A DNA stretch of 37,951 nucleotides from an uncultured Verrucomicrobiota bacterium (GTDB taxonomy: Bacteria > Verrucomicrobiota > Kiritimatiellia > Kiritimatiellales > Tichowtungiaceae): contig CAIKWE010000056.1 of NCBI GenBank assembly GCA_903831085.1, forward strand, positions 1 to 37,951. The letters run 5' to 3'. A model generated the notes under the pieces. That model saw nothing but the letters and a program-made list of their open reading frames with translations, was not told the DNA's origin and did not search any database. Positions within the stretch are counted from its first letter, which is position 1, and every line of letters starts with the position of its first letter. Position numbers and translations under genes: made by a program. Below are positions 1 through 37,951 of the stretch, in pieces.

Positions 1-69
1 CAGCAATATCTCAGCGTCCCGGAGCATCCGGATAATCTGTTCGGCATTGTACTTTTTCCTGATCGACAT
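1..69 (-). CDS. IS3-family transposase OrfA, N-terminal fragment (runs off window)
   Basis: The reverse complement starts with ATG at 67-69 behind a strong AAGGAGGA ribosome-binding site (73-80). It encodes a 23-residue start beginning MSIRKKYNAEQIIRMLRDAE. The pattern (R/K)-K-(R/K)-Y/F-x-x-E-Q-I-I-x-x-L-R-x-A-E is typical of the helix-turn-helix OrfA of IS3-family elements (IS407/IS150-like groups). OrfA binds the IS ends and is usually fused to the DDE OrfB by -1 frameshifting. Only the first codons are in the window, so neither completeness nor the OrfB partner can be judged. The likely IS end lies at 129-141. Confidence 0.75.
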   Translation of the reverse strand, partial: MSIRKKYNAEQIIRMLRDAEILL

Positions 70-128
70 GTGTCCTCCTTATTCGTTTTTACCCGCAGAA
101 TACTAACTCTGCGAGTGGTTTCGTTTAA

Positions 129-141
129 GGGGGTCAGGTCA
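129..141 (-). mobile_element. Probable terminal inverted repeat of the IS3-type element
   Basis: Read on the minus strand this is TGACCTGACCCCC, matching the TGACCTG-rich, C-rich ends of several IS3-family elements. It lies about 60 bp upstream of the transposase start, as an IS left end should. If correct, the IS inserted about 38 bp beyond the stop codon of the integrase gene. The other end and any target duplication are outside the window. Confidence 0.5.
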
Positions 142-178
142 TATCAGCGGGTGTCCAAATAGCGCTGTGCCGACTCAG

Positions 179-1876
179 TTACTGCCCCGGAGATTCCTGA
201 ACCGTCTCCCATCCATATTTTACTTTCTGCAATTCTTCCAGCAAGACGGCCGGCTTGAGCCGTCCACTGTAACCCAGATGCACCGCTGAAACACCCTCGA
301 TGCTGTGACCGGTGATTTCCTGTGCATGCCGGTCGGGCATCTTTGCAATATTCTGAGCCGCCTGACTGAACGTGTAGCGCAGGTCGTGGAAATGTTTGTA
401 TTGGGCCTCTGGGGTAAGCCATCCAAGTTTCCACTTGGCGAACCAGTTTGATACCATCGATAAATATCCCTTTGATTCGACAAAGCTGACGTCCGGGAAA
501 AGCATACCGTCGGTTCGGGCGCTTTTCTGGCTTTCGACAAAGCTCTTGAACCCAAGCTGGTCGCGCACGAAGGGATGCACCGGTACAATCCGCACAGAAC
601 TTTGGTTTTTGACCGATTTGGTCGCGTGATCTTCGTTAACATCGATCACGAAAACACCGTCTTCGTCCTCATAGACGTCGCCCAGAAACAGACTACAAAC
701 CTCATTCAAACGGAATCCATGGTAGAGACTCAGAACGGTGGCCCAATAACGCGACGGCTTTCGTTCTACGTCTTCTTTCACTACCTGTAACGCGGCCCAC
801 ATAGCGGTCAGTTCGTTTGGGGTAAATCCCTTGGGGCCATTCTCAATGACGCGGACTTTCGGAATCTCGATACCCCTTGCCGGATTGATTGGAATGATGC
901 CCAGTTGGTCTTTCGCATAATTGAAGACCATGACAATGTTAACTAGCCGGTTGCCGCAGGTGATGTATGAGATTGGTGTATATTTCTCTGGATGCTTTTT
1001 GGTTAACGCGACGCATTCTCTTAAGGATTTCCCCTCGTACGCTTTCTTCTTTGTAATGTTAACAGGGATATACGGCAGGCAGTTCTGCACGAAGTCGATT
1101 AGGTCTTTCTTGGTGTAGGCACTGATGTCGTGCTTGTCACGATTCCACTCCTGCAAGAGACGGATGTCCGCCCGTATGGTTGCATCGGTCTTGGCGATTC
1201 GCTTCTTCGCGGCAATCATTAACTCTGCAACGTCCATAACGTTGTGCCTCTCTGTAGTGGCGGCAGCAGGCTTGTCTCCTGGCTCAGCAGAAACTCGTTT
1301 TTTATTTTTCTGGGGGGCTTCTTGTTTGGTGGGAGGGCTGACCATTTCGTTTGCGACGGTTTCACATAACAGGTTTAGAATCTCGATCAAATCCCGGCTG
1401 CGCTGCCGGTCCTGCCTAGGGCTTATGGGAGGACTAAAAGGCCAGCCAACTCCTAATTCTGGCAAGTCGAACGAGCGGGTATGGTCGCTTCGTTGGATTC
1501 GGTCGATAATGGCGGTGTAATGGGTAAATCGCCCCCGAAGATGTTCTTCCGGTTCCTCAATAATCTTAGGTAGACTCCTTTCCATCTGATCAATGAGCCC
1601 CTGCTTGAACGGCGGTTCAGTCTCGTCTACAACAGCGAGGCCCGCTTTCTTTGCAACAAGGACATGGAGGGGGGTTCTGATCCGTCTGAACTTTGCGGCC
1701 CAAGCCTGCGCCGCCTCTTTTGCAGTAGCCTGAGCCTTCAGCGGATCCTTGGTCTGCAGGGAGTAGGTGATTTCCTTTTTGCCGACTTGCTCGACACAGT
1801 CCTGGGGGACGCGCATACGGAAGAAGTACGTTTCGCCTCTCAGAATGACGTGTTTTAATTCCATTGTGATAACCAT
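179..1876 (-). CDS. Tyrosine recombinase / phage-type integrase with DUF6538-like N-terminus
   Basis: Predicted 565-residue site-specific DNA recombinase. Residues about 5-60 (HVILRGETYFFRMRVPQD...) resemble the DUF6538 N-terminal module of many island integrases. A low-complexity Lys/Pro linker lies near 180-210, a core-binding SAM-like domain at about 211-335 and a catalytic domain at about 350-545. The catalytic set is visible: Arg389 (HGFRLNEVC), His497 and Arg500 (HDLRYTF), His524 (ITGHS) and nucleophile Tyr536 (HLGYSG). The start at 1876 has GGGAG close upstream; an internal ATG four codons later is possible. The gene is co-directional with tRNA-Pro and starts 90 bp beyond its 3' end, the usual arrangement of a tRNA-targeting integrative element. 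That element would extend to the left, out of the window. A shadow ORF in another frame overlaps its 5' end and is not considered real. Confidence 0.93.
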   Translation of the reverse strand: MVITMELKHVILRGETYFFRMRVPQDCVEQVGKKEITYSLQTKDPLKAQATAKEAAQAWAAKFRRIRTPLHVLVAKKAGLAVVDETEPPFKQGLIDQMERSLPKIIEEPEEHLRGRFTHYTAIIDRIQRSDHTRSFDLPELGVGWPFSPPISPRQDRQRSRDLIEILNLLCETVANEMVSPPTKQEAPQKNKKRVSAEPGDKPAAATTERHNVMDVAELMIAAKKRIAKTDATIRADIRLLQEWNRDKHDISAYTKKDLIDFVQNCLPYIPVNITKKKAYEGKSLRECVALTKKHPEKYTPISYITCGNRLVNIVMVFNYAKDQLGIIPINPARGIEIPKVRVIENGPKGFTPNELTAMWAALQVVKEDVERKPSRYWATVLSLYHGFRLNEVCSLFLGDVYEDEDGVFVIDVNEDHATKSVKNQSSVRIVPVHPFVRDQLGFKSFVESQKSARTDGMLFPDVSFVESKGYLSMVSNWFAKWKLGWLTPEAQYKHFHDLRYTFSQAAQNIAKMPDRHAQEITGHSIEGVSAVHLGYSGRLKPAVLLEELQKVKYGWETVQESPGQ

Positions 1877-1965
1877 TTCTCCCGCTCCTTTGTGGAGCAG
1901 TTGTGTGTAGCAAAATGGCGAATTTCTTAGTAAATTGCAACTTTTCTAAGAAAAACAGAAGAGTC

Positions 1966-2039
1966 TCGGGGAAACAGGATTCGAACCTGCGACTTCTTGG
2001 TCCCAAACCAAGCGCTCTACCAGACTGAGCTACTCCCCG
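1966..2039 (-). tRNA. tRNA-Pro (anticodon UGG)
   Basis: The minus strand folds as a complete cloverleaf. The acceptor stem is CGGGGAG/TTCCCCG and the D arm is GCTC...GAGC. The anticodon stem-loop is CTTGG-TTTGGGA-CCAAG with anticodon TGG, and the T arm is GCAGG-TTCGAAT-CCTGT. The discriminator base is A and no CCA is encoded. Its first ten bases double as the last codons and stop (TAG at 2030-2032) of the GIY-YIG gene upstream. The 3' half is the presumed attachment site of the neighbouring integrase. A second, interrupted copy of the first 23 bases lies at 2360-2410. Confidence 0.96.
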
Positions 2040-2311
2040 GTGTGTAAAAATAGAGCCGCTTTATTACGGGGATTGTTAATATAGCGCAAGATGCTTTTTC
2101 GACTTTTGGCGTGTTTAATCTTTTTTTCTAATGCAAGGGCCTCCATTCGATCCGTCATTTCTTGCGCAAACACCAGTTTCCAGTCATCGGCTCTGGATGT
2201 GTAGAAACTCTTTTTATTGAGGTGAGATTGTATACGATTTGAAATTTCATTCGTTTGGCCGATGTAATATTTATCGAGATCTTTGCTGTACAGAATATAA
2301 ACCCAGTACAT
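2030..2311 (-). CDS. Small GIY-YIG endonuclease-like protein
   Basis: A 93-residue single-domain protein of the UPF0213/YhbQ type. The GIY-YIG signature is present as MYWVYILYSKDLDKYYIGQT, followed by the helix with the conserved Arg (ISNRIQSHLN) and a Glu-rich helix (MEALALEKKIKHAKS). The start at 2311 is preferred over one 11 codons upstream because GGAGGGG lies just before it and the domain begins there. The stop codon lies inside the 5' end of tRNA-Pro. Upstream there are a long hairpin (2327-2359) and a split duplicate of the tRNA 5' end. That arrangement fits a small homing-type element which entered the tRNA gene and restored it, but this mobility is inference. A housekeeping structure-specific nuclease is the alternative. 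Confidence 0.85.
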   Translation of the reverse strand: MYWVYILYSKDLDKYYIGQTNEISNRIQSHLNKKSFYTSRADDWKLVFAQEMTDRMEALALEKKIKHAKSRKSILRYINNPRNKAALFLHTGE

Positions 2312-2326
2312 ACGGTTCCCCTCCAA

Positions 2327-2359
2327 TCCCGACCACATCGCCATGGGCGAATGTCGGGA
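2327..2359 (-). repeat. Long REP-like hairpin upstream of the GIY-YIG gene
   Basis: The minus strand pairs TCCCGAC with GTCGGGA as outer arms and TCGCC with GGCGA as inner arms around a CAT loop. It starts immediately after the duplicated tRNA bases and ends just before the GIY-YIG ribosome-binding site. The same TCCCGAC/GTCGGGA arms form the hairpin at 2371-2398. Confidence 0.75.
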
Positions 2360-2410
2360 CTACCAGACTGCCTGTCCCGACCCAGAAGGGTGTCGGGAAG
2401 CTACTCCCCG
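2360..2410 (-). repeat. Interrupted second copy of the tRNA-Pro 5' end
   Basis: Read on the minus strand, 2410-2399 is CGGGGAGTAGCT (tRNA bases 1-12). Then come 28 foreign bases (2398-2371) that form a TCCCGAC...GTCGGGA hairpin, and then 2370-2360, CAGTCTGGTAG (tRNA bases 13-23). The 23 tRNA bases match the intact gene exactly. The copy stops before the anticodon arm, so it cannot be functional. It probably marks the original 5' end of the tRNA gene, separated from the rest by the GIY-YIG unit. Confidence 0.85.
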
Positions 2411-2513
2411 CACGTGAAAGCGCGACAAGATCGGCGAAGCTTCGGGTAAACGCAATATAAAATCGGCTTCGGCTTGCGTCCGGGGCGTCTTTCCAAGTAG
2501 GCTCCCCGGCATC

Positions 2514-3284
2514 GTGAATGACACTCTGATCATTATACCAACGTACAACGAGCGCGAAAACATCCGCGCTATTGCTACGGCTGTTTTCGCCAGTTCGCCC
2601 GACGTGGACATTCTGTTTGTTGATGACAACTCGCCCGACGGAACTGGAGCCATCGCCGACGAGATGGCCGCCACCGACGGGCGCGTGAAGGTTTTGCATC
2701 GCGCGGAGAAAAACGGACTGGGTCGCGCTTACATCGCCGGCTTCAAATGGGCGCTGGAGCGGCAGTACGAATTCATTTGCGAGATGGATGCCGACTTTTC
2801 CCATAACCCCGCCGATGTTCCGAAACTGCGCGCCGCCGCCAAAGAGGCAGGGCTGGTTCTCGGCTCGCGCTACCTGAATGGCATTCGCGTCATTAACTGG
2901 CCGTTACGCAGACTTTTTCTGAGCCGCGGCGCAGGCGTTTACGTCAAATTGGTTACCGGAATGCCGTTCACCGATCCGACCGGCGGGTTTAAGTGTTTCC
3001 GTCGCTGTGTGCTGGAGGCCATTCCGCTCGATAAAATCGAATCCAGCGGCTATTCCTTCCAGGTCGAAATGACACACATGGCGTGGCGGATCGGCTGCCG
3101 GATAGTGGAAGTGCCGATTGTTTTTGAAGAACGTCGCTCCGGTGCATCAAAAATGTCGAAGAACATTATTTTCGAAGCGCTTCTCATGGTTTGGAAGCTC
3201 TACTTCCGTGCGCGCCTCAGCCGCGCCCCGGCCTGCCACGTTCAGTTCGGCTCCGGGCGTTTCAAATGCGATCAGCCGCGTTAG
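2514..3284 (+). CDS. Polyprenol-phosphate mannosyltransferase-like glycosyltransferase (GT2, Dpm1 type)
   Basis: A 256-residue family-2 glycosyltransferase expected to move mannose or glucose from a nucleotide sugar onto a polyprenyl phosphate at the inner membrane. N-terminal IIIPTYNERENI is the nucleotide-binding start. The DDNSPDGTG (about residues 39-47) and EMDADFSHNP segments carry the metal/nucleotide aspartates, and FTDPTGGFKCFRR is the Dpm1-type TGGF motif. No membrane segments follow the catalytic domain, so it is the short soluble type. It starts with GTG at 2514 without a clear Shine-Dalgarno sequence; the nearby ATG at 2518 is out of frame. The last 23 bp overlap the 3' end of the opposing rsmA gene, and the C-terminus beyond FRARLSRAP is unusual for the family. 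Confidence 0.85.
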   Translation: MNDTLIIIPTYNERENIRAIATAVFASSPDVDILFVDDNSPDGTGAIADEMAATDGRVKVLHRAEKNGLGRAYIAGFKWALERQYEFICEMDADFSHNPADVPKLRAAAKEAGLVLGSRYLNGIRVINWPLRRLFLSRGAGVYVKLVTGMPFTDPTGGFKCFRRCVLEAIPLDKIESSGYSFQVEMTHMAWRIGCRIVEVPIVFEERRSGASKMSKNIIFEALLMVWKLYFRARLSRAPACHVQFGSGRFKCDQPR

Positions 3285-4170
3285 CCAGCGCGACCCACCG
3301 TTCGATTGAAATCTGTTCCGGCCTCGCCGCCGGATCAATTCCGCACTTTTCCAAACATTGGAAAAATTCCGGTGCGTTATTGCCGCTCCCTTCGGTCGCT
3401 GCCTCGCATTCGCGAGGCCCCTCGCGCTTCGCTTGAGTCCGAAGGATTGTTCCAATTTGTTTGCGGCGCTGCGTGAAGCAGAGCTTGATCAGCTTTTTGA
3501 AACGCTCGTAATCCTGGACGTCGGCCAGCGGGGCGGCCCGTTTTTCAAAACGGACGACCGCCGACCACACTTTCGGCGCGGGCATAAAACAGGTCGGGCT
3601 GACGTTCTTGATGTTCTTCACGGCATAGTTCAGCTGCGACCAGATCGCCAGCGGTCCGAAGGTTTTACCGCCCGGCTGCGCGGTCAACCGGTCGGCCACC
3701 TCTCTTTGCACCATGAAAACCATTCTTTCAGGAAGCGGTGTTGCTTCGAGCGCATTGACGATGAAGCGGCTCCCGGCGGAATAGGGCAGGTTCGCCACGA
3801 TCTTATTGATACCGCCCGCGAACAGTTCGTTCAGATTCACGTCGAGCACATCGGCTTCTAAAAGTTCCAAGGATTGCCTGCCCTGAGCCTCGTCGAAGGG
3901 GAAATGTTCGCGAAGGTGTGCGACCATCGTCTGGTCTTTTTCAACCGCGATCAGTTTCGCGCCGGTCGCCAGCAACACCTGCGTCAGTGCGCCGAGACCG
4001 GGGCCGACCTCCAGAAGCTGATCGTCCGAGGAAATTTCCGCCGCCGCCACGATGATACCGAGAATGTTGGAATCGATCAGATAGTTCTGCCCGAGCCCTT
4101 TGTTTGGACGGTGATCGAGCGAATCAAGCAGCGCTTTGATGATCGAGGGGCTGGTGAGTTTTCCAATCAT
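3262..4170 (-). CDS. rsmA: 16S rRNA (adenine1518/1519-N6,N6)-dimethyltransferase RsmA/KsgA
   Basis: SAM-dependent enzyme that dimethylates the two adjacent adenines of 16S rRNA helix 45 late in 30S assembly. The 302-residue sequence shows GLGQNYLID (N-terminal motif X), EVGPGLGALT (SAM motif I), VEKD (motif II), NLPYSAGSRFI (motif IV, the NLPY active site) and VQREVADRL. It is slightly longer than usual because two low-similarity inserts are read in frame: PFDEAQGR (about residue 91), encoded by the short repeat at 3881-3900, and a Glu/Gly-rich stretch before APEFFQCLEKC near the C-terminus. The second stretch ends in a TTCCAA-N3-TTGGAA palindrome. It lies 14 bp downstream of pdxA, as the third gene of a surA-pdxA-rsmA operon of the enterobacterial type. 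Confidence 0.95.
   Translation of the reverse strand: MIGKLTSPSIIKALLDSLDHRPNKGLGQNYLIDSNILGIIVAAAEISSDDQLLEVGPGLGALTQVLLATGAKLIAVEKDQTMVAHLREHFPFDEAQGRQSLELLEADVLDVNLNELFAGGINKIVANLPYSAGSRFIVNALEATPLPERMVFMVQREVADRLTAQPGGKTFGPLAIWSQLNYAVKNIKNVSPTCFMPAPKVWSAVVRFEKRAAPLADVQDYERFKKLIKLCFTQRRKQIGTILRTQAKREGPRECEAATEGSGNNAPEFFQCLEKCGIDPAARPEQISIERWVALANAADRI
3349..3363. repeat. TTCCAA-N3-TTGGAA palindrome, perfect (in rsmA)
   Basis: TTCCAAACATTGGAA, read in rsmA on the minus strand as Phe-Gln-Cys-Leu-Glu. Same 15-mer as at 12821-12835. Confidence 0.9.
3881..3900. repeat. Short dispersed repeat inside rsmA
   Basis: CCCTGAGCCTCGTCGAAGGG matches, from memory, a short imperfect palindrome scattered through many bacterial genomes. 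It is often read in frame as PFD-x-(A/L)-(Q/R)-x-x or as LSLVEG on the other strand. Here it is translated within rsmA as PFDEAQGR between two structural elements of the methyltransferase domain. No second copy was seen in this window. Confidence 0.6.
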
Positions 4171-4206
4171 CGGAACTTTTCTTCCTATTTTTTCCAGGGA
4201 TTGGAA
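4161..4206. repeat. Two near-perfect TTCCAA-N3-TTGGAA palindromes around the pdxA/rsmA junction
   Basis: 4161-4175 is TTCCAATCATCGGAA and covers the rsmA start codon. 4192-4206 is TTCCAGGGATTGGAA and encodes the last residues of PdxA (Asn-Pro-Trp-Lys-Lys). Each has one arm mismatch. Confidence 0.7.
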
Positions 4207-5105
4207 ACTCCGGCGAGCTGAATCGCGGTTTCGATCGCGGCGATCATGCTGTCGGGCTTAGCGACGCCTTTGCCAGCGATGTTGAAAGCGGTGCCGTGAT
4301 CCGGCGAGGTGCGTACAATCGGCAGACCGAGCGTCAGATTCACTCCGCAGTCAAAGGCGTGCATTTTCAACGGGCCAAGTCCCTGATCGTGATACATCGC
4401 CACAACGGCATCGAACTGCCCTTCCAATGTTTGGAAAAAAATCACATCGGCCGGAACCGGGCCGACAGCATTGAAGTCTTTGGCGCGCGCCGCTTCGATC
4501 GCGGGCGTGATGATTTTTACTTCTTCGTCTCCTAGCGCGCCGCCGTCGCCCGCATGCGGGTTGAGTCCGCAGACGCCGATGCGGCCGTTTTTGAGTCCGA
4601 ACCACTTCAGCGCTTCGCCGGTCAGCTCAATCGCTTCGAGAACGTTTTCTTTGGTAAGCGCGTCGGCGACGGCGCACAGCGGCAGGTGGCGCGTGGCAAG
4701 CATCACACGCAGGCCTTTGCCCATCAGCATCATGCCGTAGCGTTTGGTGCCGGTCAGTTCGGCGATCATTTCGGTGTGGCCGGGATAATGGATTCCCGCG
4801 AGATGAAGTCCTTCTTTACAAATTGGCGCGGTGACCATCGCGTCGAGTTCGCCGTCGAGACAGCCGCGCACGGCGCGCTCAATCGCGGCGACGGCGGTCT
4901 TTGATGCCTCGGCGGTGATTTTCCCCGGCGTGATCTTTCCTCGGAATGGAATCTTCCAATGTTCGGAACATCCGTTGACGGGATCCGGCCCGACGAAAAT
5001 GAACTCGACCTCTTTTTTCCAAGGCTTGGAAGAAATGGCTTTAAGGGCGACTTCGGGGCCGATGCCGTTGACGTCACCGCAGGTTATGCCGATACGGATG
5101 CTCAT
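4185..5105 (-). CDS. pdxA: 4-hydroxythreonine-4-phosphate dehydrogenase PdxA
   Basis: Metal- and NAD-dependent enzyme of the DXP-dependent pyridoxal-phosphate pathway. The 306-residue protein has the family marks GDVNGIGPEV, HYPGHTEMIAELTG (metal/substrate His), GLNPHAGDGGALGDEE, AMYHDQGLGPLKM and TSPDHGTAFNIAGKG. The ATG at 5105 is chosen because ITCGDVNGIGPE follows at the normal distance. A TTG at 5117 would overlap the surA-like stop and is possible. Translation is probably coupled to the upstream gene, as no ribosome-binding site is seen. The gene holds four TTCCAA-N3-TTGGAA type palindromes, read in two different frames. The aligned family regions show little or no length change, so these arose by substitution rather than insertion. 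Confidence 0.95.
   Translation of the reverse strand: MSIRIGITCGDVNGIGPEVALKAISSKPWKKEVEFIFVGPDPVNGCSEHWKIPFRGKITPGKITAEASKTAVAAIERAVRGCLDGELDAMVTAPICKEGLHLAGIHYPGHTEMIAELTGTKRYGMMLMGKGLRVMLATRHLPLCAVADALTKENVLEAIELTGEALKWFGLKNGRIGVCGLNPHAGDGGALGDEEVKIITPAIEAARAKDFNAVGPVPADVIFFQTLEGQFDAVVAMYHDQGLGPLKMHAFDCGVNLTLGLPIVRTSPDHGTAFNIAGKGVAKPDSMIAAIETAIQLAGVSNPWKK
4422..4436. repeat. TTCCAA-N3-TTGGAA palindrome, perfect (in pdxA)
   Basis: TTCCAATGTTTGGAA, translated on the minus strand as Phe-Gln-Thr-Leu-Glu just before the AMYHDQG motif. Confidence 0.9.
4954..4968. repeat. TTCCAA-N3-TTGGAA palindrome, one mismatch (in pdxA)
   Basis: TTCCAATGTTCGGAA, translated on the minus strand in the frame giving Ser-Glu-His-Trp-Lys. 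Confidence 0.75.
5017..5031. repeat. TTCCAA-N3-TTGGAA palindrome, perfect (in pdxA)
   Basis: TTCCAAGGCTTGGAA, translated on the minus strand as Ser-Lys-Pro-Trp-Lys near the N-terminus of PdxA. Confidence 0.9.
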
Positions 5106-5113
5106 GAGATGAC

Positions 5114-6094
5114 TCAATACCGTTCAACAAAATGTTTAGCGGAGATGGTTTTGATCAGCGCGTCGTGCAGACGTTCTTTTTCGGCGGCCAGCAGTTTGTT
5201 CTCGATATTTTTCTGCACCTGTTCGAAGGGCACATAGCCTTGCTCGAGGCGTTCCAGGACTTTGACGATGTAGAATTCGCCGGGCGCTTCAATGAGGCCG
5301 CTGATCTGTCTGGCCGGTGTGTTCAGCAGCGCGGGCCGGAGTTCTTCGCGCACATCTTCGGGCGTGCGCCAAGGGCTGACGGACAGGTCGCCTTCGGAAA
5401 CATCTCTGGCGAGGGCGTCAAAGTCGGCGCCGTCGCGCAGTTTCCGCAAGGCGTCTTCCGCCAGTTTCCGTTTTGCGGCAAGATCCTCTTCGGTTTTTCC
5501 TTTGCTGATGAGAATGAAGCGGTATTTGACTTTGAAGGGGAAGAAATACTGTTCTTTGTTGCGCTCGTATTCATCGCGCACAGCTTGCGTCGAGACGCTG
5601 GCGCGCCGAGTGATTTCCTGGCTGTAAAAAATGCGGAGGGTAAGCTGATCGCGGACTTCCTGTTTCCATTCGTCGAAGGTCATCCGGCGGGAAGCCAGGG
5701 CGCGGGAGAGCAGGGCTCGGTCGTTGTTGAACCGCTCGCGGATCATCCGGTCGACTTCCTCGTCGACGACCTTGTCGGGGAGCGAAAGTCCGCGCGTTTT
5801 GGTTTCGGCTTTGAGCAAAGCTTCCTCAATGAGCGCCTCGCGTCCGTCGATGTAGGCGGCCTGCATGCGTTCGGCAAGTTCCCTGCCTTTATATTTGAGG
5901 GTGATCTGCTGGATGTAAGGAGCAACGCTTTCACGGACTTCGCCGTAGGTAATGATCGTGCTGTCCACCCGCGCCGCGTAACCGTCAATGGCGGTGGTCA
6001 GCGGGCCGTTTGTGATCACCGCCACTGGCACGTCATTGGTTTGTGCGAAGAGCGCCGGAGCCGCCAAAGCGAGGAACAGAAAGAATTTTTTCAT
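5114..6094 (-). CDS. SurA-like periplasmic peptidyl-prolyl isomerase / chaperone
   Basis: A 326-residue secreted protein. MKKFFLFLALAAPALFAQ is a signal peptide. The SurA-N type chaperone region follows (about residues 35-165, rich in Arg/Glu helices), then one parvulin rotamase domain (about 180-280, VKYRFILISKGK... to ...EFYIVKVLERLEQGYVPFEQV) and a C-terminal helix. E. coli SurA has two parvulin domains; this one has one, and it lacks about 100 residues by comparison. It probably escorts outer-membrane proteins through the periplasm. The longer ORF upstream of 6094 is rejected because the signal peptide starts here. The start has no Shine-Dalgarno sequence, and the best promoter leaves almost no leader. 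It is followed immediately by pdxA and rsmA, the same gene order as E. coli surA-pdxA-rsmA. Confidence 0.88.
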   Translation of the reverse strand: MKKFFLFLALAAPALFAQTNDVPVAVITNGPLTTAIDGYAARVDSTIITYGEVRESVAPYIQQITLKYKGRELAERMQAAYIDGREALIEEALLKAETKTRGLSLPDKVVDEEVDRMIRERFNNDRALLSRALASRRMTFDEWKQEVRDQLTLRIFYSQEITRRASVSTQAVRDEYERNKEQYFFPFKVKYRFILISKGKTEEDLAAKRKLAEDALRKLRDGADFDALARDVSEGDLSVSPWRTPEDVREELRPALLNTPARQISGLIEAPGEFYIVKVLERLEQGYVPFEQVQKNIENKLLAAEKERLHDALIKTISAKHFVERY

Positions 6095-6103
6095 AAGAGC
6101 GGC

Positions 6104-6132
6104 ATTATGCGTGATGCCCCCGTTCAGTGCAA
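6104..6132 (-). promoter_or_regulatory. Sigma-70-like promoter of the surA-like/pdxA/rsmA operon
   Basis: On the minus strand TTGCAC (6132-6127) is separated by 17 bp from CATAAT (6109-6104). Transcription would start about 6097, only a few bases before the ATG at 6094, so the message would be leaderless or nearly so. This agrees with the missing ribosome-binding site. Confidence 0.6.
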
Positions 6133-6173
6133 CGGCTTTTCCCAGCACTTTGAGGGAATACGGCCCTTTTACT

Positions 6174-6201
6174 TTGACAAAATCCGGCCATACATAAGAA
6201 T
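6174..6201 (+). promoter_or_regulatory. Candidate sigma-70 promoter of the Rh-type ammonia channel gene
   Basis: TTGACA (6174-6179), 16 bp, then AAGAAT (6196-6201), 36 bp before the start codon. The -35 is consensus and the -10 is weak. It is divergent from the surA-like promoter. Confidence 0.4.
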
Positions 6202-6237
6202 CGCCCGTCCAATTTAAACAAATCATGGAGAGCCCAG

Positions 6238-7410
6238 ATGACAAATAAATTCCGCCGCATATTGCCTGTTGTTGCCAGCTTGTATCTGTTGTGTTCGAGC
6301 GCCTGGGCCGGTGAAGGAGGCCTCGCTTCTGCCACCGATGGAGTACAGCAGGTGGCGCAGTACAATTTTGCCATTCACATTCTCGCCATGCTGCTGGTGG
6401 GTTTCGGTTTCCTTATGGTGTTCGTCCGGAAATACGGATACAGCGCCACAACCGGCACTTATCTGGTCGTAGCCGTCGGGATTCCGCTTTATGTTTTCCT
6501 GCGAGCCTCCGGAATTCTTTGCGGCGAGCCGATTGCCCCCAGCACAATTAAAGCGCTTCTTTATGCGGAATTCGCCGTGGCCGCCGCCTTGATCGCCATG
6601 GGCGCGGTGCTCGGCCGTCTGCGGGTTTTCCAGTATGCGTTGCTGGCGCTCCTGCTGGTTCCGGCCTATCTGCTTAATGAATGGATGGTGCTGGACGGCG
6701 GACTGGGCGTGACGCGCGGATTTGTGGACACGGCCGGATCGATCATCATCCACGCCTTCGGTGCCTATTTCGGCATCGGTATGACCTTGGCTGTAACTAC
6801 GGCGGCGCAGCGCCAGCAGGTCGTTACGGTGGATGCCACCTCGGATCGTTTTGCGATGCTCGGCTCTATGGTGCTGTGGCTGTTCTGGCCCAGCTTCTGC
6901 AGCGCCATTGTTTCGCCGGACGAAATGCCGCGCACAGTGATGAACACCGTACTCTCGCTGTCGGGCGCCACGATCAGCACCTACCTGTTCAGCACGCTGC
7001 TGCGCAAAGGAAAAACATCGTTTGGCGATATGGCGAACGCGGCGCTGGCCGGCGGGGTGGCGATCGGCGCGACGTGCAACCTTGTGGCTCCGGGAGTCGC
7101 GTTCGGTATCGGGCTGCTGGCTGGAACGGTTTGTGTTCTTGGTTATGTCTTTGTCCAACCGGCTCTGGAAAAGCGGTTCAAAATTGTCGACACCTGCGGT
7201 GTCCATAATCTGCACGGAATGCCTGGGCTAATGGGCGGTCTGATTGCGATTCTCGTTGTGCCCGGCGTGGCTTCGGCCCAGCTGATCGGCATCGCCGTCA
7301 CCGTTGCGCTGGCTCTCGGATGCGGTCTTTTGGCCGGCACTCTGATCAAAATCACAGGCACAACTCAGATGGCCTATGACGACCATGAAGAGTTCTTCAT
7401 CCTCGAATAG
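6238..7410 (+). CDS. Rh-family ammonium/ammonia (or CO2) channel
   Basis: A 390-residue inner-membrane protein with a cleavable N-terminal signal (ending near SSAWA-GEGG) and about eleven hydrophobic helices. The Amt/Rh fold is marked by FVDTAGSIIIHAFGAYFGIG (first pore His, with the Rh-like HAFGAYFG form) and DTCGVHNLHGMPGLMGG (second pore His). These are closer to eukaryotic and Nitrosomonas Rh50 proteins than to AmtB, which has FAGG...HxxAG. It would let NH3 cross the inner membrane passively. No glnK (PII) gene follows, unlike amtB operons; a 59-residue lipoprotein gene follows after 42 bp instead. Confidence 0.85.
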   Translation: MTNKFRRILPVVASLYLLCSSAWAGEGGLASATDGVQQVAQYNFAIHILAMLLVGFGFLMVFVRKYGYSATTGTYLVVAVGIPLYVFLRASGILCGEPIAPSTIKALLYAEFAVAAALIAMGAVLGRLRVFQYALLALLLVPAYLLNEWMVLDGGLGVTRGFVDTAGSIIIHAFGAYFGIGMTLAVTTAAQRQQVVTVDATSDRFAMLGSMVLWLFWPSFCSAIVSPDEMPRTVMNTVLSLSGATISTYLFSTLLRKGKTSFGDMANAALAGGVAIGATCNLVAPGVAFGIGLLAGTVCVLGYVFVQPALEKRFKIVDTCGVHNLHGMPGLMGGLIAILVVPGVASAQLIGIAVTVALALGCGLLAGTLIKITGTTQMAYDDHEEFFILE

Positions 7411-7452
7411 CGGACGGATGAGCCGCTCGGACAGATATTAAAGGAGGGACAG

Positions 7453-7632
7453 ATGAAAAAAACAGCATGGCTCTTTGTGGTCGGTCTTATTCTTTCCGGT
7501 TGCTCCAAAACAAACGAGTTGACGGATCAAGCCGCCACCAATCTTGTGAACCGGATTAAGACTCCCGTCGAACAAGCCCGCGCCGTCTCCGAAAAAGCCG
7601 CCGCCACCCGCGGCGCCGAAATGCCGAAATAA
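7453..7632 (+). CDS. Small lipoprotein of unknown function
   Basis: A 59-residue protein with an excellent AAGGAGGG ribosome-binding site. It has a lipoprotein signal peptide, MKKTAWLFVVGLILSGC (lipobox LSGC, lipid-bearing Cys at residue 17), followed by a short, mostly helical, Ala-rich chain ending GAEMPK. It is probably co-transcribed with the Rh channel gene. No family recognised. The good start signals, lipobox and continuous reading frame argue that it is real despite its length. Confidence 0.75.
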   Translation: MKKTAWLFVVGLILSGCSKTNELTDQAATNLVNRIKTPVEQARAVSEKAAATRGAEMPK

Positions 7633-7635
7633 TTC

Positions 7636-7650
7636 TTCCAAACGTCGGAA
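7636..7650. repeat. TTCCAA-N3-TTGGAA palindrome, one mismatch (intergenic)
   Basis: TTCCAAACGTCGGAA begins four bases after the lipoprotein stop codon. No T-tract follows, so it is not an obvious terminator. Confidence 0.65.
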
Positions 7651-7713
7651 ACTGCCGGATTGACGGATCGGTTCTTTCGCTTTTGCCGGCGGGAACTAAA
7701 TGAGAAAAAACCA

Positions 7714-7742
7714 TTGACGGGGCTTCGTGGTTTTGGAATCAT
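7714..7742 (+). promoter_or_regulatory. Candidate promoter for the DUF3034 leader transcript
   Basis: TTGACG (7714-7719), 17 bp, AATCAT (7737-7742). Transcription from about 7749 would include the small Cys-rich ORF and the terminator hairpin before the DUF3034 gene. Confidence 0.4.
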
Positions 7743-7800
7743 GGTAATTGTTATCACAAAAGAAGGTTATTGATTGATCGCAAGGAAACAGTAGGGTGGA

Positions 7801-7905
7801 ATGACAAATATTAGAACAAAGTCAGCAACGAACCGCAACGTAGCCATGTGTATGTGCATGTGTGCCTGTGCCCGTCCGGGAGGAGGAGCAATGCGGACCT
7901 GTTGA
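7801..7905 (+). CDS. Candidate Cys/Met-rich leader peptide (34 residues)
   Basis: The ORF starts ATG-ACA-AAT and ends TGT-TGA. Its product carries the run AMCMCMCACARPGGGAM and ends in Cys. GGGTGG lies just upstream of the ATG, a poor but possible ribosome-binding site. The ORF is followed by a strong terminator hairpin (7933-7959) and then the DUF3034 gene, the layout of an amino-acid or metal attenuation leader. A short hairpin (7874-7878 pairing 7894-7898) covers its last codons. The TG-rich base run could create the pattern by chance, so expression is unproven. Confidence 0.4.
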   Translation: MTNIRTKSATNRNVAMCMCMCACARPGGGAMRTC

Positions 7906-7932
7906 TCGTTCCAACAGATAAAAACAGCATAG

Positions 7933-7969
7933 CCCGCCTTCCGAAGTTCGGAAGGCGGGTTTTTCTTTT
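7933..7969 (+). terminator. Strong rho-independent terminator or attenuator before the DUF3034 gene
   Basis: CCCGCCTTCCGA-AGT-TCGGAAGGCGGG (7933-7959) is a perfect 12-bp stem with a 3-base loop, followed by TTTTTCTTTT. The loop half of the stem (7939-7953) is itself a variant of the TTCCAA-N3-TTGGAA palindrome. It could end the Rh/lipoprotein transcript or act as a conditional terminator in the leader of the next gene. Confidence 0.85.
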
Positions 7970-8053
7970 GGGGAAAGAAACCAAAAAACAAGGGGTGATT
8001 TGGAATCACCGGGCAATAAGAGAAAAAAACAGTTAGGAAAAGGAAATGCAGTT

Positions 8054-8911
8054 ATGAAAAACAGAAATAGACAAACAGGTGGTCGGTTTAGACGAAGCGG
8101 CGTGGCCGCAATTATCATTGGGCTTTTGCTGGCGCACGGTGCGCTGGCGGGAGTTCCTCTCAACAGCTTGCAGGGTAACGGCGGTGTGGCCTTTAACCCG
8201 CTGGCTTATCTGGCAGGGCAGAATCAGGACACTGCAGCAAGCAACTCATGGGATAGCGTGCTCAGTAAGCCGCAGCTCGGGGCGTGGTACGTCAGCCTGG
8301 GAAGTGTAAACGTTGACTGGACGGCGATCGGTGCCGCGGAGACGTTTTTCAACCGGCTTGAAGTCTCGTATGGGTATGAAACAGTTGCGCAGGACGGTCA
8401 AAACACCATTCACAAAGATAATGTAGGCGCTAAGCTGTTACTGATTCCCGAGAACGCCGGAGGTCATGCCTGGGTTCCGGCTGTATCGGCAGGTACGCTC
8501 TACAAGTCGACCGACTACAGCGCGGCAGCTAATGATGCCGCCTTCGACTACTACGTAGTGGCAACCAAGCTGATCACGCAATTGCCCCGGCCTGTGCTGG
8601 TTTCAGGCGGTGTTCTGTCCACCAAGGAGCAGGTGACGGGTGTGTTTGGTTTTAACGATCAGCGGGATCTTACGCTGTTCGGCAACATAGACATCCTGCC
8701 GGTGTCCTGGCTCGCGCTGGGTCTTGAGTACAAGCAGGGCGCCGAGTTCGACAACTTCAAAAACGCGGACTACTGGGATGCGCACGTTTCCTGGTTTGTT
8801 AACAAAAACCTGACGCTGGTCGCAGCCTACGTCAACGCCGGCGACGAAACGTCCACGTCAAAAGTCGGACTGGGCAATGGGCTCGTCTTGAGCGCGCAAT
8901 ACGCGTTCTAA
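8054..8911 (+). CDS. DUF3034 family outer-membrane beta-barrel-like protein
   Basis: A 285-residue exported protein. A basic N-region (MKNRNRQTGGRFRRSG) precedes a hydrophobic segment and cleavage near AHGALA-GVPLN. GVPLNSLQGNGGVAFNPLAYLAG is the DUF3034 N-terminal signature. The rest alternates short amphipathic beta strands and ends in Phe (SAQYAF), typical of outer-membrane proteins inserted by BamA. The start at 8054 is chosen for the AGGAAA upstream and the signal peptide, over an in-frame ATG at 8000. Function of the family is unknown. A small hairpin GGTGAT-TTGGA-ATCACC (7994-8010) lies in the leader between the terminator and the gene. Confidence 0.8.
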   Translation: MKNRNRQTGGRFRRSGVAAIIIGLLLAHGALAGVPLNSLQGNGGVAFNPLAYLAGQNQDTAASNSWDSVLSKPQLGAWYVSLGSVNVDWTAIGAAETFFNRLEVSYGYETVAQDGQNTIHKDNVGAKLLLIPENAGGHAWVPAVSAGTLYKSTDYSAAANDAAFDYYVVATKLITQLPRPVLVSGGVLSTKEQVTGVFGFNDQRDLTLFGNIDILPVSWLALGLEYKQGAEFDNFKNADYWDAHVSWFVNKNLTLVAAYVNAGDETSTSKVGLGNGLVLSAQYAF

Positions 8912-8924
8912 GAGCGGTTCGTTT

Positions 8925-8953
8925 CCGGGAGTCCGGGTCTATCGGATTCCCGG
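8925..8953. terminator. Hairpin between the DUF3034 and ABC-F genes
   Basis: CCGGGAGTCCG and CGGATTCCCGG pair with one mismatch around a 7-base loop, in the 55-bp gap between convergent genes. No clear T-tract follows on either strand, so termination is only suggested. Confidence 0.4.
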
Positions 8954-8966
8954 ATGACGGCCCGTT

Positions 8967-10565
8967 TCACTTCGCCTTCTGAGCTTTTTTCCACGCTTCA
9001 AATTCGTCCAGCGTGCCGCGATAGTCGATGATGCCGTTTTTTGTGACTTCGAGTATCCGCGTGGCTAGCGTCGCAATGAAGCGGTGGTCATGCGAAACAA
9101 AGAGGAGTGTGTGGGGGAAAAGCGAGAGGCCGTAGTTCAACTCTTCGATGGATTCCAGATCGAGATGGTTAGTGGGTTCATCGAGCGCCAGTACATTGCC
9201 GCCTTCCAGCAGCATTTTTGAAATGATCAGCCGGGCCTTCTCGCCGCCGCTGAGTACGCCTGTTTTTTTCAGCACATCCTGACCTTTGAAAAGCATCTTT
9301 CCCATAAACGAGCGCAGTTCGACTTCGGCGGTTCCGGCGTCGGCAAAGCGGCCCAGCCATTCCAGTGCGGGGGCTTCAGCATTTAGCAGGGACGAGGCGT
9401 CTTGCGGGAACAGGCTGATCTGAACGGTTTCGCCAAACAGAACCTGTCCGGTATCGCTCTCCATCTGTTTGCAAAGAATGTTGAGCAGTGTCGTTTTGCC
9501 AATTCCGTTTTTGCCCACAATCGCCACACGCTCTTCCGGCCCGATCGTGCAGGAAAAGTTGCTGAAAATCGGTTGGTCGTACGACTTGGCAACCGACACG
9601 GCCTCAATCACTTTGTCGCCCAGCCGTTTTTTCGGTTTAAAGCGGATGAAGGGCGAAACCCGGCTGCTGGCTTTTATTTTTGTAATCTCCAGTTTTTCGA
9701 GCGTCTTCTTGCGCGAGGTGGCCTGTTTGGCTTTCGAAGCGTTAGAGCTGAAGCGGGCAATAAACGCTTTCAGATCATTCGCCTGCCGCTCGACCTTCTG
9801 GTTCTGTTTTTCCTGCAGCTCGCGCGCTTCCAGGCTGGCGATGGTGAAGTCGTCATAATTTCCTGTGAACAGACGGATCTCATGAAAATCCAGATCGGCG
9901 ATGTGCGTGCAAACCTGATTCAGGAAGAAGCGGTCATGCGAAATCGTGATTAGCATCCCGTCATAATCCTGGAGCAGTTCAACCAGCCACTCGATCGACT
10001 CCATGTCCAGATGATTGGTCGGCTCATCGAGCAACAGAAGATCCGGCTTGCCGAAAAGAACCTGCGCCAGCAGAACGCGCAGTTTAAAGCCGCCTTGTAG
10101 AACCGTCATGGGTTGTCCGAACAGATCCTCGGTAAAGCCCAGCCCGACCAGCAGTGTGGCCGCTTCGGATTCCATCGTGTAGCCGCCCGCTTCGCCAAAG
10201 TCGTGCTCGATGTGGCTGCACCGATCATGCTCTTCGTCGGTCAGGTCGTCTTTTGAGTAGAGCAGTTCGCGCTCGCAATGCAGCGCCCACAGCTTGGGAT
10301 TTCCCATGCAAACCGTGTCAAGAATCGTGTACGCATCAAAGGCGGAATGATCCTGCCGGAGATAGCCGAGCGTACAGCCGGGGCCGATTGTAACCGTTCC
10401 CTCACTTGGCTCCAGCTGTCCGGTCAGAATTTTCATGAACGTGGATTTGCCGGAGCCGTTGGCACCGATGAGACCGTAGCGGTTGCCGGGGACGAACTTC
10501 ACCGAAACGTCTTCAAACAGCGCTGTTTTGCTGAAGCGCATCGTGATTTTTGATGTTGTAATCAT
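8967..10565 (-). CDS. ybiT: ABC-F family ATPase, YbiT-like
   Basis: A 532-residue cytoplasmic protein with two ABC ATPase domains and no membrane part; ABC-F proteins act on the ribosome. Domain 1 has Walker A GANGSGKST, a degenerate signature LQGGFKLR in place of LSGG, and Walker B LLLLDEPTNHLD. The inter-domain arm (about 245-310) contains RFSSNASKAKQATSRKK and ASSRVSPFIRF, characteristic of the YbiT branch. Domain 2 has GKNGIGKTT, LSGGEKAR and LALDEPTNHLD. Length and order match E. coli YbiT, whose role in ribosome function is only partly known. The gene stands alone, divergent from the membrane-protein gene at 10791 across a 225-bp gap in which I see no strong promoter. Confidence 0.92.
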   Translation of the reverse strand: MITTSKITMRFSKTALFEDVSVKFVPGNRYGLIGANGSGKSTFMKILTGQLEPSEGTVTIGPGCTLGYLRQDHSAFDAYTILDTVCMGNPKLWALHCERELLYSKDDLTDEEHDRCSHIEHDFGEAGGYTMESEAATLLVGLGFTEDLFGQPMTVLQGGFKLRVLLAQVLFGKPDLLLLDEPTNHLDMESIEWLVELLQDYDGMLITISHDRFFLNQVCTHIADLDFHEIRLFTGNYDDFTIASLEARELQEKQNQKVERQANDLKAFIARFSSNASKAKQATSRKKTLEKLEITKIKASSRVSPFIRFKPKKRLGDKVIEAVSVAKSYDQPIFSNFSCTIGPEERVAIVGKNGIGKTTLLNILCKQMESDTGQVLFGETVQISLFPQDASSLLNAEAPALEWLGRFADAGTAEVELRSFMGKMLFKGQDVLKKTGVLSGGEKARLIISKMLLEGGNVLALDEPTNHLDLESIEELNYGLSLFPHTLLFVSHDHRFIATLATRILEVTKNGIIDYRGTLDEFEAWKKAQKAK

Positions 10566-10790
10566 GGCCGTCCAATCCGGGGTGAAGCTGAAAAATTGAA
10601 AATGAGCGCCGTGTATAACAGGATATTCCGGAAGTGCCGACTGCTAACTGCCCCGAATTTCTAAAGGAAGTTGCCGCCGCAGAGGTGACATCTTCTGCCG
10701 CCTGTTGTACGATGCCGCCCTTTGTGAACAATCCGTGCATGCAGAGTTGCCTGCAACGGAATTAATTTTTAAACAGAAGGGACGCACATC

Positions 10791-11630
10791 ATGGTTGCAT
10801 TGCTGATTTCAGTGATTGTTTCTGCCGCGGCGGTTATCGCCTGTATCGTTTATCATATCGGTTTGGGCGGGGAGATTTTCTGGGGACTTGCCGGATTCCT
10901 TCTCCCGCAATTCTTAATCGGATTCATTGTCCGGAAGAAAATCACGGCGGTTCAGAATGAGCTTCAAGAGATGCTCACGAACGGACAGAAGCAGATGACC
11001 CGTAAGATTCAGATGTTTCAAACGAAGCCCGGCGGGAATATCAAACAAATCCAGCGCCAGCTGGAAAGTGACCAGAAGGCGGTTGTTACGCAAGCGCTCG
11101 CATTCACCAAGCGCTTTGAGCCCTTCAAAAAATGGACCCTGATGATGGGCCGGCAGATCGCCACCATGCGCCTGCAGTTCCACTATCAACTGCAGGACTT
11201 TGCAGCGGCCGATAAACTTCTTGCGACCGCAGGACTATTTACCGGCCCGATGATGATGGAGCCCATGGTGATTGCCATGAAAATAGCGCGACAGTATAAA
11301 AACGGTGATGTGGCGGGCGCCGAAAAAACCTTCAAGCGTCGTGTGAAATGGTTCCGGGGAAACCGCGGCACCCTGCTTTACGGTCTGATGTCCTGGATTT
11401 ATATGCAGCAGGGCGAGTCTGAAAAAGCGCGCATGCTTTTGGTTAAAGCGAAAGACATCACCTCCGACGAAACCCTTGCCGCAAACTGGGAACTGCTCGC
11501 CAACAACAAAGACAAGCAGTTCTCGAACGCCGGACTGGGCGAAGAATGGTACGGACTCTATCTCGAAGCTCCGCCGCTTCCCAAACAGCAGCGGATGCAC
11601 GGCAATGCGCACGGCGGACGCCGATTTTAG
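10791..11630 (+). CDS. Unknown protein with two N-terminal membrane helices and TPR-like helices
   Basis: A 279-residue protein. Two hydrophobic helices lie at about residues 2-20 and 26-46, then a basic loop (VRKK) and an all-helical cytoplasmic or periplasmic part. In that part, segments such as QLQDFAAADKLLATAGL, GDVAGAEKTFKRRVKW and QQGESEKARMLLVKAKDI look like tetratricopeptide-type helix pairs. The start is supported by GAAGGGA upstream. No family recognised; a scaffold role is a guess from the TPR-like helices. The last 22 codons reappear, 86% identical at DNA level, at 12711-12776, which points to a lost tandem paralogue. The stop codon overlaps the end of the opposing fic gene. Confidence 0.75.
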   Translation: MVALLISVIVSAAAVIACIVYHIGLGGEIFWGLAGFLLPQFLIGFIVRKKITAVQNELQEMLTNGQKQMTRKIQMFQTKPGGNIKQIQRQLESDQKAVVTQALAFTKRFEPFKKWTLMMGRQIATMRLQFHYQLQDFAAADKLLATAGLFTGPMMMEPMVIAMKIARQYKNGDVAGAEKTFKRRVKWFRGNRGTLLYGLMSWIYMQQGESEKARMLLVKAKDITSDETLAANWELLANNKDKQFSNAGLGEEWYGLYLEAPPLPKQQRMHGNAHGGRRF

Positions 11631-12595
11631 CGCAACGCCGCCTGTTTCCGGGCTTCTTCAACTAACCGGAGCGATTCGCGCCATTCTTCCCGAAGCAGAA
11701 TTTTGAATGATGCAAGGGCTGGACTTAAAGGAAGCAACGGATTATCCGTTTTGATAACACCGACCGCGGTTTCATAATTCCACAGCAGGTCAATGTATTC
11801 AGCGCGGCGGGCCAGAGCAATCAGCAGGGGCGGCCAGCCGCACTTCAGCAGCGGCAGATTGGCGATCAGCCGCGCGATGCGCCCGTTCCCGTCAAAAAAC
11901 GGATGGACTCGCACAAAGCTCAGATGCGTCCACGCATAGACATTGACAGCTTTTGTCGCTGACGTTGCCGAACGGAGCTTCCGGTTGAACTCTTTAATCC
12001 AGCGGGCCATCAGCTTTGGCGTGTCATCCGGCCGGGCGTATTCCATATAAACCGGTTTGCCGTCGCGTACGCCGGTCGTTCCATTGTAATCGCGCTTCCA
12101 ATTGCCGATCGGGCGCAGAGAATCAATCGGGCTCTTCTGCATCACGCAACGGTGCAGATTGAACAGATCGTCAGCAGAGATTTTTTCTTTTTGGATCAGA
12201 TCATAAATCAGCTCGACCGCCTTGGCATGACCGTAGGCTTCTTCGTGATCCTTCAGCGGTTTGCCGCTGATCGTCAGCCCCAGTTCCAGCACTTTTACGG
12301 TTTCGCCCAGCGTTAGCGTATTGCCTTCGATCCCAGTCGAACCATACGTCCAGAGAGCGGTGAACTGCTTAATCAGCGAGTCTCGGATATCTCTGGGAAG
12401 ATTTTCATAAAACAGAGAGGGGCGCTTCTCCGCCTGTTCCCGTGTCTTCAGGAACGAAAATACGGCGTTGTAAGTGACACTCAGACCGCGCTCGCGGTTC
12501 AGCGTTTCTGCGATTTTACGAAGCGAAATGCCCTGTTTGCGCAGATCGCGGATATGCGCCTCAAACGGCGTTAAGATGGACGAGGAACTTTTCAT
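11627..12595 (-). CDS. Fic domain protein (predicted AMP-transferase) with N-terminal inhibitory motif
   Basis: A 322-residue cytoplasmic enzyme predicted to transfer AMP (or another nucleotide) to target proteins. Residues 12-50 (KQGISLRKIAETLNRERGLSVTY...) look like a helix-turn-helix. The inhibitory helix motif (S/T)xxxE(G/N) is S86-TGI-E90-G91, making it a class II, self-inhibited Fic. The active loop is H231-PFFDGNGRIAR, a complete HPFx(D/E)GNGRxxR. The gene has inserted-cassette features: it is opposite in strand to its left neighbour, its stop overlaps that neighbour's stop, and copies of the neighbour's 3' end lie on both sides. No antitoxin gene is adjacent, as expected when the inhibitory helix is built in. 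The promoter region carries a 12-bp inverted repeat (12623-12675). Confidence 0.92.
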   Translation of the reverse strand: MKSSSSILTPFEAHIRDLRKQGISLRKIAETLNRERGLSVTYNAVFSFLKTREQAEKRPSLFYENLPRDIRDSLIKQFTALWTYGSTGIEGNTLTLGETVKVLELGLTISGKPLKDHEEAYGHAKAVELIYDLIQKEKISADDLFNLHRCVMQKSPIDSLRPIGNWKRDYNGTTGVRDGKPVYMEYARPDDTPKLMARWIKEFNRKLRSATSATKAVNVYAWTHLSFVRVHPFFDGNGRIARLIANLPLLKCGWPPLLIALARRAEYIDLLWNYETAVGVIKTDNPLLPLSPALASFKILLREEWRESLRLVEEARKQAALR

Positions 12596-12622
12596 GCGCA
12601 GATAAACTGCTCCTAACCCCGC

Positions 12623-12675
12623 ATTTTGTCACGACTAAAATTAGATAATTTAGAACAAGTTTATCGTGACAAAAT
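12623..12675 (-). promoter_or_regulatory. Long inverted repeat in the fic promoter region
   Basis: ATTTTGTCACGA (12623-12634) and TCGTGACAAAAT (12664-12675) are perfect 12-bp inverted arms around an AT-rich 29-bp spacer. The spacer contains a smaller CTAAA...TTTAG palindrome and TTGTTC/TATCTAAT-like promoter elements reading toward fic. It may be an operator bound by the HTH region of Fic or another repressor. Inverted ends of a small cassette are an alternative, but only one such site was seen. Confidence 0.55.
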
Positions 12676-12776
12676 CGTCTGCTGACCCCGAGGAACGGTT
12701 CCAACATCTGGAAGCTCCGCCGCTCCCCAAACAGCAGAGAATGCACGGAAACGCACACAGCGGACGCCGGTTTTAA
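12666..12776 (+). pseudogene. 3' remnant of a paralogue of the gene at 10791
   Basis: From 12711 to 12776 the sequence encodes LEAPPLPKQQRMHGNAHSGRRF (with the preceding Leu) and a stop codon, one residue different from the end of the intact gene. Seven of nine base changes are silent, so the copy diverged as a protein-coding gene before most of it was lost. An in-frame GTG at 12666 would give a 36-codon ORF, but there is no ribosome-binding site. The homology begins exactly at a TTCCAA-N3-TTGGAA type palindrome (12699-12713). Confidence 0.65.
12699..12713. repeat. TTCCAA-N3-TTGGAA palindrome, one mismatch (at paralogue breakpoint)
   Basis: TTCCAACATCTGGAA sits at the junction where similarity to the 3' end of the gene at 10791 begins. 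Confidence 0.65.
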
Positions 12777-12820
12777 GAGACAGGCCGCAGACTTGCGGCT
12801 TGAGACCTGAGGCGGGACTC

Positions 12821-12835
12821 TTCCAAACATTGGAA
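12821..12835. repeat. TTCCAA-N3-TTGGAA palindrome, perfect (intergenic)
   Basis: TTCCAAACATTGGAA, identical to the copy in rsmA, lies between the paralogue remnant and the leuS terminator. A separate GCCGCA/TGCGGC hairpin is at 12784-12799. Confidence 0.9.
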
Positions 12836-12880
12836 GCTCTGTAGCCGCGCACGGTGGGCGCGGTCACCGCCCGCACCTAC

Positions 12881-12913
12881 AGAAAGAAAAAGGCGGGGTC
12901 GTGACCCCGCCTT
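12881..12913 (-). terminator. Rho-independent terminator of leuS
   Basis: AAGGCGGGGTC (12890-12900) pairs with GACCCCGCCTT (12903-12913). On the minus strand the stem is followed by TTTTTCTTTCT. It lies 24 bp beyond the leuS stop codon. Confidence 0.88.
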
Positions 12914-12936
12914 GCAGAACTTGGTGTGTTCCGTGG

Positions 12937-15462
12937 TTATGCGACAGCGATATTCACCAGACGGCCGGGAACGACGATGACTTTTTTGATGGTCTTGCCT
13001 TCGCTCCAGCGGATAACGGCTTCGTCGGTGACGGCGAGCTTTTCGATCTCTTCTTTGGTCGCGGTCGACGGCACGGTGATTTGTCCGCGGACTTTACCGT
13101 TAACCTGCAAGGCCATTTGAATTTCGTCGCGGTGCAGCGCGGCTTCGACAACTTCCGGCCATTTAGCCGCAAGAATTCCGCCTTTGTGTCCGAGTTCTTT
13201 CCACAGCTCTTCGGCGATGTGCGGCGCGAAGGGCGAGATCAGCACGATCACTTTTTCGATGGCGTCGCGGAAGACGGCTTTAGCCTGGTCGGAGCTGGCG
13301 GCGTCGATCTTGAGTTCGTCGATGGCGTTCATCAACTCCATGATGGTCGAAATCGCCGTATGGAAATGGAACGCACCGTCGAGGTCGCTGGTGATTTTTT
13401 TCACCGACTCGTTCAGCTTGCGGTAAAGGTCGCGCTCCGGCTTGTCCATTTTTCCAAGGTCTGGAACCAGCGACTTGGCGGCGATCAACAGATCGCGGTG
13501 CTGCCAGACTCGGCGCCAGATACGGCCGAGGAAGCGGTAGGAGCCTTCGACGGCGCTGTCGTTCCACTCGGCTTCTTTTTCCGGCGGGCCGATGAACAGC
13601 GTGTAGAGGCGGACGGTGTCGGCACCGTAGTTTTCGATCAGCTCGTTCGGGCTGACGACGTTGCCTTTGGATTTACTCATTTTGTAGAGCTTGCCGTCGT
13701 TGTCGCTCTTCTTGCAGATCATCCCCTGCGTGAAAAGTTTGGCGAACGGTTCGTCGAAACCGATCAGTCCAAGGTCGTGAATGACCTTGGTGAAGAAGCG
13801 GGCGTAGAGCAGATGCAGAATAGCGTGCTCGATGCCTCCGATATACTGGTCAACCGGCAGCCAGTTATTGGCGGCTTTGGTGTCAATCGCCTGTGTGCTG
13901 TCTTTGGCGTTGAGGTAGCGCAGGAAGTACCAGCTCGAATCGACGAACGTGTCCATCGTGTCGGACTCGCGCCGCGCGGGATCGCCGCATTTCGGGCAGG
14001 TGCAATTCATGAACGCGTCAGAACCTTTGAGCGGCGACTCGCCGGTCGGCTTGAACTCGACGTCGGTCGGTAGCAGAACCGGCAGTTCGTCGTCGTTGAC
14101 TGGCACCATGCCGCAGCGGTCGCAATAGACGATCGGAATCGGCGCGCCCCAGTAGCGCTGGCGGGAAATCAGCCAGTCGCGCAGACGGAAATTGATGGTA
14201 CCTTTGCCGAAACCTTTTTTCTCGGCGTGCTTGATCATCGCGCTGATGGCTTCGCGGTTCGGCAACCCGGTGAATTCGCCGGAGTCACAGCAAGTACCGT
14301 CTTCGGTGTAGGCGTTGTCCATTGCAGCGAGGACGAGCGAGCCTTCCGGATTTTGGATGGAGAGCTTGATGGGCAGGAGATACTTTTTGGCGAAAGCCCA
14401 GTCGCGGGTATCGTGCGCCGGAACAGCCATCACCGCGCCGGTGCCGTACATCAGGACGTAGTCGCCGACCCACAGCGGAACTTGCGTTCCGGTGAACGGA
14501 TTAACGACATAGCGCCCGGTGAAGACGCCTTTCTTTTCGAGCACGTCGGATTCGCGGTCGAGGTTGGTCAGCTTCGCGCTGTCGGCGACAAACTTCAGGA
14601 CTTCCTGCTCCTGCGGCAGACCGGCGATCATCTCTTTGAGGTTTGCGTATTCCGGTGCCAGTACCATGTAGGTACAACCGTAAATGGTGTCCACGCGGGT
14701 GGTGAAGCAGGAAACTTTGTTCGAGCTGTCGGCTTTGCCGTCGGCGCGCGGAACGAGCGCAAAATCAATTTCCGATCCTTCGGAGCGGCCGATCCAGTTG
14801 CGCTGCATCGTCTTTACGCGCTCCGGCCAGCCTTCGAGCGTATCGAGATCGTCGAGCAGCCGCTGGGCGTAGTCGGTGATTTTGAAAAACCACTGTTCGA
14901 GCGCCTTCTGCACCACGGTCGAATCGCACCGGTCGCAGAGGCCGTCGACCACCTGCTCGTTCGCCAGCACCGTCGCGCAGTCCGGGCACCAGTTGACGTT
15001 GCTCTTCTTCTTATACGCCAGTCCGCGGTTGAACATCTGAATGAAAAGCCACTGCGTCCATTTGTAATATTCCGGCTCGCAGGAGGTGACTTCCTTGTCC
15101 CAGTCGTAGCAGCAGCCCCAGGCGGCGAGCTGTTCCTTCATCACGACGATATTCTTGAGCGTGCTTTCGCGCGGCGGCGTGCCGGTCTTGATCGCGGCGT
15201 TTTCGGCGGGCAGACCGAACGCGTCCCAGCCCATTGGCGAGAGCACATTGAAACCGCGCATCTTTTTGTAGCGGACGACGGCGTCGCCGATGATGTAGTT
15301 GCGGCCGTGGCCGACGTGCAGTTTGCCGGACGGATAAGGGAACATCATCAGGCAATAATACTTCTGCGCCGTCTTCGACAGATCGGTCTTGAACAAGCCG
15401 TGCTCGTTCCAGTGCGCCTGCCACTTCGGTTCAATTTCAGAAAAAGGATATTTCTCGTTCAT
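12937..15462 (-). CDS. leuS: Leucyl-tRNA synthetase
   Basis: An 841-residue class Ia synthetase that charges tRNA-Leu. The signature is the HIGH-type motif [19 protein letters not shown] near residue 45. Zinc-binding cysteines occur at WCPDCATVL...CDRC and CTCPKCG. The CP1 editing domain contains [22 protein letters not shown], and the catalytic loop is [16 protein letters not shown]. An anticodon-binding helical domain follows, and the C-terminus [12 protein letters not shown] is typical of bacterial LeuRS. The start has a GAGGAA ribosome-binding site. A near-palindrome at 13452-13466 is translated as Val-Pro-Asp-Leu-Gly in a variable linker. The gene is monocistronic, with its own terminator. 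Confidence 0.97.
13452..13466. repeat. TTCCAA-N3-TTGGAA palindrome, one mismatch (in leuS)
   Basis: TTCCAAGGTCTGGAA lies within the C-terminal third of leuS. Confidence 0.6.
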
Positions 15463-15508
15463 GGGTCATTCCTCGTAAACCGCAACAGACTACGGAATTC
15501 CGCGCTTT

Positions 15509-15545
15509 TTCCAAGCTCCGGAAACAATTTTTCCAATGGTTGGAA
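15509..15545. repeat. Pair of TTCCAA-N3-TTGGAA type palindromes upstream of leuS
   Basis: 15509-15523 is TTCCAAGCTCCGGAA (two mismatches). 15531-15545 is TTCCAATGGTTGGAA (perfect). The two are 7 bp apart in the divergent region between leuS and the repeat-protein gene. Confidence 0.8.
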
Positions 15546-15650
15546 CCTGTCGGCAGCCTTTTTACTATTCCAGATTTCAATTTGACAGAATTAGCCTCTG
15601 TTTCCACACTCAGTAGCTGGCAAAGAAAATCTGTTTGAAAGGCGGAGATA

Positions 15651-16148
15651 ATGATAAAGCGCATCTTTTTACTGGCGGCTATGGCCGTGTCTTTGGCGGT
15701 TGCTGAAGATCAAAAGATAAGTATTAACGGGCTTCAGGTACCCATCTCTGATGGGAGCTCTTTAACTCTGACTTTTGGCGGAACGATATCAAAGATGGAT
15801 GTTGGTGATTCGGGCCGCATAACATACGACTATGCTGGACGTATTGACAGGGTAGGAAGCTCTGCCATTACGTATGACTATGCTGGACGCATAGATAGAA
15901 TTGGTCTCTCTACTATTACGTACGACTATGCCGGACGTATCGACAGAATCGGAAACTCCACCATTACATACGACTATGCCGGGCGTATCGACAGGATTGG
16001 AAGCTCCACCATTACGTACGACTATGCCGGGCGTATTGATAGGATCGGAAGTTCCACCATCACATACGACTATGCCGGGCGTATAGATGAAGTACGCAAT
16101 CAACTACCCGACGGGGTTCGGCTTAGTTTTAAGATATCAGATAAATGA
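15651..16148 (+). CDS. Secreted protein with six 15-residue YD-like tandem repeats
   Basis: A 165-residue protein. Residues 1-18 are a signal peptide (MIKRIFLLAAMAVSLAVA). A short N-terminal domain (QKISINGLQVPI...LTFGGTISKM) precedes six tandem copies of ITYDYAGRIDRIGSS (DNA 15819-16088, period exactly 45 bp) and a short C-terminus. Each unit resembles the YD repeat core (YDxxGRL) of Rhs/teneurin beta-shells, but it is shorter and far more uniform. The start has GGCGGAG upstream. Synonymous differences between repeats show selection on the peptide rather than only recent slippage. Function unknown. Six units are too few for an Rhs shell, so a short beta-solenoid-like or surface-adhesive role is a guess. 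Confidence 0.8.
   Translation: MIKRIFLLAAMAVSLAVAEDQKISINGLQVPISDGSSLTLTFGGTISKMDVGDSGRITYDYAGRIDRVGSSAITYDYAGRIDRIGLSTITYDYAGRIDRIGNSTITYDYAGRIDRIGSSTITYDYAGRIDRIGSSTITYDYAGRIDEVRNQLPDGVRLSFKISDK
15819..16088 (+). repeat. Six tandem 45-bp coding repeats
   Basis: Units start at 15819, 15864, 15909, 15954, 15999 and 16044. The most conserved core is TACGACTATGC(T/C)GG(A/G)CG. The last units are nearly identical, the first and third more diverged. Copy number could vary between strains by slippage without a frameshift. Confidence 0.93.
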
Positions 16149-16193
16149 ACGGATGAGGTTGCGGAAAATCTTGTAGAGCACAAAAGCACGACA

Positions 16194-16844
16194 ATGAACT
16201 TCGACAATAAAAACACCTCTCGCTCATCACATCAACCGCCGGACAACTATGATCTTAGGCGTGAGGTTTGGCTGATCGCCTACGCCTTAGCGTCTTTTCA
16301 GATCGTTGAGACATTAAGTGTCATTTTAGCGGAAAGTTTGCCGTCTGATGATTCGCCGCAGTATTTTGGTATGGTCAATACGATTTACATTGTCTATGGG
16401 AGGCCATTTCATCGATGTGCCGGGATCGGATGGCTAGAAAAGTCGGATATACCTGTCACTCTACATGCCATGCACGATCATATGATGACATTCCGAGACA
16501 AGATTTTCGGACACAAAGATTCTGCCGCTCCGCGAATCGATGAGAACTACACGGCGAATGAAGTTAGAGCAGTTGTTGGGAAAGATGGGCAAATGAAGTT
16601 TTTTTGCACAGAATTCCGCGTGCGTTCCCCACTGATGCCAGATATCCACAAACATGTATCTGCATTACAGGCACACTTCAGTCAAAGGCAGAGAGAATTA
16701 ATTGCGAAACTTCTTCCTTCTGGGAAACTTCCTGATGGCGGGTATCTGTACGATGGCGAGTTTATTCTCAGTGTGGATTGGAGAGAGGATGCGCCGTTTA
16801 AGCGGGTACCGGATTCCGATGCATATCTTTATGGTAAGAGATAG
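16194..16844 (+). CDS. HEPN-like protein of unknown function
   Basis: A 216-residue cytoplasmic protein, more A+T-rich than its neighbours. Residues 20-75 are helical (EVWLIAYALASFQIVETLSVIL... NTIYIVYGRPF). They are followed by LHAMHDHMMTFRDKIFGHKDS, where Arg101 and His107 form an R-x5-H pattern as in HEPN RNases and related abortive-infection proteins. The rest (EFRVRSPLMPDIHKHVSALQAHFSQRQRE) is helical and unassigned. No ribosome-binding site is evident before 16194. No nucleotidyltransferase partner is adjacent, so a classical MNT-HEPN pair is not present. The family call rests on one motif and helix content only. Confidence 0.6.
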   Translation: MNFDNKNTSRSSHQPPDNYDLRREVWLIAYALASFQIVETLSVILAESLPSDDSPQYFGMVNTIYIVYGRPFHRCAGIGWLEKSDIPVTLHAMHDHMMTFRDKIFGHKDSAAPRIDENYTANEVRAVVGKDGQMKFFCTEFRVRSPLMPDIHKHVSALQAHFSQRQRELIAKLLPSGKLPDGGYLYDGEFILSVDWREDAPFKRVPDSDAYLYGKR

Positions 16845-16886
16845 GAATGGATACATTCTTCTTACACCTGATTGCCGTCAACGGCA

Positions 16887-17384
16887 TCACAGCACCATGG
16901 CGCGCTGCATGACTTTGATGAGTTCGTTGTCGTTTTCGTCGAGGTAGGGCGTGAGGTCGAGGTTAGCGGGAACCTTGGTGATTTTTTCGGAGTCGGCCTT
17001 TTTGATCCACTGCTGCATGAAGTTGTCGTATTCGCGCCATTCGAGTCCGGCGGCGCGGACCGCCGCTTCTTCGGCGCGCAGGGCGATCTGGTGGGCGTGC
17101 TGGTAATGCAGGTTCCAGGTGTCGATCAGCGCCTTTTCGGTGGCTTCGTGGAGGATCAGGAATTTGTCGACCTCATGATGATGGCCCTGTTTGTCCTGAT
17201 AGGTTTTCTGGAGATGTCGGTCGATATAGATTTTGGAGCGGTCAACGCTGTAACCGGCGAGGTACGGAATGTCGTGGTCGCGGTCAAGGTGGACGCGTTT
17301 GAGGATTTCATCCACGGACTTCATCAGCATTTTGGAACTGACCAGGCCGTCATTGGTGGTGAGTTGGTTGTGATGGCCGCTCAT
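16887..17384 (-). CDS. Conserved protein of unknown function (HExxE motif)
   Basis: A 165-residue protein with a clear AGGAG ribosome-binding site. The stretch HDIPYLAGYSVDRSKIYIDR, then DKFLILHEATEKALID, then YQHAHQIALRAEEAAVRAAG, and the C-terminal KVPANLDLTPYLDENDNEL resemble hypothetical proteins I recall from proteobacteria. Spaced His/Glu residues (HEATE, HYQHAH) could bind a metal. I do not recognise a named domain. It converges on the HEPN-like gene; the 42-bp gap holds a small GCCGT/ACGGC hairpin. Confidence 0.75.
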   Translation of the reverse strand: MSGHHNQLTTNDGLVSSKMLMKSVDEILKRVHLDRDHDIPYLAGYSVDRSKIYIDRHLQKTYQDKQGHHHEVDKFLILHEATEKALIDTWNLHYQHAHQIALRAEEAAVRAAGLEWREYDNFMQQWIKKADSEKITKVPANLDLTPYLDENDNELIKVMQRAMVL

Positions 17385-17551
17385 AAGGATCTCCTCAATA
17401 TGCCGAGTTAATTTTCTGGTTGCAACTTAACACTGTTGCTTCTCTAGAAAAAGACGAGTTTAGTCGATTTCTTATGACAGTCGTTGGCAGTTTCGGCTTT
17501 AAAACACGCCGGTGTTTACGTAGGGTGGCGCGGTCTTTGATGAAGTGAATT

Positions 17552-18547
17552 ATGATTATTCGATGCAAAGCCTATCCGCGCGCCGGCCTGATCGGGAACC
17601 CGTCCGACGGGTATCACGGCCGCACCATCTCGTTCACCTTTGATAATTTTTTCGCCGAAGTGGTGCTTTATCCATCGACCGAGCTGGAACTGCTGCCGGG
17701 GCCGCGCGACCGGACAGTGTTTGGTGGCCTGGAGGGGCTTTCTGACAGCATCGAGCGGTATGGTTATTACGGCGGACTCCGGCTCGTCGAAGCCGCGCTG
17801 AAGCGGTTTTATGATTACACTCGCGAAACGGGCATAAAGCTGGAAAAAAAGAATTTTTCGCTCCGCTATTTCAGCAATATTCCGCCGCATGTCGGTATGG
17901 CCGGATCGAGCGCGATCATCACCGCCTGCTTCCGCGCGCTGATGCAGTTTTACGGCGTGGAAATTTCGAAGCCGCTGCTGGCCAATCTGATTCTTTCGGC
18001 GGAGAAGGATGAACTGGGCATCTCCGCCGGACTGCAGGATCGCGTCGCGCAGGTTTATCAGGGGCTGGTCTATATGGATTTCGACCGCACGGTGATGGAA
18101 AAGCAGGGCTGGGGAAACTATGAGCAGCTGCCGCCGGAGAAGCTGCCCCTGGTTTATATCGCCTACCGCACCGATCTGGCGGAAGCCTCCGATGTGTTTC
18201 ATAACGACATTCGCGGACGCTACAACCGCGGCGAGCCTGAGGTGGTCGAGGCCATGAGGTTCTGGGCCGACCTGACGGTTCGCGCCCGCGCTGCGCTGAT
18301 GGCCGGACGCGCCGAAGAATTAGCCGAACTGATGAACGCCAATTTCGACCGCCGCCGGAAGATTTACCGGATTCATCCCGATAACATTTCCATGGTCGAG
18401 GGGGCGCGGTCTGTCGGAGCGAGCGCTAAATTCACCGGTTCCGGCGGGGCGATTGTCGGTACATACCGCGACGAATCGATGTATAAAAATCTGTGCCGTG
18501 TGCTCGAGCCCATGGGCATTCACGTGCTGAAACCGCATTTAATCTGA
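17552..18547 (+). CDS. GHMP kinase, glucuronokinase-like
   Basis: A 331-residue sugar kinase of the galactokinase/homoserine kinase/mevalonate kinase fold. Motif 1 is [20 protein letters not shown], with the AR(A/V)GLxGNPSDGYxG(R/K)TI pattern known from plant glucuronokinase. The phosphate-binding motif 2 is [14 protein letters not shown]. Motif 3 is [12 protein letters not shown]. It probably phosphorylates D-glucuronate or a similar sugar at C1. The next gene, 11 bp on, encodes a UTP-sugar-1-phosphate uridylyltransferase, so the pair would make a UDP-sugar in two steps. Substrate is inferred from motif 1 and context. The start at 17552 lacks a strong ribosome-binding site. Confidence 0.82.
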
Positions 18548-18558
18548 AAGGAATTGTC

Positions 18559-19434
18559 ATGGTCCGTAAAGCAGTCATCCCGGCGGCAGGCTTCGGCTCG
18601 CGCTTTCTGCCCGCAACCAAATCGCAACCCAAGGAAATGCTTCCGGTGGTGGACAAGCCGACCATTCATTATGTGGTCGAAGAAGCGGTCGCTTCCGGCA
18701 TCACGGATATTCTGATGATAATCGGCAAAGGCAAGCGGTCGATCGAGGAATATTTCGATCGGAACTTTGAGCTGGAGGCCGAACTGGAAGCCAAACACCG
18801 GAACGAGCTGCTGGCGGAAGTCCGCAAGATATCCTCGCTGGCGAACATTTATTTTGTCTGGCAGAAGGAGCTCAAAGGGCTGGGCGACGCGGTGTCCTAT
18901 GCCCGGGCGCATGTCGGCAACGAACCCTTCGCGCTGCTGCTGGGCGACACGATCCTGCATTCCGATTCCGGACGGCCGGTCACGAAGCAGCTGATTGATG
19001 TCTATAATCAGAAAAACGCCTCGGTGGTTTCGCTGGAGGAAGTGCCGAAAGAAAAGGTGTCGCGTTATGGCGTGATGGCTGGCGAACAGGAAGATGGCCG
19101 GCTTTACCGTGTGCGCGACTTTGTTGAAAAGCCGGAGCCGGGCACCGAACCTTCGCTGCTGGCTTTCGCGGGCCGCTATGTTTTCACGCCGGAAATTTTT
19201 GACTACCTCGTTGAAACCGCGCCCGGCAAAAATAACGAAATCCAGCTCACCGACGCCATGCGCAAAATGGTGAAAGAGCGGCCGATGTACGGCTGGCAGA
19301 TTGACGGCCGCCGCTACGACATCGGCAATAAACTCGACTACATTAAAACCAATATTGAGTTCGCGTTAAAGCGCGACGACCTGCGCGAAAAACTGAGCGA
19401 GTACATCAAGGAAACGGCAAAAGGGCTGAAATGA
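18559..19434 (+). CDS. galU: UTP-glucose-1-phosphate (or sugar-1-phosphate) uridylyltransferase
   Basis: A 291-residue nucleotidyltransferase of the GalU type. KAVIPAAGFGSRFLPATKSQPKEMLPV is the nucleotide-binding loop with the catalytic Arg/Lys, followed by KPTIHYVVEEA, LGDAVSYARAHVG, LLLGDTI (metal Asp), RYGVMAG and DFVEKP (sugar-contact Glu/Lys). The start is placed at the ATG behind AAAGGA at 18548-18551; an in-frame upstream ATG inside the kinase gene is rejected. Because it directly follows a glucuronokinase-like gene, it may use glucuronate-1-phosphate as well as or instead of glucose-1-phosphate. This is inference. Confidence 0.9.
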   Translation: MVRKAVIPAAGFGSRFLPATKSQPKEMLPVVDKPTIHYVVEEAVASGITDILMIIGKGKRSIEEYFDRNFELEAELEAKHRNELLAEVRKISSLANIYFVWQKELKGLGDAVSYARAHVGNEPFALLLGDTILHSDSGRPVTKQLIDVYNQKNASVVSLEEVPKEKVSRYGVMAGEQEDGRLYRVRDFVEKPEPGTEPSLLAFAGRYVFTPEIFDYLVETAPGKNNEIQLTDAMRKMVKERPMYGWQIDGRRYDIGNKLDYIKTNIEFALKRDDLREKLSEYIKETAKGLK

Positions 19435-20180
19435 GTGCCGATAAGGCTGGCTGGACGCCGGAACTGGATAAAGAAAACGACAAAGCGGTTTGGACGCATG
19501 TCATTCCGTATTTGGCGTGGCTTTTGATGATGTCGCTGCTGGGCGATCCGTCCGGCACGCGCTACGCCATTCAGACCGTCGGCGGAATTATTCTTCTGCT
19601 GATCTGCCGCCCGTGGCGCTGGTACACAGCGCCGAAACTGAAAAATGTTCCGCTCGCGCTGGCGGTCGGTTTGCTGATGTTTGTTTTCTGGGTCGGTCTG
19701 GAATCGGAATTTTGCAAAAGCGTTTTTCCGAAAGTCAGTGAATTTTACGAGCGGTATCTGGTCGGCCTGATGAAAATCGGCAAACTGCGCGAACCTCTCG
19801 AACTGGGTGCCAACGGACTCTATCACTACGATCCGCGCACGACTGGCTGGCCGCTCTTCTGGGTCCACATGCTCGGCACAACGCTGGTGATCGGTGCGAT
19901 CGAAGAGTTTATGTTCCGCGGATTCCTTTACCGCTGGATGCAGGGCAGTCCTTTCTTCAAAAAAGACATCGGCGTGATGGACACAAAAATGTGCATCCTC
20001 ATCGCTGCTGTCTTCGCTCTCGAACACAACGAATGGCTGATGGGATTTCTCTGCGGATTGTTCTTCACCTGGCTGATGGTGAAGACCCGCGACATCTGGG
20101 CCGCGATTCTGGCGCACGCCGTCACCAACGGACTGCTCGGCTGGTACGCCGTCCAGACCGGCGCCTACTGGTTCTGGTAG
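19431..20180 (+). CDS. CPBP-family intramembrane metalloprotease, PEP-CTERM/exosortase-associated type
   Basis: A 249-residue integral membrane protein with about seven helices. The CPBP (Abi/CAAX-protease) motifs are E-E-F-M-F-R (EExxxR), FALEH (FxxxH) and HAVTN (HxxxN). The pattern VFALEHNEWLMGFLCGLFF...AHAVTNGLLGWYAVQTG and the C-terminal Trp-rich end fit the CAAX-protease-related group found in genomes with exosortase/PEP-CTERM sorting. No exosortase or PEP-CTERM protein lies in the window. Its ATG overlaps the galU stop (ATGA), so it is translationally coupled to the UDP-sugar genes. Confidence 0.87.
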   Translation: MSADKAGWTPELDKENDKAVWTHVIPYLAWLLMMSLLGDPSGTRYAIQTVGGIILLLICRPWRWYTAPKLKNVPLALAVGLLMFVFWVGLESEFCKSVFPKVSEFYERYLVGLMKIGKLREPLELGANGLYHYDPRTTGWPLFWVHMLGTTLVIGAIEEFMFRGFLYRWMQGSPFFKKDIGVMDTKMCILIAAVFALEHNEWLMGFLCGLFFTWLMVKTRDIWAAILAHAVTNGLLGWYAVQTGAYWFW

Positions 20181-20181
20181 T

Positions 20182-20226
20182 TTCCGAACATTGGAAAACG
20201 CAACGCGCCGGTTCCGATGTTTGGAA
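20182..20226. repeat. Two near-perfect TTCCAA-N3-TTGGAA palindromes upstream of the response regulator
   Basis: 20182-20196 is TTCCGAACATTGGAA and 20212-20226 is TTCCGATGTTTGGAA, each with one mismatch and both with G in the same arm position. They are 15 bp apart, directly after the protease stop and directly before the ATTACGG box. Confidence 0.7.
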
Positions 20227-20227
20227 A

Positions 20228-20243
20228 ATTACGGAACCGTAAT
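20228..20243. promoter_or_regulatory. ATTACGG-AA-CCGTAAT box, copy 1 (before the response-regulator gene)
   Basis: A 16-bp palindrome located 36-48 bp before the response-regulator start. Its outer ATTAC-N6-GTAAT frame equals the half-site layout of boxes bound by CusR/HprR/CopR-type OmpR-family regulators. Proposed autoregulatory site. Confidence 0.6.
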
Positions 20244-20290
20244 CCGAAAAGAGATGGTTCAAGTGAGGCTGGCAGGCTATGCTCACGGCC

Positions 20291-20971
20291 ATGAAGGTTC
20301 TTCTCGTCGAAGATGAAAAGAAAATCGCGTCGTTCGTCCGCAAAGGGCTTGAGGCGCAGGGTTTTTCCGTGACGGTTTCGGACAACGGCGACAAGGCGTC
20401 TGAACTGGCGCTCGCCGGTTCGTTCGATGTCATCCTGCTCGATATTATGCTGCCGGGCCGCGACGGTCTCAGCATTCTCAAAGAACTGCGCGAGCGGCGG
20501 AATACGGTTCCGGTCATTCTGCTTACCGCCCGCTCGGAAATGAATCAGCGCGTCGAAGGACTGAATCTCGGTGCCGACGATTACATTACCAAACCTTTTT
20601 TCATGGACGAACTGCTGGCACGTCTGCGGGCCGTGGTGCGGCGCACCTCCGGCGAAACGCTCAGCGTACTGCACTCCGGTCCGCTGATGCTGAACCTGAT
20701 CACCCGCGAAGCGAAATACGGCGACGAAGAAATTATTTTCGCGCCGCGCGAGTTCAGCCTGCTCGAACACCTGATGCGGTCTCCGGGCATGGTCTTCACC
20801 CGCACGCAACTGCTGGAGCAGGTGTGGGGCTACGGCTTTGATCCGCAGACCAATCTGGTTGACGTCTGCATCCGGCGCATCCGCGAAAAGATCGACCGCG
20901 ACGGACATCAGTTTATTGAAACCGTCCGCAGTGTCGGCTACCGCTTTAAACAGGAAGAAAACCGCGAATGA
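20291..20971 (+). CDS. OmpR-family response regulator, CusR/CopR-like
   Basis: A 226-residue DNA-binding regulator. The receiver domain carries the acidic pair in VEDE, phospho-acceptor Asp51 (VILLDIMLPG), a conserved Thr (LLTAR) and Lys (YITKPF). The C-terminal winged helix shows FAPREFSLLEHLMRSPGMVFTR and the RRIREKID...IETVRSVGYRF end, which is characteristic of the heavy-metal regulator branch. An in-frame ATG four codons earlier (20279) is also possible. It is followed after 70 bp by its sensor kinase. Two further copies of the palindrome in its promoter lie in front of secreted-protein genes downstream. Confidence 0.93.
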   Translation: MKVLLVEDEKKIASFVRKGLEAQGFSVTVSDNGDKASELALAGSFDVILLDIMLPGRDGLSILKELRERRNTVPVILLTARSEMNQRVEGLNLGADDYITKPFFMDELLARLRAVVRRTSGETLSVLHSGPLMLNLITREAKYGDEEIIFAPREFSLLEHLMRSPGMVFTRTQLLEQVWGYGFDPQTNLVDVCIRRIREKIDRDGHQFIETVRSVGYRFKQEENRE

Positions 20972-21041
20972 ACACGAATCGACACGAATTCCGTATCCGG
21001 TATTCCGAATCACGAATAACAAATAACCAATAACTATATCC

Positions 21042-22484
21042 ATGTTTCGATCATTTAAATTAAAATTTGGAATCTACAGCGTCGCACTCACCGGTGTGCT
21101 GCTGATGGGCTTCAGCCTTTTCTTTTTACAGATGATCCACCGGATCGGCATTGACCGTACCGACCGCGAACTGCGCGCTCTGGTGGAAGGCAACATTCGC
21201 AGAACCCAGCCGCGCAACCATTGGGCGCGGTTTGACGGTTCAATCAAAACACTCTACGGCGACGAGGCGGATCGGCAGTTTGTTTTAAAAGTCATCGATG
21301 ACAACAACGAAGTTCTGTTTACTTCTTCGCAGTGGCCGGCCGAAGCCGCTGCTTTAAAACCCCCTGCGCCGGTCAAGAGCCGGGCGGAAGTTCCGGAAGA
21401 AGACAACCGTCCGCGCCCGTTTGATCAGCCGCAAAGGCAGCGTCCGCCGGCGCCGCCGCCGATGGAAATCAGCGGCCCGGCATTTACAACCCATGGAAAC
21501 TGGCGGCTGATGGCGATCCGCAATCCGGAGGTGACGCTGTTTCTGGGAATGAGCCTGGAGCCGGTGCATGCGGAAGTCATCCGTTTCCGCAATGCGCTGC
21601 TGCTGGCGGGGCCGGTGGCGTTGTTACTGATGATCACGGCTGGCTGGCTACTGGCGCTGATGGCCTTGCGTCCGGTACGAACCATCGCCAAGACCGTCGA
21701 AAAAATAACCGCCCGCAATCTGGATCAGCGGATTTCCGTGACGCGCGCCGACCACGAATTCCGCCAGCTCGTCACGCTGATCAACCAGATGCTCGACCGG
21801 CTCGAATCAAGTTTCCGGCAGGCGGTGCGGTTCAGCGCCGACGCGGCGCACGAACTGAAAACGCCGCTGACCATTCTGCAGGGCGAACTGGAGAACGCGC
21901 TTCAGGCCGCCGCCGACGGCTCCTCAGATCAGCGCACCTACAAGGAACTGCTCGACGAAGTTCAGCGACTGAAATCCATTATCCGCAAACTGCTTTTGCT
22001 GGCGCAGGCCGACTCCGGACAGATGGTGCTAAGCAAAGAAACCGTCAACCTGACACGCATGATCGAAGACGTCGGCGAAGACATTCAGATTCTCGCTCCC
22101 GGACTTGAGATTCAAACGGCGCTTCAGCCTGACGTAAAAATAACCGCAGATCCGGACCTGCTCAATCAGGTGATCCAGAATCTGGCGAGCAACGCGGTGA
22201 AATTCAGTCGCGGCGAACCGCCGGTTATTCTTTCGCTGAAAACCGAAGGCGACCGCGCGGTCTTCCGGATCTCCAATCGCGGCGAAACCATACCGCCCGA
22301 AGAACGCGATCAGGTTTTCGAACGCTTCTACCGCGCGAACAAATCCCGCAACCGTTCCATTGACGGCGCCGGACTCGGCCTGAGTCTGGCCCGCGAAATC
22401 GCCCGCGCTCACGGCGGCACGTTGGTGCTGGAAAACAGCGCCGCCGACCAAACGGTTTTCTGTCTGACTTTGCCATCAACTTAA
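21042..22484 (+). CDS. Sensor histidine kinase, CusS-like
   Basis: A 480-residue inner-membrane kinase. TM1 is at about 12-32. A periplasmic part of about 155 residues has an unusual Pro/Arg/Gln-rich stretch (about 118-142). TM2 is at about 187-209, followed by a HAMP domain, a dimerisation helix with phospho-acceptor His270 (SADAAHELKTPLT), an N box (NQVIQNLASNAVKFS) and G boxes (ISNRGETIPPEER, GAGLGLSLA). Architecture and motifs fit the heavy-metal sensor kinase group. The periplasmic region has no His/Met/Cys clusters, so a metal signal is not assured. Confidence 0.93.
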   Translation: MFRSFKLKFGIYSVALTGVLLMGFSLFFLQMIHRIGIDRTDRELRALVEGNIRRTQPRNHWARFDGSIKTLYGDEADRQFVLKVIDDNNEVLFTSSQWPAEAAALKPPAPVKSRAEVPEEDNRPRPFDQPQRQRPPAPPPMEISGPAFTTHGNWRLMAIRNPEVTLFLGMSLEPVHAEVIRFRNALLLAGPVALLLMITAGWLLALMALRPVRTIAKTVEKITARNLDQRISVTRADHEFRQLVTLINQMLDRLESSFRQAVRFSADAAHELKTPLTILQGELENALQAAADGSSDQRTYKELLDEVQRLKSIIRKLLLLAQADSGQMVLSKETVNLTRMIEDVGEDIQILAPGLEIQTALQPDVKITADPDLLNQVIQNLASNAVKFSRGEPPVILSLKTEGDRAVFRISNRGETIPPEERDQVFERFYRANKSRNRSIDGAGLGLSLAREIARAHGGTLVLENSAADQTVFCLTLPST

Positions 22485-22693
22485 ATAAGTTTGTGTCTCT
22501 TTCCGTCGTTTGCGTTGACGGGTAAGGGGCCGGGGACTAAGCTGACCGGCAAAACATTCACGTTTTCAAAATTGCCTGGACAAAGTGCGGAGACTGCAAA
22601 GTGATTCGACACGCCTCCACAGAAGATCAGTTGGTCGAGCGCGCCAGAGTCAGTCCGAACATCTAACGATGCGGGTTCCGAAGGATGGGAAAA

Positions 22694-23476
22694 ATGAGCG
22701 ATAGCAACAGTCCGCTTCTGCCGCATGGCGGCTATGAAAACCTGCGCGCCTATAAGGTGGCGGAGGCGGTGTATGATGCGACGGTTGTTTTTTGCGGCCG
22801 GTTTGTTGATAAACGGTCACGGACGCATGATCAGATGGTGCAGGCGGCGCGCAGTGGAGTCCGCAATATCAGTGAAGGTAGCGGTGCGGCGGCGACATCG
22901 CGTAAGAGTGAGATGCTGCTGACTAATGTGGCCCGCGCCAGCCTTTCAGATGAATTGCTCAAGGATTACAAAAGTTTTTTGACGCAGCACGGACTGCGCG
23001 TCTGGGAAAAGGATTCGCGCGAAGCGTTGGCGATGCGAGAACGGTTGAAGCACGATATTGCGCCCAATCTGCCGTCAGCCCCGGCCGGCGCGGTGCGTCT
23101 GGCCGGTCTGAACGGGCTTGCAGAATTTATCGCGCAGGCGGATGCGGAGATTGCCGGAAATGCGATGCTGTGTGCGGTGAATCAGGCGGCGTATCTTCTT
23201 CGCCGTCTGGTGGAACAACAGAGCCGGGATTTTGTCGAGCAGGGCGGGTTTACTGAGCGGCTCTATGCTGCACGGGTAAAGGCGCGTACAAAGGGTGCGC
23301 CAGCCGCTCCTCCTTGTCCGTTGTGTGGAAAAGAGATGCGGCAGCGTACCGCCGGGAAAGGCCCGCATGCAGGGTTGTCATTCTGGGGCTGTTCCGGCTA
23401 TCCGGATTGTCGCGGTGTTTTGGAAATACGGTGTGCGGACGGGTCTGACCGGTCTGACGAGCCTGACAAACAGTAG
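22694..23476 (+). CDS. Four-helix-bundle suffix protein with C-terminal topoisomerase-type zinc finger
   Basis: A 260-residue protein. Residues about 10-115 (LLPHGGYENLRAYKVAEAVYDATVVFC...ISEGSGAAATSRKSEMLLTNVARAS) match the four-helix-bundle family related to proteins encoded in 23S rRNA intervening sequences. The middle part is the suffix region. The C-terminus CPLC-(16)-FWGCSGYPDC is the C4 zinc finger found in topoisomerase I, a nucleic-acid binder. The start at 22694 is preferred over 22685 for spacing from AAGGA. The preceding 209-bp gap (22485-22693) shows no motif. A role on RNA or DNA is likely but unknown. Confidence 0.82.
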   Translation: MSDSNSPLLPHGGYENLRAYKVAEAVYDATVVFCGRFVDKRSRTHDQMVQAARSGVRNISEGSGAAATSRKSEMLLTNVARASLSDELLKDYKSFLTQHGLRVWEKDSREALAMRERLKHDIAPNLPSAPAGAVRLAGLNGLAEFIAQADAEIAGNAMLCAVNQAAYLLRRLVEQQSRDFVEQGGFTERLYAARVKARTKGAPAAPPCPLCGKEMRQRTAGKGPHAGLSFWGCSGYPDCRGVLEIRCADGSDRSDEPDKQ

Positions 23477-23487
23477 GGTTTTGGATT

Positions 23488-23597
23488 GCGAGCCTCCGGC
23501 GGAGCCGCTTCTGGCAGATTACGGAACCGTAATTCAAAACCTCTGGGGTTTTTGGCGGCCTGAGCGTTATCCTGTTGACGTTAAAAGGGAGGCTCGC
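23488..23597 (+). promoter_or_regulatory. Inverted repeat able to mask the ribosome-binding site of the SUMF1-PEBP gene
   Basis: GCGAGCCTCC (23488-23497) is exactly complementary to GGAGGCTCGC (23588-23597), which includes the Shine-Dalgarno sequence and ends at the base before the ATG. Only transcripts entering from upstream would contain both arms. Confidence 0.5.
23518..23533. promoter_or_regulatory. ATTACGG-AA-CCGTAAT box, copy 2 (before the secreted-protein operon)
   Basis: Identical 16 bp to copy 1, 65 bp before the operon's first start codon. It shares CAG immediately upstream with copy 3. Confidence 0.6.
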
Positions 23598-25313
23598 ATG
23601 AACTTTCGGTCACTACTGATTCCGGCGCTTATCACATCCATCGCCACGGCGGCGGATGTTCCGCAGACGACGCTGATTCCGGCGGGTAAATTCGAAATGG
23701 GCGATCATTACGGTTTCGTGGATCCCAAACACGGCGGCGACGAGACGCCGATTCACACAGTGCGGCTGGATTCCTTTTACATCGGCATTTACGACATCAC
23801 GACGGCGCAATACTGCGAGTTTCTGAATTCGGCGCTGGCGCAAAAGCAGATTGAAGTGCGCGACGGCGGAATTTATCTCGCCGGCGGAAACGATCTGCTG
23901 TGCGAAACGCGGAAAATGTCGCCGTACAGCCGGATCGACTGGGACGGCTCAATATTTTCCGTGCTCGACGGAAAAGAAAAACATCCGATCATCTGCATCC
24001 GCTGGCCCGGCGCGGCGGTTTACTGCAACTGGCTGAGCGCGCAGAAAAATCTGCCGCTCTGCTACAACACGGCGACGTGGGACTGCGATTTCAACAAGAG
24101 CGGTTACCGTCTGCCGACCGAGGCGGAATGGGAATACGCCGCGCGCGGCGGTTTACAGAATCCGTACGGCAATTTCCCGTGGGGCAGCGACGCCGACGCC
24201 ACCAAGGCGAACTGGCCCGAATCAAAAAATCCGTTCCGCGCCGGTCCGCAGCCGTGGACGACGCCGGTCGGATTTTTTAACGGGCAGTTGCAGCACAAGG
24301 CGGACTTCAACTGGCCGGGCTCTGCGGAAAGTTTCCAAACCTCGGACGGAGCGAATGGTTACGGCCTGTACGATATGTCGGGCAACGCGTGGCAGTTCAT
24401 CAACGACTGGTACGGCCGTGATTATTACGCGTACAGCCCGGCCGAAAATCCGCCCGGCCCGGCGCAAGGCAGTCTGCTGCAGGACGGCAAGCCGTATCGC
24501 GGGATGCGCGGCGGTAACTGGTACAACGGAGAGAACGGTCACGGCCGCGTGTCGAACCGCAATCCGTCGTATTACCGCGGACCGAAAGATCCGGATCATC
24601 CGTATTATCATTTGAGTTTCCGAGTCGTTCTGCCGGTTGATGCCGAGAGTCGGCCGGTGATCAAGCCGACGCCGGTGCAGAAGGTGGCGCGCGGCGGTGG
24701 CGATCGACAGAAGGGCGGCGGCGACCGCCCGGCGCGTACCGGGGTGCCGAAGCAAGTTCGCAATGATGCCGCCGCCAGCCCGGTGCAGAATAAATCTTCG
24801 TTTGTGCTGAGCAGTCCCGAAGTGGCGGACGGCGGATCGTTGCCAGCGGAGTTCACCGCCGACGGAGCCGCCTCGACGCTGCCGCTGGAGTGGAAAGGCG
24901 CGCCGGAAGGAACGAAGAGTTACGCCGTCATTATGCACCACGTGGCGCCGGACATGATCAAGTGGTATTGGGTTCTCTACAATATACCGGCGGACGTTCA
25001 GAGCCTGCCGAAGAATGTGAAGTCGGTTGGAACGCTGGGCAACAACAGCGCCAACAATCGTATCGGCTATGCTCCACCGATGTCGAAAGGACCGGGGCAG
25101 AAGACCTACATCTACACGGTTTATGCTTTGTCGGAGAAACCGGAACTGAGCGTTCCGCCGGAGCGGGTTGACCGCGACGCTTTGCTGGCCGCGATGGAAG
25201 GGCACATTCTCGCCTCGGCGGAACTGCGCGTCGTTTATTCGCGTCCGGCAGGCGTCACGACGGATCAGAAGGGCGACAACAGGGACGAAAAACGCAGAGA
25301 GGAACAGCCATGA
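23598..25313 (+). CDS. Secreted SUMF1-domain protein fused to a PEBP (YbhB-like) domain
   Basis: A 571-residue protein with a GGGAGG ribosome-binding site and signal peptide (MNFRSLLIPALITSIATAA). The SUMF1/formylglycine-enzyme-like domain covers about 22-355: IPAGKFEMGDHYGFVDP, RLPTEAEWEYAARGG, YDMSGNAWQFINDWYG, MRGGNWYNG...GRVSNRNP. The two active-site cysteines of real formylglycine enzymes are missing after RGGNW, so it is probably not a sulfatase activator. A Gly/Arg-rich linker (about 356-395) follows, including GVPKQVRND, which may come from a short dispersed repeat. A PEBP/Raf-kinase-inhibitor-like domain ends the chain (about 396-560, with FTADGAASTLPLEWKGAPEG, WYWVLYNIP and GYAPPM). 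The stop overlaps the next ATG. Confidence 0.85.
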   Translation: MNFRSLLIPALITSIATAADVPQTTLIPAGKFEMGDHYGFVDPKHGGDETPIHTVRLDSFYIGIYDITTAQYCEFLNSALAQKQIEVRDGGIYLAGGNDLLCETRKMSPYSRIDWDGSIFSVLDGKEKHPIICIRWPGAAVYCNWLSAQKNLPLCYNTATWDCDFNKSGYRLPTEAEWEYAARGGLQNPYGNFPWGSDADATKANWPESKNPFRAGPQPWTTPVGFFNGQLQHKADFNWPGSAESFQTSDGANGYGLYDMSGNAWQFINDWYGRDYYAYSPAENPPGPAQGSLLQDGKPYRGMRGGNWYNGENGHGRVSNRNPSYYRGPKDPDHPYYHLSFRVVLPVDAESRPVIKPTPVQKVARGGGDRQKGGGDRPARTGVPKQVRNDAAASPVQNKSSFVLSSPEVADGGSLPAEFTADGAASTLPLEWKGAPEGTKSYAVIMHHVAPDMIKWYWVLYNIPADVQSLPKNVKSVGTLGNNSANNRIGYAPPMSKGPGQKTYIYTVYALSEKPELSVPPERVDRDALLAAMEGHILASAELRVVYSRPAGVTTDQKGDNRDEKRREEQP

Positions 25314-26866
25314 AGAAAATACTCACAGGTCTTGGTTTAGTGATGTTGTGCGGTGTTTGCGCGACGGGGCAGCAACCGGTTCGTTCGCCGGTCACGTCAT
25401 ACGCCGATACAGTCCGGCAGCTTGGTGTGATTAAAAACACCAGCGAAGCCGCTCCGGGTTATACGCTGTTCGCGCCGAAGCATTACACGAGTATTTATCT
25501 GATGGCCAACGACGGGCAGGTTGTGAACGAATGGAAGAGTCAGTATGAACCGGGTCAGTCGGTCTATCTGCTGCCGAACGGGAATCTGCTGCACTGCTGT
25601 CTGACCAAGAACAAATCGTTTATCGGCGGCGGCGAGGGCGGACGGCTGGAAGAATTTGACTGGGAAGGGAATCTGGTTTGGGAATATGTCCTTTCAGATG
25701 ACAAAAACCTGATGCACCACGACATTGCGCCGCTACCTAACGGCAATATCCTGGCGATGGTGGTGGAATTGAAATCAATGGAAGAGGCCGTGAAGGCGGG
25801 CTTCAATCCGGAGTCGGTGAATGACAGCAAGCTCTTCCCCGACTACATCGTGGAGATTCAGAAGACCGGTCCGAAGTCCGGAAAAATTGTCTGGGAATGG
25901 CATGTGTGGGATCACTTGATTCAGGACTTCGACAAGTCGAAAGAAAACTACGGCAATGTCGCGGCGAATCCGGGAAAAATTGATCCGAACGGTTCGGGTC
26001 GCCGGGCGAAGGCGTTCTGGAATCATTTCAACTCGATCGATTACAACGCCAAGCTGGATCAGATTGTGATCAGCGTGCGCGGCAACAGCGAGTTCTGGAT
26101 TATCAATCACGGCACAACCACGGAAGAAGCCAAGGGAACAAAGGGCGATCTGCTGTACCGCTGGGGTAATCCGTCGACGTATAAGCATAGCGCGAAACAA
26201 ACGCTCTTCCAGCAGCACGATTCGCAGTGGATTGCCGACGGCTGCCCCGGCGCCGGAAATATTTTGGTGTTCAATAACGGGCTCGGCCGCGGCTATACCA
26301 GCGTGGATGAGCTGGTGGCTCCGCTCAAAGCCGACGGCACGTATGAGCAGAAGAGCGACGGCACGTACGGCCCGGACAAGCTGGTCTGGAGTTACACCGA
26401 TCCCGATCCGAAGACATTTTTCTCGCAGGAAATTTCCAGCGCGCAGCGCCTGCCGAACGGCAATACGCTGATCTGCGCGGGCGTTCACGGCACACTGTTT
26501 GAAGTGACGCCGGAAGGCAAAACGGTCTGGGAATATGTTAATCCGGTCACCACCCGCATTCTGAAGCAGGGCGACACCGTCCCGCTGGATCACCGCTATC
26601 ATGCGCAAAACGCGATTTTCAAAGCGCAACGTTACGCGCCGGATTATCCGGCATTCAAAGGCCGCGAGCTGAAGCCGCGCGGCCTGCTGGTGGAGAATCT
26701 CGAGAATCCGGTTTCGCCGGAACGCCGCGCCGACCAGGAGCACGCCAACATGAAACCGAATGAGGGCGGCGGAGGCAAGGACCGCGGAAAGGGCGGCGGA
26801 GACAAAAGCGGAGATAAACGCACTGATCGTCCGCCGCGCAGTGATGACAACAACAACAACCCATAA
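25310..26866 (+). CDS. Secreted arylsulfotransferase-family protein, type A
   Basis: A 518-residue beta-propeller protein with a signal peptide (about 1-20). The fold is marked by repeated blades such as LLPNGNLL, FDWEGNLVWEY, HHDIAPLPNGNIL and VEIQKTG...IVWEWHVWDHLIQDFD. Candidate active-site elements of aryl-sulfate sulfotransferases are present: WNHFNSIDYN (His), FQQHDSQW (His) and FNNGLGRGY (Arg). Expected reaction: sulfate transfer from an aryl sulfate donor to an acceptor outside the cytoplasm. The C-terminal 45 residues are low-complexity (Gly/Lys/Arg/Asp, ending DDNNNNP). Its sequence type recurs as the C-terminal module of the giant protein. Third-gene spacing is 6 bp. Confidence 0.83.
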   Translation: MKKILTGLGLVMLCGVCATGQQPVRSPVTSYADTVRQLGVIKNTSEAAPGYTLFAPKHYTSIYLMANDGQVVNEWKSQYEPGQSVYLLPNGNLLHCCLTKNKSFIGGGEGGRLEEFDWEGNLVWEYVLSDDKNLMHHDIAPLPNGNILAMVVELKSMEEAVKAGFNPESVNDSKLFPDYIVEIQKTGPKSGKIVWEWHVWDHLIQDFDKSKENYGNVAANPGKIDPNGSGRRAKAFWNHFNSIDYNAKLDQIVISVRGNSEFWIINHGTTTEEAKGTKGDLLYRWGNPSTYKHSAKQTLFQQHDSQWIADGCPGAGNILVFNNGLGRGYTSVDELVAPLKADGTYEQKSDGTYGPDKLVWSYTDPDPKTFFSQEISSAQRLPNGNTLICAGVHGTLFEVTPEGKTVWEYVNPVTTRILKQGDTVPLDHRYHAQNAIFKAQRYAPDYPAFKGRELKPRGLLVENLENPVSPERRADQEHANMKPNEGGGGKDRGKGGGDKSGDKRTDRPPRSDDNNNNP

Positions 26867-26872
26867 AGGAGA

Positions 26873-27352
26873 ATGAAAATGAAACGTCTAGTAATTCTAT
26901 CAGTTCTATTTACCGGCTCATTGTTTGCAGCCGAAGTCCAAAAGCCCGCTCAACCCGCTCAGGGAGAACAGCGTCAGCGCCCTGACCCGACGCAAACGGC
27001 GGCGAAAATGATGAGCGGTTTTGACGCGAACAAGGACGGCGTCCTTTCGCAGGCCGAATTGACGCTGGCGCTGGATGATATGCACAAAAACCGTCCGCAG
27101 AGACCGGCTCATCAGGGCGGAGCGTCCACCGGTGCTGTGCATCAGGCTTCCGGTCAGAGTGTTCAGGGCGAACAGCGTCCGGAACCTCCGCCGGCCGATA
27201 AGGCCGCAGCGGAAATGATCGAGAAATTTTCAGCTAACAAAACGGGTCTGACGCTGGCCGAGCTGACCAAGGCGCTTGAAGAGCGGCACAACCGGCGCAG
27301 CGGTAATCGCGGCGATCGGCAACAGCCCGTCAGTGACCAGACCGCAAAATAA
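26873..27352 (+). CDS. Secreted EF-hand protein
   Basis: A 159-residue protein with a signal peptide (MKMKRLVILSVLFTGSLFAA) and Gln/Pro-rich spacers. One canonical EF-hand calcium loop is visible, DANKDGVLSQAE (about residues 51-62). A second region, FSANKTGLTLAELTKALEE, keeps the flanking helix pattern but has lost acidic ligands. Probably a small periplasmic or outer-membrane calcium-binding partner of the sulfotransferases on either side. AAAGGAG precedes the start. Confidence 0.82.
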   Translation: MKMKRLVILSVLFTGSLFAAEVQKPAQPAQGEQRQRPDPTQTAAKMMSGFDANKDGVLSQAELTLALDDMHKNRPQRPAHQGGASTGAVHQASGQSVQGEQRPEPPPADKAAAEMIEKFSANKTGLTLAELTKALEERHNRRSGNRGDRQQPVSDQTAK

Positions 27353-27364
27353 AAGAGTTGTTTC

Positions 27365-28849
27365 ATGAAACGCCTGCTGGTTTTTGTCATCCTGATCGCC
27401 GGTTCGGTCTTGGCCTATGAAGCATTTCAAGGGCCGACCGAACTGTTATATTGGGATAAGGCAAAGACCGCAGACGGTTACACATTTTTCGGCGTGGGCG
27501 GGAAGACCTTCCTGATCGATATGCAGGGGTACGTCGTTCACACGTGGCCGATCGGAACGAATCCGCACCTGCTCGACGACGGCAGTATTCTGGACGCCTC
27601 GACGGACGATCCCAGCGGCTTCGGCGGGTTCAAGCAGATCAGTTGGGACGGCAGCAGCCTCTGGTCGTATACCGAGGCACGAACGAATTACGTTCCGCAC
27701 CACGATTTCGTCCGCATCTACAATCCAAAGCTCGGCACAAACACCACGCTCTACATCGCCAACAAAACCGTCACGTCGAATCAGTGCATCGCCGCCGGCT
27801 GCAACCCGGCTTCGGCGAGCTTCTACACCAACGCCCAGATGGATGCCATCGTCGAGGTGGACATGAGCGGAAATATCGTCTGGGAATGGTGGTTCTATGA
27901 TCATTTGATACAGGACTTCGACGCGACCAAGTCCAATTACGTCGGTTCGGGTATGAGTATTTCGAATTATCCCGGCCGGCTCAACTGCAACCTGCCGGGC
28001 CGTCCGGTTCAGCGTGACTGGCTGCACTGCAACTCGATTGATTACAACCAGACCCTCGATCAGATCGTCATCAACTCGGTCGGCGGCGAGTTCTACGTCA
28101 TCGACCACAGTAGCACATTTATTGCCGGCAATCCGACTGGCAGCGTCGCGCTTGCGGCTGGCTCCGCCGGCGACTTCCTTTACCGCTTCGGCGATCCGGC
28201 GCGTTACAGTCAGGGCAGTCCGCCATCCATCCTAACCAACTGGACTGAGTCCACCACCGGTAACAAACAGATCGGCGGCACGCACGATGTGAGCTGGATT
28301 CCAACCGGCAAGCCGGGCGCGGGACATTTGCTGATGTTCAGCAACTCGCAGAATCTCTTCGAGCACACGCAAGGTTCATACGTCTTTGAGGTCGACCCCT
28401 ATCTCAACGCGAGCACCAACAATACCGGCGCTTACGTCAACTCGCCCGCCGCTGGCTACGACACGTGGCCGACGCCCGGCCCGAACACGGACCGGGCTCC
28501 CAAGCAGATGTCACGGCAGATTGTGTGGAGCTATTTTTCCAAGGCGAGCCACGGCATGTTCAGCCACATCGGCAGCAGCGCCCAGCGGCTTGCCAACAGC
28601 AACACGCTTGTCTGTGCTGACACGGAGGGTCACATTATCGAAGTCACGCCGTCGGGCGAGGCGGTGTGGGAATATATCAATCCGGTCACCTCCGGCGGCA
28701 TCCTGAAGTTCAAGCGCGACAACTGGCCGATGTATAATTCGATTTTCCGCGCTTACCGGTATCTTGCCACAGATCCACCGCTGCTTGGCCGCATCCTCAC
28801 GCCCACGAACACGATCACCGGACGCACACCGTCGTACTACTCGCCATGA
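27365..28849 (+). CDS. Secreted arylsulfotransferase-family protein, type B
   Basis: A 494-residue exported protein (signal MKRLLVFVILIAGSVLA). It begins with YEAFQGPTELLYWDKAKTADGYTFFG and shares the propeller blades of the type A protein: VPHHDFVRIYN, WEWWFYDHLIQDFD, DWLHCNSIDYNQTLDQIVI, GGTHDVSWIP, RLANSNTLVCAD. Relative to type A, the FNNGxxRG segment is replaced by MFSNSQNLFE, so the candidate active-site Arg is missing while the histidines remain. Two CxxxxC-like Cys (SNQCIAAGCNP) are conserved with the giant. The next gene starts inside its stop codon (ATGA). Confidence 0.8.
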   Translation: MKRLLVFVILIAGSVLAYEAFQGPTELLYWDKAKTADGYTFFGVGGKTFLIDMQGYVVHTWPIGTNPHLLDDGSILDASTDDPSGFGGFKQISWDGSSLWSYTEARTNYVPHHDFVRIYNPKLGTNTTLYIANKTVTSNQCIAAGCNPASASFYTNAQMDAIVEVDMSGNIVWEWWFYDHLIQDFDATKSNYVGSGMSISNYPGRLNCNLPGRPVQRDWLHCNSIDYNQTLDQIVINSVGGEFYVIDHSSTFIAGNPTGSVALAAGSAGDFLYRFGDPARYSQGSPPSILTNWTESTTGNKQIGGTHDVSWIPTGKPGAGHLLMFSNSQNLFEHTQGSYVFEVDPYLNASTNNTGAYVNSPAAGYDTWPTPGPNTDRAPKQMSRQIVWSYFSKASHGMFSHIGSSAQRLANSNTLVCADTEGHIIEVTPSGEAVWEYINPVTSGGILKFKRDNWPMYNSIFRAYRYLATDPPLLGRILTPTNTITGRTPSYYSP

Positions 28850-31800
28850 AAAAGGTTCTAACCATTTTTGCGCTGGCGGTTCTGAGCCTCAGCGGTCTCG
28901 CGTACGAGCGGCTGCAGGGGCCGACCGGGCTGACCTACTGGGACAAAACACAGACGTTCGACGGCTACACGTTCTTCGGCGCGCAAGGCACGACGTATCT
29001 GCTCGACATGGAAGGCCGCGTCGTTCGCACGTGGCCGGTCGGCACGAATCCGCGCCTGCTCGACAACGGTCATGTGCTCGACGTCACGAATTCGACATTC
29101 CTCGAACTCGACTGGAACGGCAGCAACGTCTGGGCCTACACCGAATCGCGCACGAACTATTTTCCGCACGGCGATTTCCTCCGTATCTATAATCCAAAGC
29201 TTGGAACGAACACCACGCTCTACATCGCGAACAAAGCCGTCACTTCTAACCAGTGCATCGCCGCCGGCTGCAATCCGGCGAACGGCCCGTACACCAACGT
29301 CACGGTGGATGCCATTATCGAAGTGAACGCCGCCGGTACCGTTGTCTGGGAATGGTGTTTCTTCGATCACGGCGTGCAGGATTACAGCGCATCCAAATCC
29401 AACTATGTCTCCTCCATCTCGAATGCGACGGGCCGGATCAATCTGAATCTGCCGGGGCGGCCGCTGACGAACGACTGGCTGCACTGCGTTTCTCTCGACT
29501 ACAATCAGTCCCTAGACCAGATCGTCATCGCTGCCGAGGGCGGCGAGTTCTACGTCATCGACCACGGCGGCACGTTCACAAATGGCAGTCCGGCCGCCAG
29601 CATCGCGCTTGCCGCCGGCACGAATGGCAACTTCATTTATCGCTTCGGCGATCCGGCGCGTTACAACGCCGGCAGCGCGCCTTCGATCCAGTTGAACTGG
29701 ACCAAGTCCAGTACCGGCAGCAAGCAGATCGGCGGCGTCAGCCAGGTGACGTGGATTCCGACGAACGCGCCCGGTGCGGGACATTTCCTTGTGTTTAACA
29801 ACGGCCAGGATTTGTTCGAAACCACGCCGCAGTCGTACATTTTTGAGGTCAACGGTTACCTCAACTCCAGCACCAACGACACCGGTGCCTACGTGAATCC
29901 GCCGAATGCCGGCTACAACGCCTCGGCAGTGCCAGGCCACGACACGGACAAGGAGAAGAAAAACATTTCGCGGCAGGTTGTCTCGACGTATATGTCGATG
30001 GCCAACCAGGCGTTCTTCAGTCACATCGGCGGCAGCGTCCAGCGTCTCCCGAACTCCAACACGCTGGTTTGCGCCGCCAGTGAAGGCCACATCTTTGAGG
30101 TGACCCCGGCCTCTAATGTCGTCTGGGAGTACATCAGTCCCGTCACGACCAACGGTATCGTCACCTACAAGCGCGACAACTGGCCGCTGTACAACGCCGT
30201 TTACCGTGCGACGCGCTATAGCGCCACGCATCCGGCACTCGCGGGCCGCACACTCACCGGCTCGACCACCATCGCCGGCGGCGAGCCAGCGTACATCTCC
30301 GCGCCGACCATCAGCGGCGCAACTCGCAGTCCGGCCGCGCCGGCATCCACCAACACGGTTGTTGTCAGCGCCACGATCACCAACAGCTTGGCGGTCGCCT
30401 CCGCGATGCTGACCTACGTCGTCGGCACAAGCACCAACGCGGTCACCATGACCAACGCCGGCGCGCTGTACAGCGCCGCGATTCCAGCCCATTCCAACAG
30501 CACGACGGTACGTTACTTCATTAGCGCCGCTGACGATTTCGGCAACAGCGTCACCGATGCGCTGTATTCGTACACGGTCTATCAAAGCGTGATCGCGACA
30601 GGCGCTGTGCTCACTCAGCGTGTCTCCGGTCTCCAGTTCACCGAAGGGCCGGCCGCGGACGCAGCGGGCAATATCTTCTTCTCGGACGTCACCGCCGACA
30701 TCATCTACAAATGGTCGCTGGCGAATCAGCTCTCCGTTTTCCGCACGAATTCCGGCGGAGCGAACGGTCTCAAGTTCGACAGCTCCGGCAATCTTCTCTC
30801 TTGCGAAGGCGACAACGGCCGATTGGTTTCCATCACGCCGCAAACCAATGTCACGGTGCTAACCAGCACGTATGGCGGCCTGCGCTATAACGAACCGAAC
30901 GACCTCTGGATTGATTCGGCGGGCGGCGTCTATTTCACTGATCCGGTCTATTTCGGCCACACCGCTGTGCAGGGCGGCGAATATGTCTATTATCTCAAGC
31001 CGGATCGCAGCAGCGTGATCCGCGTCGCCGCCGACATGGTTCGGCCCAACGGTCTTGTCGGCACGTCCGACGGCAATACGCTTTATATTGCCGACTGGGG
31101 CGCCGGCACGGTTTACCGGTACAGCATCAACAGCGACGGCACGCTGACGAACAAAGCCGCGTTCGCCTCCGTGCAATGCGACGGCATGACGCTGGACGCC
31201 GAAGGCTACATCTACCTGACCGAGACTAACGTCCTCGTGTATGCCTCCACCGGCCAGCAGGTTGAGCAAATCAGCATCACAAACCGGCCCACAAATCTCG
31301 CGTTCGGTGGCAGCGACCGGAAGACGCTCTTCATCACCACGGACAATGGATCGCTCTATTCGCTTCAGATGCGCGTTCAAGGGATGCCTCTGGCCGGGGC
31401 GACCAATCAGGCTCCGGTGATCACCAATATCACGCAGTCGTCGGCTTCGCCGACCAGTACCGATCCGGTCACGATCACGGCGGTGGTCGCCGATACGGTC
31501 GCCATTGCATCGGTCACGCTCACTTATGTTGTCGGTAGCGGCAGCACCGCGACCAACACCGTTTTTCTGGAGACGATGGCGGCGACGAATACCACGATCA
31601 AACCCTGGACCGGTTTATACTGCAATAACGCATGGACCGTCACCGGCAGCAACTCGTTTGAGCAGGCAACAAGCTGGAACTACGGTTCCGGCAACGCATG
31701 CGGGATGCAATTTAAACAGGGCACAACCAGCCTGACCGGCAGTATGATCACCGCCACGGCGGCTGTCGCGGCCACCGGTAGCGCCGCCTATGCGGAATTT

Positions 31801-34800
31801 TATGTTTGGACCGACGGCATGACCACCAATGCCGGCTGGACCTTCCAGCTCAACGCGGGAACCGGCTATGTCACCCGGGTGAGCGAACTGCCCGGCACGA
31901 ATCACAGTTACCAGCTCTATCATTACAACCTGCAGTCCAGCGAGCTGGTCACCAATCTTTACCTTCGTTTTCAGTTCGCGGGCGGTGTCTCGTCGAACCG
32001 CATCGGGCTCGATCAGATCTCTCTCAAGACCGTGACGGCGGGCAGCGTTTCCTCGAATATCACGATGAGTCTGAGTAACGGCGTTTACACCGCGCAGATC
32101 CCGGCGCAGTCTCTTGGCTCCACGGTGTCCTATCACATCACCGCCTTGAATGCGTCCGGCAGCAGCGCTGTTGCCGGAGCGAGTAACGGATTGTCCTACA
32201 CCGTCAGCAGCGGCTCCAGCACCAACTGGAGCATGCTCGCGCTTCCTGACACCGGACAAACCGCCAGCTATACCGGCACGTTCGGCGAAGATTCCGATTA
32301 CGCCATTCATCCGCCGGCCTACGTCAGCAACAGCGACGGAACCGTCAGTGACAAAGTTACCGGTCTGATGTGGCAGCAGACCGACGGCGGCGAGATGACG
32401 TGGGAAAGCGCCGCCGCCTACGCGGCGACCAACAGCACCGGTGGCTACGCCGACTGGCGTCTGCCAACGGCGCACGAGTTGTACAGCATTACTAAGCAAG
32501 GTGCGGTCAACCCGGCGATCAACACGAACTACTTCGCCGTCACCGCCGCCCAGTATTGGTGGACACGCGACCAGCGGGTCGACAGTTCGAACCACATTTG
32601 GGCTGGCAACGCCGGCGGCGGCATCGGCGCGCATCCGAAGACCGAGACGATCAGCGCTGGCGGCAGTTCCCGGTTCCATGTCCGCTGCGTACGCAGCGCA
32701 CCCGCACCGTCGAGCGCCAGCCCGATTCATCACTTCGTCAACAACGGTAACGGCACCATCACCGACACCGATACCGGCCTGATGTGGCAGCAAGGCGAAA
32801 TCCCGGCTTCGACCAATTGGGAAGGAGCGCTGGCATACGCTGCGTCACTCACGCTGGGAAGCAACACCGACTGGCGCCTGCCGAATATTAAGGAGCTTCA
32901 ATCCATCAACGACGAGACGCTGGCGGCGCCTTCCGTTTCCACCGTGTATTTTCCCGGAGCCACCGCATCGCGCTACTGGTCGAGTACCAGCATGCATAAC
33001 TCGACGAACGAGGCGTGGTATCTCGATTGCCAGTATGGCATCACCACGTACGCCCTCAAGACAACGAATCTGCTGGTGCGCTGTGTACGCGGCGGCACGA
33101 CCAACATCACCAGCTCGTTCAGCGCGCAATTCGTGCGCATTCCCGGCGGCAGTTTTGTCATGGGCGATCACTTCGGGTTCGTGGATCCGGATCATCCCAG
33201 TGACGAACTTCCGCTGCACAACGTCTATATCTCGCCGCTGTATATGGACACGACGCTGATCACGGTGCGCGAGTATTGCGACTATCTCAACGCCGCGCTT
33301 TATCAGGGTCTGATCGAAGTCCGATCCAACATTGTCTATGCCGCTGGAGGCACGAACGAATATTTTTATACGTACGGCGCATCCGCTTACAGCCGCATTC
33401 AGTACACCAACGGCATGTTCGTTTCCGTGACGAATCGCGACACGCATCCGATCACCAGTGTCCGCTGGTTCGGCGCGATCGCGTACTGCAACTGGCTGAG
33501 TCAGCGCGGTGAATTCAAGCCGTGCTACAACCTCGACACCGGCGATGTGGATTTTACGAAGAATGGTTTCCGTTTGCCGACCGAAGCCGAATGGGAATAC
33601 GCTGCGGTCGGCGGCCAGACCAATCCGTACTGCATGTTCCCGTGGGGCACGAATTCCAACGCCAGCGGTACTTTTGCCAATTGGGAAAATTCGGGCGATC
33701 CGTTCGAGACCGGTGCCTATCCGTACACCACGCCGGTCGGTTTCTACAACGGCGCGCTGCGCTATAAGACCGACTACAACTGGCCCGGCAGTCAGACCAC
33801 GTACCAGACGAGCGATGGCTCAAATCCGTTCGGCCTTTACGACATGGCCGGCAACGTCTGGGAGTGGGTCAATGACTGGTACGCGACCGATTACTACACC
33901 AACTGCATCATCAGCGGCATTGTCGGCAATCCGCCCGGTCCCGCGACCGGCACGCTCTTCACCGCCTACGGCAACATCGCCTACCGGAATCTGCGCGGCG
34001 GTACGTGGTACAATGGCGGCGGACAGCAGTTCTACGGCTTCAGCCGCGTCTCGAACCGCGATCCGTCCTGGTCGCGCGGTCCGTCACCGGATGGCAACGA
34101 TATCTCCACGTGGTTTCAAGTTGGCTTCCGTATCATGCGCCCGGAAAAAATCGCGCAGACCGTCGGCCTGATGTTAAACGCAACGAACGCCTATCCCGGC
34201 TATACGCTGATGTCGCCGATACACAGCACCAACACCTATTTGATCAACAACGCCGGCCAGTACGTACATAAGTGGACCAACACCGGCGAGCCGGGCCGCG
34301 CTTCTTACCTGCTGGAGAACGGGCACCTGATGCGCGCTTGCGCTGTTCTGAGTGGCGGCCCATCGACCGGCGGCGGCGAAGGCGGCCGCATCGAGGAGAA
34401 GGACTGGCTCGGCAATCTGGTGTGGGCCATTGACTACTACAGCACGAACTACATCCACCACCATGACTTCAAGGTTCTGCCCAACGGTAACGTTCTTCTT
34501 CTTGTGGCAGAAAAGAAAACCTATGCCGAAGTCATCGCCGCCGGCTTTAATCCGGCTCTGCTGGACACGAGTATCGTCACGCAGGGCTACATGCTTCCCG
34601 ACTGCCTCGTCGAAGTAAAACCGACCCGGCCCTATGGCGGCACAGTGGTTTGGGAGTGGCACATGTGGGATCATATGATTCAGGACTTCAATCCCGCCAA
34701 GGATAACTACGGCGTTGTCAGCAACCACGTCGAACTGATCGACGTCAACGGGACCGGCCAGATGATTCAGCAGTTCTGGAACCACGTGAACGGGATCGAC

Positions 34801-36018
34801 TACAACGAGCAGTTCGACCAGATCATGCTCAGCGTCCGCAACAACAGTGAGCTGTTTGTAATTGATCACGGCACGACAACGGCGCAGGCGGCCGCTCACA
34901 CCAACGGTCTTTACAATAAGGGCGGCGACATTCTCTATCGCTGGGGCAACGCCCAGCAATATGACCGCGGCGCGAGTTCGCCCCAGCAGCTTTTCCAACA
35001 GCACCACACCCATTGGATCGCGACCAACTGTCCCGGCGCCGGACGCATCCTCATCTTCAACAACGGTATCGGCCGCGGTTACTCGAGTGTCAACGAGATC
35101 GTCCCGCCAGTGGACTCCAATGGCTTTTACTCTCGCGCGGCCAGTGCTGCTTTTGGCCCCAGCACGTCCGCCTGGACCTATGTGGGCAGCCCGGCAACGA
35201 ACTTCTACTCGGCCGAAATTTCCGGTGCCCAGCGCCTGCCCAACGGCAACACCCTCATCTGCGAAGGTGTCAAGGGCAACCTTTTCGAAGTTGCCACCAA
35301 CGGCGTGACCGTCTGGCAATATATCTGCCCCGAAGTCACTGCGCCGCTCGCTCAAGGCAGCGCCGTTCCTGCCGACCCCGGCCGCGACGGGCAATACATG
35401 AACGCCGTTTTCCGCGTCAACCGCTACCCGACCAACTTCGCGGGCTTCGCCGGCAAAGACCTTACCCCGCGCGGCACGATTGAAACCTACACCGGCGCGG
35501 CCACGGACACGGTTGGGCTCGGCTTGCCGGACACCTGGGTTCGCGCCCACTTCGGCAGTCTCTCCGCCGTCACCGCCACCAGCAGCCACTCCACTAACGG
35601 CCTGACGGATATCCAGGAATACAACTATGGCCTCAACCCGACGGCGTGGTCATCCCTCACCAACGGCATTCCCGACGGCTGGGCCATCAAGTACGGCTTC
35701 GACCCCACGGTCACCGGGTTCGGCGCGGTCACCGCCATGAATGGCAACACCATTCTCCAATGTTATCTCGCCGACCTCAGCCCCGCCAACGCCGCCTCGC
35801 GCCTCGCTGTCACCGATCTCAGCATCGTCGGCAACGACGTCCGCCTTACATGGATCGGCGGATCGAATGCGTGGCAATATCTCGAATGTTCCGGGAACCT
35901 CGCTTCCAATCAATGGAACGTTATTTACACAAACGTTCCGCCTACAGCCGTCACCAATTCTGTTATTCAACCCGGCGCATCTAGCAAACAGTTCTATCGG
36001 ATCAAGGCGGGGAGGTAA
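28846..36018 (+). CDS. Giant secreted multidomain protein (arylsulfotransferase B + SMP-30 + 2x DUF1566 + SUMF1 + arylsulfotransferase A)
   Basis: A 2390-residue protein with a signal peptide (MKKVLTIFALAVLSLSGLA). Modules with approximate residues: type B sulfotransferase 20-485; Ig-like linker 486-580; SMP-30/gluconolactonase-like propeller 582-845 (FTEGPAADAAGNIFFSD, EPNDLWIDSAGGVYFTDP, RPNGLVGTSDGNTLYIAD); a second Ig-like region with a jelly-roll-like insert 855-1120; DUF1566 1132-1285 and 1294-1419 (TGLMWQQ...DWRLP...VRCVR in each); SUMF1 1425-1769; type A sulfotransferase 1772-2219. The C-terminus 2222-2390 has LPDTW...TDIQEYNYGLNPT and IPDGWAIKYGFDP units and an Ig-like end (LTWIGG...FYRIKAGR). 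The N-terminal module has lost two histidines kept in its 27365 homologue (HHDF to HGDF; GGTHD to GGVSQ). The C-terminal module keeps the NH, QQH and NNGIGRG elements. Both SUMF1-type cysteines are absent. Confidence 0.85.
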   Translation: MKKVLTIFALAVLSLSGLAYERLQGPTGLTYWDKTQTFDGYTFFGAQGTTYLLDMEGRVVRTWPVGTNPRLLDNGHVLDVTNSTFLELDWNGSNVWAYTESRTNYFPHGDFLRIYNPKLGTNTTLYIANKAVTSNQCIAAGCNPANGPYTNVTVDAIIEVNAAGTVVWEWCFFDHGVQDYSASKSNYVSSISNATGRINLNLPGRPLTNDWLHCVSLDYNQSLDQIVIAAEGGEFYVIDHGGTFTNGSPAASIALAAGTNGNFIYRFGDPARYNAGSAPSIQLNWTKSSTGSKQIGGVSQVTWIPTNAPGAGHFLVFNNGQDLFETTPQSYIFEVNGYLNSSTNDTGAYVNPPNAGYNASAVPGHDTDKEKKNISRQVVSTYMSMANQAFFSHIGGSVQRLPNSNTLVCAASEGHIFEVTPASNVVWEYISPVTTNGIVTYKRDNWPLYNAVYRATRYSATHPALAGRTLTGSTTIAGGEPAYISAPTISGATRSPAAPASTNTVVVSATITNSLAVASAMLTYVVGTSTNAVTMTNAGALYSAAIPAHSNSTTVRYFISAADDFGNSVTDALYSYTVYQSVIATGAVLTQRVSGLQFTEGPAADAAGNIFFSDVTADIIYKWSLANQLSVFRTNSGGANGLKFDSSGNLLSCEGDNGRLVSITPQTNVTVLTSTYGGLRYNEPNDLWIDSAGGVYFTDPVYFGHTAVQGGEYVYYLKPDRSSVIRVAADMVRPNGLVGTSDGNTLYIADWGAGTVYRYSINSDGTLTNKAAFASVQCDGMTLDAEGYIYLTETNVLVYASTGQQVEQISITNRPTNLAFGGSDRKTLFITTDNGSLYSLQMRVQGMPLAGATNQAPVITNITQSSASPTSTDPVTITAVVADTVAIASVTLTYVVGSGSTATNTVFLETMAATNTTIKPWTGLYCNNAWTVTGSNSFEQATSWNYGSGNACGMQFKQGTTSLTGSMITATAAVAATGSAAYAEFYVWTDGMTTNAGWTFQLNAGTGYVTRVSELPGTNHSYQLYHYNLQSSELVTNLYLRFQFAGGVSSNRIGLDQISLKTVTAGSVSSNITMSLSNGVYTAQIPAQSLGSTVSYHITALNASGSSAVAGASNGLSYTVSSGSSTNWSMLALPDTGQTASYTGTFGEDSDYAIHPPAYVSNSDGTVSDKVTGLMWQQTDGGEMTWESAAAYAATNSTGGYADWRLPTAHELYSITKQGAVNPAINTNYFAVTAAQYWWTRDQRVDSSNHIWAGNAGGGIGAHPKTETISAGGSSRFHVRCVRSAPAPSSASPIHHFVNNGNGTITDTDTGLMWQQGEIPASTNWEGALAYAASLTLGSNTDWRLPNIKELQSINDETLAAPSVSTVYFPGATASRYWSSTSMHNSTNEAWYLDCQYGITTYALKTTNLLVRCVRGGTTNITSSFSAQFVRIPGGSFVMGDHFGFVDPDHPSDELPLHNVYISPLYMDTTLITVREYCDYLNAALYQGLIEVRSNIVYAAGGTNEYFYTYGASAYSRIQYTNGMFVSVTNRDTHPITSVRWFGAIAYCNWLSQRGEFKPCYNLDTGDVDFTKNGFRLPTEAEWEYAAVGGQTNPYCMFPWGTNSNASGTFANWENSGDPFETGAYPYTTPVGFYNGALRYKTDYNWPGSQTTYQTSDGSNPFGLYDMAGNVWEWVNDWYATDYYTNCIISGIVGNPPGPATGTLFTAYGNIAYRNLRGGTWYNGGGQQFYGFSRVSNRDPSWSRGPSPDGNDISTWFQVGFRIMRPEKIAQTVGLMLNATNAYPGYTLMSPIHSTNTYLINNAGQYVHKWTNTGEPGRASYLLENGHLMRACAVLSGGPSTGGGEGGRIEEKDWLGNLVWAIDYYSTNYIHHHDFKVLPNGNVLLLVAEKKTYAEVIAAGFNPALLDTSIVTQGYMLPDCLVEVKPTRPYGGTVVWEWHMWDHMIQDFNPAKDNYGVVSNHVELIDVNGTGQMIQQFWNHVNGIDYNEQFDQIMLSVRNNSELFVIDHGTTTAQAAAHTNGLYNKGGDILYRWGNAQQYDRGASSPQQLFQQHHTHWIATNCPGAGRILIFNNGIGRGYSSVNEIVPPVDSNGFYSRAASAAFGPSTSAWTYVGSPATNFYSAEISGAQRLPNGNTLICEGVKGNLFEVATNGVTVWQYICPEVTAPLAQGSAVPADPGRDGQYMNAVFRVNRYPTNFAGFAGKDLTPRGTIETYTGAATDTVGLGLPDTWVRAHFGSLSAVTATSSHSTNGLTDIQEYNYGLNPTAWSSLTNGIPDGWAIKYGFDPTVTGFGAVTAMNGNTILQCYLADLSPANAASRLAVTDLSIVGNDVRLTWIGGSNAWQYLECSGNLASNQWNVIYTNVPPTAVTNSVIQPGASSKQFYRIKAGR

Positions 36019-36020
36019 TC

Positions 36021-37177
36021 GTGAAAACATGGGTTGTAAATCTAAGCATCGTGCTACTCGCCGGGATCGGTTTCTGCGCCGAGAAGCCGTACGTCGTCGT
36101 CGGCACCGGCCAGACGAAGTGTTATGGCGACCGCGGCGAGATCGCGGCACCGCAAGCGGGACAGCCGTTCTACGGTCAGGACGCGCAGTATCCGGAACCG
36201 ATGCCGAACTATAAGGACAACGGCTACGGCACGGTGAGCGATCTTAATACAGGGCTGACCTGGGTGAAGGCGCGCGGCGAAAAATTTCATGGGACACCGC
36301 CGTTTCGGGCGCGAAGGCCTGCCGTGTTGGCGGCTATGACGACTGGCGGATGCCGACGATTAAGGAACTCTATTCGCTGATCAACTTCAACGGCGGTTGC
36401 GCCGGCACGGTGGCCAGCTCCACGCCGTATATCGACACCAAATATTTTGACTTCGTTTACGGCGATGAATCCAAAGGCTTTCGTATCATCGACTGCCAGG
36501 ACTGGTCGGCGACGGAATACATCGGCAAAACAATGCGCGGCAACACCACAGCCTTTGGCGTCAACTTTGCCGACGGCCGCATTAAGGGATACCCGAAGAG
36601 TTTTCCTAACGGCAAAATTGCCGCGATGTACGTCCGTTATGTTCGCGGCAATCCGGACTACGGCAAAAACGATTTCAAAGATAACGGCGACGGCACGGTC
36701 ACCGACCGTGCCACCGGTTTGATGTGGCAGCAGGACGACAGCGGCAAGGGGATGAACTGGCAGGAAGCGCTGGCGTGGGTTCAGAAAAAGAACTCGGAAA
36801 ATTATCTCGGGCACAATGACTGGCGGCTGCCCGATGCCAAGGAACTTCAGAGCATCGTGGACTATTCATCGGTTCCGGCAATCAATCAGAACTTTTTGAA
36901 GATGAGCGACACGAATGCGTGGTACTGGACGGGCACATCACACCTTGAGGGTCCGGTCGACCGGCGCGGCAGTGCCGCCGTTTATGTTGCGTTTGGCAAA
37001 GCCACCGGATGGATGAAACTGCCGCCGTCATCAGAAGAGTATAAACTGCTCGACGTACACGGAGCCGGAGCTCAACGCAGCGATCCGAAGATTGGAAATC
37101 CCTACGACTATCCGCACGGCCGCGGTCCGCAGGGAGATGTGATTCGTATAAATAATTTTGTCCGTCTCGTGCGGTGA
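36021..37177 (+). pseudogene. DUF1566 (Lcl C-terminal-like) secreted protein, interrupted by a one-base frameshift
   Basis: A GTG start at 36021 behind GGGGAGG gives a signal peptide (MKTWVVNLSIVLLAGIGFCA) and a first DUF1566 half to GLTWVKARGEK, then goes out of frame. The next frame continues WDTAVSGAKACRVGGYDDWRMPTIKELYSL and a full second DUF1566 copy (TGLMWQQDDSGKGMNW...DWRLPDAKELQS) to 37177. One extra A in the AAAAA run at about 36279-36283 restores the frame. The whole gene would be about 385 residues. It begins 2 bp after the giant gene. A sequencing or assembly error in the A-run is as likely as true inactivation. Confidence 0.75.
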
Positions 37178-37193
37178 TGCGGCAAATCCATTC

Positions 37194-37230
37194 AATTTCT
37201 ATTCCAGATTACGGAACCGTAATAGAAATT
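37194..37230 (+). terminator. Inverted repeat enclosing operator copy 3; possible operon terminator
   Basis: AATTTCTATT (37194-37203) pairs perfectly with AATAGAAATT (37221-37230), and TTTAT follows. The stem is AT-rich, so termination would be weak. It overlaps the ATTACGG box, so the two foldings exclude each other. Confidence 0.35.
37208..37223. promoter_or_regulatory. ATTACGG-AA-CCGTAAT box, copy 3 (before the phosphoesterase gene)
   Basis: Third exact 16-bp copy, 77 bp before the start codon at 37300, preceded by CAG as in copy 2. Confidence 0.6.
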
Positions 37231-37299
37231 TTATAGGTCATTTAACACCCGGCGCGTTACGATATGGATAGTTAGAAGGGGTTTCAAGGAGGATGGATC

Positions 37300-37951
37300 A
37301 TGCGAAAGATCGTAGCCCGGGTCGCGCTAGTCACGCTGTGTGAAGTTCTGTTTGCCGGCCATGCGGCGGCGCAGCAGTTTTCTGGATCGATTGTGCTCGG
37401 CCGTCCGACCGGTCACTCGATCACCGTCAGCGTACTGGCGAGCAACGATCTGCAAATGTATCTGGAATACGGCTTGTCATCGGGCGTCTATTCCTATCAA
37501 ACCGCTGTCACAAACCTCACCGCCAACCAGCCGCTGGATGTGGAGTTGAGCGGCCTTCAGACGAATACGTGTTATTACTACCGGCTACAGTACAAGGGTA
37601 CCGGAGATCCAGCATATCTGGCAGATACGGAGCACACCTTCCACACGCAGCGGGCTCCGGGCAGCACGTTCACCTTTTCTATACATGGTGACACCCACCC
37701 CGAGCGTGCGGGCAGCATGTTCAACGCCAGCCTCTACACCAATACGCTGACCCGTGCTGCGGCGGACAAGCCCGACTTCTACATGCTGATCGGCGACGAT
37801 TTCAGTGTGGACAACATTCCCACCAACAGCATCAATGCTGATCTTGTTGCAGCCAGATACACGCTCCACCGGCCGTGGCTGGGGCTGGTCGCCAACTCCG
37901 CATCGCTGTTTCTGGTCAACGGCAATCACGAACAGGCCGCTCAATATCTGC
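37300..37951 (+). CDS. Secreted PhoD/calcineurin-like metallophosphoesterase, N-terminal part (runs off window)
   Basis: The open frame from the ATG (strong AAGGAGG at 37287-37293) runs to the window end, 217 codons. The signal peptide ends near FAGHAAAQ. Residues about 27-105 form a fibronectin-III-like domain (TVSVLASNDLQMYLEYG... TNLTANQPLDVELSGLQTNTCYYYRLQYKG), as found before PhoD-like phosphoesterase domains. The catalytic domain then begins: FSIHGDTHPER (GDxH metal site), YMLIGDDFS (GDD metal site), FLVNGNHEQ (GNHE). It is expected to hydrolyse phosphoesters in the periplasm. It is separated from the sulfotransferase operon by 122 bp with its own operator-like box. Confidence 0.85.
   Translation, partial: MRKIVARVALVTLCEVLFAGHAAAQQFSGSIVLGRPTGHSITVSVLASNDLQMYLEYGLSSGVYSYQTAVTNLTANQPLDVELSGLQTNTCYYYRLQYKGTGDPAYLADTEHTFHTQRAPGSTFTFSIHGDTHPERAGSMFNASLYTNTLTRAAADKPDFYMLIGDDFSVDNIPTNSINADLVAARYTLHRPWLGLVANSASLFLVNGNHEQAAQYL

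Follow-up and report, generated by a model that had tools for sequence, protein, structure and literature searches.

A recurrent gene set linking an arylsulfotransferase-type propeller to a cysteine-less FGE-fold partner, in operons and in giant multi-module proteins

INTRODUCTION

Why should one protein of 2390 residues carry modules that the genes around it encode separately, and what might such a set of parts do? The locus raising this question lies in the window, our term for the whole stretch of DNA analyzed, which is the whole of contig C56 (37951 bases) from a genome of 2.14 Mb in 60 contigs. A first-pass annotation had read the arrangement as an undescribed secreted sulfate-transfer machine, with the giant protein as scaffold plus one active end.

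The enzyme type in question is partly understood. In AssT, His436 carries the sulfuryl group, and His252, His356, Asn358, Arg374 and Thr501 surround it; the natural acceptors and cellular role of PAPS-independent aryl sulfotransferases are described as mostly poorly understood (PMC13426309, available excerpt). Arylsulfotransferase genes have been recorded as single genes in MAGs of Hydrogenedentota and Sumerlaeota (PMC10866078, available excerpt), and PF03781 has served as a marker for the formylglycine-generating enzyme, FGE (PMC9723792, available excerpt). These single-gene catalogues of sulfated-EPS cycling report arylsulfotransferase genes or PF03781; the cassette and giant treated here are absent from the excerpted parts of both.

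RESULTS

A tight operon contains the giant gene

All genes of the set lie on the forward strand. The leading gene (23598..25313; start codon our choice) encodes a SUMF1/FGE-fold domain (PF03781, 142 bits) joined to a PEBP domain (PF01161, 83.2 bits), with a signal-like N-terminus. It is followed by a free-standing ASST-fold protein, A (25310..26866; PF05935, 100.2 bits), a small protein with a signal-like N-terminus and a weak EF-hand (26873..27352; PF00036, 17.7 bits, under the cut-off of 25.4), a second free-standing ASST-fold protein, B (27365..28849; PF05935, 49.3 bits), the giant (28846..36018), and an Lcl_C/DUF1566 gene (36021..37177; Pfam Lcl_C) split by a frameshift. From the FGE–PEBP gene through the Lcl_C gene, neighbors overlap by 4 bases (twice) or are separated by 2, 6 or 12 bases; on this spacing, they very likely form one operon. 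The single-gene list of the first-pass annotation thus holds in Pfam for SUMF1–PEBP, A and B, whereas the EF-hand stays sub-threshold and the DUF1566 gene is frameshifted. In the latter, frame 36021–36380 supplies the start and signal-like N-terminus and frame 36350–37177 the remainder. The frameshift may be genuine or introduced by assembly; two-Lcl frames without a break are known from L055 and L075, among other loci.

At the contig end lies the 5′ part of a metallophosphoesterase-type gene (37300..37951, + strand; PF16656, 20.4 bits, under the cut-off of 30), overlooked at first pass, which clusters with metallophosphoesterases that recur beside the module set. In the same genome, positions 1–12000 of contig C60 (G000:C60:1-12000, locus L121) hold a second giant-type chain at the contig start, reading phosphoesterase–MID–phosphoesterase, as well as another B, two phosphoesterases and a sulfatase on the opposite strand. 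Contigs C56 and C60 may adjoin, end to start, and L121 may continue the window operon.

Upstream, also on the forward strand, are a response regulator (20279–20971) and a histidine kinase (21042–22484), typed by reading their translations; they might regulate the operon. The kinase belongs to a two-component cluster drawn from 18 sources, and a member of this cluster occurs <8 kb from A on the same strand in 11 of the 76 loci described below. Just upstream of the operon, a 263-aa protein (22685–23476) shows an odd pairing of a sub-cut-off match to 23S rRNA-intervening-sequence proteins with a topoisomerase-type C4 zinc ribbon.

Modules of the giant

The giant starts with ATG, has a signal-like N-terminus and was parsed from the ORF translation with Pfam and our own profiles. 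Pfam finds ASST (two stretches), SGL/SMP-30, two Lcl_C and FGE-sulfatase in it, all over curated cut-offs, which confirms the chain of B, SMP-30, two DUF1566, SUMF1 and A described at first pass. The full order is a B module (28918..30273); an Ig-like repeat; an SMP-30/gluconolactonase-like propeller (30625..31377; PF08450, 122.5 bits); a second repeat with a CBM-like jelly-roll, called MID, as insert (residues 917–1073, 31594..32064; AlphaFold and Foldseek); two Lcl_C/DUF1566 domains (32320..33096; PF07603, 168.6 bits over two stretches); an FGE-fold domain (33130..34143; PF03781, 143.7 bits); an A module (34201..35475; PF05935); and a C-terminal domain, CT, common to other giants (residues 2216–2390, 35491..36015; own HMM). 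The jelly-roll and the C-terminal domain had been missed before. 'Ig-like' is our reading of the repeat, with no database match behind it. Residues 486–590 match two separate pieces within 845–1150, so that the second repeat appears to be interrupted by the CBM-like domain.

Identities between giant modules and their operon neighbors are 62% for B, 48% for A, 49% for SUMF, and 38% and 44% for Lcl. The earlier claim that the operon encodes the giant's modules as separate genes therefore stands for ASST(B), DUF1566, SUMF and ASST(A); SMP-30 has no such relative there.

The A module retains most of the AssT active site

Residues were tabulated over distinct A, B and SUMF modules, with seven loci that duplicate the window excluded, along with fragments of <250 residues; the selection for trees was stricter. 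A belongs to the Pfam ASST family and has the ASST fold. A profile of 38 A rows matched AssT (3elq) with an E-value of 1.4e-7 and with five active-site residues aligned. These five (His252, His356, Asn358, Arg374 and His436; HHNRH) are kept in 93 of 101 A modules, including both A modules of the window, and the nucleophile equivalent to His436 is kept in all 101. The stretch with the His252 equivalent, the second H of HHD, scores -1.5 bits, so this one assignment comes from a weak alignment plus near-invariance. Four of the eight departing modules read HHNHH, two HHNQH and one HHNFH, and one has a gap; all eight lie outside SUMF-containing chains.

The sixth AssT residue is not kept. The Thr501 position is Ile in 96 of 101 A modules; Thr501 is listed for AssT in the available excerpt of PMC13426309, and need not define the family. 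Moreover, Glu217 and His223 (giant A numbering) are invariant in A and absent from AssT at the aligned positions. Given the Ile and these added residues, the chemistry of A may differ from that of AssT.

AlphaFold modeled the SUMF–A segment of the giant with a pLDDT of 89 and a pTM of 0.64; the latter does not fix the predicted arrangement of SUMF relative to A. The best Foldseek match to this model was the sulfotransferase Cpz4 (E = 4e-16), with FGE (1.7e-14) and AssT (4e-10) also matched. A matches in fold two PAPS-independent enzymes, E. coli CFT073 AssT (PDB 3ELQ) and Streptomyces Cpz4 (9KF6), and keeps the five residues above when aligned with AssT, the only one of the two so aligned. It differs from them in lacking Thr501, in its extra invariant His and Glu, in sequence (12–17% identity to solved sulfotransferases) and in setting, being linked to FGE-fold, PEBP and phosphoesterase parts and fused into chains of up to 3678 aa.

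The FGE-fold module lacks the catalytic cysteines

The SUMF module has the Pfam family (PF03781) and the fold of the formylglycine-generating enzyme, SUMF1. The catalytic, copper-binding Cys pair of FGE, which we take to sit just after RGGS, is C336 and C341 in the human enzyme (PDB titles), and profile alignment to FGE 2q17 fixes the RGGS position in the SUMF modules. In the 34 residues from RGG, 77 of 81 SUMF modules have no Cys, four have one and none has two; most read RGG-x-W-(Y/F/W)-N-G where FGE has its pair. Unlike FGE, then, the cassette module is without the catalytic pair in 81/81 cases, and a working FGE was rejected. The SUMF1 domain, once taken as a sign of sulfate chemistry, gives no evidence for it. 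Three other places in the same genome have an FGE domain; the segment was examined in two, and neither has the pair. The modules were also compared with the T9SS proteins PorK/GldK in NCBIfam, where they scored 77 and 75 bits against a cut-off of 350.

B modules diverge when built into chains

The free B of the window reads HHNVH, with Val at the Arg374 position, as do 46 of 49 free copies; among copies in multi-module chains, 6 of 16 do. The nucleophile His is lost in 9/16 chain copies versus 1/49 free copies, counts in which the sequences are related and the events not independent. The giant's own B reads GHVES at the five AssT positions by residue alignment, with the nucleophile lost. A C-terminal A reading HHNRH and an N-terminal B reading GHVES are what the earlier 'scaffold plus one active end' would predict, and the residues favor that description.

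Glycan-, ester- and phosphate-side parts

MID has no Pfam match. AlphaFold predicts a jelly-roll (pLDDT 84, pTM 0.83). Among its PDB matches, Foldseek ranks carbohydrate-binding modules, which the titles assign to families 4, 16 and 22, in the first ten places (E = 6.9e-5 for the best), at a weak TM of about 0.5–0.6; reelin repeats, gingipain adhesin domains and others come later in the list. Relatives of MID recur in multi-module chains, with 20 copies >100 aa in the 76 loci. Among 58 near genomes, MID occurs in two (the source genome and G053), in long frames. The second MID of the source genome (residues 573–732 of a 1386-aa frame at the start of C60) lies between two metallophosphoesterase motif sets.

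The tandem DUF1566/Lcl_C domains are shared in type with the Legionella collagen-like protein Lcl, which binds sulfated glycosaminoglycans and whose DUF1566-bearing domain is C-type-lectin-like (PMC11162425, available excerpt). By eye, however, the giant's translation has no collagen-like repeat, and its two DUF1566 domains are chained to enzyme-like modules.

Among metallophosphoesterase frames over a 150-bit floor, 55 of 62 from other loci have all three motifs, DxH..GD, GNH(D/E) and GH(D/E)H, and several of the seven misses are short. Pfam Metallophos is found within giants L015 and L122 (45.5 and 40.2 bits; cut-off 21.5). The sulfatases have C-x-P-x-R in 17 of 18 frames listed; in several loci the gene lies 3′ of B, between B and the phosphoesterase, and one is present in a genome of the same genus (L120). 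Ten sulfatase frames have GEGHGW and CTP(S/T)R (L016, L045, L060, L063, L066, L067, L068, L075, L078, L092).

The window PEBP scores 83.2 bits in Pfam PBP (cut-off 24) and 56.8 in NCBIfam TIGR00481, narrowly under the 57.75 needed. Across 30 aligned PEBP modules, the core consensus is IMHH..P...KWYW, which differs from the DPD-type motif known for PEBP. A conserved family of ∼550 aa also stands beside the cassette (L065:4307-6178, L032:2025-3719, L021:7114-8802). Three members were scanned in Pfam; LTXXQ was just over the cut-off in one, under it in another and absent from the third, no other Pfam family matched, and the L065 member had no NCBIfam match.

The set recurs in several phyla, in permuted order

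A scan of one genome per species returned 446 relatives of A, and the best 80 of the 446 gave 76 loci. Profiles made from the modules of the window and from related sequences served to count parts anywhere in each locus, and the counts are conditional on A and on high identity to it. Among these A-selected loci, the SUMF subfamily occurs in 69, B in 46, metallophosphoesterase in 46, Lcl in 35, PEBP in 27, LTXXQ-like proteins in 16, sulfatase in 15 and SMP-30 in 11. A relative of the EF-hand protein is found in only two, and for this gene chance placement is still possible. By record title, the loci come from Bacteroidota, Verrucomicrobiota, Lentisphaerota, Planctomycetota and others; some titles (beta proteobacterium, Bathyarchaeota) may reflect binning errors. 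The linked set foreseen at first pass thus recurs across phyla.

Loci of Verrucomicrobiota, Lentisphaerota and Planctomycetota frequently run SUMF-PEBP, A, B, (sulfatase), phosphoesterase, (Lcl pair). Bacteroidota have B, phosphoesterase, Lcl-Lcl-SUMF, A, with variants. Giant chains, taken as those that join SUMF and A to one or more other modules, were counted in 14 of 76 loci and have their modules permuted; this count omits L024, whose third module is a phosphoesterase profile match at the edge of a 995-aa frame. The window order, B-SGL-MID-LCL-LCL-SUMF-A-CT, is shared with genome G172 (L124, 2440 aa). Others are B-LCL-LCL-SUMF-SGL-MID-A (L016), B-B-MID-A-LCL-LCL-SUMF-SGL (L043, L065) and B-MID-MPE-MID-MPE-MID-SUMF-A-CT (L015, L122). 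Pfam scans of six giants (L012, L015, L016, L043, L122, L124) confirmed FGE, A-type ASST, and phosphoesterase or Lcl plus SGL; MID and CT are recognized by our own profiles only, as is B where Pfam gives a single ASST stretch. The SUMF-then-A order noted at first pass is indeed the same in the two forms in the window, but it is not universal, since A comes first in L017, L024, L026, L043 and L065.

SUMF and A are tightly linked

A search of 387 genomes of the phylum with the SUMF profile gave 19 places among the matches listed; weaker ones may be missing here and in the A search below. All 13 at E ≤ 2e-133 lie <1 kb from an A match, and the six weaker places (5e-52 to 9e-42) have no A match on the contig among the matches listed. 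The A profile found 31 places, again among the matches listed. Each of the 13 with E ≤ 1.2e-175 is partnered by SUMF; eight of the other 18 are B-type modules of such loci or of C60, and ten are without a listed SUMF match. Within the 76 loci, SUMF lies <4 kb away on the same strand for 83 of 91 A modules. Four of the eight exceptions (L036, L050, L053, L054, L062 twice, L067 and L071) are ∼600 bases or less from an end of the locus sequence, namely L036, the 3′-end copy of L062, L067 and L071.

The strong SUMF–A pair is present in 9 of the 387 genomes (among the matches listed) and A in 2 of 14 genomes of the genus, which marks the cassette as an accessory trait. Sulfatases occur in 40 of 43 genomes of the order, and among the matches listed their number per genome does not mark cassette carriers; it was dropped as a correlate.

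A and SUMF trees do not support a recent fusion of the neighboring genes

Trees were run in quick mode, with SH-aLRT support only. In the A tree (101 rows, 100 of them different), the giant's A falls in a supported clade of 17 rows, all SUMF-fused, adjoining L004, and the operon A falls in a separate supported clade, where most of the 35 rows have SUMF-PEBP either next to them or on the same chain. The SUMF tree likewise places the giant's module in a 15-row clade of A-bearing chains and the operon's in the SUMF-PEBP clade. Identities agree: the giant is 81% identical to L004 in A and 83% in SUMF, versus 48–49% to its neighbors. L004, the nearest relative, has no SMP-30 or Lcl module. For A and SUMF, then, the different clades argue against a recent fusion of the neighboring genes, and the earlier picture of a giant assembled from them is not supported. 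For B, both window copies sit in one supported 11-row set, with L004 nearest to the giant's B, and the history of this module is less clear. By these trees, two older A/SUMF lineages coexist in the window, as also in L014, L015, L033, L061 and L065. The first-pass annotation had named two signs that would together speak against a linked system. One, modules nearer to distant proteins than to their neighbors, is seen for A and SUMF; the other, an association unique to this genome, is contradicted by the distribution.

DISCUSSION

A candidate sulfuryl-transfer cassette

Our main reading, to which we give a probability of roughly 0.5, is that operon and giant would form an extracytoplasmic, PAPS-independent sulfuryl-transfer cassette acting on a polysaccharide or other surface polymer, with A as the catalyst. 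We infer the reaction, what it acts on and what SUMF, B, PEBP and SMP-30 do from the conserved linkage, the tight operon with its domain content, the residue patterns, the signal-like N-termini and the predicted folds. The A residues, the SUMF–A linkage, the fold match to Cpz4 and AssT, the glycan-type domains and the ester-side genes all favor it. Against it stand the Ile at the Thr501 position, the extra invariant His and Glu, and a phosphoesterase three times as frequent as the sulfatase.

In this scheme, the ASST-type propeller A would load a sulfuryl group onto its invariant His and deliver it to an acceptor. As a partner that lacks the FGE cysteines and accompanies A in nearly every case, the FGE-fold domain could serve in docking or substrate presentation, and the Lcl_C and CBM-like domains may anchor the chain to glycan. 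Free B would be a paralogous propeller whose chemistry is altered, with Val in place of Arg374; B built into a giant may often be a structural part only. The metallophosphoesterase and, in some operons, the formylglycine-type sulfatase would trim phosphate or sulfate esters of the same target. In the giants, joining of the parts would leave a single active end, A, on a long binding scaffold.

The recurrence of the same kit in distant phyla points to an uncharacterised extracellular machine, perhaps acting on polysaccharide sulfate groups. More broadly, and more speculatively, the cassette might be an ester-exchange machine outside the cell, patchy in PVC, FCB and other phyla and perhaps spread by gene transfer, in which an ASST-type propeller is routinely teamed with a repurposed, cysteine-less FGE-fold partner, and in which the parts (propellers, lectin-like and CBM-like domains, phosphoesterase), recombined repeatedly between operon and giant forms, rewrite polysaccharide sulfate and phosphate groups. 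Polyketide synthases, with their discrete and assembly-line types, would offer a parallel for the two forms.

Alternative explanations

The same parts could instead belong to a phosphate- or metal-linked envelope system, in which the His-rich propeller centers are metal sites, and phosphate esters or metals are the ligands or substrates of the ASST-like propellers, PEBP, EF-hand or LTXXQ-like proteins and metallophosphoesterase. We regard this as doubtful, while noting how much of the set it accommodates: WDH is present in 101/101 A and 64/65 B modules (one gap) and IDH in 99/101 and 63/65; metallophosphoesterase (46/76 loci) and LTXXQ-like proteins (16/76) are set against sulfatase in 15/76; the PEBP core has MHH in the 30 modules aligned; and two-component genes lie nearby. 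It sits poorly with the AssT-like residues of A, nucleophile included in 101/101, with a sulfotransferase as the nearest solved fold, and with the shared-motif sulfatase found between B and the phosphoesterase in several loci. We think it unlikely that the giant serves chiefly in adhesion or in a matrix, its enzyme-like modules now binding scaffolds and the linkage that of co-secreted surface proteins. Such a role would suit the missing cysteines (81/81 FGE-fold modules), the loss of the nucleophile in chain B (9/16 versus 1/49 among related sequences) and the binding-type Lcl_C and CBM-like domains; yet A is intact in SUMF-containing chains, the eight non-HHNRH copies all lying elsewhere, and most copies of the phosphoesterase and the sulfatase keep their motifs.

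Chance co-location has to be considered because the module families of the cassette are common in secretomes, and sulfatases are present in nearly every genome of the order (40/43). Even so, as an account of the set it is highly improbable: loci span Bacteroidota, Verrucomicrobiota, Lentisphaerota, Planctomycetota and others by record title, and among the matches listed for the 387 genomes the six weaker FGE matches are without A on their contigs and 13/13 strong SUMF places adjoin A. For the SUMF–A pair, this last count rules chance linkage out.

Known families, new linkage

Each family is known; the linked set and the giant chains were not met in print. Open-licence PMC text, including the available part of PMC11576661, yielded no description of them, with one broad query that could not exclude one; to that extent the earlier statement that the set is undescribed as a system stands.

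The findings bear on how such genomes are read. Because 81/81 modules are without the FGE cysteine pair, PF03781 is a poor marker of sulfatase maturation in them, and its use could count Cys-less modules as FGE. A cassette whose glycan-binding-type parts and esterases are linked to the enzyme, sometimes in the same chain, offers testable candidates for acceptors and partners. Finally, the module permutations amount to a natural experiment in how the parts of an operon turn into one chain.
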